DNA of 64,000 bases, taken from NCBI RefSeq assembly GCF_900637855.1, contig NZ_LR134440.1, positions 124,001-188,000 of the forward strand. The letters run 5' to 3'. The notes under the pieces were generated by a model, which was not told where the DNA came from, ran no database searches, and saw only the letters and a list, made by a program, of their open reading frames with translations. Source of the DNA: Neisseria animaloris. Lineage in GTDB: Bacteria > Pseudomonadota > Gammaproteobacteria > Burkholderiales > Neisseriaceae. Position 1 is the stretch's first letter, and each line of letters starts with the position of its first letter. Position numbers and translations under genes: made by a program. Positions 1 through 64,000 of this stretch are shown piece after piece.

Positions 1-560
1 TTCTGATTTTCGGCGAACGGCTTTCGCAAGGCCGCGTTATCGGCATTGCGTTGGCGTTTACCGCACTATTTTGCTTGCTGTGGAAATCGGACGGCGGTAA
101 AAAATCGGGCGGCTTTTTTGCCACCGCCGCTTTGTTGCTCGGCGTATGGGCGGGTTACGGGGTGATTGATATTCTGTTCAAACAAGTCGCCAAAAGCGGC
201 ACGGCGTTTGCAGGCAACCTGCTGGTGGCATTCGGCTTGGCTGCCGTGTTGATGTTCGGTTATCTGTTTGCCAAAGCTACCAAATGGACGGCCGCAGGCA
301 TACTCGGCGGCTTGGTTTTGGGTTGTTTGAATTTCGCCAATATTTTTACGTATGTGCGTGCCCATCAGGAAATGAGCAGCAACCCTACGTTGGTATTTGC
401 CGGCATGAATATCGGCGTGATTGTGCTGGGCACGCTGGTGGGTGCGTTGGCGTTTAAAGAGAAAATCAGTGCGGTGAATGCGGCGGGGATTGTGGTGGCG
501 GTGTGTGCCATTGGCTGTTTGTTTTATTGGAACGTGATTGCCGGGTGGTTGGGAGTTTAG
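1..560 (+). CDS. DMT/EamA-family transporter, 3' part
   Basis: The reading frame is already open at the left edge (codons from base 3) and stops at 558-560, so only the C-terminal part of about 185 residues is visible. The first visible residues, LIFGERLSQGRVIGIAL, look like the end of the first EamA repeat. The rest is a run of about five hydrophobic segments matching a second repeat. Drug/metabolite transporter family proteins are inner-membrane permeases with two such repeats. The substrate cannot be told from the sequence. The gene is followed by a gap of under 60 bases and then an AT-rich gene on the same strand. Family assignment is fairly sure; function is unknown. Confidence 0.7.
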   Translation, partial: LIFGERLSQGRVIGIALAFTALFCLLWKSDGGKKSGGFFATAALLLGVWAGYGVIDILFKQVAKSGTAFAGNLLVAFGLAAVLMFGYLFAKATKWTAAGILGGLVLGCLNFANIFTYVRAHQEMSSNPTLVFAGMNIGVIVLGTLVGALAFKEKISAVNAAGIVVAVCAIGCLFYWNVIAGWLGV

Positions 561-617
561 TAAGCAGTTTTAAATATTGTTGATAAAATTTAAATAATCT
601 TAAGGGAGAAAATTTAT

Positions 618-1946
618 ATGCGGAAATTGTTAGTATCTAAAAAAAGATTGAGAAGTACTCTTAAGCCAATAAGAAAACATGATTTAAAAGAAAAATTTAG
701 TATATGGATTTGGTTGGAACATTGGATAAAGATTATTGCAGCAGTTTCTCCAATAGCATTACTTTTAGGAGCTACGCTAATTTATGCTCATCTTTTTACT
801 TTAAATAGCGTTGGCTTGTTTTCAGAGGTAATAGCAACTCCTTCAGTATTTTTTTCAATTTTAATATTATTTTCTTTTTTAGTTATTTATATTTTTGGAC
901 TCCCTTTTTTCGCTCCCTATAATTTAGCTAAACTTGTTAATAAGTATGAGAAAAAAAATATTAAATTTTATTTGATTATATTGATATTTTTGATATTAAA
1001 AGATTTTATTGGAATATATTTTATAGGATGGGCAGCTGTTAAGAAAAATGAACTAATATTTATATTTTTTCTTACACTATATTATTTTTTGTTCCCGCTT
1101 TTTACTTTTTTATTTATAAAATCAAATAATTATTTTAATTTATTCTTATTTTCGATTGTGATATTCATTTTAGGAAGAGGACTTGTTTTACATTTTGAAG
1201 ATTATGAGAATATAAGATTATTTTGGATATTAGCCATTCCATTAACTTGTATTCTTCTTATGTTTTTCATGAAAAATAAATTTATGAAAAATATAAAAAT
1301 AAAAGTTTATAGAAGTTGGGATTTTGTTTTAGATTTTTTTTCTTTTGGGGTAGTATTTGCTTTATCTAATCTTTTGTTGATTTTATTTGTTTTTTTAATA
1401 AGCGAAATTTGGTTTGATAGTGATAAATCTTCTTTTCTTATTACAGTCATCATGTGCTACTTGATTAATATTTTACCTTCATTTGGATTTTTAGGAGTAG
1501 GGAAGGGAAATAACCATACTATATTATGGTGTTTCCCTATCATGTTTATTATTTTATTAGGTGCATTTATGGTGCTACTCCCAGGTTCTCAAGTTAGAAG
1601 TGGCTTGTTAATGTCACTAGGCTACATTGAAAATTATCGACAAGCTCGTTGGTATTTAATCGATACTCGTTTTGTGGAATGGAATGCTTTGAGAAGTAAA
1701 GAAAATATTGAAAATTCAATATCAGTTGATCATATGGAAACGTGGAAAAAAGTTTTTCAACCTTTGCCTCCTCGTATAAATATAAATGGATATAAATATT
1801 CTAATGCTTTTTATGGTTATATAGCATGGAATTTAGGTAATATTAAAATTTTCTGTCCGCAAACCATTCAAAATAATGAAGATGTTAATAAAAAATGCTT
1901 ATACATTAAAAGTGAATTTTTACAGCCTTTGCCTGATAATATGTAA
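618..1946 (+). CDS. AT-rich orphan multi-spanning membrane protein
   Basis: I do not recognise this 442-residue protein. It has a basic N-terminus (about residues 1-30), then roughly eight to ten hydrophobic segments to about residue 335. A soluble tail of about 110 residues follows, with a short Cys-containing stretch (FCPQTIQNNEDVNKKC). The start ATG at 618 has GGGAGA upstream. Base composition is far more AT-rich than its neighbours, with many ATA, TTA and AAA codons and no internal DUS, which suggests acquisition from outside. A DUS-pair stem-loop follows immediately. The hydrophobic segments and polar tail could suit a membrane sensor, transporter or immunity protein, but nothing in the sequence decides. 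It is clearly a real open frame, with long uninterrupted coding in AT-rich DNA. Confidence 0.7.
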   Translation: MRKLLVSKKRLRSTLKPIRKHDLKEKFSIWIWLEHWIKIIAAVSPIALLLGATLIYAHLFTLNSVGLFSEVIATPSVFFSILILFSFLVIYIFGLPFFAPYNLAKLVNKYEKKNIKFYLIILIFLILKDFIGIYFIGWAAVKKNELIFIFFLTLYYFLFPLFTFLFIKSNNYFNLFLFSIVIFILGRGLVLHFEDYENIRLFWILAIPLTCILLMFFMKNKFMKNIKIKVYRSWDFVLDFFSFGVVFALSNLLLILFVFLISEIWFDSDKSSFLITVIMCYLINILPSFGFLGVGKGNNHTILWCFPIMFIILLGAFMVLLPGSQVRSGLLMSLGYIENYRQARWYLIDTRFVEWNALRSKENIENSISVDHMETWKKVFQPLPPRININGYKYSNAFYGYIAWNLGNIKIFCPQTIQNNEDVNKKCLYIKSEFLQPLPDNM

Positions 1947-1975
1947 TTAATAATATTAAAAATTTTAAAAAAAAA

Positions 1976-2005
1976 AGGCCGTCTGAAAACATTTTCAGAC
2001 GGCCT
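1976..2005. terminator. DUS-pair stem-loop, bidirectional terminator
   Basis: Inverted copies of AGGCCGTCTGAAAA separated by two bases form a 14-bp stem between convergent genes (the orphan membrane protein on + and the 42-residue peptide on -). An A-run precedes it, giving a T-run for minus-strand transcription. Confidence 0.75.
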
Positions 2006-2025
2006 CTTTGGTTGTAGTTTTCAAT

Positions 2026-2154
2026 TCAATCGTCTTTTTCGAAGAAAGCCAGTTTGATCACATAAAACAGAAACAGCAAAGTCAGCAGCATCATTGAAGT
2101 TTCGAGAATGTTTTCCTGAATGCTTTGGTTCCAATAAAGCAACTCTTTTTGCAT
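2026..2154 (-). CDS. 42-residue membrane peptide linked to the BCCT transporter
   Basis: This small frame starts at ATG 2154-2152, three bases after the TAA of the BCCT gene (2158-2160), and stops at TGA 2026-2028. A strong ribosome-binding site, GGAGGA, overlaps the end of the transporter gene, so the two are translationally coupled. The peptide begins MQKELLYWNQSIQENILE, continues with one hydrophobic span of about 16 residues (MMLLTLLFLFYVIKLAFF) and ends in a charged EKDD tail. It would be a single-pass inner-membrane protein. Placement, RBS and DUS terminator directly behind it argue that it is real. A role as an accessory subunit or regulator of the transporter is inference; I know of no described family for it. 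Confidence 0.7.
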   Translation of the reverse strand: MQKELLYWNQSIQENILETSMMLLTLLFLFYVIKLAFFEKDD

Positions 2155-2157
2155 GGT

Positions 2158-3711
2158 TTATTCCTCCTTCGGTGCGGTTTCTGCGGGGCGGGGTACGTCG
2201 CGGTTGAGCTGCCGCCACAATGCGGCGAACCACAGATACATAATGAATACAAACGGAAAGCCTGAGAACGAGCCGACAGCCTTAATCCCTTCCATTTTGC
2301 CGGTAAAAATCACTGCGTAGCCGATGAGCGTCATCAATACGCTCCATACCACGGCACGGAATTTGTTTTCACGGCGGCCGTCGCTGCTGGTCATGATGCC
2401 CAATGAAATGGCGGCGCTGGTTACGGTGGTTACGACGAAGCCGAGAAACAGTACCACGGTAAGCGGTTTAGTGAAGCCTGAGAGCGGCAACATATTGAGC
2501 AGGTAGTAAAACGTGCCTTCATAGTCGCCTTTGTTGGCGATTTCGGCCAAACGCCCCGTGCCTTCCACCGTATCCAGCAAGCTGAAGCCTGAGAATACCG
2601 AGAACCAAATCACAAGAAAGCCCACCGGCACGAGTATGGAGGCGAATATAAACTCGCGCAGCGTCCGGCCTTTGGAAATTTTAGCGAGGAACACGCCTAC
2701 AAACGGTGCCCAAGTAACCCACCAAACCCAGTAAGCCATCGGATACCACACCATCCAATCGCGGTTTTGGAAAAGGTAAAGCTCGAAAGAGTGGTGCACG
2801 GTTTGGGTGAGGATGTTACCGATGGATACCACTAAGGTGCTGAGAAAATAATGGGTGGGGCCGGTAATGAAAACAAACACCAGCATCAATATCGACAGGA
2901 AAACGGTGACATCGCCCAGCAGTTTCATCCCTTTGTGAATCGGTAAGACAGCGCCTGCGGTATAGAGTGCGGCAATGGAGGTGAGTACGATCAATTTCCA
3001 ACCGAGGGTATCGAAGCCCATGCCGGTAATGATTTGCAACCCTGACGAGATTTGCGTAGAAGCCATGGCGATGGAAGACGAAACCGACATGGCAATGGAA
3101 ATGATGGCAACGGCGGTAACGGTAATGCCCAGCGGTTTGGCCCATTTTTTATTTTTGAACGCATATTGCAAAGGGGCGGCAGGTGTGCATTCAGTTTTAT
3201 GCTGGTACATAAAATAGGCCATCACCAAACCGCCGATGGTGTAAAGCGACCATGCCGGAATGCCCCATACGTGCAGCGCGAGGCTCATGGCGTTTTCCAC
3301 TTTCTGATATTCAGGCAGATTGGCGGCCTGTATGCCGATGGGGGAATGGTAGTAGTGCCATAACGCTTCGATGGGGCCGAAAAATACGATGCCGACACCG
3401 ATGCCGGCGGTAAACAGCATATTCATCCACGACATGAACGAATATTCCGGTTGGGCATCTTTGCCGCCCAGCCTTATTTTGCCGAAACGGGGAGACAGAG
3501 CCACCGCCATCCCCACGGTAAAAGCCAAAAGCGGCAGCCACATCACGATCCAGTCGAATTTCAGGTAGAAAAATTTGCTGATATCGGCGATGGAATTGGT
3601 GAGTAGAGCAGGGTTTACGACGGCCATAACAGCAAGGCAGCCTACCAATATGGAAGTCCACACAAAATAAGCGGGGCGCTTGACGGGCGGGGTTTCTTTT
3701 TCGGAAGACAT
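2158..3711 (-). CDS. BCCT-family betaine/choline/carnitine-type transporter
   Basis: A 517-residue inner-membrane secondary transporter of the betaine-choline-carnitine family, which takes up quaternary ammonium compounds with Na+ or H+. The family's glycine-rich stretch is at residues 103-107 (GIGVG, followed by IVFFGPIEALWHYY). The Trp-rich signature WVWWVTWAPFVG is at 328-339 and the conserved ISKGRTLREF loop at 345-354. About twelve hydrophobic segments fit the fold. The GIGVG variant lies between the GMGIG of glycine-betaine carriers and other types, so the substrate is uncertain. The tail is short, without the long osmosensory extension of BetP. A 42-residue membrane peptide follows three bases downstream. 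Confidence 0.9.
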   Translation of the reverse strand: MSSEKETPPVKRPAYFVWTSILVGCLAVMAVVNPALLTNSIADISKFFYLKFDWIVMWLPLLAFTVGMAVALSPRFGKIRLGGKDAQPEYSFMSWMNMLFTAGIGVGIVFFGPIEALWHYYHSPIGIQAANLPEYQKVENAMSLALHVWGIPAWSLYTIGGLVMAYFMYQHKTECTPAAPLQYAFKNKKWAKPLGITVTAVAIISIAMSVSSSIAMASTQISSGLQIITGMGFDTLGWKLIVLTSIAALYTAGAVLPIHKGMKLLGDVTVFLSILMLVFVFITGPTHYFLSTLVVSIGNILTQTVHHSFELYLFQNRDWMVWYPMAYWVWWVTWAPFVGVFLAKISKGRTLREFIFASILVPVGFLVIWFSVFSGFSLLDTVEGTGRLAEIANKGDYEGTFYYLLNMLPLSGFTKPLTVVLFLGFVVTTVTSAAISLGIMTSSDGRRENKFRAVVWSVLMTLIGYAVIFTGKMEGIKAVGSFSGFPFVFIMYLWFAALWRQLNRDVPRPAETAPKEE

Positions 3712-3779
3712 ACTCGACCTCTCTCAGTTGTTGAGCGGGAACGAGTAAGACGTTGATGTAAAAGTTTGTTTTTTAAAAA

Positions 3780-3808
3780 TTGTTATATGAATACTAGCAC
3801 TATTGCAA
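3780..3808 (-). promoter_or_regulatory. candidate sigma70 promoter for the BCCT gene
   Basis: On the minus strand TTGCAA (3808-3803), a 17-base spacer and TAACAA (3785-3780) lie about 70 bases upstream of the BCCT start. Spacing is ideal; the -10 is imperfect. Confidence 0.35.
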
Positions 3809-3911
3809 GGGCATGTAAAAGAATAGGTAGGTTTTTATCCGGCAAATGCGGTTTTTAGCTTGAGCAGGCCGTCTGAAAAACAGGTGCGCGGTTTAATCCG
3901 CAGGTTTGTGT

Positions 3912-3930
3912 TAACATGATAATCATTTTT
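3912..3930 (+). promoter_or_regulatory. Fur-box-like operator before the TcmP-type methyltransferase
   Basis: The core ATGATAATCATT at 3916-3927 matches the centre of the Fur consensus; the 19-base window matches at about 14 positions. It ends some 18 bases before the start codon at 3948, so a repressor here would block initiation or elongation. Iron control of the next gene is an inference. Confidence 0.45.
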
Positions 3931-3947
3931 GTTTATGGAGAAGTGCA

Positions 3948-4787
3948 ATGGACAAAAAAATTTCCGCCAACGAAATCAGCGTATTGTCAGAAACCATGCT
4001 GATTACACTGTGGGCCAAAGCGGTAGAAAACGACCGCGCCGATGCGCTGCTGCGGGACGAGGCGGCCGCGCGCATGATGAAGCAGATCGACTACGATTTC
4101 AGCGCGTTTGCCGGAGCGAAGATGTCGCAGCCCGGCTGCTGCGGGCGTGCCGCTTTGATGGATAATGAAATCAAAGGCTTTTTGGCGAAACACCCCGATG
4201 CCGTGGTCGTGCAGCTCGGCGCGGGGCTGGATGCGCGTTTTGAGCGTTTGGGTAAACCCGCCGTTACCGCTTGGTATGATTTGGATTTACCCGAAGTGAT
4301 TGAACTGCGCCGACAACTGCTGCCGGAAGACGGCAATCATTATCTGGCTGAGTCGATGTTTGATGAAAGCTGGATGGACACGGTAGCGGCGCACGGCAAG
4401 CCCGTTTTGCTGGTGTTGGAAGGGGTGCTGATGTATTTCGACTTGGCGGAAGTGCAGGCACTTTTTGCCAAACTGTCGCACAAGCTGCCGGGCGTGGTTG
4501 CGGTATTCGATATCGTGCCGGTGTTTGCGGTCGGCAAGGCGAAGCACCATGATGCGTTGGGGAAAATGAATCAAGTCGGCGAACGCCCCGAATTCAAATG
4601 GTCGGTGGTTGATGCTGGCGAGATGGAGAAGTGGCTGCCCGGCCTGCGTGTCGAGCATGTGGCTTATTTAAGCGATTGCTGCGGCCACCGCTATCCGTGG
4701 ATCGCCCGTTTACTTTACCGCACCCGCTGGGGCAAGCGGAACTTAGACCAACGGATTGTGCGTATTGCGTTGGGAGAGGCCGTCTGA
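3948..4787 (+). CDS. class I SAM-dependent methyltransferase, LCM/TcmP family
   Basis: A 279-residue soluble protein of the leucine-carboxyl-methyltransferase/TcmP-like family (COG3315 type). The SAM-binding glycine motif is QLGAGLDARF at residues 89-98, and the later family motif EGVLMYF is at 158-164. DLDLPEVIELRR at about 111-122 also fits the family. The start at 3948 has GGAGAAG upstream at good spacing. The methyl acceptor is unknown; relatives act on small polyketide-like or carboxylate substrates. A Fur-box-like site directly upstream suggests induction under low iron. It stands alone between a divergent BCCT gene and a minus-strand hypothetical gene, and a DUS overlaps its last codons (GEAV, then stop). 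Confidence 0.85.
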   Translation: MDKKISANEISVLSETMLITLWAKAVENDRADALLRDEAAARMMKQIDYDFSAFAGAKMSQPGCCGRAALMDNEIKGFLAKHPDAVVVQLGAGLDARFERLGKPAVTAWYDLDLPEVIELRRQLLPEDGNHYLAESMFDESWMDTVAAHGKPVLLVLEGVLMYFDLAEVQALFAKLSHKLPGVVAVFDIVPVFAVGKAKHHDALGKMNQVGERPEFKWSVVDAGEMEKWLPGLRVEHVAYLSDCCGHRYPWIARLLYRTRWGKRNLDQRIVRIALGEAV

Positions 4788-4830
4788 ACAGCTGATGCGG
4801 GGTTGGGCGAAACTTGCATGGCTTGCTTTA

Positions 4831-4863
4831 GCGAAGCTCGCAAAGCCCGCTTTCAGACGGCAT
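4831..4863 (-). repeat. extended DUS context repeat
   Basis: GCGAAGCTCGCAAAGCCCGC followed directly by TTTCAGACGG. A near-identical stretch runs into a DUS at 38237-38268 inside the slam gene. Just upstream (4808-4827) is an imperfect copy of the same 20 bases, so it looks like a small tandem repeat joined to the uptake sequence. Confidence 0.5.
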
Positions 4864-4873
4864 CAGATAGAGA

Positions 4874-5110
4874 TTATTTGAAATTCAAACGTTTAGACCA
4901 AGTTTTCACAAACTCGGTCAGCTCAGCCACGCTTTCGGGCTTCAGCATCGGGCGGGCCTGTTTGGCCAGTGTTTTGGCTTCTTGCAGATTGATTTCGCCT
5001 GCGCGGTAGCGTGCCCAATGGGTTTGTACGTAGTCGGACATTTCCTTCTGATGCGTTTCCTGCGTGTGTTTGAGGATAAATTTTAAGGCTTGTTTTTCGA
5101 TAATGTTCAT
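4874..5110 (-). CDS. hypothetical 78-residue protein
   Basis: I do not recognise a named family. The protein is small, soluble and probably all-helical, with charged segments (MNIIEKQALKFILKHTQETH at the start, ELTEFVKTWSKRLNFK at the end). No signal peptide or membrane segment is seen. It lies downstream of purM on the same strand but behind purM's DUS-pair terminator, so it may be a separate unit. No strong Shine-Dalgarno is visible before the ATG at 5110-5108, and this lowers certainty about the start. The amino-acid composition looks like a genuine protein rather than a shadow. Confidence 0.55.
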   Translation of the reverse strand: MNIIEKQALKFILKHTQETHQKEMSDYVQTHWARYRAGEINLQEAKTLAKQARPMLKPESVAELTEFVKTWSKRLNFK

Positions 5111-5138
5111 GGGGTTTAATGGCTTTGATTTGAAGGCA

Positions 5139-5170
5139 AGGCCGTCTGAAAATCTGTTTTCAGACGGCCT
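5139..5170. terminator. DUS-pair stem-loop after purM
   Basis: Inverted AGGCCGTCTGAAAA copies with a 4-base loop lie 25 bases beyond the purM stop on the minus strand. Confidence 0.7.
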
Positions 5171-5194
5171 CCGTTTAGTGAAGTGAGCCTGATG

Positions 5195-6229
5195 TTAGGC
5201 CACTTGGGTTTGATGTTCGTCGCCGTTGCGCGCTCGGATTTCGCCCAAGCGGTAAACGGTTTCGCCTTGATCGGCCAAGAATTTCTGCACTGCGTCGGCA
5301 TCTTCTTTGGCGACGATGACCACCATGCCGATGCCGCAGTTGAAGGTGCGGTACATTTCCTGTTGTGCCACGTTGCCCGCTTGTTGCAGCCATTGGAACA
5401 GCTTGGGCATTTCCCATGCTTTGGCGTCGATTTGGGCAACGGTGTTTTCGGGCAGCACGCGCGGTATGTTTTCGGTGATGCCGCCGCCGGTGATGTGCGC
5501 CATGCCTTTGATGGTGAACTGTTTCAGCGCGGCGAGAATCGGTTTTACATACAGGCGGGTAGGCGCGATGATGGCTTGGCGCAGGGTTTTGCTGCCGTCA
5601 AACGGTGCGTCCAAATCGGGTTGGTCGTGTTCGATGATTTTGCGTACCAGCGAATAGCCGTTGGAATGTGCGCCGTTGGAAGCCAAGCCCAGCACGATGT
5701 CGCCGGGTACGATGCTGCGGCCGTTGATAACTTGGTCTTTTTCCACTACGCCCACGGCGAAACCGGCCAAGTCGTATTCGCCTTCGGGATACATGCCGGG
5801 CATTTCGGCGGTTTCGCCGCCGATGAGGGCGCAGCCGGATTCTTCACAGCCTTGGGCGATACCTTTAATCACGTCGGTGGCGCGGGCAACATCGAGTTTG
5901 CCGCAGGCGAAGTAGTCGAGGAAAAACAGCGGCTCTGCGCCTTGCACCAGAATGTCGTTCACGCTCATGGCCACGAGGTCGATGCCGACGGTGTCGTGTT
6001 TGTCCCAGTCGAAAGCCAGTTTCAGTTTGGTGCCTACGCCGTCGGTGCCGGAAACGAGCACGGGATTTTGGTATTTTTTGCCGATTTCCACCAGTGCGCC
6101 GAAGCCGCCCAAACCGCCCAATACTTCGGGGCGCATGGTGCGTTTGGCAAAAGGTTTGATGTTTTCAACGAGTTGGTCGCCTGCGTCGATGTCTACGCCT
6201 GCGTCGCGGTAGCTCAATGAATCGCTCAT
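5195..6229 (-). CDS. purM: phosphoribosylformylglycinamidine cyclo-ligase (AIR synthetase)
   Basis: This cytoplasmic enzyme closes the imidazole ring in de novo purine synthesis (FGAM + ATP to AIR). At 344 residues it is the usual length. Recognisable stretches are [20 protein letters not shown] at the N-terminus, [15 protein letters not shown] (substrate-binding glycine loop), [11 protein letters not shown] and [16 protein letters not shown]. These are family hallmarks of PurM. It is transcribed alone on the minus strand, divergent from the AI-2E permease gene, and ends in a DUS-pair terminator. The purN gene often found next to purM is not in this window. Identity is very secure. Confidence 0.97.
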
Positions 6230-6418
6230 GTTTCGGGCTTTCTGTAAGGGTAAAAATCGCCGCTATTTTACCTGAATTTGCAGAATCATGGTTTGCGGCA
6301 GGCGAATAATTTCAGACGGCCTCCGCTCAAGAACGGCCGGATGCAAAACAGCCGTGAAACTGATATGCTTCGTAGCCGTCTGAAAGAGGCGTCCGATAAG
6401 TTTGAAAATAGGAAATTT

Positions 6419-7489
6419 ATGTATCAAAAGAAAAAACGCGGAGCCAAACCGTGGATTATTATGGGTTTGGTGTTGGCATTGCTGGTATGGCTGCTGTATG
6501 CGCTCGGCGACATCCTCACGCCTTTTATTGTGGCGGCGGTGTTGGCTTATATTCTGAACCCGCTGGTGGAGAAGCTGCGTCATAAGGGTGTGAAGCGCGG
6601 GCTGGCTTCGATGCTGGTAATGATTTTCTCGCTGCTGGTGCTGTTGGCTTTGGTGTTGATTATCGTACCGATGCTGATTAACCAGTTCAACAATATTGTG
6701 ATGCGGTTGCCGCAAATGATTTATTTTGTGCAAAACAAACTGCTGCCGTGGTTGAATGATATTGCGGGCGAGCATATTAAAATCGACACGCAAACGATGG
6801 TGGCGTGGCTTCAGGCGCATACCGGACAATTGAACAATACTTTTCAGAAGCTGGCACCGACTTTGATGCGGCAAAGCGGCAATGTGGTGATGGGTGTTAC
6901 CAATTTGATGTTGCTGCCCTTTCTGCTGTATTACTTTTTGCTCGACTGGCAACGCTGGTCGCACGGCATCCGTGCTTTGATGCCCCGTCGTTTTATCGAT
7001 ACCTATATGCGCGTCAGCGGCAATATGGATAAGGTGTTGAGCGAGTTTTTGCGCGGGCAGTTGATGGTAATGCTGATTATGGGTTTGATTTACGGTATAG
7101 GGCTGATGTTTACCGGTTTGGATTCAGGTTTTGCCATCGGTATGATTGCCGGAATTTTGGTGTTTGTACCGTATCTGGGCGCGTTTACCGGCCTGCTGTT
7201 GGCTACGCTGGCGGCGTTGCTGCAATTCGGCTCGTGGCAAGGGTTGCTGATGGTGTGGGCGGTATTCGGTGTAGGGCAGTTTTTGGAAAGTTTTTTCATC
7301 ACGCCGAAAATCGTCGGCGACCGTATCGGCCTTTCGCCTTTCTGGGTGATTTTTTCATTGATGGCGTTCGGGCAGTTGATGGGATTTGTCGGCATGCTGG
7401 TGGGTTTGCCGTTGGCTGCCGTAACTCTGGTATTGCTGCGCGAGGGTGCAGATATGTATTTCAAGAGCCGATTTTATAAGCATAAATAG
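6419..7489 (+). CDS. AI-2E family transporter (PerM/YdiK-like permease)
   Basis: A 356-residue inner-membrane protein with about seven to eight hydrophobic segments. The pattern is that of the PerM/AI-2E exporter family: an N-terminal TM pair (WIIMGLVLALLVWLLYAL), a central soluble part of about 100 residues, and C-terminal motifs FVPYLGAF and ITPKIVGDRIGLSPFWVI. The frame is open further upstream, but the ATG at 6419 has AGGAAAT at good spacing and gives the usual length; the longer version would translate through DUS-containing DNA. Family members export varied small molecules or serve Na+/H+ exchange, so the substrate is not known here. Confidence 0.88.
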   Translation: MYQKKKRGAKPWIIMGLVLALLVWLLYALGDILTPFIVAAVLAYILNPLVEKLRHKGVKRGLASMLVMIFSLLVLLALVLIIVPMLINQFNNIVMRLPQMIYFVQNKLLPWLNDIAGEHIKIDTQTMVAWLQAHTGQLNNTFQKLAPTLMRQSGNVVMGVTNLMLLPFLLYYFLLDWQRWSHGIRALMPRRFIDTYMRVSGNMDKVLSEFLRGQLMVMLIMGLIYGIGLMFTGLDSGFAIGMIAGILVFVPYLGAFTGLLLATLAALLQFGSWQGLLMVWAVFGVGQFLESFFITPKIVGDRIGLSPFWVIFSLMAFGQLMGFVGMLVGLPLAAVTLVLLREGADMYFKSRFYKHK

Positions 7490-7506
7490 GATGCAGGTAA
7501 AGGGAA

Positions 7507-7537
7507 GAGGCCGTCTGAAAAGTTTTCAGACGGCCTC
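7507..7537. terminator. DUS-pair stem-loop between convergent genes
   Basis: GAGGCCGTCTGAAAA and its complement with almost no loop; it separates the AI-2E permease gene (+) from the small membrane protein gene (-). Confidence 0.75.
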
Positions 7538-7557
7538 TTGCAATGTGCTGCTGTTTA

Positions 7558-7962
7558 TCAGTCGACGGTTTTGTGTGCGCTGCTCATTTTCCATTTGAGA
7601 GCGTAGCCGAGAATCACGGGGATAACGGCTAAAATACATTTAAACGTCCATGTGGCATACCATGGTTTGGCAATCAGAATCGTGTCCGTTACCGTGCCGG
7701 AAACCACGATGTTGCGCACGGCAATCCAGTCGAGATACGGCCACCAGCAGGCAGCGAGCAAGCCGAGGAAGAAAGGCCAGATGGTGCGGCTGAGGTTGCG
7801 TTGCCACAATACGAAACATACCGCCGCCCAAATCAGCGTAAGCGCGGTAATCAGTAATTTGGTTTGAGAAGGTGCGCCGAAATAATTGGCGATCAGATAA
7901 GTCAATATTACCCACAGAGCGGCGAGTATGGCGACAATTAATTCTTCGGGGCGTTTAAACAT
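7558..7962 (-). CDS. hypothetical small inner-membrane protein, four TM
   Basis: A 134-residue protein with four predicted membrane helices: about residues 8-28, 35-55, 60-80 and 108-125. A hydrophilic loop of about 25 residues sits before the last helix and a basic/charged tail (KWKMSSAHKTVD) closes the protein. I recognise no family motif. The ATG at 7962 is preceded by AAGGAATT, a usable ribosome-binding site. It stands alone, convergent with the AI-2E permease gene and sharing its terminator. Codon use is normal for the chromosome, so it is probably a resident gene. Confidence 0.7.
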   Translation of the reverse strand: MFKRPEELIVAILAALWVILTYLIANYFGAPSQTKLLITALTLIWAAVCFVLWQRNLSRTIWPFFLGLLAACWWPYLDWIAVRNIVVSGTVTDTILIAKPWYATWTFKCILAVIPVILGYALKWKMSSAHKTVD

Positions 7963-8163
7963 ATTGTAATTCCTTTGTATTACAAAGATATATGATATTC
8001 AAAGGCCGTCTGAAACGGGCATATAAAGGGTTGCTTAATATACATCAAAATCAGTTTGCTGGATATGCCCGTATGTTTCAGGCCGTCTGAAAATTGATTA
8101 AAATGCCGGGTATGAACCAGCTTGGTTAAGCGGTATTGTCGACGGCACAGATAGGATTGTTTT

Positions 8164-8889
8164 ATGAATACCAAAATCATCATCAGCGGACACAGCGGCG
8201 GCTTGGGGCGTGCACTGGCAGAGCATTATTTGAAGAAAGGTTGCGCTGTTTTAGGTTTGGCACGGCGACAGGTCGATTTGAGGCCGTCTGAAAAGCTGTT
8301 GCAGCATGCTATTGATTTGGGCGACAGTAAAGCAATAATCCACTTGCTTTCAGACGGCCTGTTGGATAACTTTATCGACGGTGCGGATGAAATCATTTTA
8401 ATCAATAATGCCGCCGTAGTTGCTCCGAATGCCGTGGCAGGTATGCAAAACCCGGTGGAAATCGCCGCCGCCGTATCGTTAAACGTTACCGCACCGCTGT
8501 TGCTCTCCAATCACTTGATAGCAAGAAAACCCGCACACAGCTTTTTGAAGATCGTGCACATCGGCAGCGGAGCCGGACGGAACGCCTATGCGGGTTGGAG
8601 TGTTTACGGCGCAACCAAAGCGGCCTTAGACCATCATGCCCGCTGTATTGCTGCCGAACAACACGCCGATATAAAAACCGTCTGCATCGCTCCGGGCGTG
8701 GTGGATACCGATATGCAGGCGGAAATCCGTGCTGCCGAAGCAGGGGTTTTCCCGATGTTGCGGCAGTTTCAAGACTTAAAAACACAAGGCGGCTTGAGCA
8801 GCGCGGCCGATACTGCCGCCCGCATCGCCGCGATGATTGCCGGTGAGGATTTCGGCAGCGAAACATTGGATGACATACGGCGGCATTGA
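8164..8889 (+). CDS. SDR-family NAD(P)-dependent oxidoreductase
   Basis: A 241-residue short-chain dehydrogenase/reductase. The nucleotide-binding turn SGHSGGLG is at residues 8-15 and the NNAA structural motif at 81-84. The catalytic Ser135, Tyr148 and Lys152 are in GSG and VYGATK. The C-terminal layout resembles sepiapterin-reductase-like and YhxC/BenC-type enzymes, but the substrate is not predictable. Two DUS copies in opposite orientation lie inside the coding sequence at about 8281 and 8349, one giving the residues RPSEK and the other SDGL. It is followed 32 bases later by the Smr gene, with a DUS between. Confidence 0.88.
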   Translation: MNTKIIISGHSGGLGRALAEHYLKKGCAVLGLARRQVDLRPSEKLLQHAIDLGDSKAIIHLLSDGLLDNFIDGADEIILINNAAVVAPNAVAGMQNPVEIAAAVSLNVTAPLLLSNHLIARKPAHSFLKIVHIGSGAGRNAYAGWSVYGATKAALDHHARCIAAEQHADIKTVCIAPGVVDTDMQAEIRAAEAGVFPMLRQFQDLKTQGGLSSAADTAARIAAMIAGEDFGSETLDDIRRH

Positions 8890-8921
8890 AGGCCGTCTGA
8901 AAATATAAAAGGTAGCAACAC

Positions 8922-9536
8922 ATGACCCACGATTTCCAGTCCACTTTAAAGGCTTTGGGCAAACAGGCTAAAAAAGAAGCGCAGGCACGTGCGGAAGCCG
9001 AAGCGGAGGAACGCAAACAGGCTGCTCAAGAAGTAGATTTCGCCAAAGAAATGGGTGGCGTAACACCGTTGAAGAACACCAATCGTTATACTCCGCCGCA
9101 GGATACTGCGCCGATCAAGCCGCGCAAGAATGACGAAGCAGGCTTGGAGGCCAGCGATTATTTTTATGTCAGCGACGGCGGTTTCAACGAGCCGCCCGCA
9201 TCGTTCAGTAAAAACGGACAAGGTAAAAATGACATCCGCCGCCTGCAAAGCGGTCATTGGCCGGTAGTGGCTGATGTGGATTTGCACGGTTATACGCAAG
9301 AGCAGGCACAGGAAGTGTTGAGCGAGTTTATCGAGTTCACCAAAAAACGCGGCGTGTGCGGTGAAATCATACACGGCAGCGGCCTCGGGTCGTCGGGCTA
9401 CGAACCCGTGCTGAAAACTTTGGTAAGGCGTTGGCTGATGGCGCATCCCGACGTGCTGGCCTATGTGGAACCGCATAAAGGCAACGACGGAGCGGTGAGG
9501 ATTCTGCTCAAACGCAACCGCACGCACGAAGACTAA
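8922..9536 (+). CDS. Smr-domain protein (SmrA/SmrB-like endonuclease)
   Basis: A 204-residue protein with a charged, Ala/Glu-rich N-terminal helix (about residues 10-40) and a C-terminal Smr domain (about 115-200). The DLHG motif is at 120-123 and the HGSG motif at 151-154, the two hallmarks of the MutS2-related small Smr nucleases. In E. coli SmrB cleaves mRNA at collided ribosomes. The layout here, a disordered N-terminus and a late Smr domain near 200 residues, is like that protein, so a ribosome-rescue role is a reasonable inference. The gene ends at a DUS-pair terminator with a T-run. Confidence 0.88.
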   Translation: MTHDFQSTLKALGKQAKKEAQARAEAEAEERKQAAQEVDFAKEMGGVTPLKNTNRYTPPQDTAPIKPRKNDEAGLEASDYFYVSDGGFNEPPASFSKNGQGKNDIRRLQSGHWPVVADVDLHGYTQEQAQEVLSEFIEFTKKRGVCGEIIHGSGLGSSGYEPVLKTLVRRWLMAHPDVLAYVEPHKGNDGAVRILLKRNRTHED

Positions 9537-9567
9537 ATTCCGATTTTTATAATTTTTATATAAGGCA

Positions 9568-9610
9568 AGGCCGTCTGAAAGCTAAATTAGTGCTTTCAGA
9601 CGGCCTTTTT
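9568..9610 (+). terminator. intrinsic terminator built from a DUS pair
   Basis: AGGCCGTCTGAAAGC pairs with GCTTTCAGACGGCCT across a 9-base loop and is followed by a T-run, 30 bases after the Smr gene. Confidence 0.8.
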
Positions 9611-10209
9611 GCGATATCGAAATCTTATCGAGATTTTTGGTTTCTGTGCTTTAAGCCACATTGGTATTTTGAGAGGTAAGGGGTTCAATATTTTAAATTT
9701 TGTAGTTATATGGATTATGCTTATGTGTTTTTTTATGCATTTGTATCCCGTGTGGCGGCAATTTATTTTTATCGTTATTGATGTAAGTGAAAAATAGTTA
9801 CGTAAATCGCAGGTTAAGTAAATTCTATTTTCTTTTTTGATTTTTTATTTTCTGAATAGAAAATAATTTTTGATATTTTTGCATAATATTTTCTATTTCG
9901 AAGATATTTATATAAAGTTGTTTCGAAATCCAATAATCGCCGTTTAAAAACGGTCGTTTTCAATTTGCCAGAACATCTGTTTACTGATAGCATTCCAAGT
10001 TAAGCAATGTATATTGCGGCATACTTGTGTCCCGTCCAAAACCGTACGGTTTTATCGCAATAATTGCGGAGCAGACAGGGCGTTTTCGTGTTGCCGCAAG
10101 CGTTTTGTTTGATGCGCAAACTGTTTATTTACGCAAACGGTTTCGCAAACGAAAAAGAGAAAGCCTGCAAATCAGGCTGATTTCATAACACTCAACAGAA
10201 GGGATAATC
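9611..10209. other. 600-base AT-rich gap upstream of aceE
   Basis: No convincing gene. It holds a very AT-rich stretch (about 9810-9930) with the hairpin ATTTTCT-GAAT-AGAAAAT, and a perfect 16-base palindrome AAAACCGTACGGTTTT at 10038-10053. Three CGCAAAC repeats lie between 10118 and 10151, and a small stem (AGCCTG/CAGGCT) at 10162-10178. This is probably the control region of the pyruvate dehydrogenase operon, but I could not assign a promoter. Confidence 0.4.
10038..10053. promoter_or_regulatory. 16-bp perfect palindrome upstream of aceE
   Basis: AAAACCGTACGGTTTT is an exact inverted repeat about 157 bases before the aceE start. It could be an operator; no matching regulator is identified in the window. 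Confidence 0.3.
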
Positions 10210-12879
10210 ATGTCCGCTCAAATTCAAGATGTTGATCCGATTGAAACCCAGGAATGGCTGGATGCTTTAAGCTCGGTTTTGGAAAGCGAAGGTACCGAAC
10301 GTGCCCATTACCTGCTGGAACAATTGGTTAAATATACCCGCCGCCGCGGCGTACACATGCCGTTCGATGCTACCACGGCTTATTTGAATACCATTCCCGT
10401 TGGTAAAGAACAAAAATCACCCGGCAATCACGATTTGGAGCACCGTATCCGTGCTGCTATCCGTTGGAATGCCGCAGCTATGGTATTGCGTGCAGGTAAA
10501 AAAGATTTGGAATTGGGCGGCCATATTGCTTCTTTCCAATCTTCCGCCACTTTGTATGATGTCGGCTTCAACCATTTCTGGAAAGCCAAAGGCGACGGCG
10601 AAGAGGGCGATATGATCTTCATTCAAGGCCACGTTTCACCGGGTATTTACGCCCGCGCTTTCGTAGAAGGCCGTCTGACCGAAGCTCAACTCGACAATTT
10701 CCGCCAAGAAGTGGAAGGCGAAGGTCTGTCTTCTTACCCGCATCCCCACTTGATGCCTGATTTCTGGCAGTTCCCCACTGTATCTATGGGCTTGGGCCCG
10801 TTGATGGCCATTTACCAAGCCCGTTTCCTGAAGTATCTGGAATCACGCGGCTTGAGCAAAACCAAAGGCCGCAAAGTATGGGTGTTCTGTGGCGACGGCG
10901 AAATGGACGAACCGGAAAGCCAAGGCGCAATTTCACTGGCCGCCCGCGAAGGTTTGGACAACCTGATTTTCGTGATTAACTGTAACTTGCAACGCTTGGA
11001 CGGCCCAGTGCGCGGAAACGGCAAAATCATTCAAGAGTTGGAAGGTAACTTCCGCGGCGCAGGTTGGAACGTGTTGAAAGTAATTTGGGGCCGCCGTTGG
11101 GACAATCTGCTGGCTGCCGATACCAATAATGCCTTGAAACAACGCATGAACGAATGTTTGGACGGCGATTACCAAACTTATAAATCTAAAGACGGTGCCT
11201 ATGTGCGCGAGCATTTCTTCAATACGCCTGAGCTGAAAGCCATGGTGGCCAGCATGTCGGACGACGAAATCTGGGCGCTGAACCGCGGTGGTCATGACCC
11301 GCACAAAGTTTATGCTGCGTATTACGAAGCGGTAAACAATGCCGGTGGCCGTCCGACCGTGATTTTGGCCAAAACCATTAAAGGTTACGGCATGGGATCT
11401 GCCGGCGAAGGTCAAAACGTCGCCCACCAAGCCAAAAAAATGGACGTGGAATCACTCAAAAAATTCCGTACCCGTTTCGGTATTCCGGTAAGCGACGAGC
11501 AAATAGAAAGCGGCGATTTGCCTTACTACCGCTTCCCCGAAGACAGCGAAGAAATGAAATATCTGCGCGAACGCCGCAATGCTTTGGGCGGTTACCTACC
11601 CCAACGCAACCCCAACAACGAAGCATTATCCGTGCCTGAACTGAGTGCATTTGATGCACAACTGCAAACTAGTGGTGACCGCGAGTTCTCCACCACTATG
11701 GCGTTCGTGCGTATTCTTTCCACTTTGCTGAAAGACAAGCAAATCGGTAAACGTATTGTGCCTATCGTACCTGATGAAAGCCGCACTTTCGGTATGGAAG
11801 GCATGTTCCGCCAATACGGTATTTGGAACCCTAAAGGCCAACAATATACTCCTCAAGATAAAGACCAATTAATGTTCTATAAAGAATCTACTGATGGTCA
11901 AATTCTGCAGGAAGGTATTAACGAGCCGGGCGCGATGGCCGACTGGATTGCCGCTGCAACCAGCTATGCCAACAACCGTTACGCTATGATTCCGTTCTAC
12001 ATTTACTACTCAATGTTCGGCTTCCAACGCGTAGGCGATTTGGCTTGGGCGGCAGGCGACATGCACGCACGCGGCTTCTTGGTAGGCGGTACCGCAGGCC
12101 GCACCACGCTGAACGGCGAAGGTTTGCAGCACGAAGACGGCCACAGCCACATTCAAGCCGATTTGATTCCGAACTGCTTGTCTTACGATCCGACTTTCCA
12201 ATACGAATTGGCAGTGATTATCCAAGACGGTTTGCGCCGCATGTATGTGGAACAAGAAGACGTGTTCTACTACTTGACCGTGATGAACGAAAACTATGCC
12301 CACCCCGCCATGCCGCAACGCAAAGGCATCGAAGAAGAAATTCTGAAGGGTATGTATTTGTTCCGCGAAGGCGCGAAGAGCGACAAGAAAGTTCAGTTGA
12401 TGGGTTCGGGTGTGATTCTGAACGAAGTCATCAAAGCTGCTGATATGCTGAAAGCTGATTTCGGCGTAGAAGCCGATGTTTGGTCCGTACCTTCATTCAA
12501 CCTGCTGCACCGCGATGCCATCGAAGTTGAGCGTTACAACCGCCTGCACCCGATGGAAGAAAACAAATTGCCGTTTGTTGCCCAGCAGCTGCAAGGACAT
12601 GAAGGCCCGGTAATTGCTTCTACCGATTACATCCGCAGCTTTGCCGACCGCATCCGCGCCCACATCCCCAACGATTACCACGTTTTGGGTACCGACGGTT
12701 TCGGCCGCAGTGATTCACGCGCCAACCTGCGCGACTTCTTCGAGGTGGATAGCCGCCATGTTGCCGTTGCCGCACTGAGCGCACTGGCCGACCAAGGCAA
12801 GATTGAGAAAGCGATTGTGCAACAAGCCATCGAGAAATACGGCATCAAAACCGATACTGCACCGAGCTGGAAGCGGTAA
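10210..12879 (+). CDS. aceE: pyruvate dehydrogenase E1 component, homodimeric type
   Basis: The ThDP-dependent E1 enzyme that decarboxylates pyruvate and passes the acetyl group to the lipoyl domains of E2. At 889 residues it matches the homodimeric E1p of Gram-negative bacteria (E. coli 887). Typical stretches are GGHIASFQSSATLYDVGFNH near the N-terminus, the ThDP/Mg2+ motif FCGDGEMDEPES followed by INCNLQRLDGPVRGN, and GGTAGRTTLNGEGLQHEDGH in the later half. The start at 10210 has AGAAGGGAT upstream. The first gene of the aceE-aceF-lpdA cluster, it is separated from aceF by 133 bases that contain a DUS pair, so distal expression may be partly attenuated. Confidence 0.97.
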   Translation: MSAQIQDVDPIETQEWLDALSSVLESEGTERAHYLLEQLVKYTRRRGVHMPFDATTAYLNTIPVGKEQKSPGNHDLEHRIRAAIRWNAAAMVLRAGKKDLELGGHIASFQSSATLYDVGFNHFWKAKGDGEEGDMIFIQGHVSPGIYARAFVEGRLTEAQLDNFRQEVEGEGLSSYPHPHLMPDFWQFPTVSMGLGPLMAIYQARFLKYLESRGLSKTKGRKVWVFCGDGEMDEPESQGAISLAAREGLDNLIFVINCNLQRLDGPVRGNGKIIQELEGNFRGAGWNVLKVIWGRRWDNLLAADTNNALKQRMNECLDGDYQTYKSKDGAYVREHFFNTPELKAMVASMSDDEIWALNRGGHDPHKVYAAYYEAVNNAGGRPTVILAKTIKGYGMGSAGEGQNVAHQAKKMDVESLKKFRTRFGIPVSDEQIESGDLPYYRFPEDSEEMKYLRERRNALGGYLPQRNPNNEALSVPELSAFDAQLQTSGDREFSTTMAFVRILSTLLKDKQIGKRIVPIVPDESRTFGMEGMFRQYGIWNPKGQQYTPQDKDQLMFYKESTDGQILQEGINEPGAMADWIAAATSYANNRYAMIPFYIYYSMFGFQRVGDLAWAAGDMHARGFLVGGTAGRTTLNGEGLQHEDGHSHIQADLIPNCLSYDPTFQYELAVIIQDGLRRMYVEQEDVFYYLTVMNENYAHPAMPQRKGIEEEILKGMYLFREGAKSDKKVQLMGSGVILNEVIKAADMLKADFGVEADVWSVPSFNLLHRDAIEVERYNRLHPMEENKLPFVAQQLQGHEGPVIASTDYIRSFADRIRAHIPNDYHVLGTDGFGRSDSRANLRDFFEVDSRHVAVAALSALADQGKIEKAIVQQAIEKYGIKTDTAPSWKR

Positions 12880-12884
12880 TGATA

Positions 12885-12925
12885 TTTTCAGACGGCCTCT
12901 GAAAGTGAAAGAGGCCGTCTGAAAA
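12885..12925. terminator. DUS pair between aceE and aceF
   Basis: TTTTCAGACGGCCTCT and AGAGGCCGTCTGAAAA form a 16-bp stem with a 9-base loop directly after aceE. Since aceF and lpdA follow on the same strand it may act as a partial terminator or as mRNA protection. Confidence 0.5.
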
Positions 12926-12972
12926 GAATATCCGCTTGAAACCGTTTTTAAGTCTTACAACAAAACAACGTG

Positions 12973-12994
12973 CCGCAGCACACTGCTGCTGCGG
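12973..12994 (+). promoter_or_regulatory. stem-loop in the aceF leader
   Basis: CCGCAGCA pairs with TGCTGCGG over a 6-base loop, with flanking AACAA/TTGTT that can extend it. It ends 18 bases before the aceF ATG and just before the AAAGGAAA ribosome-binding site, so it may affect translation. Confidence 0.3.
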
Positions 12995-13012
12995 TTGTTA
13001 AAGGAAAGCACG

Positions 13013-14662
13013 ATGAGTCAAATCGTAGAAATCAAAGTACCCGACATCGGCGGCCATGAAAATGTAGACGTGATTGCCGTTGAAGTGAAAGCGGGCGACA
13101 CCATCGCTGTCGACGATACCCTGATTACGCTGGAAACCGACAAAGCCACCATGGACGTACCCGCCGATGCCGCAGGTGTGGTAAAAGAAGTTAAAGTCAA
13201 CGTAGGCGACAAAGTTTCCGAAGGCAGCGTGATTGTCTTGGTTGAGGCCGCCGGTGCTGCCGCGGAAGCTGCTGCACCTGCCGCCGAAAAAGCAGCCGAG
13301 CCTGCACCTGCCGCCGCACCTGCACAAGCTGCTCCTGCTGCGGGCGGTGCAACTGTAAAAGTGGAAGTACCCGACATCGGCGGCCACGAAAATGTGGATG
13401 TGATTGCCGTTGAAATCAAAGTGGGCGACACTGTGTCCGAAGACGATACATTGATTACTTTGGAAACCGACAAAGCCACTATGGACGTGCCGAGCACTGC
13501 TGCCGGCGTAGTGAAAGCCGTGTATGTGAAAGTGGGCGACAAAGTTTCCCAAGGCACTCAAATTATCGAAGTGGAAACCGGAGGCGGTGTCACTGCCGTT
13601 CCTGTCGCAGCTCCCGCACAAGAAGCACCTAAAGCTGCAGCTCCTGCGCCACAAGCCGCTCCGGCTCCTGCCGCACCTAAGGCCGATGCCGCACCTGTTG
13701 CTGCATTCGGCAATACGCCGGTAAATGAAGCCGCATTTGCCAAAGCACATGCCGGCCCGTCTGCACGCAAACTGGCACGCGAATTGGGCGTGGATTTGAG
13801 CTTGGTAAAAGGTACGGGTTTGAAAGGCCGTATCGTCGGCGAAGACATCAAAGCCTTCGTTAAAGCCGCTATGCAAGGTGGTGCGGGCAAAGCTGCGCCT
13901 GCTGCTGCAACCGCTTCATTGGGCGGCGGTTTGGACTTGCTGCCGTGGCCGAAAGTAGATTTCAGCAAGTTCGGTGAAATCGAAGTGAAAGAACTTTCCC
14001 GCATTAAGAAAATTTCCGGTCAAAATCTTTCACGAAACTGGGTGATGATTCCTCACGTTACCGTGAACGAAGATGCCGATATGACCGAGCTGGAAGAATT
14101 CCGCAAAACTCTGAACAAAGAGTGGGAGCGCGAAGGTGTGAAACTGTCGCCGTTGGCGTTCATTATCAAAGCTTCCGTAACCGCATTGAAAGCTTTCCCC
14201 GAGTTTAATTCTTCTCTTGACGGCGAAAACCTGATTCTGAAGAAATACTACAACATCGGCTTTGCCGCCGACACACCCAACGGCTTGGTTGTGCCGGTAA
14301 TTAAAGACGTGGAAAAAAAAGGCTTGAAAGAAATTTCCCAAGAGCTAACCGAGTTGAGCAAAAAAGCCCGCGAAGGCAAGCTCAAGCCCAACGAGATGCA
14401 AGGTGCTTGCTTCACCATTTCCAGCTTGGGCGGTATCGGCGGTACCGGCTTTACGCCGATTGTGAACGCTCCCGAAGTGGCCATTTTGGGCGTGTGCAAA
14501 TCACAAATGAAACCGGTATGGAACGGCTCGGCCTTTGAACCGCGCCTGATGTGCCCGTTGAGCCTGTCGTTCGACCACCGCGTGATTGATGGTGCGGCCG
14601 GCATGCGCTTTACCGTGTATTTGGCGAACCTGTTAAAAGACTTCCGCCGCGTAGTGCTGTAA
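13013..14662 (+). CDS. aceF: pyruvate dehydrogenase E2, dihydrolipoamide acetyltransferase
   Basis: The core E2 that carries the acetyl group on lipoyl-lysine and transfers it to CoA. The 549 residues hold two lipoyl domains with acceptor lysines at about K44 and K154 (both [10 protein letters not shown]), each followed by an Ala/Pro-rich linker. A peripheral-subunit-binding domain ([12 protein letters not shown] onward, about 249-285) and the catalytic domain follow, ending with DHRVIDG, His at about 522. The ATG at 13013 has AAAGGAAA upstream and starts exactly at the lipoyl domain. An upstream in-frame ATG at 12995 would add six residues and has no such site. A DUS pair separates it from lpdA. 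Confidence 0.97.
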
Positions 14663-14665
14663 GGC

Positions 14666-14707
14666 TTTTCAGACGGCCTTTAGGAATCTTACGAGGCCGT
14701 CTGAAAA
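14666..14707. terminator. DUS pair between aceF and lpdA
   Basis: TTTTCAGACGGCCT and AGGCCGTCTGAAAA with a 14-base loop, four bases after the aceF stop. It may attenuate readthrough into lpdA. Confidence 0.5.
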
Positions 14708-14758
14708 CAAGATTTTAATGAAAGCAGTATATAAACTGCTTTACTGAAAGGTTTAACA

Positions 14759-16540
14759 ATGAGCTTGATTGAACTCAAGGTTCCTGATATCGGCGGCCAC
14801 GAAAATGTGGACATCATCGCCGTAGAAATCAAAGCAGGCGATACTGTGGCGGTTGAAGATACGCTGGTTACTCTGGAAACCGACAAAGCTACTATGGATG
14901 TGCCTGCCGAAGCTGCCGGCGTAGTGAAAGAAGTGAAAGTCAAAGTAGGCGACAAAATTTCCGAAGGCGGCGTGATTGCCGTGATTGAAGCCGCCGGTGC
15001 CGCAGCCGAAGCGCCAAAAGCCGAAGCAGCCCCTGCGCCCGTGAAAGAAGAAGCACCCAAAGCGGCTGCACTCGCATCGCAAGCCGCCCAATTCAGCGGT
15101 TCTGCCGATGCCGAATACGACGTAGTGGTGTTGGGTGGCGGCCCGGGCGGTTATTCCGCTGCATTTGCCGCAGCCGACCAAGGTTTGAAAACCGCGATTG
15201 TAGAGCGTTACGCCACTTTGGGCGGCGTGTGCCTGAATGTAGGCTGTATTCCTTCCAAAGCCTTGCTGCACAATGCTGCTGTGATTGACGAAGTACGCCA
15301 TTTGGCTGCGAACGGTATCAAATACCCCGAACCGGAATTAAATATCGATATGTTGCGCGGCTATAAAGAAAAAGTGATCGGAAAACTGACTACCGGTTTG
15401 GCCGGTATGGCTAAAGCCCGCAAAGTGGATGTAATTCGCGGTAACGGCCAATTTGTCGGCCCGAACCACATGGAAGTGGCTCTGACTTCAGGTGAAGGCA
15501 AGGAAGAAACCGGCGAGAAGAAAACCGTTGCTTTCAAAAACGCCATCATCGCTGCAGGCAGCCGTGTGGTAAACCTGCCGTTTATTCCCGAAGATCCCCG
15601 TATTATCGACTCTACCGGCGCGCTGGCCTTGAAAGAAGTGCCGGGCAAAATGCTGATTATCGGCGGCGGTATCATCGGTTTGGAAATGGGTACGGTATAC
15701 AGCACGCTGGGCACCCGTTTGGATGTAGTTGAAATGATGGACGGCCTGATGCAGGGTGCCGACCGCGACTTGGTTAAAGTTTGGCAGAAGCTGAACGAAT
15801 ACCGCTTCGATAACATTATGGTCAACACCAAAACCGTTGCCGTAGAGCCGAAAGAAGACGGTATTTATGTAAGTTTTGAAGGCGCGAATGCTCCGAAAGA
15901 GCCGCAGCGTTACGATGTGGTGCTGGTTGCAGCGGGTCGTGCGCCCAACGGTAAGCTGATTGGTGCCGAAAAAGCCGGCGTGATTGTTACCGATCGCGGT
16001 TTTATCGAAGTGGACAAACAGCAGCGTACCAATGTGCCGCATATTTACGCCATCGGTGATATTGTCGGTCAGCCTATGTTGGCGCACAAAGCTGTGCACG
16101 AAGGCCATGTAGCGGCGGAAAACTGCGCCGGCCACAAAGCCTATTTTGATGCACGTGTGATTCCGGGCGTGGCCTATACCGCTCCCGAAGTGGCTTGGGT
16201 AGGTGTAACTGAAACCGCTGCCAAAGAGCAAGGCATTAAGATTACCAAAGCCAATTTCCCATGGGCTGCTTCAGGCCGTGCGATTGCCAACGGTTGCGAT
16301 CAAGGCTTTACCAAGCTGATTTTTGATGCCGAAAGCGGCAAAATCATCGGCGGCGGTATTGTCGGCCCCAATGGCGGCGATATGATCGGTGAAATCTGTT
16401 TGGCTATCGAAATGGGTTGTGATGCTGTCGATATCGGCAAAACCATTCATCCGCATCCGACTTTGGGCGAAAGTATCGGTATGGCTGCGGAAGTAGCATT
16501 GGGTACTTGTACCGATTTGCCGCCGCAACGTAAAAAATAA
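14759..16540 (+). CDS. lpdA: dihydrolipoyl dehydrogenase (E3) with an N-terminal lipoyl domain
   Basis: The flavoprotein that reoxidises dihydrolipoyl groups using NAD+. The 593 residues comprise an extra N-terminal lipoyl domain (acceptor Lys at about 43, [10 protein letters not shown]), an Ala/Pro linker (about 80-115) and a full E3. The FAD loop GGGPGG is at 126-131, the redox disulfide C158/C163 in [13 protein letters not shown], and the C-terminal HPHPTLGES carries the active-site His. This architecture is that of the neisserial P64k antigen. With the two lipoyl domains of aceF the complex has three per E2/E3 set. A second E3 without a lipoyl domain lies in the suc cluster at 56270-57700. 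Confidence 0.97.
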   Translation: MSLIELKVPDIGGHENVDIIAVEIKAGDTVAVEDTLVTLETDKATMDVPAEAAGVVKEVKVKVGDKISEGGVIAVIEAAGAAAEAPKAEAAPAPVKEEAPKAAALASQAAQFSGSADAEYDVVVLGGGPGGYSAAFAAADQGLKTAIVERYATLGGVCLNVGCIPSKALLHNAAVIDEVRHLAANGIKYPEPELNIDMLRGYKEKVIGKLTTGLAGMAKARKVDVIRGNGQFVGPNHMEVALTSGEGKEETGEKKTVAFKNAIIAAGSRVVNLPFIPEDPRIIDSTGALALKEVPGKMLIIGGGIIGLEMGTVYSTLGTRLDVVEMMDGLMQGADRDLVKVWQKLNEYRFDNIMVNTKTVAVEPKEDGIYVSFEGANAPKEPQRYDVVLVAAGRAPNGKLIGAEKAGVIVTDRGFIEVDKQQRTNVPHIYAIGDIVGQPMLAHKAVHEGHVAAENCAGHKAYFDARVIPGVAYTAPEVAWVGVTETAAKEQGIKITKANFPWAASGRAIANGCDQGFTKLIFDAESGKIIGGGIVGPNGGDMIGEICLAIEMGCDAVDIGKTIHPHPTLGESIGMAAEVALGTCTDLPPQRKK

Positions 16541-16566
16541 AGCAGTTTGATTTAACTGTTGAGAAA

Positions 16567-16598
16567 GAGGCCGTCTGAAAAAATTTTCAGACGGCCTC
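16567..16598. terminator. DUS-pair terminator between lpdA and the FAD/Fe-S gene
   Basis: GAGGCCGTCTGAAAA and its complement with a 2-base loop between convergent genes. Confidence 0.75.
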
Positions 16599-16613
16599 CT
16601 CGTGTCATACGGT

Positions 16614-19600
16614 CTACAGCAACACTTTCTCAATACCGCCGTTATTGGCTTTTTCGACAAACTCGTTTTGCCAGTTGTCGCCGAGGATGTGTTTCGCCAT
16701 TTCCACCACGATGTAGTCGGCGGGCATGGCGTTGTCGTCGGTGTAGCGGCTCAAACCTTGTAGGCAGGCGGGGCAGGAGGTGAGCATTTTGACCGGCTCG
16801 CCCTGCGGCAGCTGCTTGAGGTTTTTCTCGATTTCTTCCTGTTTGCGGAATTTCACTTGTGTGGCGATATCGGGCCGTTTGACGGCAAACATGCCCGATT
16901 CGCCGCAGCAGCGGTCACTCAACACCACTTCTTTGCCCATCAGTTCGCTGGTCATTTTAGTAGCATTCATGGTTTTGATCGGGCTGTGGCAGGGGTCGTG
17001 GTAGAGATACTGCTGACCCGTGATGCCGTCGAGCTTGATGCCTTTTTCCAATAAAAACTCATGAATATCAATGATGCGGCAGCCGGGGAAAATGTCTTCG
17101 AAACGGTATTTTTCCAGCTGGTCGTAGCAGGTGCCGCAGCTTACCACTACGGTTTTGATGTCGAGGTAGTTTAAGGTATTGGCCAAACGGTGGAAGAGCA
17201 CGCGGTTTTCGGTGGTCATCTGTTCGGCTTTGTCTTTGTTGCCGCCTGCGTCTTGCGGATAGCCGCAGCAGAGGTAACCCGGCGGCAGCACGGTTTGTAC
17301 GCCGGCATGCCAGAGCATGGCTTGCGTAGCCAGTCCGACTTGGCTGAACAGCCGCTCGGAGCCGCAGCCGGGGAAGTAGAACACGGCTTCGCTGTCTTCG
17401 GAAAGCTGCGGGTTACGGATAATCGGCACGGTTTTGTTGTCTTCGATGTTCAACCAAGCGCGGGCGGTTTTTATCGGCACATGGCGCGGCAGCGGGCGGT
17501 TGATGAAATGCACTACCTGCTCTTTAATCGGCGAACCGCCCGTGGTGGCTTTGGGAGCTTTTTTCAGACGGCCTGCACCGATATGGGCTTTCTTGCCCCA
17601 GTTGTATGCCATATTCTGAAATTTGAAACCGGCTTCCACTACGCCTTTGCGCAACACTTGGATGGTGCGCGGGTCTTTGGCATTGAGAAAAGCCATGCCG
17701 GCGGCCACGGCGGGGTTGAACTTGCGTTTGCCGGCTTTGCGCAGATAGTTGCGGATGGCCACGGTTACGTCGCCGAAGTCGATGTTGACGGGGCAGGGCT
17801 TCACGCAGCGGTGGCACACGGTGCAGTGGTCGCCGAGGTCGTTTAATTCGTCGAAGTGGCGCAGCGATACGCCGCGGCGGGTTTGTTCTTCGTATAAAAA
17901 CGCTTCGGTTAGCAAGCCGACACCGAGGATTTTGTTGCGCGGGCTGTAAAGAAGATTGGCGCGCGGCACATGGGTGCTGCACACGGGTTTGCACTTGCCG
18001 CAGCGCAGGCAGTCTTTCACCGATTCGGCGATGGTGCCGAGGTCGGACTGTTCCATAATCAGCGATTCCACGCCAAGCAGCTCAAACGAAGGCGTGTAGG
18101 CGTTGCGTAAATCCGAACCGCGCATCAGTTTGTGGCGGTTGAAGCGGCCTTGCGGATCGACTTTGGCTTTGTAGTCCCAGAAGGGCTGCATTTCTTCGTC
18201 GGTAAGGAATTCGAGTTTGGTAATGCCGATGCCGTGTTCGCCGGAAATCACGCCGTTGAGGCTGCGGGCGATTCTCATGATGCGTTCCACCGCTTTATGA
18301 GCGGTTTGCAGCATGTCGTAATCGTCTGAATTCACAGGAATATTGGTATGGACGTTGCCGTCGCCCGCGTGCATGTGCAGGGCGACGAACACGCGCCCGC
18401 GTACCACGCGGCTGTGAATCTTGGCCAAACCTTCCATGATTTTGGTGTCGGCCTTGCCGCTGAAGATTTCAGACAGGGGTTTCATCACGTCGGCTTTAAT
18501 CGACACGCGCAGGCGGAAATCGCGGAAGGCGATGAAGCAGCTTTCTTCGTCTTTGGCTTCGGGTGCGGCGTGAACGGCATGGCCGTAGCGTTGTTTGTAT
18601 TCGCCCAAAGGCGCGTCGAGGTTGCTAAGCAGCCATTCCCAACGCTCTTTCACGGCGGAAACGTGTTGGAGCGCGTGTTTGGCGCGTTCGCCCAGCAATT
18701 CGCTGCTGGGCAGGTCGGTGCCCATTTTATCGACGGGCAGGCTGCCTTGCAGATATTGGATTAAGGCTTCGCACAAGGCCAGTTTGTTTTTGATCGACAA
18801 CTCGATATTGATACGCTCGATGCCGTCTGAATACTCGCCCAAACGCTCCAGCGGAATCACCACGTCTTCATTGATTTTAAAGGCATTGGTGTGCTTGGCG
18901 ATGGCGGCGGTGCGGCTGCGGTCGAGCCAGAAGGTTTTGCGCGCTTCGGGGGTAACGGCGATAAAGCCTTCGCCGTCGCGGGCTTGCGCCAGTTTGACGA
19001 TATGCTCGGCGGCATCGGCGACGGCGGCTTCGTCGTCGCTCACAATATCGGCAATCAGCACCATTTTCGGGCGGCCTTTACCCGCCGCTTTGGTGGCATA
19101 GCCGACCGCGCGCACATAGCGCCAGTCGAGATGTTCCAAACCGGCCAGCTTCACACTGCCATGGCCGAGCATGTAGTCGCGGATTTCCACGATAGACGGT
19201 GTGGCGTTGGCAACCGTGCCGAAAAATTCCAAACATACGGTGCGGATGTATTTCGGCATGGTGTGCAGCACGAAGGCCACGCTGGTGATGATGCCGTCGG
19301 TGCCTTCTTTTTGCACGCCGGGCAGGCCGCTGAGGAATTTGTCGGTAACGTCTTTGCCGAGGCCGACTTTGCGGAATTTGTGGCCGTCGATTTCCAAGCG
19401 TTCGGTTTTAACGATGTTGAGGCCGTCTGAATCCAAAGTATGTACGTCGAAAACGGCGGTTTCTTCGTCGTGGATTTTGCCGAAGTTGTGGCGCACACGC
19501 TCGATTTTCAGCCATTCGCCTTGCGGGTTGACCATTTTCCAGTAGGCAAGATTGTCCAACGCCGTGCCCCATAGCACGGCTTTTTTGCCGCCCGCGTTCA

Positions 19601-20444
19601 TGGCCACGTTGCCGCCCACACAGGAAGCGTCGGCGGAGGTAGGGTCAACCGCGAATACCAGTTTGGAGGCGGTGGCGGTTTCCTCCACCCGCCGCGTTAC
19701 CACGCCCGCGCCGCAATGGATAATCGGGTGCTTGCCTTCCAATCCGGGCAGTTCCACATATTCCACGCCGTTGTGTTTGTCGAGTTTTTCGGTGTTGATG
19801 ACCGCGCTCATGGCATCCAGCGGCACCGCGCCGCCGGTATAGCCCGTGCCGCCGCCCCGTGGAATGATGGTTAAATCGAGTTCGATTAAGGCTTTTACCA
19901 AAGGTGCGATTTCGTCTTCGGTGTCGGGGTTGATGACCACAAACGGATATTCCACGCGCCAGTCGGTCGCATCGGTAACGTGTACCACGCGGGCGAGGCC
20001 GTCGAACATGATGTTGTGTTTTTTGGTGATTTTGGAGAGGCGTTTTTGGATTGCGGCGCGTTTGTTGCGGGTGGCTTCAAAACTTTCATCGAAGCGGTGC
20101 ACCGCCGCTTCGGTGGCTTGAAGTAAATGTGCAACCTGGATGTTATTGTCGCGGCGTTTTTGGATTTCGTTGAGACGATGATGCATTTCCCGAACCAGTG
20201 CGGCTTGGCGCTGCTTCTGCTCAAGCAAATCGTCTATCAAATAGGGGTTGCGTACCACCACCCAAATATCACCCAACACTTCAAACAGCATCCGTGCCGA
20301 ACGACCTGTTCTGCGCTGGTTACGCAGCTCTTGCAGTATGTTCCAAGCTTCTTCTCCGAGCAGGCGGATCACAATTTCGCGGTCGGAATAGGATGTGTAA
20401 TTGTAGGGAATTTCCCGGATGCGTTGTGTTGTGTCTGTGGTCAT
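16614..20444 (-). CDS. FAD-linked oxidoreductase with Fe-S and CCG domains (DUF3683 type)
   Basis: A 1276-residue multidomain protein related to glycolate/D-lactate/D-2-hydroxyglutarate dehydrogenases. A DUF3683-like helical N-terminus (about residues 1-150) comes first. An FAD-binding PCMH domain follows ([16 protein letters not shown] and [19 protein letters not shown]), then the FAD-oxidase C-terminal region with [10 protein letters not shown] and GEHGIG. Two 4Fe-4S motifs come next ([11 protein letters not shown] and [12 protein letters not shown]), then two Cys-rich CCG domains ([10 protein letters not shown] and CCGESGMFA). Linking the flavin part to a GlpC-like electron-transfer part in one chain suggests a quinone-linked 2-hydroxy-acid dehydrogenase at the inner membrane. 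The exact substrate is unknown; D-lactate is one candidate. Confidence 0.9.
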
Positions 20445-20892
20445 GGTGGCGTGCTGCTCCGTGTGTTTTTAAAATTCTCGGCAGGCTCTGTTGTTAATTT
20501 TTTGAGGCCGTCTGAAAAAAATGTACAGAAATAGTTGTGTAATGTAGTGTAATTTCCATTGTTTTTCAATGGAAAAATATAGATATCGGTATGCAGGTAT
20601 TTCATAGAGAAGCAGGAATTTTGTTGACAATTTTGTTGTTGAACAATGTATTGTGCTGTATTCCGAAGGCGGTTAACTGCCTGTGGAAGAGCGGCAAATG
20701 TAATATATCGATAGATGTTGTAGATTCGTATTCGTTGGGAAACGATTGATAACGCAAAAAGTATTGTTGCCGTTGGTATATCGGTGTTGGCTGTGCCTGC
20801 CGTTTATGCCCAACCTTCCGTTTCTGCCGATTTCGGAACAGAGCGTGCTTTCCGAAAGAGGTATTATGGTGGCTGACAACAGCCGCTTTGCC
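20445..20892. other. gap of about 450 bases between the FAD/Fe-S gene and ffs
   Basis: No gene is supported. There is one DUS (about 20505-20517) close to the upstream gene's start and otherwise AT-rich sequence. It should contain the minus-strand promoter of the FAD/Fe-S gene, which I could not place. Confidence 0.4.
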
Positions 20893-20921
20893 TTGCTTAT
20901 TCATTTTTTTGACTATATAAT
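20893..20921 (+). promoter_or_regulatory. sigma70 promoter of ffs
   Basis: TTGCTT (20893-20898), a 17-base spacer and a perfect TATAAT (20916-20921). The predicted start is about 20928, a few bases before the 5' arm of the SRP RNA. Confidence 0.8.
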
Positions 20922-20934
20922 ACGCATCTTTCCT

Positions 20935-21033
20935 ATGGCGGGTCTCCCCGCATGGTAATTTGGAACAACGGGTCAGGGGCGGAAGCCAGCAGCCCACTCT
21001 GATGCGCCAGTGCCGGGGGTCGGGCTCGCCACC
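20935..21033 (+). ncRNA. ffs: signal recognition particle 4.5S RNA, small bacterial type
   Basis: The RNA partner of Ffh that targets membrane proteins to the translocon. The outer stem pairs GGCGGG (20937-20942) with CTCGCC (21025-21030). The apical part has GGTCAGGGGC, the GGAA tetraloop and GCCAGCAGCCC, the conserved Ffh-binding hairpin, followed by the TGATGCGCCAGTGCCGGG strand. A consensus promoter lies just upstream and an intrinsic terminator just downstream, so the transcript is a self-contained unit of about 150 bases before trimming. The exact ends are estimated from pairing. Confidence 0.92.
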
Positions 21034-21047
21034 CTAACATTTGAAAG

Positions 21048-21077
21048 CACCGACAAATGAACCGTCGGTGTTTTTTT
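21048..21077 (+). terminator. rho-independent terminator of ffs
   Basis: CACCGAC (21048-21054) pairs with GTCGGTG (21064-21070) over a 9-base loop and is followed by seven T residues. It is not DUS-based. Confidence 0.9.
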
Positions 21078-21106
21078 ATGGCTGTTTTACCGACCGTAAA
21101 GTCTTT

Positions 21107-21148
21107 GAGGCCGTCTGAAAAGAATGCAGGCTGAATTCAGACGGCCTC
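21107..21148. repeat. DUS pair upstream of hpnC
   Basis: GAGGCCGTCTGAA and TTCAGACGGCCTC with a 16-base spacer, between the ffs terminator and the hpnC start. It is probably an uptake signal rather than a needed terminator. Confidence 0.5.
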
Positions 21149-21179
21149 TTGAAACCGGCCAATTAACGGAAAACCGATT

Positions 21180-21995
21180 ATGTCTGTCAACCATTACGAA
21201 AATTTCCCCGTCGGTTCGATCATGCTGCCGCGCCGCCTGCGTGTGCCGACGCATGCGGTTTATGTTTTCGCCCGTACTGCCGACGATATTGCCGATGAAG
21301 GTTGTGTCAGCGATGAAGAGCGTTTGCTGAGGCTGGATGCTTTGCAGCAAGAGTTGGATACGATTTCGCGCGGTGAAACGCCGCAAACCGAAATGATGTG
21401 CCGCTTGCAACGCGAAGCGGTGCGCCCGTTTGAAATGCCTTTGCAGCCGTTTTACGATTTGCTTTCCGCGTTCCGTCAGGATGTGGTGAAAAAGCGTTAT
21501 CAGAATTTTGCCGAATTGGTGGATTATTGCCGCCGCTCCGCCAACCCGGTGGGGCGCATCATGCTGCATCTTTATGGTGAAACCGATGCGCGCAGTATCG
21601 CCCAAAGCGACGGCATTTGCACGGCTTTGCAGTTGGTTAACTTCTGGCAGGATGTAGCGGTCGATTGGGAAAAAGGGCGGGTTTATATTCCGCAGGACGA
21701 TTTGGAAAAATTCGGCGTAAGCGAAACCCAAATCGCCGAAGACCGTGCCGACTTTGCTTTCCAACGGTTGATGGCGTATGAGTGTACCCGTGCGCATAAT
21801 ATGTTGAAAGCGGGGTCGCCGCTGGGTAAAACGTTGAAAGGGCGCATCGGTTTTGAATTAAGGATGATAGTGATCGGTGCGCAGCAGATTTTGAGCAAAC
21901 TGGAAGCCAACCGTTATGATGTTTTTCAAAAACGCCCCAAATTGGAAGCGAAAGATTGGTGGGTAATCGTGAAACGTGCGGCATTGAAGAAATAA
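21180..21995 (+). CDS. hpnC: squalene/phytoene synthase family, HpnC type
   Basis: A 271-residue isoprenoid synthase. The first Asp-rich motif ARTADDIADE (residues 31-40) and the second, NFWQDVAVDWEKGRVYIPQDD (the QDVAVD core at about 157-162), bind diphosphate-Mg2+. The start MSVNHYENFPVGSIMLPRRLR is characteristic of HpnC. In the HpnCDE route HpnC turns presqualene diphosphate into hydroxysqualene. HpnD and HpnE are not next to it in this window, so its pathway role here is inferred from the family. It is followed by a DUS-pair terminator and is probably monocistronic. Confidence 0.87.
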   Translation: MSVNHYENFPVGSIMLPRRLRVPTHAVYVFARTADDIADEGCVSDEERLLRLDALQQELDTISRGETPQTEMMCRLQREAVRPFEMPLQPFYDLLSAFRQDVVKKRYQNFAELVDYCRRSANPVGRIMLHLYGETDARSIAQSDGICTALQLVNFWQDVAVDWEKGRVYIPQDDLEKFGVSETQIAEDRADFAFQRLMAYECTRAHNMLKAGSPLGKTLKGRIGFELRMIVIGAQQILSKLEANRYDVFQKRPKLEAKDWWVIVKRAALKK

Positions 21996-22000
21996 CCGAA

Positions 22001-22031
22001 CAGGCCGTCTGAAAATTTTTCAGACGGCCTG
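22001..22031 (+). terminator. DUS-pair terminator of hpnC
   Basis: CAGGCCGTCTGAAAA with its complement in an almost loop-free 31-base dyad just after the stop codon. Confidence 0.75.
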
Positions 22032-22216
22032 TTCGGTTAAGTGTGGAAGCGGGTTGTTTAAAGGCGGCCAAGCGGCCGGTATCATTGTGATGATAAGTTC
22101 TTCGTTAATGTGTCATTTTTCTTTTCAGACGGCCTGAAAGCGGAAAAAGCCGTTGTCTCAACATAAGCGCGTGAAATGGCGATAAAATGGCTGCCTGCAT
22201 AAACCGTTAAATCATC

Positions 22217-23227
22217 ATGGCTAAAAAAATTCTGATTATTTCCCCGAGCTGGATCGGAGATTGCGTGATGACGCAGCCGCTCTACCGTCGTTTGCAAGAG
22301 CTTTATCCCGATTGCACGATTGACGTATTTTCCCCTAAGTGGTCGATGGCCGTGTTCGAGCGCATGCCCGAAATCAATGAAATTTTTGAAAACCCGTTCG
22401 GGCATGGTGCGTTGGAATTGAAAAAGCGTATCCAAACAGGCAGGGCGTTGGGAAAACGGGGCTATGATCAAGTAATCGTGTTGCCCGGTTCGCTCAAATC
22501 AGGTTTGATTGCGGCTGCAACCGGCATCAAACAGCGTACCGGTTATGTAGGCGAAACCCGCTATCTGCTGCTGAATGACATACGCAAGCTCGATAAAGCC
22601 GCTTTGCCGCTGATGGTGGACCGTTACACTGCGCTGGCGCATCCTTCCCAAGCCGATTTTAACGGTCGTTCGAGTTATCCCGCTTTTCAAATCGACCCCG
22701 CAAGCCAGCAGGCCGCGCTGGAGACGCACGGTTTAAACACGGCCAAACCGGTTTTGGCTTTCTGCCCCGGCGCGGAATACGGCCCTGCCAAACGCTGGCC
22801 GGCCCATCATTTTGCCGAACTTGCGCGACGTTACGCAGCCAAAGGGTGGCAGATTTGGCTCTTCGGCTCGCAAAAAGATTTCGATATCGCTGAAAACATC
22901 AACATGCTTTCAGACGGCCTCTGTGTCAATTTATGCGGCAAAACCAGTCTTTCCGAAGCCATCGACCTGTTGGCCTGTGCCGATACGGTGGTCTGCAACG
23001 ACAGCGGCCTGATGCACCTCGCCGCCGCGTTGGGCAGGAAACTGGTGGCCGTATACGGTTCGTCGAGTGCCGACCACACGCCGCCGTTGAGCGATAAGGC
23101 CCGAATCGTCAGCTTAAACCTTGATTGCTCGCCTTGTTTCAAACGCGAATGCCCGTTCGGGCATACCGATTGTTTAAACAAACTCGGCCCCGATATGGTA
23201 GAAAAGGCGGCACAGGAATTGTGCTGA
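22217..23227 (+). CDS. waaF: ADP-heptose:LPS heptosyltransferase II
   Basis: This glycosyltransferase (GT9 family) adds the second L-glycero-D-manno-heptose to the inner core of lipooligosaccharide on the cytoplasmic face of the inner membrane. The 336 residues include the N-terminal KILIISPSWIGDCVMTQPL, PGSLKSG in the middle, and the family motifs FCPGAEYGPAKRWP and CNDSGLMHLAAALGR, which bind ADP-heptose. Length and motif order are standard for WaaF. A DUS lies inside the coding region at about 22909-22920. It is followed by proA on the same strand with a 133-base gap. Confidence 0.93.
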   Translation: MAKKILIISPSWIGDCVMTQPLYRRLQELYPDCTIDVFSPKWSMAVFERMPEINEIFENPFGHGALELKKRIQTGRALGKRGYDQVIVLPGSLKSGLIAAATGIKQRTGYVGETRYLLLNDIRKLDKAALPLMVDRYTALAHPSQADFNGRSSYPAFQIDPASQQAALETHGLNTAKPVLAFCPGAEYGPAKRWPAHHFAELARRYAAKGWQIWLFGSQKDFDIAENINMLSDGLCVNLCGKTSLSEAIDLLACADTVVCNDSGLMHLAAALGRKLVAVYGSSSADHTPPLSDKARIVSLNLDCSPCFKRECPFGHTDCLNKLGPDMVEKAAQELC

Positions 23228-23360
23228 AGCAGGCCCGCTTTTTCAGACGGCCTCAAATGTTGCTTAATCCGTTTGCTGCGTTTACCATAGCCGCGAAGTC
23301 CTATGTTTTAAGGCTGCCTTCAAATCCATTACTTTTCCATTTTTCATCGGGCCGCACATT

Positions 23361-24620
23361 ATGCAGAATATCCAAGAATACGTCCGTCAAACCGCCGCCG
23401 CCGCCAAGCAGGCTTTTTATGCATTGGCGGCAAGCTCCACCGCACAGAAAAATGCCGCTTTGCTACGGATGTCTGAGCTCCTCAAACACCATCAGTCCGC
23501 CGTGCTTGCCGCCAACGCCCAAGATATGGAGCAGGCGGCGGCAAAAGGATTGGATGCCGCTTTACTCGACCGACTGAAACTGACTGAGAACACCATAGAG
23601 AGTATGTGCGAAGGGTTGCGGCAAATTGCCGCTTTGCCCGACCCCGTAGGGGAAATGGACGAATTCCGCATCCGCCCGAACGGTTTGCAAATCGGCAAAA
23701 TGCGCGTGCCACTGGGTGTTATCGGCGTTATTTACGAATCGCGCCCGAACGTAACTGTTGATGCAGCCGCTTTGTGTTTGAAATCCGGCAATGCCTGCGT
23801 GCTGCGGGGCGGCAGTGAAGCATTCAACAGCAATATGGCAGTGGCCAAGCTGATTACTCAGGCGTTGGCTGAAAACGGTTTGCCCGCGGATGCCGTGCGC
23901 CTGATCGAAAACACCAGTCGCGAAAGTGTCGGCGCAATGCTGCAAAGCCCCGATTTGATTGATGTAATCATTCCGCGCGGCGGCAAATCGCTGGTTGCTC
24001 GCATCGCCGCCGAAGCACGTGTGCCGGTGATTAAGCATCTCGACGGTATCTGCCATGTTTATATTGACCGAGCCGCCGATACGCAGAAGGCCGTGGATAT
24101 TGCTTTCAATGCCAAAACTTCGCGCTATGGCACTTGCAATACCATGGAAACGCTGCTGGTACACGAGAGCCGAGCCGCCGAAATTCTGCCGTTGCTGGAG
24201 AAAAAATATGCAGAGAAAGGCGTGGAGTTGCGTGGTTGCGAACGTACGTTGGCCGTCTTAAAGAACATCAAGGCGGCAACTGAAGAAGATTGGCGCACCG
24301 AATATCTGGCTCCCGTTTTGGCTGTAAAAACAGTCGAAAGTATGGCCGAAGCGATTGCCCACATTAACATGTACGGCAGCCACCATACCGACAGCATCGT
24401 TACCGAATCTTATACCGATGCGCAGATTTTCCTGCGTATGGTCGACAGCGCCAGCGTAATGGTAAATGCCAGCACACGTTTCGCAGACGGGTTTGAATAC
24501 GGGTTGGGGGCGGAAATCGGCATTTCTACTGATAAAATCCATGTGCGTGGTCCTGTCGGATTGCACGGTTTGACAAGCCAAAAATGGGTAGTGTTGGGCA
24601 ATGGCCAGGTACGAATGTAA
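23361..24620 (+). CDS. proA: glutamate-5-semialdehyde dehydrogenase (gamma-glutamyl phosphate reductase)
   Basis: The second enzyme of proline synthesis reduces gamma-glutamyl phosphate with NADPH. The 419 residues show the family's [14 protein letters not shown] (about 119-132), [17 protein letters not shown] (203-212) and the catalytic Cys259 in RYGTCNTME. The ending [16 protein letters not shown] is typical. proB is not in the window. The start at 23361 is an ATG after GCCGCACATT, with only a weak ribosome-binding site, but the N-terminal alignment fits the family. A weak, degenerate DUS dyad follows at 24778-24827. Confidence 0.96.
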
Positions 24621-25005
24621 TCCGTTTTGTAAACGTGTCAGATGTTATCAATCGGCAAATGGGCGGTCGAATGAAGCGGTCGATTTTTTCAATAAATAGA
24701 TGCTAGTGTAGATTTACTGCTCTATATTATGCCGAAAAGGTATTTTAAAAGCTGATTATGCCGATTTTTTGAAAAAAAAGGCCGTCTGAAAAATACATTA
24801 AGATATCTTCCGGCGGCCGTTTGCCTGTTAAATAAGCCGTTTGAAACATTCACAAATTTGCATACCTTTTCTTAACGGCATCTTTGCGGTTATCAGCCTT
24901 TTTGCGACAATATCACCGTTCTTTAGGACACAGAACGCATTCTCCTGGCGATTTAAAAATCCATATCGAAAACAATACACAAATTGCACTCCCAAAGGAA
25001 AACTC
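24621..25005. other. gap of 385 bases between proA and htpX
   Basis: It holds one DUS (24779-24790) facing a degenerate partner (CCGGCGGCCG) and a possible promoter, TTGCGG (24884-24889), 17 bases, ACAATA (24907-24912), for htpX. No clear heat-shock sigma32 promoter is seen. An in-frame open extension of htpX runs back to 24841 but lacks a ribosome-binding site. Confidence 0.35.
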
Positions 25006-25848
25006 GTGAAACGTATCTTTTTGTTTTTAGCAACCAACATTGCCGTTCTCGTTGTTATCAGCGTTATCCTCAGCGTTCTCGGCGTGAGCAGCAACCCCAA
25101 TGAAATGGGCAGTTTGCTGGTGTATTCCGCCGTTATCGGTTTTACCGGCTCGATTATTTCGTTGTTGATGTCAAAAACTATGGCGAAACGCTCGGTCGGT
25201 GCCGAGGTGATTACTCAGCCGCACAACGAAACCGAAGCATGGCTTTTGCAGACGGTTGAGAATCAGGCCCGCCAATGGAACCTGAAAACCCCTGAAGTTG
25301 CGATTTACCATTCACACGAACCCAACGCTTTTGCCACCGGTGCCAGTAAAAACAATTCGCTGGTTGCCGTCAGCACCGGTTTGCTCGATCACATGTCCCG
25401 TGACGAAGTGGAAGCCGTCCTTGCGCATGAAATGGCCCACGTCGGTAACGGCGATATGGTTACGCTCACTTTGATTCAAGGCGTAGTCAATACATTTGTC
25501 GTATTCTTGGCGCGCGTGGTTTCGGGCTTGGTGGCTCGAAATGACAACGGCGAAGTTTCGCAAGGCACTTATTTCATTGTGAGTATGGTATTACAGGTTG
25601 TATTTGGTTTTCTGGCGAGCTTTATCGTTATGTGGTTCAGCCGCCAACGCGAATACCGTGCCGATGCGGGTGCCGCCAAACTGGTGGGTGCTCCGAAAAT
25701 GATTGCTGCGCTGCAACGTTTGAAAGGAAACCCGAGCGATCTTCCTAAAGAAATGACGGCGATGGGTATTGCCAGTGAAGAACGTGATTCGCTTTTGAGT
25801 ACACATCCGACCTTGGATAACCGTATTGCACGTTTGAAACAATTGTAA
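25006..25848 (+). CDS. htpX: membrane zinc metalloprotease HtpX
   Basis: An inner-membrane M48-family protease that degrades misfolded membrane proteins. I take the GTG at 25006 as start because AAAGGAAA precedes it and the protein then begins (M)[16 protein letters not shown], the usual HtpX first helix, giving 280 residues. The two N-terminal membrane helices span about residues 4-25 and 35-56. The zinc motif HEMAH is at 141-145 and the third ligand region, REYRADAGA, lies near 215. Two more hydrophobic segments sit in between. A DUS-pair terminator follows. Confidence 0.94.
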
Positions 25849-25862
25849 GGAAATGAAAGATT

Positions 25863-25898
25863 AGGCCGTCTGAAATAAAGTTTTCAGACGGCCTTTTA
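25863..25898 (+). terminator. DUS-pair terminator of htpX
   Basis: AGGCCGTCTGAAA and TTTTCAGACGGCCT with a 5-base loop, followed by TTTATT. Confidence 0.75.
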
Positions 25899-26110
25899 TT
25901 ATATATCCTGCATATATTCGGTTTTAACAGTAGAATAATTACAGTAAAAGTTTTATTTAAAAATGTAAGTGCCATTTAAATAATTTTTAATGGTACTATT
26001 TCTTTAGGTATTTATTAACCGGTTGGAGAGCAGTAAGGCCGTCTGAAAGTATTTCAGATAATTGAATAAGATATTGTATAAAATAAATAAACTATCTGAT
26101 GGAGCAAAGC

Positions 26111-27454
26111 GTGTACCGCAGTACCCACATTATCAGCGGAAAAATATTATTTGAGCGTCCGGCACAGCAATGGGCTGAATTTGAGGAAAACTTGCAGGAT
26201 TTACGTTGCAAACAGCGTGACTTTGCCGCATTGCCTGTAACGGTAAGAACCGCATTATTGCTGGATTTTGCCGAAAAATTGGCAGCCGACCGCGACCGGC
26301 TGGCAGAAATGGTGTGCGAAGAAGTGGGGCGCTGTTTGCGCGAGTGCGAGGCGGAGTTGGATAAGTCGGTAGAGCTGATTCGTTATTATGCACGTTTGGC
26401 TCCCGAATTATTGGCTCATAAAACTATTGCAACACAGGCCAGTCTAAGCCAAGTGCGCTTTGAACCTTTGGGAGTCGTGTTGGCCGTTATGCCGTGGAAC
26501 TACCCGGTGTGGCAGGTTTTGCGTTTTGCCGTTCCCGCTTTATGTGCCGGTAATGCTTGCGCGGTAAAGCCGGCACCCACTGTGGCAAGGGTAACGAAAG
26601 CGTTGTTTGAATTGGTTGGCGGCACATTGCCGTTAATTCCCGCTTGGTTGGATGATGCCGATGTGCTGCGTGCGATTGAGCAAACCGATGCGATGGCGTT
26701 TACAGGTTCGGCAGATACCGGCCGCCGGTTGGCGGCACATGCGGGCATGAATCTGAAGAAAACGGTGCTTGAACTGGGAGGCAGCAATGCTTTTATAGTG
26801 ATGCCTGATGCGGATGTGGCTCAAGCGGCAAAAGACGCATGTTATTCCCGTTTTCGCGACGCGGGTCAGTCGTGTAATGCAGCGAAGCGGATTATCGTTA
26901 CCGAAGCGGTGGCTGATAAGTTCCTGCCGCTGTTCCTTGCAGAATGTGCCAAGTTGAAAACCGGTCATCCGATGGATGAAGAAACAACATTGGCCCCGCT
27001 GCATCGAAGCGATTTGCGCGAACGGGTTCATAGTCAGGTGCAGGATGCGTTGGCAAACGGTGCAAAGGCTTTGTGTGGCGGTTTTTTGCCGGAGGGTAAA
27101 GGTTGGTTTTACCCTGCTACCGTTTTAGACGGCGTGACCCGTAGTTGCCGAGTGTATCATGAAGAAGTGTTCGGCCCCGTGGCCGTGCTTTTGAGGGCGC
27201 AGGACGAAGAACATGCCGTGCGGCTGGCAAATGACAATCCTTTCGGGTTGGGCGCGAGTATTTATAGTGAAAATGTTACCAAAGCGTGGCAATATGCGGA
27301 AAAACTGCACACGGGCGCGGTGTTTATCAACCGTCACACCAGCAGTGATTTGCGCCTGCCGTTCGGTGGGGTGAAAGATTCGGGTTACGGAAGGGAGCTA
27401 TCGGAATTCGGATTGTATGAATTTGTAAATGTAAAAGCTTATTGGCAGAGATAA
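26111..27454 (+). CDS. aldehyde dehydrogenase, succinate-semialdehyde dehydrogenase-like
   Basis: An NAD(P)-dependent aldehyde dehydrogenase of about 447 residues, at the short end of the family, as in Sad-type succinate-semialdehyde dehydrogenases. MPWNYPVWQVLRF and FTGSADTGRRLAAHAG are the cofactor-binding motifs. The general base lies in LELGGSN (Glu at about 221) and the catalytic Cys in DAGQSCNAAKR (about 255). The ending LPFGGVKDSGYGRELSEFGLYEFVN is typical of the family. The GTG at 26111 is preferred because GGAG sits seven bases upstream; the ATG at 26099, four codons earlier, has no ribosome-binding site. The substrate is inferred from similarity only. A YwqK-repeat gene starts eight bases after its stop. 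Confidence 0.82.
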   Translation: MYRSTHIISGKILFERPAQQWAEFEENLQDLRCKQRDFAALPVTVRTALLLDFAEKLAADRDRLAEMVCEEVGRCLRECEAELDKSVELIRYYARLAPELLAHKTIATQASLSQVRFEPLGVVLAVMPWNYPVWQVLRFAVPALCAGNACAVKPAPTVARVTKALFELVGGTLPLIPAWLDDADVLRAIEQTDAMAFTGSADTGRRLAAHAGMNLKKTVLELGGSNAFIVMPDADVAQAAKDACYSRFRDAGQSCNAAKRIIVTEAVADKFLPLFLAECAKLKTGHPMDEETTLAPLHRSDLRERVHSQVQDALANGAKALCGGFLPEGKGWFYPATVLDGVTRSCRVYHEEVFGPVAVLLRAQDEEHAVRLANDNPFGLGASIYSENVTKAWQYAEKLHTGAVFINRHTSSDLRLPFGGVKDSGYGRELSEFGLYEFVNVKAYWQR

Positions 27455-27461
27455 AAGAACA

Positions 27462-28202
27462 ATGAACAGATTATTGCAGGCAGGTTTCACGGCGGCAGTG
27501 CTCGTTGGCGTTGCGTTGCCCGCAGCAGCGGAAACCATGGAAGTTTATTTCAACCAGCAGGGGCAGGTTACTGCAAGCATGTCGGCGGTATCGTATGTGC
27601 GTAAATACGAGGTAAAAGACGGCATTGCGCAAGTGCAGGATTTCTATTACCCGTCGTTGAAAAAATATTCCGACCCGTATCAGATAACGGCAAACCAGAT
27701 TAAAGAATTTGTGCCTGCTTTGGCGAACGGCACCATTACACTGTGGCATTTTAACGGCCAGAAAAAGATGACCGGCCAGTATAAAAACGGCAAACCGGAC
27801 GGCGAGTGGATAAACTGGTATCCAAACGGTAAAAAGTCTGCCGTAATGCCTTACGCTGAAGGAAAAAGCGAAGGCACGGGGGCGCGTTTTTACCGTAACG
27901 GCAACAAAGAGAGCGAGATTCAATTTAAAAACAATCAGGCCAACGGTTATTGGAAGCAATGGTATCAAAGCGGCGAGCCTAAAACCGAGATGGTAATGGT
28001 AAACGACAAGCCGGTGAGCATCATCAGTTGGAATGAAGACGGGCTGCTGCTTTCGGAAATCACCATGACTGACGGAAAGAGAAACGGCATCGTGCTCGAT
28101 TGGCATGACAACGGTGCCAAAAAATCGGAGGCGGTTTATCAGGATGGCGAACTGATAAAAAAGACCGTTTGGGATGAAGAAGGTTATCTGTTGGAAGAGT
28201 AA
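27462..28202 (+). CDS. exported YwqK/MORN-like repeat protein
   Basis: A 246-residue protein with a clear signal peptide (MNRLLQAGFTAAVLVGVALPAAA, cleavage near residue 23). From about residue 85 it has several repeats of the form xxWYPNGKK/FYRNGNKES/WYQSGEPKTEM/WHDNGAKKSE, the YwqK or MORN-2 type beta-hairpin repeat. The domain is sometimes labelled 'toxin-antitoxin YwqK family antitoxin', but no toxin gene is adjacent and the signal peptide speaks for an envelope or secreted location. It starts eight bases after the aldehyde dehydrogenase gene, so the two are probably co-transcribed. Function is unknown. Confidence 0.8.
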   Translation: MNRLLQAGFTAAVLVGVALPAAAETMEVYFNQQGQVTASMSAVSYVRKYEVKDGIAQVQDFYYPSLKKYSDPYQITANQIKEFVPALANGTITLWHFNGQKKMTGQYKNGKPDGEWINWYPNGKKSAVMPYAEGKSEGTGARFYRNGNKESEIQFKNNQANGYWKQWYQSGEPKTEMVMVNDKPVSIISWNEDGLLLSEITMTDGKRNGIVLDWHDNGAKKSEAVYQDGELIKKTVWDEEGYLLEE

Positions 28203-28227
28203 AACATAAAGCCGGAACAGCATTCTT

Positions 28228-28263
28228 CGAGGCCGTCTGAAAAACATATTTCAGACGGCCTTT
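28228..28263 (+). terminator. DUS-pair terminator after the YwqK-repeat gene
   Basis: GAGGCCGTCTGAAA pairs with TTTCAGACGGCCT over a short loop and is followed by a T-rich tract. Confidence 0.7.
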
Positions 28264-28356
28264 ACATTCGTCTTTCCGACAGGCAAATGTTTTCCGTTAT
28301 AATGCTCACTTTCTTAACCGTTGTTTCCAAAACATATTCAGGCCGTCTGAACACCC

Positions 28357-29688
28357 ATGAAATTTGCCCGAGCCTACCGCCGTTGGTGGCGTTACCGTAC
28401 ATACTGCAGCGATGCGACTTTGCCGGCGCATTCGTTGGATTGCCCCGAATGCGGCTTGCGTATGAAACTGCCGCGTTTGCGGCAGGGGCAAGAAGCACAC
28501 TGCCCGCGATGCGGATATGAAGTGGTTGAAATCGAAAAAAATCCCTATATCGCTCCTTTGGCGTACGCCGTTGCATCTTTGGTGCTGATGGTATTTGTGT
28601 ATAACATGATGTTTGTTACCGTAACGATAGCCGGAGTAACATCAATTCTGTCGCTGCCTTCGATGATGAAACAGTTGATTTTGTCGGACTTCGGTTTTCT
28701 GGCGGAAGTGATGTTCGTGCTTACCTTTGGCACGCCGCTGCTGTTTCTGCTGCTTTGTATATACGTGTATACCTCTCTGATACGCGACAAAATTTATCCA
28801 GGGCTGTTTTACGCTACCCGCACGTTGGTGCGGCTGCGCCATTGGATTATGGTGGATGTGTTTTTTATTTCGACGCTGGTGTCGTACATCAAACTTTCTT
28901 CGGTGGCACGGGTGGAATTCGGCGCGGCGTTTTATCTGATGTTCGGGTTGGCCGTGATGCTGATACGTACTTCGGTGGCGATTCCGCAACATTGGGTTTA
29001 TTATAAAATCCACCACATGCTCGGCAGAAATGCTGTTCAGACGGCCTCCGAAGAGCATGTCTGTTGCAGCCGCTGCCTGTATTTCCGTGATAAAACCGAA
29101 AGCACTTGCGGTGTGTGCGGAGCCGATTTATACCGCCGTCGCCCGCAGAGTTTGAGCGTATCGATGGCGTTTTTGGTTGCGGCCATCGTACTGTATGTTC
29201 CTGCCAATGTATTGCCGATCATGATTTCCTCAAACCCGACAACAGTGCAGATTAATACGATTTTCAACGGCATCGTGTATATGTGGAACGACGGCGACAA
29301 GCTGATTGCGGTGATTATTTTCAGCGCGAGTATTTTGGTGCCGGTGGCAAAAATCGTATCGCTGTTGTTTTTAATCGGCAGTGCGCGTTTCGGGCTGCCG
29401 ATAGGTATACATAAAATGTCGCTGCTCTATCGTTTCACCGAGGCGGTAGGCAAATGGTCGATGATTGATATTTTTGTCATCATTATTTTAATGAGCGCCT
29501 TCCACTCCAACCTGGCGCGGGTAGTGCCGGGTGCTGCGGCCATATACTTTTGTTTGGTGGTGCTGCTTACCATGCTTTCCGCTTATTTTTTCGATCCGCG
29601 CCTATTGTGGGACAAAACCCGCAACGATACTGCTTTAACCGAAAGGCCGTCTGAAAACGTGCCAGCAAACCAACCCGAATATGAATAA
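28357..29688 (+). CDS. pqiA: paraquat-inducible protein A (LetA-like inner-membrane subunit)
   Basis: A 443-residue polytopic inner-membrane protein with two PqiA domains of about four helices each. Each is preceded by a zinc-ribbon pair: C29/C32 with C49/C52 (CPECG, CPRCG), and later CCSRC with CGVCG around residues 230-250. PqiA works with the MCE protein PqiB and lipoprotein PqiC to move lipids across the envelope. The pqiB start lies inside its last codons (8-base overlap), showing translational coupling. Coding DUS copies lie near 29036 and 29644, and another sits about 15 bases before the start codon. Confidence 0.92.
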   Translation: MKFARAYRRWWRYRTYCSDATLPAHSLDCPECGLRMKLPRLRQGQEAHCPRCGYEVVEIEKNPYIAPLAYAVASLVLMVFVYNMMFVTVTIAGVTSILSLPSMMKQLILSDFGFLAEVMFVLTFGTPLLFLLLCIYVYTSLIRDKIYPGLFYATRTLVRLRHWIMVDVFFISTLVSYIKLSSVARVEFGAAFYLMFGLAVMLIRTSVAIPQHWVYYKIHHMLGRNAVQTASEEHVCCSRCLYFRDKTESTCGVCGADLYRRRPQSLSVSMAFLVAAIVLYVPANVLPIMISSNPTTVQINTIFNGIVYMWNDGDKLIAVIIFSASILVPVAKIVSLLFLIGSARFGLPIGIHKMSLLYRFTEAVGKWSMIDIFVIIILMSAFHSNLARVVPGAAAIYFCLVVLLTMLSAYFFDPRLLWDKTRNDTALTERPSENVPANQPEYE

Positions 29689-31327
29689 CGAAAATCCAAA
29701 AAACGATAACCAACCCGTACCGGCCCGTGTACGCAAAACCAATGTATTCACCTCGGTGGTGTGGCTGATTCCGCTAATCGCTTTGATCGTAGGCGGCTGG
29801 CTGCTGATGAAAGACATCCGCAACCGGGGGCCTGAAGTAACCCTGTTGATGGAAAGTGCCGACGGTATCGAAGTGAACAATACCGTGGTAAAAGTGCTGA
29901 GTGTGGAAGTAGGGCGTGTTTCACGCATCCGGCTGCGCAGCGACCGCAAAGGTGTGGAAGTAACCGCCCGCCTTACGGCGGATGCCAAAGATATGATGCG
30001 CAAAGACACCCAATTTTGGGTAGTGAAACCGCGCATCGACCAAAGCGGCATTACCGGCCTGAATACTTTGGTTTCAGGCTCTTATATCGCATTCACGCCG
30101 GGCAACAGCGAAGAAACCGAAGATGTTTTTGAAGTGTTGGATATTCCGCCGATTGCCGCCATCGGTCAAAGCGGTTTGCGCCTGAAACTGATTGGTGCCA
30201 ACAATAAAATGATTGCCGTCGGCAGCCCCGTGCTTTACGAAGACTTTATGGTGGGGCAGGTGGAAAGCGCCCAGTTCGACCCGAAAGATCAAACCGTTAA
30301 TTACACCGTTTTCATTCAAAGCCCGAACGACAAACTAGTAGGCGAACACAGCCAGTTTTGGTTGCAAAGCGGCATCAATATCGAAACCACCAACGGTGGA
30401 GTCCGCGTAGATTCCGCCCCGCTTTCCGCATTGCTTTCCGGCGCAATTTCGTTCGGTACGCCGTTGGATGGCGACAAAGGTAAACCCGCGGTCAATGACG
30501 ATACTTTCGAACTGTATGACGACCGCAGCCAAATCGACAACCTGCCAAGCTCGCGGGCGTTGTATTACATTGCTTTTTTTAAACAAAGTGTGCGCGGTTT
30601 GAACCCGGGTGCGCCGGTGGAATACAAAGGCATCAATATCGGGGCCGTGGCCGACGTGCCATATTTTGCCGGCAGCGACAGCCTGAAACTTCTGCAAAAC
30701 GGTTGGATTCCCGTACGTATCCGCATAGAACCCGCCCGTATGGAAATCAATACGGGCGAGCAAAGCCGCGAATACTGGCAAAACCAGTTTCAGACGGCCT
30801 TAAAGAAAGGTTTGACCGCAACCATTTCAAGCAACAATCTGCTAACCGGCAGCAAAATGATTGAATTGAACGACCAGCCTTCATCAAGCGCGAAACTCAA
30901 ACCGTATGCAGATTATGCCGGCAATGTCGTGATTGCCACCCAAAACGGCGGCTTGGACAATTTGCAGGCTCAGTTGGGCGATTTGCTGGAAAAATTCAAC
31001 AAGTTGCCACTAGACAAAACCGTCGGCGAATTAAACGGCTCGCTACGCGAATTAAAAGCCACGTTGAAATCTGCCAATGCGCTTCTCGGCAAACCGCAAA
31101 CGCAGAATATTCCGCAAGAATTGAACCGGACGCTGAAAGAATTACGCCAAACTCTGCAAGGCGTATCACCGCAGTCGCCGCTGTATGGCGATGTTCAGGC
31201 CACGCTGCAAAGCATAGATAAAACCCTGAAAGAAGCGCAGCCGGTTATCAATACCTTGAAAGAAAAACCCAATGCGCTGATTTTCAACAGCAATGTTAAA
31301 GACCCGATACCGAAAGGAAGCCGCTGA
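29681..31327 (+). CDS. pqiB: PqiB, MCE-domain lipid transport protein
   Basis: A 548-residue periplasmic protein anchored by one N-terminal helix (VVWLIPLIALIVGGWLLM, about residues 27-44). Three MCE domains follow (starting around 48, 160 and 285), then a coiled-coil-rich C-terminal third (LQAQLGDLLEKFNKLPL onward) that in the family builds a needle-like channel across the periplasm. It overlaps pqiA by eight bases and pqiC by one. One intragenic DUS is at about 30789. Its length matches E. coli PqiB (546). Confidence 0.93.
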   Translation: MNNENPKNDNQPVPARVRKTNVFTSVVWLIPLIALIVGGWLLMKDIRNRGPEVTLLMESADGIEVNNTVVKVLSVEVGRVSRIRLRSDRKGVEVTARLTADAKDMMRKDTQFWVVKPRIDQSGITGLNTLVSGSYIAFTPGNSEETEDVFEVLDIPPIAAIGQSGLRLKLIGANNKMIAVGSPVLYEDFMVGQVESAQFDPKDQTVNYTVFIQSPNDKLVGEHSQFWLQSGINIETTNGGVRVDSAPLSALLSGAISFGTPLDGDKGKPAVNDDTFELYDDRSQIDNLPSSRALYYIAFFKQSVRGLNPGAPVEYKGINIGAVADVPYFAGSDSLKLLQNGWIPVRIRIEPARMEINTGEQSREYWQNQFQTALKKGLTATISSNNLLTGSKMIELNDQPSSSAKLKPYADYAGNVVIATQNGGLDNLQAQLGDLLEKFNKLPLDKTVGELNGSLRELKATLKSANALLGKPQTQNIPQELNRTLKELRQTLQGVSPQSPLYGDVQATLQSIDKTLKEAQPVINTLKEKPNALIFNSNVKDPIPKGSR

Positions 31328-31845
31328 TGCGTAAAATATTTTTTATTGCCGCCTTTGCCGCGTTAAGCGCATGCAGCACGCCTGCACCGCAGTATTTCAC
31401 ATTGCCCGACAGCCAATACAGCCAGCCTGCACGCAGAGGCAGTGAAATCGCCGTACGCGTTTATTTGGCGGAGCCGTTAAACAACGGCGGCCTTGTGTAT
31501 CAAACCGATGCCTACCATGTGAATTTTGCCCGCAACCATCTTTGGGCAGCTGCGCTGGATAACGCATTGACCGCCGGTTTCAGTAACAAACTCAATCGCT
31601 CGGATACCCGCTATATGTTTGTGCCTGCCGCGCGGAGCGGTAGCACGCAGACATTAAAAATTTATGTGGAAGCGTTTCAGGGCAGTTATCAGGGCAAGAC
31701 TTTGGTAAGCGGCTATGCCTTGTGGCCGAACGGAGAGAGCAGGCCGTTCCATATCGAAACGCCACAGCAGGGCGACGGCTATACCGCAATGGTCGAATCG
31801 CTTAACAAAGGTTTGGAAGATGCCGCACAAGCGATTGTCTATTAA
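31327..31845 (+). CDS. pqiC: PqiC, outer-membrane lipoprotein of the Pqi system
   Basis: A 172-residue lipoprotein with signal peptide MRKIFFIAAFAALSAC; the lipobox LSAC puts the lipidated Cys at residue 16. The mature part begins STPAPQYFTLPDSQYSQP, which matches the ABC-transport-auxiliary lipoprotein family, where such proteins sit in the outer membrane and contact the PqiB needle. Its ATG shares one base with the pqiB stop (TGATG), so it is the third coupled gene. A DUS-pair stem-loop closes the operon. Confidence 0.9.
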   Translation: MRKIFFIAAFAALSACSTPAPQYFTLPDSQYSQPARRGSEIAVRVYLAEPLNNGGLVYQTDAYHVNFARNHLWAAALDNALTAGFSNKLNRSDTRYMFVPAARSGSTQTLKIYVEAFQGSYQGKTLVSGYALWPNGESRPFHIETPQQGDGYTAMVESLNKGLEDAAQAIVY

Positions 31846-31863
31846 TTCGGCTTTCAGTCTTAA

Positions 31864-31898
31864 AAGGCCGCCTGAAAAAGCTTTTTCAGACGGCCTTT
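31864..31898 (+). terminator. DUS-pair terminator of the pqi operon
   Basis: AAGGCCGCCTGAAAAAGC faces GCTTTTTCAGACGGCCTT. The left copy has one base change from the DUS (GCC for GTC). Confidence 0.7.
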
Positions 31899-31987
31899 GC
31901 TGTTTGTCTGCCGGATATCTCTCACCCGCATTAGCGGAAATGTTGTTTTTCGGCTAAAATATGCAGCTATTTAATTCCAATTTTATC

Positions 31988-32026
31988 AGGCCGTCTGAAA
32001 AAGCCGGACACTGTTTCAGACGGCCT
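31988..32026. repeat. DUS pair upstream of lepA
   Basis: AGGCCGTCTGAAA and TTTCAGACGGCCT with a 13-base loop lie 21 bases before the lepA start. A leader hairpin or a second terminator is possible. Confidence 0.5.
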
Positions 32027-32046
32027 ACACAGCACAAAAGAGTAGT

Positions 32047-33852
32047 ATGTCTAACTCAATGAAAAATATTAGAAACTTTTCCATTATCGCCCACATCGAC
32101 CACGGCAAATCCACACTGGCCGACCGCTTTATTCAATATTGCGGCGGCTTGGAAATGCGAGAAATGAGCACGCAGGTGCTGGACTCGATGGATATTGAAA
32201 AAGAGCGCGGCATTACCATCAAAGCGCAAACCGCCGCCCTGAACTATAAAGCGCGCGACGGGCAAACCTATCAGCTCAACCTGATCGACACGCCCGGACA
32301 CGTCGACTTTTCCTACGAAGTTTCCCGCTCGTTATCTGCTTGCGAAGGCGCACTTTTGGTGGTGGACGCTTCGCAAGGTGTGGAAGCACAAACCGTGGCC
32401 AACTGCTACACTGCGATTGATTTGGGCGTGGAAGTGGTACCCGTGCTGAACAAAATCGATTTGCCTGCCGCCGACCCCGACCGCGTGGCGCAGGAAATCG
32501 AAGACATCATCGGCATCGATGCCGTCGGCGCGGTAACCTGCTCCGCCAAAAGCGGCTTGGGCGTGGAAGACGTGTTGGAAGAAATCGTAGCCAAAATTCC
32601 TGCTCCCGAAGGTGATGAAGAAGCATCTTTAAAAGCCATGATTATCGACTCTTGGTTTGATAATTATGTCGGCGTGGTGATGCTTATCCGCATTAAAGAC
32701 GGCCGTCTGAAACTGAAAGACAAAGTTCAGTTTATGAGCACCAAAGCGGAAACCCAAGTCGAGCAACTGGGCGTATTCACGCCTAAATCGGTGCAGAAAC
32801 AAGAATTAAAAGCCGGCGAAGTAGGCTTCCTGATTACCGGCATCAAAGAATTGAATGCTGCCAAAGTTGGCGACACCATTACCTTGGCAGCCAATCCTGC
32901 CGAAAAAGCTCTGCCTGGTTTCCAAGAGGTTCAATCGCAGGTATTTGCCGGTTTGTATCCGGTGGAAAGCCACGATTACGAAGCCTTGCGCGACGCTTTG
33001 GAAAAACTGCAATTAAACGACGCTTCGCTGAAATTCGAGCCGGAAGTTTCCCAAGCCTTGGGTTTCGGCTTCCGCTGCGGCTTCTTGGGGCTGTTGCATT
33101 TGGAAATCGTGCAGGAGCGCTTGGAGCGCGAATTCGATATGGACTTGATTACCACTGCGCCGACGGTGGTATATGAAGTATTGCTGAAAAACGGCGAAAA
33201 AATCGAAGTGGAAAACCCGTCCAAACTGCCGGATGTCGGTTTGATTGATACCATTTTCGAGCCGATTATTACCGCTACTATTTTGGTGCCGCAAGAATAT
33301 GTGGGTGCTGTGATGACTTTGTGTAACCAAAAACGCGGTGTGCAGAGAAACATGCAATACATGGGTCGGCAAGTGATGCTGACTTATGATCTGCCCATGA
33401 ACGAAGTAGTGATGGACTTTTTTGATAAGTTGAAATCCACTTCGCGCGGTTATGCTTCGTTAGACTACGAATTCAAAGAATTCCAAGCAGCCGATCTGAT
33501 TAAGCTGGATATCATGGTCAACGGCGAAAAAGTCGATGCCTTGAGCCTGATTGTCCACCGCTCCAATGCCGTGTTCCGCGGCCGCGAACTGGCGGCGAAA
33601 ATGCGCGAACTGATTCCGCGCCAGATGTTCGATATTGCCGTGCAAGCGGCAATAGGCAGCCAGATTATCGCCCGCGAAACCGTGAAAGCCCTGCGTAAAA
33701 ACGTATTGGCCAAATGTTACGGCGGCGATATTACGCGTAAGAAAAAACTTCTTGAAAAACAGAAAGCCGGTAAACGCCGTATGAAGCAGGTCGGCAATGT
33801 GGAAATTCCGCAGAGCGCGTTCTTGGCTATTTTGCAGGTTGGGGATAAATAA
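32047..33852 (+). CDS. lepA: elongation factor 4 (LepA) GTPase
   Basis: A ribosome-associated translational GTPase. The 601 residues show the G-domain motifs AHIDHGKST (P-loop), [18 protein letters not shown] and NKIDLPAAD. Domains II, III and V and the LepA-specific C-terminal domain (ending [22 protein letters not shown]) follow. The ATG at 32047 has AAAAGAG upstream; a second in-frame ATG at 32059 corresponds to the usual [14 protein letters not shown] start, so the first four residues are uncertain. The lepB start overlaps its stop by one base, the common lepA-lepB arrangement. Confidence 0.97.
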
Positions 33853-34838
33853 TGAGTAAAACATTGATACTGGGCGCAGTTGCCGCTCTGATTATCGGTT
33901 TGGTGCTGTTTGCCGGAAGTAATAAGCAGCGCGAAGAAAACGGTGAGTGGAGTAATTCGCTGCAATGGGGCTATCTGCTGATGATGATAGGTGCGTTCGG
34001 CATATTGTCGGCATTCATGAGTTTCACTGCCGTTTTGCTGATTTTCGTGCTGTTTACCGGTGTGGTTTGGATTATCCATAAAGGCCGTCTGAAAAAGCAG
34101 GCGGGAAGTGTGGAAAGTAATCATTTTACCGATTATATGGGCGGGTTTTTCCCGATTATTCTGGTGGTATTCGTATTGCGTACTTTTATCGGCGAACCGT
34201 TCCAGATTCCTTCCAGTTCGATGCGCCCCGGTTTGGTAGTCGGCGATTTTATTTTGGTAAATAAGTTTGCCTACGGCATCCGCACGCCGATTATCAATAA
34301 CGTTTTGATTCCGGTGGGCAGCGTGGAACGGGGCAATGTTGTGGTGTTCAATTATCCTGAAGATACATCCATCAATTACATCAAGCGTGCCGTCGGTTTG
34401 CCGGGCGATTTGGTGGAATATAAAGATAAGGTGTTGAGTGTTAACGGGAAAGTAGTAGAGGATCACTCCGTCGGCGAGCAAAGCTATACGGAAAATACCC
34501 GCCAGTACGGTTCCCTCACCGTTCATGCCGAAGCATTTAAGGAAACACTCGGTTCACACCAGTTTGAAGTGTTGAAAATTCCGGAACAGCCCAGCTTCCT
34601 GCCGCAAGGCGTGCGTCCTGAGTTCGCCCACCGCCAGAATTGCGAGTATGCGCAGGACGGATCGTGGTTCAGATGTGTTGTGCCCGAAGGCCATTATTTT
34701 ATGATGGGCGATAACCGCGATAATAGTGAAGACTCGCGTTATTGGGGTTTTGTCAGCGATAAGCTGATTGTCGGCAAGGCTTTCTTTATTTGGATGAATT
34801 TCGGTGATATGAGCCGTATCGGTATGAAAATCCGATAG
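33852..34838 (+). CDS. lepB: signal peptidase I
   Basis: An inner-membrane serine protease that cleaves signal peptides of exported proteins. The 328 residues have an N-terminal helix (4-22), a second pair of helices (39-75) and the catalytic region: Ser123 in PSSSMRPGLVVGDF and Lys178 in YIKRAVGLPGD. The family boxes GDNRDNSEDSRYWGF and the C-terminal FWMNF follow. Ser-Lys spacing of 55 is the same as in E. coli. A DUS-matching stretch inside the gene (about 34082) encodes KGRLKK. It is translationally coupled to lepA and ends at a strong DUS terminator. Confidence 0.97.
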   Translation: MSKTLILGAVAALIIGLVLFAGSNKQREENGEWSNSLQWGYLLMMIGAFGILSAFMSFTAVLLIFVLFTGVVWIIHKGRLKKQAGSVESNHFTDYMGGFFPIILVVFVLRTFIGEPFQIPSSSMRPGLVVGDFILVNKFAYGIRTPIINNVLIPVGSVERGNVVVFNYPEDTSINYIKRAVGLPGDLVEYKDKVLSVNGKVVEDHSVGEQSYTENTRQYGSLTVHAEAFKETLGSHQFEVLKIPEQPSFLPQGVRPEFAHRQNCEYAQDGSWFRCVVPEGHYFMMGDNRDNSEDSRYWGFVSDKLIVGKAFFIWMNFGDMSRIGMKIR

Positions 34839-34854
34839 TTGGATCTGTCTTGAT

Positions 34855-34892
34855 GAGGCCGTCTGAAAAAGGTTTTCAGACGGCCTTTTTTA
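34855..34892 (+). terminator. DUS-pair terminator of lepA-lepB
   Basis: GAGGCCGTCTGAAAA and TTTTCAGACGGCC with a tiny loop and a run of T residues. Confidence 0.8.
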
Positions 34893-34940
34893 TGGGTAGG
34901 GGGATATGGCTGCGAAAAGCGCCGGTTTATCCGTTATCCA

Positions 34941-34969
34941 TTGAAAATAAACAATAATCAGCGCATAAT
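34941..34969 (+). promoter_or_regulatory. sigma70 promoter of argD with an overlapping dyad
   Basis: TTGAAA (34941-34946), 17 bases, CATAAT (34964-34969). The -10 is overlapped by the dyad AATGA-CTC-TCATT (34967-34979). Within the window 34964-34982 about 13 of 19 bases match a Fur consensus, so a repressor site is possible. Confidence 0.5.
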
Positions 34970-34998
34970 GACTCTCATTTTTTGAAAAAGGAATACCC

Positions 34999-36186
34999 AT
35001 GCAAAACTATCTGACTCCCAATTTTGCTTTCGCTCCCGTTATTCCCGATCACGCCTCCGGCAGTCGGGTGTGGGATAGTGAAGGGAGGGAATACATTGAT
35101 TTGGCAGGTGGTATTGCGGTAAATGCGTTGGGGCACTGCCACCCCGTATTGGTTAGGGCATTAACCGAGCAGGCGGGAAAATTGTGGCATATCTCCAATA
35201 TCTACACTACCGAACCCGCACAAAAACTGGCAAAAAAGCTGACTGAGCATACTTTTGCCGAGAAAGTGTTTTTTTGCAATTCCGGTGCGGAAGCCAATGA
35301 AGCGGCGTTAAAACTGGCACGCAAATATGCCCGCGATCATTTCGGCGAAGGTAAAAACGAAATCATCGCCTGCATTAACGGTTTTCACGGGCGCACATTG
35401 TTCACGGTTTCCGTAGGCGGCCAGCCGAAATACAGCCAAGATTTCGCTCCTTTGCCGCCTGCCATTTCCCATGTGCCGTTTAACGATGTCAAAGCATTGT
35501 CCGAAGCGGTCAGCGAGCGAACTTGCGCAGTTATCCTCGAACCGATACAAGGCGAAAGCGGTGTTTTGCCGGTTGATGCCGAATTTTTGCACACTGCGCG
35601 CCGATTATGTGATGAAAACCATGCTTTGTTGATTTTGGATGAAGTGCAAACAGGCATGGGGCGCACGGGCAAATTATTTACTTATGAACATTACGGCGTT
35701 ACGCCCGATATTCTTACCAGCGCCAAAGCACTCGGCAGCGGCTTTCCGATTGGTGCGATGCTGACGACCGATAAAATCGCTGCGGCTTTTACTCCGGGAA
35801 CGCACGGCACCACTTTTGGCGGAAACCCACTGGCATGTGCCGTTGCCGGAAGCGCTTTTGATGTGATTAATGCGGCGGATACGTTGGAAAACGTTCATCA
35901 GCAAGGAGAAAAGCTAAAGGCCGTCTTAAAAGATTTGGGTGATGAAACAGGCGTGTTTAAAGAAGTTCGCGGTATGGGGTTGCTGGTAGGCTGTGTTTTG
36001 GCGGACGAATATGCAGGCCGTGCCGGAGAGTTGATACAAGAAGCGTTGAAACATGGCTTGATGATTTTAGTGGCCGGCGGAAATGTTATCCGCTTGGCTC
36101 CCAGCTTGTTGTTGAATGACGAAGATAGGGAAGAAGGAATACGCCGCCTGCGTTTGGCGGTATCGTCGTGGCTGGGGAAGCAGTAG
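34999..36186 (+). CDS. argD: acetylornithine aminotransferase
   Basis: A PLP-dependent class III aminotransferase of arginine (and possibly lysine) synthesis, converting N-acetylglutamate semialdehyde to N-acetylornithine. The 395 residues include FFCNSGAEANEAALKLAR (phosphate binding), FHGRTLFTVS, LILDEVQTGMGRTGK with Asp214, and the PLP lysine at about 243 in SAKALGSGFP. AAAAAGGAAT precedes the start at good spacing. It is a single gene, with its own promoter upstream and no co-directional gene behind it. A degraded IS5-type element begins 38 bases after its stop. Confidence 0.95.
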   Translation: MQNYLTPNFAFAPVIPDHASGSRVWDSEGREYIDLAGGIAVNALGHCHPVLVRALTEQAGKLWHISNIYTTEPAQKLAKKLTEHTFAEKVFFCNSGAEANEAALKLARKYARDHFGEGKNEIIACINGFHGRTLFTVSVGGQPKYSQDFAPLPPAISHVPFNDVKALSEAVSERTCAVILEPIQGESGVLPVDAEFLHTARRLCDENHALLILDEVQTGMGRTGKLFTYEHYGVTPDILTSAKALGSGFPIGAMLTTDKIAAAFTPGTHGTTFGGNPLACAVAGSAFDVINAADTLENVHQQGEKLKAVLKDLGDETGVFKEVRGMGLLVGCVLADEYAGRAGELIQEALKHGLMILVAGGNVIRLAPSLLLNDEDREEGIRRLRLAVSSWLGKQ

Positions 36187-36224
36187 TCGGTTTATTGCCT
36201 TGATATGTAAATAATTAAGATGTT

Positions 36225-36672
36225 GAGACCTTTGCAAAATAGCTCTTTACCCAACAGCTGAAATTCAAACACGGGATTTCGGCTGTTTTTACTCCAATTA
36301 TCCCCTTTATCCTTTCTCAGATACCCAATCATAGGGTATCCCTACCGCTTTTCAGACGGCCTCAGGCGCACGTAGCCTGTTGGCTGCTTTCAGTAGGTTC
36401 AAATAAATCGCTTTTACTTTGTGCCGTCATTTTGCTCAGATCAAAATGATCAGTGGACGGTTGAGCTAGTCGCTAATGGAGCGGATTCTCTGACGGTTCA
36501 AGTAATGTTCGACGGGGTTTTCAATCGATCACTTGCTCCAGTTTCAATAAAGGGGGGGAGCGGTCGATGTGTTTGGCAATCATGGCCTGTATGGTTTGCT
36601 GAAAGAAGATGCTCATGGAAACTCCCCTAAATATCTTAAGTAGCGAATTCAGGAGAGTTTTGCAACGGTCTC
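36225..36672 (-). mobile_element. IS5-family derivative, internally deleted (copy 1)
   Basis: About 448 bases bounded by inverted ends GAGACCTTTGCAAAA and (complement) GAGACCGTTGCAAAA, the neisserial IS1106/IS1655-type termini. The left 200 bases are nearly identical to copy 2 at 43871-44405, including a DUS near 36350. Only the ends of the transposase gene remain. No matching target duplication is seen at the flanks. The two copies face the same way and bracket the tbp-slam operon. Confidence 0.75.
36361..36616 (-). pseudogene. IS5-type transposase remnant (copy 1)
   Basis: The N-terminal piece begins at 36616 (MSIFFQQTIQAMIAKHIDRS... to LEQVID) and runs into a stop at 36521-36523. The C-terminal piece, near 36361-36420 on the same strand, encodes KVKAIYLNLLKAANRLRA and a stop. 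The middle of the transposase, with its catalytic acidic residues, is missing, so it cannot be active. Confidence 0.75.
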
Positions 36673-36801
36673 TATCTATGTGATATATCTGCGCCTGTTG
36701 AGCTGCTATGCCTTGAACGGCACCCGCATTCGGCAAGTTTTCAAGGCCGCGGCCTTTATTCGTGCTATTGGTTATCAATCAGTTTGGCCGTTTAGCAGCT
36801 G
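36673..36801. other. gap between IS copy 1 and slam
   Basis: Nothing recognised; it contains a GC-rich AAGGCCGCGGCCTT palindrome at about 36742-36755. Confidence 0.3.
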
Positions 36802-38292
36802 TTAAAATGTTTTGGAAAATTCTATAAACATATTCTGTTTGCGGTAATCATAGAGAAACACATTACTTTTGTTGCGGGTATGCTGCCAGGTAATCCGCGG
36901 GGTAATGCCCCAGAAATGGATGTTGCGGTGCCAGACGGAAAGGTGTAGCTGTAAGGTACGGTCTTTTCGGATTTTTAGAATCGGCCAAGGCATGGGAGCA
37001 TGGTAAGTTTGTTTGCTCCATGCGGCGCGGGTGCGGGTGCTGAAGCCTTTGGGCCATTCCTGTATCCAGCCCAGCGATGCCGTCCATTGGTGGTTGCTGT
37101 TGTCGGGGTCGTACAGGGTTTCGCGCTGTAAATCGAAACCTCCGAACCATGCTTGGCGCGGGCTGGATTGGTAAATCAATGTGTGGCCGATTTGGCGGCG
37201 GATGCCGTCGAAGCGGAAGCGGTGTTCGTGATTGATTTTTTCGATGCGGGCGTATTGGTTCAGTCGCCAGCGGCGATTGAGGCGGGAATTTAGGCTGAGG
37301 GTAGTACCGAAGCTCTCCGAAAAAGGCTTCAGGCCGCTTTCTTCTTTATGACCCTGCCACCAGCGTTTGGAAACGAATGGCATGATTTCGGCATCAAAAC
37401 GTGCGTTGCGGTAGCCGATACCTGCGGCGGTATTGACCAGCAGGTCGTTGTATTGTTTGTGGGCGGGGTAGTGTTTGCCGTGGATGTCGGTGCTGAATTT
37501 GGCGGTGAAGCCGTGCGGCAGTGCCCAGTCTTTTTCTGCGCCGAGATGATAGCTGATGCCATGGGCACTTTCGGGTTGCGATTGGGTGTCGAGGTTGCCT
37601 TGCTGTTTGACGATAGGGGCGTTGTTGATATTGGGTTCGTAGGCGTAGTTGGCTCCGCCGCTGAATTGCCAGCGGTGGTGTTGTCTGAGTTCGTCGAGAA
37701 AGCGGTTAATGGCTTGTTTTTCGGGTTCGGGTAGATTGGATTGGGCGAGAAGTTTGGTAAATTGGTCTTTGGCGGCGAGGTTTTGGCGGTTGTAGAACAG
37801 GGCGATTGCCAGATACATGCGGATCACGTCTAACTCGGGTTTTTCGGCAATCAGGTTGCGGAGTCCGGCTACGGCTTCACCAAAGCGGCCTTGGTGCATG
37901 GCAAGTTTGCTTTCGGCCAATTGCAAAAGGATAGGGTCGCGGTTGCTTGAGGGCAGTTTGCGGTAAACGGGCAGTAATACACCGATGCCGTCAAAGTCGT
38001 TGCGCAATACGCTTTTATCCAGCAGCAGGTTGAGCAGTTGCGGCCGGGCGAGCAAAGTGGCTTCGTCGATATCCTGTATGGTAGCGGACGCTGCTTCGGA
38101 GGTTTGCCATACGGGCTGTTCGGATACCAGTTCGGGCAGCTCGGGTTGGATGGGTTCGGGTTTTTGTTCAGGGGTGAGCGTTTGTGCCGTTGTGGCGTAT
38201 GTGAACAGCAACAAGGCAGCGGTGAGGCTCGTTTTGGCGAAACTCGCAAAGCTCGCTTTCAGACGGCCTGAACGGTGTGTGTTGGTTTGCAT
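36802..38292 (-). CDS. Slam-family surface lipoprotein assembly modifier
   Basis: An outer-membrane translocon that moves lipoproteins such as TbpB, LbpB and fHbp to the cell surface. The 496 residues start with a signal peptide (hydrophobic run TSLTAALLLFTYATTAQ, cleavage near 36). TPR-like helices follow (about 75-200; LLLDKSVLRNDFDGIGVLLPVYRKLP, AESKLAMHQGRFGEAVAGLR), then a C-terminal beta-barrel of about 14 strands ending in the outer-membrane signature FIEFSKTF. It lies 133 bases behind the receptor gene, on the same strand, with a DUS dyad between. Its natural client is the lipoprotein at the head of this operon. An extended DUS repeat lies within the signal-peptide codons. Confidence 0.88.
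   Translation of the reverse strand: MQTNTHRSGRLKASFASFAKTSLTAALLLFTYATTAQTLTPEQKPEPIQPELPELVSEQPVWQTSEAASATIQDIDEATLLARPQLLNLLLDKSVLRNDFDGIGVLLPVYRKLPSSNRDPILLQLAESKLAMHQGRFGEAVAGLRNLIAEKPELDVIRMYLAIALFYNRQNLAAKDQFTKLLAQSNLPEPEKQAINRFLDELRQHHRWQFSGGANYAYEPNINNAPIVKQQGNLDTQSQPESAHGISYHLGAEKDWALPHGFTAKFSTDIHGKHYPAHKQYNDLLVNTAAGIGYRNARFDAEIMPFVSKRWWQGHKEESGLKPFSESFGTTLSLNSRLNRRWRLNQYARIEKINHEHRFRFDGIRRQIGHTLIYQSSPRQAWFGGFDLQRETLYDPDNSNHQWTASLGWIQEWPKGFSTRTRAAWSKQTYHAPMPWPILKIRKDRTLQLHLSVWHRNIHFWGITPRITWQHTRNKSNVFLYDYRKQNMFIEFSKTF
38237..38270 (-). repeat. extended DUS context repeat inside slam
   Basis: GCGAAACTCGCAAAGCTCGC leading straight into TTTCAGACGGCCTG; compare 4831-4863. Here it forms part of the Slam signal-peptide coding sequence. 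Confidence 0.5.
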
Positions 38293-38374
38293 GGTATGTG
38301 ATGTCGTGAAATAAGATAAATGGCGTAATAAACCGCAGGTCGGTTCGATATAGTGTGTGCTGTTGCACGGCTCT

Positions 38375-38401
38375 GGCCGTCTGAATGTTTTTCAGACGGC
38401 C
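38375..38401. terminator. DUS pair between the receptor and slam genes
   Basis: GGCCGTCTGAA and TTCAGACGGCC with a 5-base loop, 24 bases after the receptor stop. It may limit readthrough into slam. Confidence 0.5.
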
Positions 38402-38424
38402 TTCATGTGTTTGAAGCCGGTTAG

Positions 38425-41205
38425 TTAGAACTTCATTTCAAAACCTACGGTAATGTTGCGGCCGGGTGCGGCAAACTGCTTGTAGTCGGAACCGGGTACT
38501 TTTTGCTGCGACAGCGAGTTGATGGAGCTTTGGCGTACGGTTTCCCAAGTCAGATAACGGTAGTTCATGGCGTTATAGATGCCGGCACGCAGGGTGGCTT
38601 TTTTCCACGGGCGGTAGTAGCCGATCAAATCGACGGTTGTCCACGGTTTGGTTGCTGCTTTGGTAACGGCGCGGTTGATGGTAGGGCCGGTATCCGAATA
38701 GGCTTTGCTGATGAGTTCCTGCGGGTTTTTGCCGCGCGAATGTATCCAGTTCATCGACATTCCCCATTTTTCGGAAGGGGCGTCGTAATTCAGCCCGAGC
38801 ACATAGCGCGACGGCTGGATGGTTTCGAGCGGATAGTCGGCCAGCCAAGTGTAGCGTTCGGGGTGGTTGTTAAACAGGCGTTTGGCCTTGATGCGGTTGT
38901 AGGCCATGTTTAACGACAAGCCTTCGGGCAGTTTGCTCCACATGCCGTTCAAGTCTATCGACGAACGGATATTGATACCGTTCAGATCGGCGTTTTGAAG
39001 GTTGAAGTTACCGATATTTTGGTAGTTGTTTTTGTCGGTTTTGGTGATGGCATAGGCAATCAGGTCGCGGTAGCGGCTGTTGAACATGCTCAGTTCGATA
39101 TTGCCGAAGTTGCCTTTGAATGTCAGGCCAAATTCTTGGTTGAACGATTTTTCCGGCTCCAAATCGGCAACGTAGTGGACTTTGCTGTCGCGCGGGATGC
39201 CCGGCACGTTGTAACCGTAAAGCTCTTGGAAGCTGGGTACACGGAAGCCGTTGGAAACGCGATAGGAAACCGCCCACCTGCTGTTGGGTTTGAGAACGAG
39301 GCCCGCATTCCATGAGCGGTTGGTGTAGTTTTTGTCTTTGATGGCGACATCTTCGGAACGGAAACTGTGGTTGTCTAAGCGTAAGCCGAGGCCGAGATCG
39401 ATATATTTGCCCAAGGCCATGTTGTCGCGCAGGGCGAGATAATAGCTGTTGCCCTTAATCGGTTTGCGCGAGCAGGTTTCGATCTTCCAATCGATACAGG
39501 GATATACATCAGTTATAACGGTACCTAAGTCTTTATAAATGTCGATGACGCGCTTTTGCCCGTTGATAACGCGGGTTTCCGTACCTATTCTGACTTGGTT
39601 TTTCTGTGCAGAGGTTTCGCGGAAAGCTTTGGCAAAGCTCGAATCGAAATGGTCATAGCCGGCTGCAATTTGAACGTCGTGTTTGCTGCGCCCCCACTGC
39701 CATTTTTTGTTCCATTTGGTGTTGAACAACGTATGGTTTTCGGTGTAGTCGATTTGCTCTTCACTTAAAAAAGAACCGGGTTTGTCTTTGCTGGGGGCGC
39801 AGTTGAGCGTTGTGCTGTAATCCGGATAGCGGGAACAGTGGGCGTGAACGGTTCCGGTGTCGGTTTTAATGTTTTGGCGGTCGATGCTCAGCTCTAAAGC
39901 GTCGGCCCAAGTTCCGCCTTCTTGAGGTTTGTAACGGTAGGCGATGCCGTTACGCATTTTGCTGTGCCGCTCTTGCAAGAAACGGGCGCGCGACCACAGC
40001 AGCTTGGAGTAGCCTTCGCGGAGGTCGTTGCGCCAAACGCCGTTATCGTTCAGCTCGAAGAGGGGTTTGGATGAAGGCGGGTAGTAGGAAGGGTAGCGCA
40101 TGTCGCGACTGTCGTAGTTCTGTTTGGTGTGTTCCGTCAGCCAGCCGATATGATGCTGCGGAGAAATATGGTAGCCCAAACGAGCCAGCCACGAACCGCT
40201 GCGGTATTCCATCGGATTGGGGCGGATGCGGTTGGCACCGGTGTATTCTTTAGCCGACACGGTTTCTTTTTTATGCCGCATGGCGTGGCGGCGCTGGGCT
40301 TCTTCTTCGGGCGTGAAAGGCTCTGTGCGGCTTTGGGGTTGCCATAAGTCGGGGCGGGTGGGGGCGGATTTGTGGCGGATAACATCCGGCTCGTCTTCAA
40401 AACGGAACATATTGTCGCTCAAAAGACCCGGTGCTCCGCGCAGGTCGTATTTGTCTTCGTAAACATCTTGTTTGTAAAACGATTGGTTGGCGTTGCCCGC
40501 ATCTTTGTGGATGTCAATTTCGTTGCCTTTGCGGTGGGTGTATTGCAGCAAACCTTCAAAACCTTGATAGCTGAATGCACCGCCGAGGGTTTGGGCGAAT
40601 CGTTTGTCTTTGCTGCTGTAAACGGATTTGCTCGTCAGCCCCCATTTTTCGCCGTCTTGAAGAAAATCGCCGACGTTTTTGGTGCGGTAGTTTACCGAAC
40701 CGCCCAAGCTGCCGCTACCGGATTCAACGCTGTTGCTGCCTTTGCTGATTTCTACGGCAGATACGTTTTCATATTCGATTTCGTTCATGGAACCGCTGCC
40801 GCCGCTGGATGAAGTGGTATCGGCATACGATTGCAGTTGAGGGATGCCGTCTACCGATACCTGTACGCGGTTTTTGTCCACCCCGCGGATGGAAAATCCG
40901 CTGCTACCGCCCCGGCCTTGTTCGACCACGGAGATACCCGGGTCGTAGCGTACCAAGTCGCGGATATTCAGTACTTGTTCTTTTTCGAGCTGTTCGGCGT
41001 TTTTAACCACTTTGCCCAAGCCGGTAACTTCTTGGGTTTTGCGGTTGATTTTTTTGGGGGCGGTTACATACACGGTGTCGAGGTCTACCGTGCTTTCGGC
41101 TTGAGCTTGATCGGCAGCATACAGGTTGCCGGAAAATGCGGTAAAACATAGGGATAATGCGGTTACGATGATTTTTTGCTGTGATGAGGAATGAGTAGTA
41201 AACAT
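38425..41205 (-). CDS. TbpA/LbpA-family TonB-dependent transferrin or lactoferrin receptor
   Basis: A 926-residue outer-membrane receptor that strips iron from host transferrin or lactoferrin and imports it with TonB energy. The signal peptide ends at about LYA (30), followed by a TonB box (DLDTVYVTA). The plug domain has NIRDLVRYDPGISVVEQGRG, GFSIRGVDKNRV and ENVSAVEISKGSNS. A 22-strand barrel follows, closing with the terminal Phe of VGFEMKF. Some stretches resemble LbpA more (EYTGANRIRPNPMEYRSGSWLARLGY, SNGFRVPSFQEL), others TbpA, so the ligand is unresolved. It is second in the operon, 125 bases after the lipoprotein gene. An in-frame ATG at 41205 gives a good secretion signal. Confidence 0.9.
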   Translation of the reverse strand: MFTTHSSSQQKIIVTALSLCFTAFSGNLYAADQAQAESTVDLDTVYVTAPKKINRKTQEVTGLGKVVKNAEQLEKEQVLNIRDLVRYDPGISVVEQGRGGSSGFSIRGVDKNRVQVSVDGIPQLQSYADTTSSSGGSGSMNEIEYENVSAVEISKGSNSVESGSGSLGGSVNYRTKNVGDFLQDGEKWGLTSKSVYSSKDKRFAQTLGGAFSYQGFEGLLQYTHRKGNEIDIHKDAGNANQSFYKQDVYEDKYDLRGAPGLLSDNMFRFEDEPDVIRHKSAPTRPDLWQPQSRTEPFTPEEEAQRRHAMRHKKETVSAKEYTGANRIRPNPMEYRSGSWLARLGYHISPQHHIGWLTEHTKQNYDSRDMRYPSYYPPSSKPLFELNDNGVWRNDLREGYSKLLWSRARFLQERHSKMRNGIAYRYKPQEGGTWADALELSIDRQNIKTDTGTVHAHCSRYPDYSTTLNCAPSKDKPGSFLSEEQIDYTENHTLFNTKWNKKWQWGRSKHDVQIAAGYDHFDSSFAKAFRETSAQKNQVRIGTETRVINGQKRVIDIYKDLGTVITDVYPCIDWKIETCSRKPIKGNSYYLALRDNMALGKYIDLGLGLRLDNHSFRSEDVAIKDKNYTNRSWNAGLVLKPNSRWAVSYRVSNGFRVPSFQELYGYNVPGIPRDSKVHYVADLEPEKSFNQEFGLTFKGNFGNIELSMFNSRYRDLIAYAITKTDKNNYQNIGNFNLQNADLNGINIRSSIDLNGMWSKLPEGLSLNMAYNRIKAKRLFNNHPERYTWLADYPLETIQPSRYVLGLNYDAPSEKWGMSMNWIHSRGKNPQELISKAYSDTGPTINRAVTKAATKPWTTVDLIGYYRPWKKATLRAGIYNAMNYRYLTWETVRQSSINSLSQQKVPGSDYKQFAAPGRNITVGFEMKF

Positions 41206-41330
41206 GATGTTTTTTTGCAGATTGATTTATGATTGTTGTCGGTAACGGTGGATGAGGCCGTCTGAAAACTCGGGCAGGTAAACGGCAGGTGGCGGATAAA
41301 CCGCCTCTCCTGCTGCGCTTAACCTATGGT

Positions 41331-43379
41331 TTATTGCTGTTTTTGTGCGCCGAATACTGCACCTGCACGCACGTCTGTACCGTTTTTGTCTTTACCCGGG
41401 GTATTGTAGATCAGCGTACCACCTAGTTCGCGTGCGCCGGGGCCATAGAAACCGCCTTCCACTTTGGCATCCTGAATGTTGACGGAATAACCGCCGTTTT
41501 GATTGCCGGGATCGAAGGGGAAATTGCCGTCGGTATAGCCGCGTCCTTTAAAGCCGCTGCCGTTGATATCAGCCTCGATATTGAATACTTTGCGGCTGTC
41601 TGAGCCGATTAATGCACCGCTTAACTTTTTGCTACCGAAGTCCACATCGAATGATGAAATGCCGGCGCTGTTGTTCGAACCTATGTTCATCATGGTGGCA
41701 TTATGGCCGTAATCGGGGTTACCGAATGCGTTGCGTTTGGGCGGTTCTACTTTGATGAAACCGGTCCAGCTGCCTAAGTATTTGACTTTTCCTGACTGGG
41801 GTAGATCGGCTATGGGGGTTCTTTCGCCTTGCAGATAGAGGGCATGTACGGGGTCTTGCCCTGCTTTTTCCTGTAACACGAATTGGCCGAAGCGCAGATA
41901 GCTCAGATTGCTGCAACACACTTGTACGAATTCGCGGGCTTTGCCTTCGCTGTTCTTCGATAGGGTGATGGTGTGGGTTTTGCCTGCTTTATCGGTGCTT
42001 ATTTCGGCTTTAGCGTTTTTCAGCATTTTGTCAAGCTCGGCTTTTTCCAAGTCGAAAATTTTGTTGCCGAAGCGCAGTTTCATGGCATAGCCGAAATTGG
42101 GCAAAGGTTTGCGCTCGGCTTGGGTAAGGTGTTGGCGGACTTCAGGCTTTTTTTCTTCTTCTGCAAGCTCATTCGGCAAAGTCTTCTTATCCGAATTGGC
42201 TGTGTCGGCATCGTTGCTTTCTTTGTCTTCGTCGTTTTCGTATTCCACCTCAATCCGTTTGGGAACGGTAAGATAGAAAGCATCTAATAATGCATTGGTT
42301 TTTTTGGGTTGCTTCGGATTGTCGCCGTTGCGTTTAGCACCGAACACGACAAACAAAGAGTTGTCGTTGGCTAAAAATTTACCGGCAAGTTCTTGGGCTT
42401 GAGGGCCGTAGAAACCTCCTTCGAGCAGGTTGGAGTTGGCACCGAAAAACGCTTTGTCCAAGGTTGAAGAGTTGTTGTTGACGTTAGACAGAGCTTTGCC
42501 GGTGAAGCGGTTGCCGTTAAGTTGCGCTTCGATATCGTACATTTTCTTTTTGGGTTCGGTACGTGATTGATAATGAAGTGCACCGGTCATGCGCTTATTG
42601 GCGAAATCGACAGTAAAGTTAGACGTATATTTTGCGTCGGTGGCCCCACTTGATTGGCTGGTGGCACTGGCAATATCGCCGTCGCCTTTTTGGCTGTTAA
42701 AACCATTGCCGGTGCCAAAGCCTTTTCCTTTACCTTTTTTTACATCGCTCATGAAATACCATTCGCCCCGATAATTCACATTGTTATCGACAGGAAGGGC
42801 GGCTGAGGCAGAGGTACCATGATAAAAGGTGTAAACGTTCCAACCTTCCTTGAAGGTGTGCGATCTCAGTTCGCCGGCTTGATCTCTAACTTTTTCTTCT
42901 ATGATTTTGGGGTAGTCCACGGTAAGGTGGCCGAAACGTATGTATTGATATTTGCCTTCTTGCTGTTTGCCTGTATGGTAAACCTTATTCGCGCCGCCGT
43001 TGTCTGGATCGTTTTGCATCTCCATCAGCTTGGGAATAGTCAAGTCTGCATCGTTGATAGCTTCGATCTGGTTGGGATCAAGCGGAATATAGATTTCCGC
43101 TTCGGTGGGCTTGCCTGAAGCATCCAGCAGCGGTTTACCGGTTTTATCGTATTTGGCTTGATTGCGGCGCAGACCTTTCATCACAAAACCTGCTGCAGGT
43201 TGTTTTAAGGCTTCCTGCTCTTCCGGGCTTTGGCGGGGTTCAGGTGCTTTTTCTACTTTGGGCGGTTCGGGCAGGGGAGGCGGTTCGGGATTGACGCGTA
43301 AGGTATCGAAGCTGCCGCCTGCACAAGCGGTAAGCATGACGGTAAGACTGCAAAGTGAGAATGTTTTGAGCTGCTGCAT
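41331..43379 (-). CDS. TbpB/LbpB-family surface lipoprotein
   Basis: A surface-exposed bilobed lipoprotein that captures iron-loaded host transferrin or lactoferrin for the TonB-dependent receptor. I place the start at 43379, where AAGGAAAC precedes the ATG, giving 682 residues. A signal peptide with lipobox LTAC (Cys19) is followed by a Pro/Glu-rich anchor (EPPPLPEPPKVEKAPEP). Each lobe has handle and barrel signatures: YRGEWYFMSD and EGGFYGPQAQELAGKF in the N-lobe, VQVCCSNLSYLRFG, YLQGERT and GGFYGPGARELGG in the C-lobe. An acidic stretch (EYENDEDKESNDADTANSD) joins the lobes. The CCSNL motif is TbpB-like; LbpB's long acidic loops are absent. The longer frame to 43475 lacks a ribosome-binding site. 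Confidence 0.88.
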   Translation of the reverse strand: MQQLKTFSLCSLTVMLTACAGGSFDTLRVNPEPPPLPEPPKVEKAPEPRQSPEEQEALKQPAAGFVMKGLRRNQAKYDKTGKPLLDASGKPTEAEIYIPLDPNQIEAINDADLTIPKLMEMQNDPDNGGANKVYHTGKQQEGKYQYIRFGHLTVDYPKIIEEKVRDQAGELRSHTFKEGWNVYTFYHGTSASAALPVDNNVNYRGEWYFMSDVKKGKGKGFGTGNGFNSQKGDGDIASATSQSSGATDAKYTSNFTVDFANKRMTGALHYQSRTEPKKKMYDIEAQLNGNRFTGKALSNVNNNSSTLDKAFFGANSNLLEGGFYGPQAQELAGKFLANDNSLFVVFGAKRNGDNPKQPKKTNALLDAFYLTVPKRIEVEYENDEDKESNDADTANSDKKTLPNELAEEEKKPEVRQHLTQAERKPLPNFGYAMKLRFGNKIFDLEKAELDKMLKNAKAEISTDKAGKTHTITLSKNSEGKAREFVQVCCSNLSYLRFGQFVLQEKAGQDPVHALYLQGERTPIADLPQSGKVKYLGSWTGFIKVEPPKRNAFGNPDYGHNATMMNIGSNNSAGISSFDVDFGSKKLSGALIGSDSRKVFNIEADINGSGFKGRGYTDGNFPFDPGNQNGGYSVNIQDAKVEGGFYGPGARELGGTLIYNTPGKDKNGTDVRAGAVFGAQKQQ

Positions 43380-43695
43380 TTTATTGTTTCCTTTTATCGT
43401 ATCAATAGTGTTCTGTAAGAATAGCTTTTTGAATATGTTCTTAAGGCTGAACAGGCATGCTGATTCCTTACGCACAACATCTGTTAAAGCATCAGGATGT
43501 TTTGTTATGTATTTGATAATATTTTTATTTTATGCAAAACAGTTTTTTATCAAAGAGAATGCTTCTCTTAAAGAATCAGTAAAACGGGGAGGGGTAATAC
43601 CCATGGGTGGTTTGGCCGGTGCGTTAAAAAGCACTTGTTATGTGAAAAATTTACGTTTAATGAAACGAAAGTAAATCATTACAATTTATTTCGTT
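43380..43695 (-). promoter_or_regulatory. long 5' leader of the tbp operon
   Basis: About 315 bases lie between the predicted transcription start and the lipoprotein ATG. They contain no convincing separate gene. An in-frame open stretch runs back to 43475, and a weak second Fur-like stretch (TTGATAATATTTTTATTTT) is near 43512. The length would allow RNA-level control. Confidence 0.35.
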
Positions 43696-43702
43696 TTTTA
43701 AA

Positions 43703-43731
43703 ATATTAAACCAATATGTAATTTATGTAAA
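43703..43731 (-). promoter_or_regulatory. sigma70 promoter of the tbpB-tbpA-slam operon
   Basis: On the minus strand TTTACA (43731-43726), 17 bases, TAATAT (43708-43703). The -35 is overlapped by the Fur box at 43729-43749. Confidence 0.65.
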
Positions 43732-43749
43732 TAATAATCATTATTATTT
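43729..43749 (-). promoter_or_regulatory. Fur box
   Basis: A 21-base near-perfect palindrome: half-sites AAATAATAAT and ATTATTATTT around one central base. It overlaps the -35 of the minus-strand promoter, the position expected for iron-dependent repression. Confidence 0.7.
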
Positions 43750-43870
43750 TTATTAAAGCGTAAAGTGAGAATGCCAAACTGGTTGAGGTTTCCTGAAACC
43801 GGAATTTGTGAGGACTGAGTTTTGCCGAAGGAATATATTGCTTGAAAGAGGCCGTCTGAACAGATTGACT

Positions 43871-44405
43871 GAGACCTTTGTAAAATAGCTCTTTACTCAA
43901 CAGCTGAAATTCAAACACAGGATTTCGGCTGTTTTTACTCCAATTATCCCCTTTATCCTTTCTCAGATACCCAATCACAGGGTATCCCTACCGCTTTTCA
44001 GACGGCCTCAGACGCACGTAGCCTGTTGGCTGCTTACAACAGGTTTAAACAAATCGCTTTTACTTTGTGCCATCACTTTGCTCCGGACAAAATAAGCTGC
44101 CTGGGCATAGCGGAATTTACGGTGGAGCGTACCGAAGTTTTTTTCCACCACATAACGGGTTTTCAACAGGTGTTCGTTGCGGCTGGTTCGGGCTTTGTCA
44201 GTGGGCGGTAGCGGGTTCTCTGACGGTTCAGATAATGTTCCATTGGTTGCCGGTTGATCATTTGCTCCAGTTTCAATAAAGGGGGATAGGTCGATGTGTT
44301 TGGCAATCATGGTTTGAGCGGTTTGCTGAAAGAAGGTGCTCATGGAAAATCCCCTAAATATCTTGGTAAGGAATTTAGGGGATTAGGGGAATGTTGGAAG
44401 GTCTC
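43871..44405 (-). mobile_element. IS5-family derivative, internally deleted (copy 2)
   Basis: About 535 bases from GAGACCTTTGTAAAA to a decayed right end (complement begins GAGACCTTCC). The left part matches copy 1 at 36225 almost base for base, with a DUS at about 43997. A slightly longer transposase remnant survives. With copy 1 it encloses the tbp-slam operon in direct orientation. Confidence 0.75.
44008..44343 (-). pseudogene. IS5-type transposase remnant (copy 2)
   Basis: An open frame of 111 residues starts at 44343 with the transposase N-terminus (MSTFFQQTAQTMIAKHIDLS). After a short unrelated joint it continues as the transposase C-terminal segment (TSRNEHLLKTRYVVEKNFG, then LHRKFRYAQAAYFVRSKV). 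About two thirds of the normal protein, with the catalytic core, is deleted, and the last codons are shifted relative to copy 1. The open frame could still make a short peptide, but not an active transposase. Confidence 0.75.
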
Positions 44406-44434
44406 AGGCCGTCTGAAAACTTTTCATACGGCCT
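44406..44434. terminator. DUS-pair stem-loop between IS copy 2 and the YkvA gene
   Basis: AGGCCGTCTGAAAA faces TTTTCATACGGCCT; the right copy has one changed base (T for G). It lies 13 bases past the YkvA stop. Confidence 0.6.
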
Positions 44435-44447
44435 TTGCTACCAAGCC

Positions 44448-44813
44448 TTATCTGTTGAACAGTTTCTCGGTGGCAATACGTGCTTTTTCGCGGATTTCTT
44501 CAGTTAAATAACTTTTAACCTGGGTGTAAACCAAAGTAATGACTGCGATGTCGTCGCTGAATCCCAAAGGCCCGAGCAAATCGGGAATACTGTCTATCGG
44601 GCTGAGGAAGTAAACCAAAGCTCCGAGGATAATGACTTTGGCACGTTTGGGTGTAGTGGGTGCTTTAAACAGAAAATACAGCGCATACAGTTGACGGACT
44701 ACCGGTGCGCCGAGCTTACCGGCAAAACGACCGAGTTTGCGCAGAAAACCGGGATCGTCTAATTTTCGGCGACGGAATTTGGGGATGAACTCTTCAGGAG
44801 ATGGTCTGTGCAT
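44448..44813 (-). CDS. YkvA-family (DUF1232) membrane protein
   Basis: A 121-residue protein whose C-terminal half carries the DUF1232 signature: VIILGALVYFLSPIDSIPDL then GPLGFSDDIAVITLVYTQVK. This is one membrane-embedded hydrophobic stretch with the conserved SPIDxIPD motif. The N-terminal half is basic (EEFIPKFRRRKLDDPGFLRK). The biological role of the family is not established. It is a single gene on the minus strand, ending near a DUS dyad and with a short IS-like repeat upstream of its start. Confidence 0.85.
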   Translation of the reverse strand: MHRPSPEEFIPKFRRRKLDDPGFLRKLGRFAGKLGAPVVRQLYALYFLFKAPTTPKRAKVIILGALVYFLSPIDSIPDLLGPLGFSDDIAVITLVYTQVKSYLTEEIREKARIATEKLFNR

Positions 44814-44850
44814 ATTAAAACCCTCGTGGTGTGTAATATGTAATACGTTT

Positions 44851-44947
44851 GAAACGTCGCAAAACTTTTCTTGTAGCGCATTGAAGTGTTGTCAGCGGTT
44901 GCTATACCTTAAACTACTTCCGCCTCGAGGAATTTTGCAAAGGTTTC
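44851..44947. repeat. short IS-end-like inverted-repeat element (MITE candidate)
   Basis: A 97-base segment with ends GAAACGTCGCAAAA and (complement) GAAACCTTTGCAAAATTCC. These resemble the GAGACCTTTGCAAAA termini of the IS5-type elements nearby. No coding remains; it may be a minimal non-autonomous derivative. Confidence 0.4.
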
Positions 44948-45105
44948 GTTCCGTACATGGGGAAAGGTTGCCGTAATTGCAAGTGAAAGTATATTTGACA
45001 GTCAGTTAAAGAAAGAAAAAGCGCAAGACGGTATGCTTTACATAATGAAGGCTGCAACCGCATATACATCGGATGGGCTTTGGTGCACAAGAAACAGATG
45101 TAGAA
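44948..45105. other. rest of the gap between ykvA-like gene and mdh
   Basis: AT-rich sequence without a recognisable gene; nothing else seen apart from the DUS pair that follows. Confidence 0.3.
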
Positions 45106-45164
45106 AGGCCGTCTGAAAAAGCGGACAGTGCGATAAATGCCTTGGGCTTGTTTTCAGACGGCCT
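45106..45164. terminator. widely spaced DUS pair after mdh
   Basis: AGGCCGTCTGAAAA and TTTTCAGACGGCCT, 31 bases apart, 19 bases beyond the mdh stop on the minus strand. Confidence 0.5.
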
Positions 45165-45182
45165 TTTCGGGTTTTAAAAAGA

Positions 45183-46160
45183 TTACAGCAGGTGGGCAAC
45201 GCCTGCTTTTTCTTCTTCCAGTTCTTTCAACGTAATATTGATGCGCTCTTGGCTGAATTCGTCGATTTCCAAACCTTGAACCAGTTTGTATTCGCCATTT
45301 TCGCAAGTAACGGGGAAACCGAACATGGTGCCTTCGGGAATGCCGTAAGAACCGTCAGACGGAATGCCCATCGTTACCCATTTGCCGTTGGTGCCCAACA
45401 CCCAATCGCGAATATGGTCGATGGCGGCATTGGCAGCTGATGCGGCGGAAGACAGGCCGCGTGCTTCGATAATAGCCGCGCCGCGTTTGCCTACGGTAGG
45501 CAGGAATACATCGGCGTTCCATTCTTGGTCGCCAATCATATCTTTTACACTTTCGCCGTTAATGGTGGCGAAGCGGTAATCGGCATACATGGTGGGAGAG
45601 TGGTTGCCCCATACGCACAGTTTTTCAATTTCGGCCACAGGTTTGCCGGTTTTCTCGGCGATTTGGCTTAATGCACGGTTGTGGTCGAGGCGCAGCATGG
45701 CGGTAAAGTTTTTGGCAGGCAAATCGGGAGCCGATTTCATGGCGATGTAGGCATTAGTGTTCGCGGGATTGCCGACAACCAGCACTTTTACGTTACGGTC
45801 AGCAACCTTGTTCAGCGCTGCCCCTTGCACGGTAAAGATTTCTCCGTTGGCTTGCAATAAGTCGGCACGTTCCATGCCTTTACTACGCGGACGCGAACCT
45901 ACCAAAATGGCGATTTGGGCATCTTTAAACGCTTCTTCAGGATTATCGGTAGTGAACATGCCGGCCAGAAGCGGAAAAGCACAATCCTGCAATTCCATCA
46001 TTACACCTTTTACGGCATTCTGAGCTTGGGGCAAATCCAGCAACTGCAAAATAACGGGTTGGTCTTTACCCAGCATTTCACCGCTAGCGATACGGAACAA
46101 TAAAGCATAACCAATTTGACCTGCTGCACCGGTAACGGCAACGCGAACGGGTGTTTTCAT
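45183..46160 (-). CDS. mdh: malate dehydrogenase (NAD), type 2
   Basis: Oxidises malate to oxaloacetate with NAD+ in the TCA cycle. The 325 residues show the N-terminal Rossmann loop [31 protein letters not shown] (substrate Arg), [21 protein letters not shown] and the catalytic His in [12 protein letters not shown]. This is the cytosolic-like, roughly 325-residue form found in Thermus and many betaproteobacteria, not the 312-residue E. coli type. N. meningitidis is generally described as using the quinone-linked Mqo instead, so the gene marks a metabolic difference. AGGAGAA precedes the start. It is divergent from the sdh operon, with a 600-base gap. Confidence 0.95.
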
Positions 46161-46761
46161 ACCAAAATTCTCCTGAATTAGTTGTTTGTGTAAAGAAACG
46201 GTGTTCTGTTGGGAAGCATATTTTCAGACGACCTTAGTTAGCAAGAGCAGTCTTCATAAAACATTGAACGGATAAGTATGCTGTACGAAATATTTGGTTG
46301 TATGTGCAGTAAAACCGGCTTCCGCGTAGAAACCAAGCGTGGGAAACCATGCTACGGCATTTGTAATCATACCAAATTTATTGATAGGGGCAATATTATT
46401 TTGTAGTCGCTTGAAACTTTTCAAATGCAATAAGTCCATATCAATAAGTAAGTATCGGATATAACTATATTATATCGGAAAAAGCTGTTTCTTTTACCTG
46501 TATTTGAAGGTATTGGAAAAATGAATATCGCCTGTTTTTTGGAAAATAACCTGGCAAGGAAGCCGATGAAAGGCTCTTGATTTGTAAGTTTGGTGTTAAA
46601 TTTCATTAAAAAAACCGCTAAAGGGGCTATTCAATATTTGGCAAACCATGTAAATTATGTACTGAAGTAGTTTTGTGTAGCTTGATTTTTAATAAAGTTT
46701 AGGCAAAACACTTCTCGGTTTTGAGAATTTGAGAAAAATACTGTCGAAAGAGGATATTGAA
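46161..46761. other. 600-base divergent control region between mdh and sdhC
   Basis: AT-rich, with a single imperfect DUS (about 46224). It must hold the promoters of mdh and the sdh operon, but I could not choose convincing -35/-10 pairs. Short minus-strand frames at 46254-46439 and 46421-46606 look like chance. Confidence 0.35.
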
Positions 46762-47139
46762 ATGCAGACGAAACAGCGCCCTGTATTCCTTGAACTCCCC
46801 AATATCAGGTTGCCGATACCCGGGATTGTTTCCATTCTGCACCGCATCAGCGGGGTCATTTTGTTTGTGAGCCTGCCGTTATTGCTGTGCTTTCTTAGTG
46901 GCACGTTAAGTCGTGAAGCTGCATTTGAAACGTATCGTGCAGCTGTTTCCAACCCTTTTGTCAAACTTGCTTTAATCGGATTGCTTTGGGCCTATTTGCA
47001 CCATTTGTTGGCCGGCATCCGTTTTTTATTTTTAGACACACATAAAGGTTTGGAACTGCAAACTGCACGTACAACTGCGAAATTGGTATTTGTTGCAGCT
47101 TTGATTTTAACTGTCGCGATAGGAGCATGGTTATGGTAG
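46762..47139 (+). CDS. sdhC: succinate dehydrogenase cytochrome b556 subunit
   Basis: A membrane anchor of complex II, binding heme b and quinone with SdhD. The 125 residues have three hydrophobic helices and the N-terminal signature RPVFLELPNIRLPIPGIVSILHRISGV, with the Ser/Arg/His residues used by the family (HRISG). A second His motif is YLHHLLAGIRFL. The ATG at 46762 has AGAGGAT upstream; the frame extends a further 11 codons back without a ribosome-binding site. It overlaps sdhD by seven bases, the first of several coupled joins in the operon. The operon is a known target of the iron-responsive NrrF sRNA in N. meningitidis; I have not located such a site here. Confidence 0.93.
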   Translation: MQTKQRPVFLELPNIRLPIPGIVSILHRISGVILFVSLPLLLCFLSGTLSREAAFETYRAAVSNPFVKLALIGLLWAYLHHLLAGIRFLFLDTHKGLELQTARTTAKLVFVAALILTVAIGAWLW

Positions 47140-47480
47140 ACCGCAAATTGGCCGGTGCCCATTACGGCTTGCGTGATTGGGCGATGCAGCGAGCAACAGC
47201 CGTGATTATGCTGATTTATACCGTTGCATTTGTTATCTTTCTTTTGTCATTGCCCAACAATTATGAGTCTTGGCAAGTATTTTTCTCCCAAATTTGGGTG
47301 AAAGTATTTACCCAGGTTACTTTTATTGCCGTGCTCCTGCATGCTTGGGTAGGTATCCGCGATTTGTGGATGGACTATATCAAGCCGTTCGGACTGCGCT
47401 TGTTTTTGCAAGTGGCCACTATCGTTTGGCTGGTGTGCTGTTTAGTGTATTCGGTTAAAGTAATTTGGGGTATCGTATGA
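47133..47480 (+). CDS. sdhD: succinate dehydrogenase hydrophobic anchor subunit
   Basis: The second membrane subunit of complex II: 115 residues with three helices. It begins [23 protein letters not shown] and has the heme-ligand His in [19 protein letters not shown] choose the ATG at 47133 because GGAG lies seven bases upstream; the ATG at 47127 is too close to it. It overlaps the end of sdhC, and its stop overlaps the sdhA start as ATGA, so translation is coupled on both sides. Confidence 0.92.
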
Positions 47481-49240
47481 GTTTTCCTGTTCGTCGTTTT
47501 GATGCTGTTATCGTTGGCGGAGGTGGTGCCGGTTTGCGTGCTGCCCTGCAATTGTCTAAGTCCGGTTTGAATACAGCCGTATTGTCTAAAGTTTTCCCTA
47601 CCCGCTCTCACACCGTAGCTGCTCAAGGCGGTATTTCCGCTTCGTTGGGTAACGTACAGGAAGACCGTTGGGATTGGCACATGTATGACACTGTAAAAGG
47701 TTCGGATTGGTTAGGAGACCAAGACGCAATCGAGTTTATGTGCCGTCGCGCTCCCGAAGCCGTAATTGAATTGGAGCACATGGGCATGCCTTTCGACCGC
47801 GTAGAGAGCGGTAAGATTTATCAGCGCCCGTTTGGCGGCCATACGGCTGAACACGGTAAGCGTGCCGTTGAGCGTGCTTGCGCAGTGGCCGACCGTACCG
47901 GCCATGCCATGTTGCATACGCTGTATCAGCAAAATGTACGCGCCAACACTCAGTTTTTTGTGGAATGGACTGCTTTGGATCTGATCCATAATGAAAACGG
48001 CGATGTTGTCGGCGTAACCGCTATGGAAATGGAAACCGGTGATGTTTACATTTTCCACGCAAAAGCCGTCTTATTTGCGACTGGTGGTGCCGGCCGTATT
48101 TATGCTTCGTCAACCAATGCTTTTATGAATACCGGCGACGGCCTGGGTATTTGTGCCCGTGCGGGTATTCCGCTCGAAGACATGGAATTCTGGCAATTCC
48201 ACCCGACCGGTGTTGCCGGAGCCGGCGTATTGATCACAGAAGGTGTGCGCGGTGAAGGCGGTATTCTGCTGAATTGTGACGGTGAACGTTTCATGGAACG
48301 TTATGCACCTACCGTAAAAGATTTGGCTTCACGCGATGTGGTTTCCCGTGCAATGGCAATGGAAATTTATGAAGGCCGTGGCTGCGGCAAAAACAAAGAC
48401 CATGTATTGCTGAAAATCGACCATATCGGTGCAGAAAAGATTATGGAGAAGCTGCCGGGTATCCGCGAGATTTCCATCCAGTTCGCCGGTATCGACCCGA
48501 TTAAAGATCCGATTCCGGTTGTGCCGACCACCCACTATATGATGGGCGGTATTCCTACCAATTATTTGGGTGAAGTGGTTGTGCCGCAAGGCGATGATCC
48601 TGAAGCCGTAGTGAACGGTTTATATGCAGCCGGAGAATGTGCTTGTGCTTCCGTGCATGGTGCCAATCGTTTGGGTACCAACTCCCTGTTAGACTTGGTT
48701 GTATTCGGTAAATCTGCCGGCGACAGTATGATTGAGTATATTAACAAGCAAGACGGCTGGAAAGAGTTGCCCGGTAATGCAGGCGAGCTTACCAAACGGC
48801 GTTTGGATCGTTTGAATAACCAAACCGGTGGAGAGAATGTGGATGAATTGCGTCGCGAGTTACAACGCACGGTTCAACTGCATGCCGGTGTGTTCCGTAC
48901 CGATGCCATCTTAAAAGAAGGTGTGGAAAAAGTATTGAAACTTGCCGAGCGTGTTAAATACACCGAAATCAAAGATAAGAGCCAAGTATGGAATACTGCG
49001 CGTATTGAGGCTTTGGAACTGGATAACTTAATGGAAGTAGCGAAAGCGACTCTGGTTTCTGCCGAAGCGCGTAAAGAATCACGCGGGGCACATGCTTCAG
49101 ACGACCACCCCGAGCGCGATGATGAAAATTGGATGAAACACACGCTTTTCTACACTGCTGATAACAGCTTGTCTTACAAACCGGTTCACACCAAACCACT
49201 TACTGTCGACTACATTGAACCGGCCAAGCGCGTTTACTAA
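47477..49240 (+). CDS. sdhA: succinate dehydrogenase flavoprotein subunit
   Basis: Catalytic subunit of complex II, oxidising succinate to fumarate at the inner face of the membrane. The 587 residues start [24 protein letters not shown]. The FAD loop is GGGGAG (about 14-19) and the covalent-FAD His is at 45 in [31 protein letters not shown] and [18 protein letters not shown] form the substrate and FAD sites. The ATG overlaps the sdhD stop. The four residues upstream in the longer frame (MGYR) are sdhD sequence and are not used. Its assembly factor sdhE lies after sdhB. Confidence 0.96.
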
Positions 49241-49261
49241 AAAATATAAGGAACACAACAC

Positions 49262-49966
49262 ATGGAAAAGATACGTTTTCAGGTGTACCGCTACAATCCT
49301 GACGTAGATGCAAAGCCCTACATGCAGGATTACGAAGTGGAAATCGAACCTACCGACGTTAAATTATTGGATGCATTGGTTAAATTAAAAGCTGTGGATG
49401 ATAGCCTGTCTTTCCGCCGTTCTTGTCGTGAAGGCATTTGCGGTTCAGACGGCATGAACATCAACGGCAAAAACGGGTTGGCTTGCTTAACCGATATCCG
49501 CGGTTTGAAACAGCCGATTAAATTGCGCCCATTGCCGGGATTGCCTGTTGTTCGCGATTTAATTGTCGATATGACCCAATTCTTCAAGCAATACCATTCT
49601 ATTAAGCCTTATGTGGTAAACGACACTCCAGCACCTGATCGCGAGCGTTTGCAAACCCAAGAAGAACGCAAAGAGTTGGACGGCTTGTACGAATGTATTT
49701 TGTGCGCTTGCTGTTCTACCGCTTGTCCGTCGTTTTGGTGGAATCCTGATAAGTTTGTAGGTCCGTCCGGATTATTGAATGCTTACCGCTTTATTGCCGA
49801 TAGCCGCGATACCATTACCAATGAACGATTGGATAATTTGAACGACCCTTACCGTTTGTTCCGTTGCCATACGATTATGAATTGCGTGGACGTATGTCCT
49901 AAGCATTTAAATCCGACACGAGCGATCGGCAAGATCAAAGAAATCATGTTGAAACGAGCTATTTAA
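49262..49966 (+). CDS. sdhB: succinate dehydrogenase iron-sulfur subunit
   Basis: Passes electrons from the flavin of SdhA to quinone through three clusters. The 234 residues carry the 2Fe-2S motif SCREGICGSDGMNINGKNGLAC (Cys55, 60 and 75) and, in the C-terminal half, CILCACCSTACPSFWWNPDKFVG and CHTIMNCVDVCPKHLNP for the 4Fe-4S and 3Fe-4S clusters. Length and motif order are standard. AAGGAACAC precedes the ATG. It lies 21 bases after sdhA and six bases before sdhE, so the operon continues. Confidence 0.96.
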   Translation: MEKIRFQVYRYNPDVDAKPYMQDYEVEIEPTDVKLLDALVKLKAVDDSLSFRRSCREGICGSDGMNINGKNGLACLTDIRGLKQPIKLRPLPGLPVVRDLIVDMTQFFKQYHSIKPYVVNDTPAPDRERLQTQEERKELDGLYECILCACCSTACPSFWWNPDKFVGPSGLLNAYRFIADSRDTITNERLDNLNDPYRLFRCHTIMNCVDVCPKHLNPTRAIGKIKEIMLKRAI

Positions 49967-49971
49967 TAAAA

Positions 49972-50220
49972 ATGGTGGCTTTTGATGAAACCGCGAAGCG
50001 GAGAATCCGCTTCTTAACCCGCAGAGGTTTGCTTGAGCTTGATATCGTGCTCGGGCGGTTTATGGAAAAAGAATTCCAGAACCTCAATGATGAAGAATTG
50101 TCAGTGTTTGTAGCGCTTTTGGATTTACCCGATCCTGAATTTTTGGCGTTGGTAAACGAAAAAGAAAAAACAGACAATCCGCAATTTAAATCATTGCTGG
50201 ATAAAATCAGGCAGTGTTAA
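49972..50220 (+). CDS. sdhE: SdhE, FAD assembly factor for succinate dehydrogenase
   Basis: A small helical protein (82 residues) that helps attach FAD covalently to SdhA. The RGxxE motif needed for this is seen as RRGLLELD (about residues 16-23), followed by DIVLGRFMEKEF and the acidic LNDEELSVFVALLDLPDPEF of the YgfY/SdhE family. It starts six bases after the sdhB stop without a strong ribosome-binding site of its own, consistent with coupling. Its place right behind sdhCDAB supports the role. Confidence 0.92.
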   Translation: MVAFDETAKRRIRFLTRRGLLELDIVLGRFMEKEFQNLNDEELSVFVALLDLPDPEFLALVNEKEKTDNPQFKSLLDKIRQC

Positions 50221-50275
50221 TAAGACTGCTTGCACATTTCATCACCTTGCATAGAAGAATAAAGGAGCTAAAGAG

Positions 50276-51559
50276 ATGTCTCAATCAATTAAAGTAGCAA
50301 TCGAAGGTAAGGACACCTTGGAACTGCCTGTTTTGAAGGGTACTTTGGGTAACGATGTAGTCGATATCCGTACCTTTACCAAAGGTTCTGGCATGTTTAC
50401 TTTTGATCCGGGTTTTGTTTCAACTGCGAGCTGCGAATCAAAAATTACATTCATTGATGGTGATAAAGGCCAGCTTTATTATCGCGGCTATCCCATTGAA
50501 CAATTGGCCGAAAGCAGTGATTATTTGGAAGTATGCTATTTGTTGATTTATGGCGAATTACCTACTGCCGAACAGAAAAACAAATTCGTTGATACCGTGA
50601 TGCACCATACGATGGTTCATGAACAACTGACTTGGTTTTTCCGCGGTTTCCGCCGTGATGCCCACCCGATGGCCATGATGGTGGGTGTGGTAGGTGCTTT
50701 GTCCGCTTTCTATCAAGACAGTTTGGATATTGCCGATCCGGATCATCGCAAAGTAGCGATTTACCGTTTGATTTCCAAAATCCCCACGATTGCTGCAATG
50801 TGCTACCGTTATTCAAATGGTTTGCCGTTTAACTACCCGAAAAATAATCTTTCGTATACGGCAAATTTTATGCATATGATGTTTGCTACTCCTTGTGAAG
50901 ATTACGAACCTAATCCGGTATTGGTGCGTGCGCTGGATCGTATTTTCATTCTGCATGCAGACCACGAGCAAAATGCATCCACTTCTACCGTGCGTTTGGC
51001 AGGCTCTTCCGGTGCCAATCCGTTTGCATGTATTGCTGCCGGTATTGCCAGCTTGTGGGGGCCGGCTCATGGCGGTGCCAACGAAGCCGTATTGAAAATG
51101 TTGGATGAAATCGGCGATGTATCTAATGTAGCAGCCTTTATGGAAGGTGTGAAAGAGCGTAAATATCGCCTGATGGGTTTCGGGCACCGTGTTTACCGTA
51201 ATATGGACCCCCGCGCCAGTATCATGCGTGAAACCTGTTATGAAGTATTGAATGAATTGGGCTTGCAAGATGACCCGCAATTCAAGTTGGCGATGGAATT
51301 GGAGAAAATCGCGCTCAATGATCCTTATTTTGTCGAGCGCAAGTTGTATCCTAATGTGGATTTCTATTCAGGCATTGTATTGTCTGCATTGGGTATTCCG
51401 GTTTCAATGTTTACCGTTATCTTCGCTTTGGCGCGTACAGTAGGTTGGATTTCGCATTGGCATGAAATGATTAGCGATCCCAATCAGAAAATCGGTCGTC
51501 CGCGCCAGCTTTATACCGGCTCGCCGCGACGCGATTTTGTACCGGTTGAGAAGCGTTAA
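50276..51559 (+). CDS. gltA: citrate synthase, type II
   Basis: Condenses oxaloacetate and acetyl-CoA to start the TCA cycle. The 427 residues match the hexameric, NADH-sensitive Gram-negative type. The beta-rich N-terminal domain begins [19 protein letters not shown]. The catalytic residues lie in [13 protein letters not shown] (His), [13 protein letters not shown] (His) and [11 protein letters not shown] (Asp). AAAGGAGCTAAAGAG gives a strong ribosome-binding site. It lies 55 bases after sdhE, so it may be transcribed with sdh. A hairpin follows the stop, then a gap of about 240 bases before sucA. Confidence 0.97.
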
Positions 51560-51578
51560 CTGATTGATTGTTTTAATG

Positions 51579-51615
51579 TCCTACTTGTTTCAGACGGCAT
51601 TTGAAGCAAGTAGGA
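51579..51615 (+). terminator. stem-loop after gltA
   Basis: TCCTACTTG pairs perfectly with CAAGTAGGA; the loop contains TTTCAGACGGCAT, a DUS of the AT form. No strong T-run follows, so it may be a partial terminator or mRNA-end stabiliser. Confidence 0.5.
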
Positions 51616-51800
51616 TTCATTTAAAACAGATATGATTATTGTGTAGTTTAATTACTTTAAAATCAAAGCGGAAAATATTAGCAAACTTAATTTTCAGAGG
51701 GTAGAATGAGTATATTTTCAAGCGACACAGGCTGCGTTTTGAAGATAAATAAGTTCTACTCTTTTAAATTTTCTACAAACCAAAGGCAAAGGCAGAAGCC

Positions 51801-54632
51801 ATGATGGACGATAAACTAAATTTCTCTTATTTATTTGGTTCCAACGCACCTTATATCGAAGAATTATACGAAAACTTTCTTAATGATCCCCAATTAGTAG
51901 ACGATAATTGGAGGCATTATTTTAGTGATCTGGCAGCACAACCCGGTGCGGTAGAAAGAGATGTGGCGCATCGCCCGATTCAGGAGTCTTTTGCTAATCT
52001 TGCCAAAAATAAAGCCACGGCTGCTATTTCGGGAGGGCTGGATGAAACTTTGATGAAAAAGCAAGTAGGCGTGCTGCGTTTGATGTCTGCTTACCGGATT
52101 CAAGGAGTAGGTGCTGCCCGGCTTGATCCGCTCGAACGTATGCCTTCTCGTAATATAGAAGCTTTAGATCCTAAATTTCACGGCTTAAGTGATGCCGATA
52201 TGGCCGTTCAGTTTAGTGTGGGAGAGGGAGATTTTTCCGGTCGGGACAAAATGACCTTGTCGGATATTGTCAGCAACCTGAAGCAAACTTATTGCGGACA
52301 TATCGGCATCGAATATATGTATATCGCCAATACCGATGAGCGTCGTTGGATTAGAAATTATTTTGAAAGCAGTTTGTCCACCCCTAAATTTAATGCTGAA
52401 CAGAAGCGTTATATTTTGAAACAAATTACTGCGGCAGAAACAATGGAGCGCTATTTGCATACCAAATATGTGGGCCAAAAACGCTTTTCTGTCGAAGGGG
52501 GTGAAAGTGCCATCGCGGGTTTGAATTATTTGGTTCAGAATGTGGCAAAAGACGGCGTGGAAGAAGTGATTATCGGTATGGCGCATCGAGGCCGTCTGAA
52601 TGTGTTGGTTAACACTTTAGGAAAAAACCCCAGCGATCTGTTTGCCGAATTTGAAGGTCGTGCTGCGGCGACACTGCCCAGCGGCGATGTGAAATACCAT
52701 ATGGGTTTTAACTCGGATATTGCCACGCCTCACGGCGCAGTGCACGTTACTTTGGCATTTAACCCGTCTCACCTTGAGATTGTTAATCCGGTAGTGCAAG
52801 GTTCGACTCGAGCCAAACAGCGCCGTCGCGGAGAGAACGGCCAAGGGCAGGTATTGCCTGTGTTGATTCACGGGGACTCTGCATTTATTGGCTTGGGCGT
52901 AAACCAAGCAACGTTTAATTTATCGAAAACCCGCGGTTATACAACCGGCGGTACGATTCATTTGGTGATTAATAACCAAATCGGCTTCACCACATCCGAT
53001 ACCCGAGATGTGCGCTCAACAGTTTACTGTACGGATATTGCCAAAATGGTTGAGGCACCGGTGTTCCATGTTAATGGAGATGACCCGGAAGCAGTATGCT
53101 TTGTTGTGCAGGCCGCTTTGGATTACCGTAAGAAATTCCACAAAGATGTTGTGATTGATTTGGTGTGTTACCGTAAGCTTGGTCACAATGAAGGGGACGA
53201 TCCTACATTGACACAACCGATGATGTATAAAAAAGTGTCGCAACATCCGGGCACACGGGCTTTATATGCTGATAAATTGATTACGGAAGGTGTTATTAAA
53301 GCCGAAGAGGCAGAAGGCTATATTCAAGCTTACCGTTCCGCTTTGGATAAAGGCGAGCATGTTGAGCAAACCCGCTTGACCGACTATGAAAGCAAGCATC
53401 GTGTGGATTGGTCTAGATACCAAGGTCAAGATTGGCGTGAAAAAGTGGAAAGCGGCCTGCCTGCCGCCGATATCAAACGTTTGGCTGATAAATTTACCGA
53501 AGTGCCTGAAAATTTTACTTTGCACAATACGGCCAAGCGTGTGCTTGAAGCACGCAAGGGTATGGCTGCGGGCAAGCAGCCGATAGATTGGGGTATGGCA
53601 GAAACGATTGCGTATGCCAGTTTGGTAACCAATGGCACCGGTGTGCGGATTTCCGGCGAAGATTCCGGACGAGGTACTTTCTCCCACCGCCATGCCGTGC
53701 TGCATGATCAAAATCGTGAAAAAAGCGATGACGGTGCTTATGTTCCGCTCCGCCATATGGCAGATGGGCAAGCCGATTTTATGGTTATCGACTCTATTTT
53801 GAATGAAGAAGCAGTCATGGCTTACGAATATGGTTTTGCTTGTTCGGCTCCCGATAAATTAACCATTTGGGAAGCGCAGTTTGGTGACTTCGCCAACGGT
53901 GCGCAAGTGGTTATCGACCAATTCATTTCTTCAGGCGAAACCAAGTGGGGTCGTTTGTGCGGCTTAACGACGATTCTGCCGCACGGTTATGACGGCCAAG
54001 GTCCGGAACATTCTTCCGCACGTTTGGAACGTTGGTTGCAGCTGTGTTCAGAAGAAAACATGCAGATTATTATGCCGTCCGAAGCATCTCAGATGTTCCA
54101 TATCTTGCGCCGCCAAGCACTGCGTTCATACCGCAAACCGTTGGTTATCTTCATGTCGAAACGTTTGTTGCGCTTTAAAGATTCGATGAGTCCGTTGGAA
54201 AACTTTACCGAAGGCTCTGCGTTCCGCCCAGTTATCGGCGATGTGGAAAAACGTGATAACAGCAAAGTGAAACGGGTAATTTTATGTGCCGGTCAGGTTT
54301 ATTACGATTTGGCGGCGGCACGGACGGAGCGTAATTTGACCGATGATATCGCTATCATTCGTCTGGAACAGTTGTATCCTTTCCCATACGAAGAAATAAA
54401 AGTCGAGTTGGATAAATATCCGCAGGTAAAAGAAGTGATGTGGGCACAGGAAGAGCCGCGTAACCAGGGAGCGTTTTATCAAATCCGCCACCGTATCGAG
54501 CGTGTTTTGAATGACTCGCAAAAACTGACTTATGCAGGCCGTCCGGCAAGTGCTTCTCCTGCTGTCGGCTATATGAGCAAACACGTTGCCCAACTCAAAC
54601 AGTTGGTTGACGATGCTATAAATTTGAACTGA
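51801..54632 (+). CDS. sucA: 2-oxoglutarate dehydrogenase E1 component
   Basis: The ThDP-dependent E1 of the 2-oxoglutarate dehydrogenase complex. The 943 residues start with the E2/E3-binding N-terminus (LNFSYLFGSNAPYIEELYENF) and contain HRGRLNVLVNTLGK and VNGDDPEAVCFV (ThDP/Mg2+). Also seen are SGRGTFSHRHAVLHDQ, the DFANGAQVVIDQF region, LPHGYDGQGPEHSSARLERWLQ and a C-terminal APASP-like RPASASPAVG. Two adjacent ATGs (51801, 51804) are possible starts. The region from 51560 to 51800 is AT-rich and probably includes a promoter. It is followed by sucB after a 60-base gap with a DUS-like stretch. Confidence 0.96.
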   Translation: MMDDKLNFSYLFGSNAPYIEELYENFLNDPQLVDDNWRHYFSDLAAQPGAVERDVAHRPIQESFANLAKNKATAAISGGLDETLMKKQVGVLRLMSAYRIQGVGAARLDPLERMPSRNIEALDPKFHGLSDADMAVQFSVGEGDFSGRDKMTLSDIVSNLKQTYCGHIGIEYMYIANTDERRWIRNYFESSLSTPKFNAEQKRYILKQITAAETMERYLHTKYVGQKRFSVEGGESAIAGLNYLVQNVAKDGVEEVIIGMAHRGRLNVLVNTLGKNPSDLFAEFEGRAAATLPSGDVKYHMGFNSDIATPHGAVHVTLAFNPSHLEIVNPVVQGSTRAKQRRRGENGQGQVLPVLIHGDSAFIGLGVNQATFNLSKTRGYTTGGTIHLVINNQIGFTTSDTRDVRSTVYCTDIAKMVEAPVFHVNGDDPEAVCFVVQAALDYRKKFHKDVVIDLVCYRKLGHNEGDDPTLTQPMMYKKVSQHPGTRALYADKLITEGVIKAEEAEGYIQAYRSALDKGEHVEQTRLTDYESKHRVDWSRYQGQDWREKVESGLPAADIKRLADKFTEVPENFTLHNTAKRVLEARKGMAAGKQPIDWGMAETIAYASLVTNGTGVRISGEDSGRGTFSHRHAVLHDQNREKSDDGAYVPLRHMADGQADFMVIDSILNEEAVMAYEYGFACSAPDKLTIWEAQFGDFANGAQVVIDQFISSGETKWGRLCGLTTILPHGYDGQGPEHSSARLERWLQLCSEENMQIIMPSEASQMFHILRRQALRSYRKPLVIFMSKRLLRFKDSMSPLENFTEGSAFRPVIGDVEKRDNSKVKRVILCAGQVYYDLAAARTERNLTDDIAIIRLEQLYPFPYEEIKVELDKYPQVKEVMWAQEEPRNQGAFYQIRHRIERVLNDSQKLTYAGRPASASPAVGYMSKHVAQLKQLVDDAINLN

Positions 54633-54692
54633 ACCATCAATGTAGCCGTCTGAGGAATTTTTTAAGACGACCGCATACTACCGGAGAAAAAA

Positions 54693-55880
54693 ATGATTGT
54701 TGAAGTAAAAGTACCTGTATTGTCGGAAAGCGTGTCTGAAGGCACTTTGATGACTTGGCACAAAAAAGTGGGCGACTTTGTAGAGCGCGACGAGATTCTG
54801 ATTGATGTGGAAACCGATAAAGTGGTTTTGGAAGTTCCCTCGCCGCAAGCGGGTGTGTTGGTTGAAATCGTTGCACAAGACGGTGAAACCGTAGTGGCGG
54901 AACAGCTGTTGGCCAAGATCGACACCGAAGCCAAAGCAGAAGCTTCTGCGCCTGCCGCAGAAACCAAACCTGCCGAAGCTCCCGCCGCCGCTCCTGCGGC
55001 ATCCAAGGCCCAAGCCGGTGTGGCTATGCCTGCCGCTGCCAAACTCGCCGCGGAGAAAGGTGTCGATATTGCTTCCGTGCAAGGTTCCGGTCGTGACGGC
55101 CGAGTATTGAAAGAAGACGTTCAAAATGCTTCTGCAGCACCCAAAGCGGGCGCACCTGCCGCTCCCGTTCCTGCCGGTGTGCGTCCTGAGCAACGTGTGC
55201 CGATGAGCCGCTTACGTGCCCGTGTTGCCGAGCGTTTATTGGCCTCTCAACAAGAAAATGCCATTCTGACTACGTTTAACGAAGTCAACATGAAGCCGGT
55301 AATGGATTTACGCGCCAAATACAAAGAAAAATTCGAAAAAGAGCACGGCGTGAAGCTGGGCTTTATGTCGTTCTTTGTTAAAGCTGCTGTAGCAGCACTG
55401 AAAAAATTCCCGGTTGTGAATGCCTCTGTTGACGGCAACGATATCGTTTACCACGGTTACTTCGATATCGGTATTGCCATCGGCAGCCCGCGCGGTTTGG
55501 TTGTGCCGATTTTGCGTGATGCCGATCAAATGAGCATTGCCGATATTGAAAAAGCCATTGTGGATTACGCCGTAAAAGCCAAAGACGGCAAAATCGCTTT
55601 GGAAGATTTAACCGGCGGTACTTTCAGCATTACCAACGGCGGTACTTTCGGTTCGATGATGTCTACACCGATTATCAACCCCCCACAATCAGCTATTTTG
55701 GGTATGCACGCTACCAAAGAACGTGCAGTTGTGGAAAACGGTCAAATAGTGGTGCGCCCGATGATGTATCTGGCACTGTCTTACGACCACCGTATCATCG
55801 ACGGCCGCGAAGCAGTGCTTACTTTGGTAACTATTAAAGACTTGTTAGAAGATCCGGCACGTTTGTTGTTGGATCTCTAA
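54693..55880 (+). CDS. sucB: 2-oxoglutarate dehydrogenase E2, dihydrolipoamide succinyltransferase
   Basis: E2 core of the complex. The 395 residues have one lipoyl domain (acceptor Lys in [12 protein letters not shown], about residue 43) and an Ala/Pro/Glu linker. A peripheral-subunit-binding domain follows ([20 protein letters not shown], about 111-150), then the catalytic domain, ending [27 protein letters not shown] with the catalytic His in DHRIIDG. GGAGAAAAAA precedes the ATG. A DUS pair, a small lipoprotein gene and lpd follow on the same strand. Confidence 0.97.
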
Positions 55881-55897
55881 AAAACGATAACTTGGCT

Positions 55898-55936
55898 TTC
55901 AGACGGCCTGAGGGTGTTTTCAGGCCGTCTGAAAAG
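55898..55936. terminator. DUS pair between sucB and the small lipoprotein gene
   Basis: TTCAGACGGCCTG faces CAGGCCGTCTGAAAAG with a short loop. It may lower transcription into the following genes. Confidence 0.5.
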
Positions 55937-55951
55937 AAAATATAGAAGAAT

Positions 55952-56206
55952 ATGAAATATACTGTTTTACTTTTTACTTTATTATTAGGGGCTTGTGCAA
56001 GTACTCCGGAAGAGGAATATCTGGTGTCTGCTTATGATAGTCATGGCCGCTTGTTAAGCAAACGGGTTGAAATGGGCAGCAATAGAGCAGGTGTTCCGTT
56101 TGCACGGGATACTTTATGTAAAGTACACCCGAAAGCAATCATCCGTGTGCACAATAAAGCGACCAAACAAATGGTAAAAGAATATCCGCCGTATAAGTGC
56201 CGTTGA
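55952..56206 (+). CDS. small hypothetical lipoprotein inside the suc cluster
   Basis: An 84-residue protein with a lipoprotein signal peptide (MKYTVLLFTLLLGAC, lipobox LGAC, Cys15). The mature part is basic and about 70 residues long (STPEEEYLVSAYDSHGRLLS... to VKEYPPYKCR), with Cys residues in DTLCKVHPK and at YKCR that could form a disulfide. I recognise no family. It sits between sucB and lpd on the same strand, 71 bases after sucB and 63 before lpd, so it is probably co-transcribed with the 2-oxoglutarate dehydrogenase genes, although its product would go to the envelope. ATAGAAGAAT before the start is a weak ribosome-binding site. Confidence 0.72.
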   Translation: MKYTVLLFTLLLGACASTPEEEYLVSAYDSHGRLLSKRVEMGSNRAGVPFARDTLCKVHPKAIIRVHNKATKQMVKEYPPYKCR

Positions 56207-56269
56207 TGCTGTAAACGGCTTTTTATTTTGATGCCTGCCGCTTTGCAGGCAACAGCAAAGGATTTTGAG

Positions 56270-57700
56270 ATGTCACAATTTGATGTAGTGGTTATCGGTG
56301 CCGGCCCGGGCGGTTATATTGCCGCCATTCGTGCCGCACAACTCGGTTTTAAGACGGCTTGCATTGATGCAGGGGTTAATAAGGCAGGCGACGCGCAGGC
56401 ATTGGGCGGTACTTGTTTAAATGTGGGCTGTATTCCGTCTAAAGCCTTGTTGCAGTCGTCCGAACATTTCCATGCAGCTAAGCATGATTTTGCCGAGCAC
56501 GGCATTACGGTAGGCAGTGTGAAATTCGATGCTGCCAAAATGATTGAACGTAAAGATGCAATTGTTACCAAACTTACCGGTGGTATTAAGTTTCTTTTCC
56601 AAAAAAACAAAGTGGAAAGCCTGTTCGGTAAAGGATCGTTGAAAGGTCGTAACGGTGATTTGTGGCAGGTAGAAGTGGACGACAAAGGCAAAAAAACGAT
56701 TATTGAAGCCAAACATGTGATTATTGCCACCGGTTCCGTACCACGCCCGTTACCTTTAATTGAAATTGACAATGTCAATGTGTTGGATAACGAAGGGGCA
56801 TTGAATTTGACCAAAGTGCCGAAAAAGCTGGGCGTTATCGGTTCCGGTGTAATCGGTTTGGAAATGGGTTCCGTATGGAAACGTGTGGGTTCGGAAGTTA
56901 TCATTCTTGAAGCTCTACCTACTTTCTTGGCTGCTGCCGACCAGCAAATTGCTAAAGAAGCCTTTAAAGTATTTACTAAAGAGCAAGGTTTGGTAATTGA
57001 GTTGGGCGTGAAACTGAATGAGATTAAAAATAGCAAAAAAGGCGTAACGGTTTCTTATGAGGTAGATGGTCAGGCCAAAGAAGAAACCTTTGACAAACTG
57101 ATTGTTTCCATCGGCCGTATTCCCAATACCGAAGGATTGAATGCCGAAGCGGTAGGTTTGGAAAAAGACGAGCGCGGCTTCATCAAAGTGGACGCTGAAT
57201 GCCACACCAATCTGCCTAATGTTTGGGCGATTGGTGATGTGGTGCGCGGCCCGATGTTGGCACATAAAGCCAGCGACGAAGGAGTGGCTGTTGCCGAGCG
57301 TATTGCAGGTCAAAAACCGCATTTGGATTTCAACACTATTCCGTTTGTGATTTATACCGACCCTGAAATCGCATGGGTAGGTAAAACCGAAGAGCAGCTG
57401 AAAGCCGAAGGTATAGAATATAAAAAAGGCACTTCGGGGTTCGGCGCAAACGGCCGTGCGTTGGGTTTGGGCAAGGCCAAAGGTACGGTAAAAGTATTGG
57501 CTTGTGCCAAAACTGACCGCGTGTTGGGTGTGCATATGATCGGCCCGATGGTTTCCGAATTAGTTGCCGAGGGCGTGATGAGTATGGAATTTAGTGCCAG
57601 CAGCGAAGATATTGCCCGCATCGTTCATGCACATCCGACTTTATCGGAAGTGTTGCATGAAGCGGCGTTGGCCGTCGACAAGCGGGCATTGCACGGTTAA
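56270..57700 (+). CDS. lpd: dihydrolipoyl dehydrogenase (E3), standard form
   Basis: E3 of the 2-oxoglutarate dehydrogenase complex. With the ATG at 56270 (AAAGGATTTTGAG upstream) it has 476 residues and starts [23 protein letters not shown]. The redox disulfide is in [16 protein letters not shown] and the NAD-binding loop is [39 protein letters not shown] and the C-terminal [13 protein letters not shown] (catalytic His) follow. Unlike lpdA at 14759 it has no lipoyl domain. The extra 14 codons upstream ([14 protein letters not shown]) lack a ribosome-binding site. Confidence 0.96.
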
Positions 57701-57736
57701 TGGGAGGTGTCTGAAAATCCCAATAAAATCAAATCG

Positions 57737-57770
57737 AGCCGCCTCGTTGCAAGTAGGGCGGCTTTATTTT
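57737..57770 (+). terminator. intrinsic terminator after lpd
   Basis: AGCCGCC (57737-57743) pairs with GGCGGCT (57757-57763) and is followed by TTATTTT. It is not DUS-based, and probably ends the sdh-gltA-suc or sucAB-lpd transcript. Confidence 0.75.
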
Positions 57771-58008
57771 GATATTCCTCAAATTACTTTTTCAAGGCTG
57801 AGTGGACAATACGTCGAAATGCATAGCCGATGTGTTTTTCAGATGGCCTGAAAGACAGATTAAATTGCGGGAATAATAATATATAACAAAAAAATATACC
57901 TCAGAGCAGTATCGGGTGAAGGTATGTGTCTCATGCAGAAGCAGTTAAGCCATTAGATAGATTTTTGTAAAACAATATTTATGATTAATCTGCCGATAGG
58001 AGTGTCTT
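57771..58008. other. gap between lpd and the AGE-family gene
   Basis: AT-rich, with one imperfect DUS (TTTTCAGATGGCCTG, about 57836-57850). Nothing else is recognised; it should contain the promoter of the AGE-family gene. Confidence 0.35.
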
Positions 58009-59391
58009 ATGATAAACGCGTTACAAAATTTACAGCACAGACGCTGGTTGTTTGAGCAAAGCATTGCTTTGCTTGATTTTGCCCGTAAATCTAAAGTGTC
58101 TTTAGGTTTCGGCTATCTCGATAAAAACGGCGAAGTCGATTACGACCAACCTGTTCAAGCATGGATCAATTGCCGTATGACGCATATTTACAGCATTGGT
58201 GCGTTGATGGGGGTGGAAGGTTGTCGCGAACTTGCCGAACACGGTATTTGTGCATTGCTCGAATATTTTGAAGATCCTATACACGGTGGTTTTTTTGAAG
58301 CCATCGAGCATCAGCCCGATATCGACGGTAAAGCCGTACCCACGGAATCCGGTACACGAAAAACTGCTTATGCCCATGCGTTTGTATTGTTGGCCGCATC
58401 GAGCGGGGTGTTGGCATATATCAAGAGAGCCGATGAATTGTTTGACAAGATCAGCAAGGTTATCGACGAATATTTTTGGGATGAGGAAACCGGCAAAATG
58501 CGTGAATCTTTTTCACGCGATTTTTCAGAAAGCGAGCCTTATCGCGGCATCAACGCCAATATGCATATGGTGGAAGCCTGCCTTGCCACGTTTGATGCCC
58601 AACTGATGCAGAATCTTTCTTCAGCCGACGAACAGACGCTGAACTGGTTGCGGCGTGCCAACTCGATTATCGGTTTCACATTCGGTTTGGCCAAACAGAA
58701 CGATTACCGTATTCCCGAACATTTCGATGAAAATTGGCAGGTGCTTTGGAATTACAACGAAAACGACAAAGCACACCAGTTCCGCCCCTATGGTGTCACC
58801 GTCGGCCATGCTTTCGAATGGGCGCGGTTGGCGTGTAATGCGTCGGTTATGAATCAAAAATACGGCATCCGCGTTCGGGAAAATTTTGTCGATATCGCCC
58901 ACAATTTATTCCGCCAAGCCTTGAACAACTGGTGTTGCGACGGTGCGGACGGTTTTGTGTACACCACGGATTTCAAAGGCAAGCCGATTGTGCACGACCG
59001 TATGCATTGGGTATTGTGCGAAGCCATTGGTGCGAGCGTGGCGTTAAACGGCGTGGAGGCAGCTTCAAATGCATTGCCGCAGAAATCAACCAGAGTAGCC
59101 AACTATATCGCGGCAGAGCTGGGTAATGAGTTTTCTTATTGGTATGAAGAATTTATGGCTTATGCGGCAGGATTTTTGATTGAGGACGGCGGTAAGTGGC
59201 ATCATCAACTTGATGCCGAAAACCGTCCTGCCGACGGTATTTGGGCGGGCAAACCGGACATTTATCACGCATTCCAAAGTTTGATGCTGCCGCTGCTGCC
59301 TTTCGGGCATTTCATTACCGCTGCCGTGAGATACAACTCTCCTGACCGCTACCGACCTAAAATGGACGGTCGCGTTCGAATAGATATTTGA
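58009..59391 (+). CDS. AGE-family sugar epimerase/isomerase (YihS/mannose isomerase-like)
   Basis: A 460-residue (alpha/alpha)6-barrel enzyme of the N-acylglucosamine-2-epimerase superfamily. Similarity is closest to YihS and mannose isomerases, which interconvert aldose and ketose sugars. Shared stretches are HRRWLFEQSIALLDFARKSK, WINCRMTHIYSIGALMG, FSESEPYRGINANMHMVEA, RIPEHFDENWQVLWNYNENDKAHQFRPYGVTVGHAFEWARL and DGADGFVYTTDFKGKP. In the family two His residues act in catalysis; candidates here are in TVGHAFEW and IYHAFQS. No other sugar gene is nearby, and it sits between lpd and sucC, so its pathway is unknown. Confidence 0.85.
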   Translation: MINALQNLQHRRWLFEQSIALLDFARKSKVSLGFGYLDKNGEVDYDQPVQAWINCRMTHIYSIGALMGVEGCRELAEHGICALLEYFEDPIHGGFFEAIEHQPDIDGKAVPTESGTRKTAYAHAFVLLAASSGVLAYIKRADELFDKISKVIDEYFWDEETGKMRESFSRDFSESEPYRGINANMHMVEACLATFDAQLMQNLSSADEQTLNWLRRANSIIGFTFGLAKQNDYRIPEHFDENWQVLWNYNENDKAHQFRPYGVTVGHAFEWARLACNASVMNQKYGIRVRENFVDIAHNLFRQALNNWCCDGADGFVYTTDFKGKPIVHDRMHWVLCEAIGASVALNGVEAASNALPQKSTRVANYIAAELGNEFSYWYEEFMAYAAGFLIEDGGKWHHQLDAENRPADGIWAGKPDIYHAFQSLMLPLLPFGHFITAAVRYNSPDRYRPKMDGRVRIDI

Positions 59392-59498
59392 TAGGTTTGT
59401 CTTAATTATCAAATAGGAAACCGTTACATGCATGGCGCTGTAACGGTTTCTTGTTTGTTCCGTTATAATTCAAGTTTATTTTCAGACGGCCTTTCATC

Positions 59499-59789
59499 AT
59501 GAATCAAGAACTGCTCGGTATTATTTTTCTGCCTGCGGGCATTATCAGCATGTGCATGGCAGGGTTGTGGCAGATGTACGTGATGATGACTGAAAGTTAT
59601 ACGCTAAACCGTTACAAAGACAAACAATTGGTGTGGGTGGTGGCGGCTTTATTTTTCAGTTTCAGTTTGGCCGTATATTGGTTGTGTCCCAATGCCCGTA
59701 AGAAAGGGCTTCTATTTGCGTTGCTCGGAATAGGTGGCGCAGTGATGTATGTATTGGGGAAGCAATGGTTGCCTTTTACTGCGAAATGA
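59499..59789 (+). CDS. hypothetical small membrane protein
   Basis: A 96-residue protein with three hydrophobic segments: about residues 5-30, 45-62 and 69-88. Its tail is basic and short. I recognise no family. A DUS (TTTCAGACGGCC) ends 12 bases before the ATG, and no clear Shine-Dalgarno is present, so the start is less certain. Base composition is like its neighbours. It lies between the AGE-family gene and sucC on the same strand, closed by a DUS-pair terminator. Confidence 0.62.
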   Translation: MNQELLGIIFLPAGIISMCMAGLWQMYVMMTESYTLNRYKDKQLVWVVAALFFSFSLAVYWLCPNARKKGLLFALLGIGGAVMYVLGKQWLPFTAK

Positions 59790-59802
59790 TGATGTTTGTT
59801 TG

Positions 59803-59833
59803 GAGGCCGTCTGAAAAGTTTTCAGACGGCCTC
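59803..59833 (+). terminator. DUS-pair terminator after the small membrane protein gene
   Basis: GAGGCCGTCTGAAAA and its complement in a nearly loop-free dyad, 14 bases after the stop. Confidence 0.75.
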
Positions 59834-60260
59834 TTGCATGCAATATTCGGGCAGGCGGTTTAATGCAGGCTGAAATCCGCCGCTCGGCATAGGTTCGGTT
59901 TTCACGGCTTTCAGTAAGATGAAGGGTGAGGCCGGCGGGCAATGGATGTAGTCTGCTGTAATTCATAAAAGGCCGTCTGAAAGCATTTGTTGCTAGAACA
60001 ATGCCGGTTTGAAAATAACTCCGCATTATTATTGCTTTCAGACGGCCTCATATTCAATAGCGTCAGCTTTTCCGTTAACATCTGCGATAGCCTTTGATTT
60101 GATTAAGGTTAAAGTATAAAAACGGTTGTCTGGCGGCGTGCAAATGATGCAAGACGCGGTAATTTAAACTATACTGCTTCCGTTTAACCAAACAATCGGA
60201 TTATGGCGTTTCGCTTTTGTGGAGAAGCACCTGTCATCAACAATTATAGAGGACGATTTC
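59834..60260. other. gap of about 430 bases upstream of sucC
   Basis: It holds another DUS pair about 50 bases apart (59970-60050) and, near 60150-60180, candidate -10 elements (TATAAA, TATACT) without a well-spaced -35. It probably carries the sucCD promoter. No gene is seen. Confidence 0.4.
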
Positions 60261-61427
60261 ATGAACTTACATGAGTATCAGGCAAAAGAACTGCTTGCAA
60301 GCTACGGTTTGCCAGTGCAAGGCGGTATTTTGGCAGCCAGCGGCGAAGAAGCAGCAGCGGCTTACGACAAATTGGGCGGCAAGTTTGCCGTAGTCAAAGC
60401 CCAAGTTCATGCCGGCGGCCGCGGAAAAGCGGGCGGTGTCAAAGTGGTTAAAAGCCGCGAAGAAGCAAAAGAAGTAGCTGAGAGCCTGATTGGTACCAAT
60501 CTCGTTACTTATCAAACCGATGCCGACGGCCAGCCTGTTAACAGCGTTTTGGTTTGCGAAGACATGTATCCCGTCCAAACCGAGCTGTATCTGGGCGCAG
60601 TGGTCGACCGTTCCACCCGCCGCGTAACTTTCATGGCTTCGACCGAAGGCGGCGTGGAAATCGAAAAAGTAGCCGAAGAAACGCCTGAAAAAATCTTCAA
60701 AGTAACCGTTGATCCGCTGGTTGGCCTGCAACCGTGCCAAGCGCGCGAAGTAGCGTTCCAATTAGGCTTGAAAGATAAGCAAATCAACGAGTTCGTCAAA
60801 TTGATGACCGGTGCCTACAAAGCCTTTATCGAAAACGATTTCGCCTTGTTTGAAGTAAACCCGCTGGCGGTGCGCGAAAACGGCGATTTGGCCTGCGTGG
60901 ACGGCAAAATCGGTATCGACAGCAACGCGCTGTACCGTTTGCCCAAAATCGCCACCCTGCGCGACAAATCGCAAGAAAACGAACGTGAATTGAAAGCCTC
61001 CGAATTCGACCTGAACTATGTGGCCTTGGAAGGCAACATCGGCTGTATGGTGAACGGAGCAGGTTTGGCGATGGCCACTATGGACATCATCAAATTGAAA
61101 GGCGGCCAACCGGCGAACTTCCTCGACGTAGGTGGCGGCGCGACCAAAGAGCGCGTAGTAGAAGCCTTCAAACTGATTTTGGAAGACAAATCGGTGCAAG
61201 GTGTGCTAATCAACATCTTTGGCGGCATCGTGCGCTGCGACATGATTGCGGAAGCGATTGTAGCCGCCGTAAAAGAAGTGAACGTAACTGTTCCCGTGGT
61301 GGTTCGTTTGGAAGGCAACAACGCCGAACTGGGTGCCAAAATTCTGAACGAATCAGGCCTGAAACTGACTTCTGCCGACGGCTTGAATGACGCAGCCGAA
61401 AAAATCGTTGCAGCCGTAAAAGCCTAA
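60261..61427 (+). CDS. sucC: succinyl-CoA synthetase (ADP-forming) beta subunit
   Basis: Forms ATP and succinate from succinyl-CoA together with SucD. The 388 residues start [20 protein letters not shown] at the ATG of 60261, with AGAGGACG upstream; the 14 codons of open frame before it have no such site. An ATP-grasp domain follows ([18 protein letters not shown]). Then come the Mg2+-binding [29 protein letters not shown] and the C-terminal [17 protein letters not shown], which contacts the phosphohistidine of SucD. sucD starts 10 bases after its stop. Confidence 0.97.
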
Positions 61428-61437
61428 GGAGAACACA

Positions 61438-62328
61438 ATGAGCGTATTGATTAATAAAAACACCAAAGTATTGGTACAGGGTTTTACCGGCAAAAACGGT
61501 ACTTTCCATTCGGAGCAAGCGATTGCTTACGGCACTAAAGTGGTGGGCGGTGTTACCCCGGGCAAAGGCGGCCAAACCCATTTGAATTTGCCTGTTTTCA
61601 ACACCATGAAAGAAGCAGTGAAAGAAACCGGTGCGGATGCTTCAGTGATTTACGTTCCCGCGCCTTTCGTGTTGGATTCCATTGTTGAAGCCGTTGATTC
61701 TGGTGTAGGCTTGGTGGTTGTGATTACCGAAGGTGTGCCGACGCTGGACATGCTGAAAGCCAAACGTTATCTGGAAACCAACGGTAACGGCACTCGTTTG
61801 GTCGGCCCGAATTGCCCCGGCGTGATTACTCCCGGCGAATGCAAAATCGGCATTATGCCCGGCCATATCCATCAACCCGGCCGCATCGGTATTATTTCCC
61901 GTTCCGGCACGCTGACTTACGAAGCCGTGGCACAAACCACCAAACTGGGCTTGGGTCAGTCTACCTGTATCGGTATCGGCGGCGACCCGATTCCGGGTAT
62001 GAACCAAATCGATGCTTTGAAACTGTTCCAAGACGATCCGGACACCGATGCCATCATTATGATCGGCGAAATCGGCGGTACGGCTGAGGAAGAAGCTGCC
62101 GAATATATCCAAAGCAACGTAAGCAAACCGGTTGTCGGCTACATCGCCGGTGTAACCGCGCCTAAAGGCAAACGCATGGGCCATGCCGGTGCGATTATTT
62201 CCGGCGGTAAAGGTACTGCCGAGGAGAAATTCCGTGCCTTTGAAAAAGCCGGTATGGCTTACACCCGCAGCCCTGCCGAATTGGGCAGCACCATGCTGGA
62301 AGTGTTGAAAGCCAAAGGTTTGGCATAA
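61438..62328 (+). CDS. sucD: succinyl-CoA synthetase alpha subunit
   Basis: Binds CoA and carries the phosphohistidine intermediate. The 296 residues include the CoA-binding [47 protein letters not shown] and [10 protein letters not shown], and the active-site His in [28 protein letters not shown] precedes the ATG. It is the last gene of the TCA cluster and ends at a DUS-pair terminator shared with the convergent leuB. Confidence 0.97.
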
Positions 62329-62344
62329 ACAGTTTAAAAGTTTG

Positions 62345-62380
62345 AAAGGCCGTCTGAAAATGTTTTCAGACGGCCTTTTT
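62345..62380. terminator. DUS-pair terminator between sucD and leuB
   Basis: AAAGGCCGTCTGAAAA and TTTTCAGACGGCC with a short loop and T-run, between convergent genes. Confidence 0.8.
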
Positions 62381-62395
62381 GTTGTATCTCGATGG

Positions 62396-63466
62396 TTATA
62401 GAGCAGCCAAAACAGCATCGCCCATTTCGGAGCAGGAAACGAGCTTGCAGCCTTCTTCAAAAATATCACCTGTACGGAAACCTTGTTCCAGCACTTTTTG
62501 CACAGCATTCTCAATGCGTTTGGCACCCGTTTCGTCATTCAGGCTATAACGCACCAGCATAGCCAGCGATAAAATCGTAGCAAGCGGATTGGCCTTGTTT
62601 TGGCCTGCGATATCGGGTGCGGAGCCGTGCGAAGGTTCGTACAAACCTTTGCCGGTTTCGTTCAAAGATGCAGATGGCAGCATACCGATAGAGCCGGTTA
62701 GCATTGAAGCCTGATCGCTCAAAATGTCGCCGAAAATATTGCCGGTAGCGATGACGTCAAACTGTTTCGGCGCGCGCACAAGCTGCATGGCGGCGTTGTC
62801 GACATACATATGCGAAAGCGCCACGTCGGGGTAATCTTTTGCGGTTTCGGTAAAGATTTCTTTCCATAGCTCGGTGGTTTCCAGCACGTTGGCTTTATCA
62901 ACCGAACACAGCTTTTTATTGCGTTTTTGTGCGGCTTCAAACGACACTTTGGCGATGCGAAGGATTTCGCTTTCGCTGTATTTCATGGTGTTGAAGCCTT
63001 CGCGCTCGCCGTTTTCCAGTGTGCGGATACCGCGCGGTTCGCCGAAATAAATATCGCCGGTCAGTTCGCGTACAATCAGAATATCCAAGCCTGCAACTAC
63101 TTCAGGTTTGAGCGTGGAAGCATTGGCTAACTCTTTATACAGAATGGCGGGGCGCAGATTGGCAAACAGGTTTAAATCTTTGCGGATGGCCAACAAGCCG
63201 CGTTCGGGGCGCAGCGGGCGGTCGAGATTGTCGTATTGCGGGCCGCCGACTGCGCCGAGCAATACGGCATCGGCTTCACGGCAGAGCTTTTGCGTGAATT
63301 CGGGGTAAGGATGGCCGTACTCGTCGTAGCCTGCACCGCCCAAAGGTGCGTATCGGTATTCGACATCGAGGCCGTCTGAAATCAATTTGTCTAACACGCG
63401 CACGGCTTGGGCGATAATTTCTGGGCCGATGCCGTCGCCGGGAAGAATGGCGATTTGTTTGGTCAT
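62396..63466 (-). CDS. leuB: 3-isopropylmalate dehydrogenase
   Basis: Oxidative decarboxylation of 3-isopropylmalate in leucine synthesis. The 356 residues begin [21 protein letters not shown]. The NAD-binding and substrate regions are [63 protein letters not shown] and [19 protein letters not shown], all family hallmarks. AAGGAAAGC precedes the ATG. No leuC or leuD lies downstream within the window, since sucD is convergent. The 320-base gap upstream separates it from the exopolyphosphatase gene. Confidence 0.96.
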
Positions 63467-63786
63467 TTTTCAGCTTTCCTTCACAGAAGTAATATGATTT
63501 ATCGAAAGTGGAATAAAGGAATTTTATTATCTTCAAACCAGTAGAATTTTAATGAAACTAAACAGGCTTCTTTGTTTTTATTGGTTTAATTCCTGAAAGG
63601 GTCCAAGTTGTTTACATTTTTTCGGTTAAAGGATTTCGTTTGGGAAAAGTATTAAGAATCATCCTGCTTCACTGTATTTCTTAAACATTCTCGGGACTCG
63701 CAAAAATATTTTGTACAGGATGTTTGTACAAAAAACGAAAGGTGTGTAAGTAACGTTGGCACTCTCTCAACTGCTCGTTCAGCTCT
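63467..63786. other. gap of 320 bases upstream of leuB
   Basis: AT-rich and without a DUS or a recognised gene. It should carry the leuB promoter, which I could not place with confidence. Confidence 0.35.
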
Positions 63787-64000
63787 TTACTGGGGTTGTA
63801 CATTAAACGGCATATTGATTTTTTGCCATTGTTCGCTTTCATATTCTAGCGCACCATCAATCAAAGGGTGTTCGTCGAGCCAGTTTTGATCGATGCGTAA
63901 GGTAAAAGCTTTGCCGCTGTCGGCGGAGCGCAATTGGGTAAATTGTGGTAATTCCAGTGGTAAGCGGGAGCGGCAGAATAAGGCGGCAAGACGAAGTGAG
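63787..64000 (-). CDS. probable exopolyphosphatase (Ppx/GppA), 3' end
   Basis: A frame open through the right edge ends with TAA at 63787-63789, giving the last 70 residues. The visible part, LRLAALFCRSRLPLELPQF, then DSGKAFTLRIDQNWLDEHPLIDGALEYESEQW, is like the C-terminal end of Ppx, where the protein closes with 'LRIxxxWLxxHPL' and a short tail. Ppx removes terminal phosphate from polyphosphate. The catalytic N-terminal ASKHA domain lies outside the window, so the call rests on this tail alone. Confidence 0.65.
   Translation of the reverse strand, partial: SLRLAALFCRSRLPLELPQFTQLRSADSGKAFTLRIDQNWLDEHPLIDGALEYESEQWQKINMPFNVQPQ

Follow-up and report, generated by a model that had tools for sequence, protein, structure and literature searches.

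A likely decayed composite transposon around a tbpB–tbpA–slam operon in Neisseria animaloris

Within the 64-kb stretch of Neisseria animaloris DNA analysed here (hereafter the window), positions 36225–44405 are likely to be a decayed composite transposon that brought in a tbpB–tbpA–slam operon. The original prediction had read this region as either a decayed composite transposon or a recombination cassette, and in its historical part this reading is supported by an empty site in a sister genome, whose breakpoints fall at the outer ends of two IS5-family remnants; its suggestion of mobility is upheld for past transposition only. The features are as follows, with strand given where one applies.

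36220–36224: ATGTT, the five bases next to the outer end of the left IS, placed where a 5-bp target repeat would lie; aligned with AGGCC at 11221–11225 of the sister locus (L001)
36225–36672, plus strand (transposase reads minus): left IS5-family remnant lacking ~750 bp of its interior; from direct repeats, comparison with full copies and terminal repeats
36673–36757: right half of a ~150-bp miniature (MITE-like) element with the junction GGTCTC/TATCT; from a sequence match
36802–38292, minus strand: slam, surface lipoprotein translocon, 496 aa; PF04575 (E 1e-84) and PF24575 (E 3.5e-30)
38425–41205, minus strand: tbpA/lbpA-type TonB-dependent receptor, 926 aa; TIGR01776 at 1002 bits (cut-off 469) and receptor tree
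41331–43475, minus strand: tbpB-type surface lipoprotein; PF01298, PF17483, PF17484 and NF041636 (slam_lipo) at 101.6 bits (cut-off 80)
43727–43745: Fur-box-like site 5' of tbpB; 15/19 to a consensus, the top plus-strand score in the window
43763–43870: spacer separating the module from the right IS; only short matches elsewhere
43871–44405, plus strand (transposase reads minus): right IS5-family remnant lacking ~650 bp of its interior; from direct repeats, comparison with full copies, terminal repeats and an NF033581 fragment
44406–44434: insertion target, a hairpin formed by two DNA uptake sequences that follow argD; uninterrupted in the sister locus

Operon genes and receptor clade

The three genes form an intact minus-strand operon with all three frames open, and the strong family matches confirm the predicted gene content of a TbpB-like lipoprotein, its receptor and a Slam. 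From what is known of these families, Slam would move the lipoprotein to the surface, where it would bind a host protein loaded with iron, and the iron would enter through the TonB-dependent receptor. The Slam has a SlipAM barrel and a TPR domain, and its client has TbpB-like domains and a lipobox. The lipoprotein frame begins at a GTG at 43475; translation more probably starts at the ATG at 43379, and the alignment of a relative begins at residue 33. In comparison with a copy of the operon in another species (G041), dN is far below dS in tbpB, tbpA and slam, indicating purifying selection. The operon is probably under Fur control.

Like the TbpBA and LbpBA systems, the operon pairs a lipoprotein with a TonB-dependent receptor of the TIGR01776 subfamily, but in the receptor tree the window receptor falls in a supported clade separate from the TbpA and LbpA references. 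It thus groups with neither the TbpA nor the LbpA receptors of known ligand and belongs to a third clade. The trees exclude broken or short frames, namely receptors of 800 aa or less (two pieces each at loci L085 and L086, one at L092 and a 688-aa second TonB gene at L089) and lipoproteins of 500 aa or less (L085 and L092). The operon is the only TbpA/TbpB-type pair found in the window genome. The sister genome carries a different TbpBA-type pair at another locus; the corresponding side of nuoN in the window genome holds other genes, so that this pair offers no clean comparison between the two.

The position of slam beside its presumed client had been pointed out as a difference from N. meningitidis, in which slam1 lies apart, but the arrangement is common: passages of a survey (PMC5449769) give a lipoprotein gene in the cluster for 185 of 353 Slam-related genes examined, and a Slam-type gene adjoins the receptor genes at 6 of the 18 receptor loci that we fetched. 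The operon thus resembles the Slam-linked TbpB clusters of Moraxella catarrhalis and Haemophilus influenzae, in which slam lies next to a TbpB-type client, and differs from them by its IS flanks, which are unmentioned in the passages on those clusters (PMC5449769).

Two sibling IS5-family remnants

The operon is bracketed by two internally deleted IS elements in the same orientation, and both direct repeats and terminal-repeat sites confirm this part of the original prediction. The segments 36224–36447 and 43870–44093 are direct repeats of 224 nt with 93% identity, beyond which more collinear pieces follow. Over their common parts the remnants are identical at 357 of 405 positions. The description of the two as nearly identical applies to the left part only, since agreement is 210 of 229 positions there and 147 of 176 on the right. 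When 2 mismatches are allowed, the IS terminal repeat GAGACCTTTGNAAAA occurs at 6 sites in the window, compared with a mean of 0.66 and a maximum of 2 in 100 shuffles. Three of these sites are remnant ends (36225, 36672 and 43871) and the other three lie outside the remnants. The fourth remnant end, read directly from the sequence, is GGTCTC at 44400–44405 and is degenerate further in.

Assignment of the element to the IS5 family is based on full copies elsewhere, including a 335-aa frame in an IS copy from G041, and on a fragment in the right remnant that matches NF033581 (IS5 family transposase) below the cut-off (E 1.9e-6; 27.4 bits, cut-off 140). Most of the ~1200-bp element is missing from each remnant, and compared with three full copies the two have in common a deletion of 5 bases and an insertion of 3. 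Judged from these alignments, they are sibling copies of one IS5-family element in direct orientation. Descent from a miniature element with one common internal deletion was discarded, as the internal deletions differ between left and right. Neither remnant encodes a working transposase, and because both are internally deleted, the proposed composite transposon is decayed rather than active. The predicted mobility accordingly applies to transposition in the past only; no further copy of the IS in the window genome was found among the 40 of 908 candidates scored. The same IS search gave two weak matches in the sister genome.

The two flanks of the left remnant differ. Its outer side is the argD spacer, and its inner side joins half of a miniature element known from another genomic site; the TATCT at this junction is a target also used in another genome (G010).

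Empty site and insertion target

In the sister genome, Neisseria sp. MVDL19-042950 (G027), argD directly adjoins the DUF1232 (ykvA-like) gene and the module is absent. The extra DNA relative to the sister spans 36221–44405, with window positions 36220 and 44406 both meeting L001:11221, and its edges are the outer ends of the remnants. As the sister site is empty and these edges coincide with the IS ends, we regard the module as an IS-bounded insertion; the proposed check, whether argD and the ykvA-like gene enclose an empty site in a related genome, was thus positive in one sister. The argD–DUF1232 neighbourhood occurred only in the window genome and this sister among 34 genomes having both genes, and the module was found at this place in none of the others. 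Independent arrival of two unrelated IS copies next to a module already present was rejected, given that the insertion edges are IS ends and the copies are siblings.

The same edges bear on a reading as a minimal mobile element, in which homology in the conserved flanking genes lets a cassette be exchanged and the IS copies play no part. Passages of two reports (PMC9778887, PMC3898611) describe cassettes of this type in Neisseria, and the module shares with them horizontally acquired genes between conserved neighbours. Their edges are set by flank homology, whereas here both edges are IS ends and the two IS copies are siblings; moreover, no other cassette was found at the argD–DUF1232 site in the two genomes that have it, one filled and one empty. 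We consider this reading very improbable.

A second alternative is that the unit predates the lineage split and was lost from the sister, either through precise excision or because transformation replaced it with an empty allele. There is one sister only and no outgroup with argD next to DUF1232, so no third genome polarises the direction, a point in favour of such a loss. Against it, the hairpin in the sister is uninterrupted and bears no IS trace, which IS–IS recombination would leave. Overall, we give this explanation little credence.

Around the module, the flanking 5-mers fit the 5-bp register, but their bases agree at only 2 of 5 positions, a level possible by chance, and a target-site duplication was not upheld. 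Among full copies of the IS family, 5-bp repeats were present at 7 of 11 loci and missing at 4, after 4 of 15 IS loci without both ends had been left out. Four of the 11 full copies lie directly beside an uptake sequence that reads GACGGCCT; in the window, the target has the reverse complement (AGGCC).

An imperfect 5-bp repeat would be no obstacle to a third alternative, homologous recombination into a resident IS behind argD, in which transforming DNA carried the operon next to a related IS, recombination left an IS copy on either side and no whole unit was transposed. It yields the same outer edges, the window genome is rich in DNA uptake sequences, and IS–IS recombination is described for Neisseria in part of a report on the gonococcus (PMC3454330). 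It also requires a prior IS at the site and a circular or otherwise double-ended donor, and neither of the only two genomes with this site shows it occupied by the IS alone. We hold it to be rather unlikely, though it deserves more weight than the loss in the sister.

A close copy in another species

The operon also occurs at a different locus in another species (G041), with identities to the window copy of 97% for the receptor, 91% for Slam and 80% for the lipoprotein. The dS values between the two are 0.154 for tbpA, 0.255 for slam and 0.633 for tbpB, compared with 2.0 for argD, and from these comparisons the operon appears to have moved by horizontal transfer as one package. Between the window genome and its sister, dS is 0.12–0.28; the tbpA and slam values are thus about as large as the sister divergence and not older, which is a further argument against loss of an ancestral unit from the sister.

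Beside the G041 operon, an IS of the same family lies on a single side; it belongs to another sub-lineage and matches a full copy at 72%. No same-family IS adjoined 10 of the 11 other loci scanned. The neighbours of the G041 operon are a DASS-type transporter gene and a nuclease gene, which adjoin in no other genome having both; where the genome is fragmented, the two are on separate contigs. We did not find a donor genome with both IS copies around the operon, or a relative of the receptor among viral contigs. Among plasmid records, 66 match the receptor, all below 60% identity, and query coverage reaches 80% in just two, both gonococcal and of chromosome size. A full IS copy matched only these two records, with no annotated feature listed.

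Composite transposon as the favoured explanation

We favour the composite transposon as the likely origin of the module. As in composite transposons generally, two sibling IS copies in direct orientation enclose a cargo and, in comparison with the one sister genome, the edges lie at the outer IS ends. The module departs from them by its two dead IS copies and its poorly agreeing flanking 5-mers. Some observations count against it: the IS copies differ at 12%, above the expectation for a very young composite, a single sister supplies the empty site and the 43763–43870 spacer has no source. In the proposed course of events, a donor Neisseria would have acquired one IS copy on the slam side, inside a miniature element, and another 5' of tbpB. 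Transposition from the two outermost ends would then have carried the 8.2-kb unit to the hairpin of uptake sequences that follows argD; this IS family is found at targets of that kind elsewhere. Separate deletions would afterwards have removed the interior of each IS and fixed the operon in place.

The usual cargo of composite transposons is resistance genes, whereas here it is an iron-piracy operon. In the open-licence literature, we found no report of a composite transposon with a transferrin-type receptor in Neisseria. The nearest comparison is gonococcal block 2 with its IS1106 flanks, where IS5-family copies also surround a moved block and for which the authors, in the part of the report concerned, offer composite-transposon-like excision as an alternative (PMC3454330); that block differs in being ~68 kb long and having moved within one chromosome.

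Transferrin- and lactoferrin-type receptors help decide the host range of Neisseria. The spread of such receptor genes in the genus is usually ascribed to transformation and homologous recombination. In this case, the edges at IS ends, the empty sister site and the close copy in another species suggest that all three genes, the translocon among them, came in together as a single IS-bounded package. Tentatively, third-clade iron-piracy units with their own translocon may travel between Neisseria species as IS-bounded composites, and one such arrival may have given this lineage its only pair of this type, while its sister has a different pair elsewhere.

An IS-bounded iron-piracy operon

The original prediction of a decayed composite transposon or recombination cassette was largely right: the segment is an IS-bounded, horizontally acquired iron-piracy operon, for which a fossil composite transposon is the best reading.

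36225–36672, left remnant, internally deleted IS5-family copy
36225–44405, IS-bounded unit, with tbpB-type lipoprotein, tbpA/lbpA-type receptor and slam genes on the minus strand
43871–44405, right remnant, internally deleted IS5-family copy in direct orientation to the left one

The operon was borne out, its three minus-strand frames all being open and all matching known families in profile searches: the lipoprotein has the TbpB domains PF01298, PF17483 and PF17484, the receptor scored 1002 bits with TIGR01776 (cut-off 469), and Slam has PF04575 and PF24575. By analogy with these families, Slam would carry the lipoprotein to the cell surface, the lipoprotein would capture an iron carrier and the receptor would import the iron with TonB. 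The lipoprotein frame opens with GTG at 43475, but translation more likely starts at the ATG at 43379, which precedes a lipobox, since the relative in another Neisseria genome, G041, aligns only from residue 33. A Fur-like site upstream of the operon at 43727 matched a Fur consensus at 15 of 19 positions, the top plus-strand score within the window; the corresponding G041 stretch scored only 11.

The flanking elements were likewise confirmed as two dead IS copies, with 93% identity over 224 bases and further collinear pieces (357 of 405 shared positions identical). Terminal repeats at 36225, 36672 and 43871 were located by pattern search and the fourth end, 44405, by reading the sequence. A 5-base deletion and a 3-base insertion common to both remnants were absent from the aligned full copies of three genomes (G041, G045 and G005), indicating that the remnants are of one IS lineage. 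Their internal deletions (∼750 bp left, ∼650 bp right) have different endpoints on both sides, and bases lost from the right remnant are still present in the left, so that neither deletion gave rise to the other. At the time of the move, both copies could still have been complete. A DNA search of the window's own genome found these two copies only (best 40 of 908 first-look candidates scored; divergent copies could escape), and the sister genome, Neisseria sp. MVDL19-042950, gave two weak matches (best E 5.2e-28).

The empty site in the sister genome

The window's genome is a single contig of 2,338,721 bases. Among the 46 genomes of the genus set, argD (E up to 1e-100) was present in 42 and the DUF1232 gene on the other side of the unit (E up to 1e-10) in 36, with both in 34 (counted from tables). 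They were neighbours in two of these 34, the window's genome, with the module between them, and the sister, with matches ∼80 bp apart; in the remaining 32 they were on separate contigs or separated by tens of kilobases or more. When window 33001–47500 was compared by BLAST with the sister's argD locus (L001), the flanks 33001–36220 (95.3%) and 44406–47494 (93.0%) met at L001:11221, and the extra DNA is therefore 36221–44405, comprising the IS pair, its contents and a few bases before 36225. The empty argD/DUF1232 site proposed as a check thus exists in one sister genome, with edges at the IS ends, and two DNA uptake sequences form an unbroken hairpin at the insertion place there.

The two IS copies differed by a distance of 0.129, and the synonymous divergence of seven flanking genes from the sister was 0.12 to 0.28. 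If the copies were identical at insertion and evolved at the synonymous rate, the unit moved after the split from the sister; loss of the unit by the sister would alter the date only.

Target choice and mode of movement

Remnant matches were found in 33 of the 46 genomes, the window's included, with 13 candidates scored in each genome; many of the matches were paired pieces of a complete element of ∼1.2 kb. Fifteen such loci were examined, and target repeats were counted on the 11 with both ends. Seven of the 11 copies were surrounded by an exact 5-bp direct repeat (none at L097, L101, L103 and L108), a number never reached in 10000 shuffles of the right flanks among copies (shuffled mean 1.3). 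An uptake sequence adjoined four of the 11 (L093, L095, L101 and L103), with the junction GACGGCCT|GAGACC. The sister hairpin begins with AGGCC, the reverse complement of GGCCT, and, judged from these sequences, the window's insertion site is the same kind of target. The unit is flanked by AGGCC on the right and ATGTT on the left, five bases in the exact register of the target repeat; since only two of the five agree, a target duplication is not counted as established. A lone IS-type end (GAAACCTTTGCAAAA, minus strand) at 44933–44947, outside the insertion and shared with the sister, may be what is left of an older element.

Immediately on the inner side of the left IS, a stretch matches the right half of a ∼150-bp miniature element whose ends are of the same type; matches occur in 6 of the 46 genomes, the window's included. 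At one locus (L126, genome G010), one such miniature element contains another small element that has IS-type ends and is flanked on both sides by a perfect 5-bp repeat, TATCT; this is a helpful illustration of how the family chooses its targets. The inner end of the window's left IS likewise abuts TATCT, as in G010, but beyond its outer end comes argD spacer, not the miniature element's missing half. The left IS therefore probably inserted into a miniature element at another site before moving together with the sequence on its inner side. At the opposite end of the module, the spacer 43763–43870 matched nothing in the 46 genomes apart from stretches of ∼20 to 30 bases.

We favour movement by composite transposition on the grounds that the edges coincide with IS ends, the flanking bases fit the register of the family's target repeat, the family uses targets of this kind at other places, and foreign sequence lies only on the inner side of the left IS. 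The main rival, in which incoming DNA recombined with a single resident IS behind argD, yields the same edges.

A second copy of the operon

G041 carries the operon at a different locus, with 97% (receptor), 91% (Slam) and 80% (lipoprotein) identity to the window and 89% DNA homology to 36802–43762; lepA and lepB had no match in the G041 stretch fetched. For argD the synonymous divergence between the two genomes was 2.0, whereas within the operon it was 0.154 (tbpA), 0.255 (slam) and 0.633 (tbpB); dN was well under dS in all three operon genes, so the operon has been kept.

The check for the module elsewhere with the same flanking IS found the operon, but an IS on one side only and of another sub-lineage. 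Upstream of the shared segment, a truncated same-family IS, at 72% to a full copy, stops 121 bases short of it and also adjoins an uptake-sequence hairpin; no similar IS was found on the Slam side. Of 11 receptor loci scanned besides the window's own, over the fetched stretches (L087 being a short contig), this one alone had such an IS, and the link in G041, a single case, is suggestive only.

Beside its intact operon, G041 has two further TbpBA-type loci (L085 and L086) with receptor frames in pieces. A DASS-type transporter adjoining the operon (L084 4203–5671), its frame apparently split, is 96–98% identical to the versions in G000 (the window's genome), G027 (the sister) and G045 despite a 24% difference in ArgD; it may itself have been acquired by transfer.

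A third receptor clade

In trees of 16 proteins each, the window's among them, the window receptor and lipoprotein clustered with those of G041, G030, G033 and G017 at 100/100 support; the second tbpB of G041 (L086) also fell in the lipoprotein clade. In a tree of nine proteins, the window Slam clustered with those of G041, G030 and G033 (99/100). One receptor of G019 matches solved TbpA chains and one of its lipoproteins solved LbpB chains, and both G019 receptors fell outside the window clade, placing the window protein, a putative iron-carrier receptor, in a third clade. As no other TbpB was found in the window's genome and its sole other receptor match spans residues 15–230 only, the transposon-borne pair seems the only one of its kind there. 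The sister carries a different lipoprotein–receptor pair (L150 7803–12392).

Elsewhere in the window's genome (L164, G000:C1:1600000-1619500), genes that we read from translations as like a conjugative type IV secretion cluster lie next to nuoN, from ∼8.6 kb onward, and adjoin a stretch that resembles a partial tRNA gene; nuoN in the sister has a TbpBA-type pair beside it. In G002 (L159), a diverged TbpBA-type pair is followed by two Slam-type genes in tandem.

Relation to published elements

Slam beside a lipoprotein gene is ordinary, since 185 of the 353 Slam-related genes examined in PMC5449769 were so clustered. In other sources, tbpAB and lbpAB are described in N. lactamica and N. cinerea (PMC2911385), minimal mobile elements are summarized (PMC9778887, PMC3898611), and composite-transposon-like excision is proposed, as an alternative to recombination, for a gonococcal block flanked by IS1106 (PMC3454330). 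In the open-licence literature, we found no composite transposon described in Neisseria as carrying a receptor of this kind. On the favoured reading, the segment belongs to a familiar class of mobile element, and its iron-piracy operon is an unusual cargo for that class.
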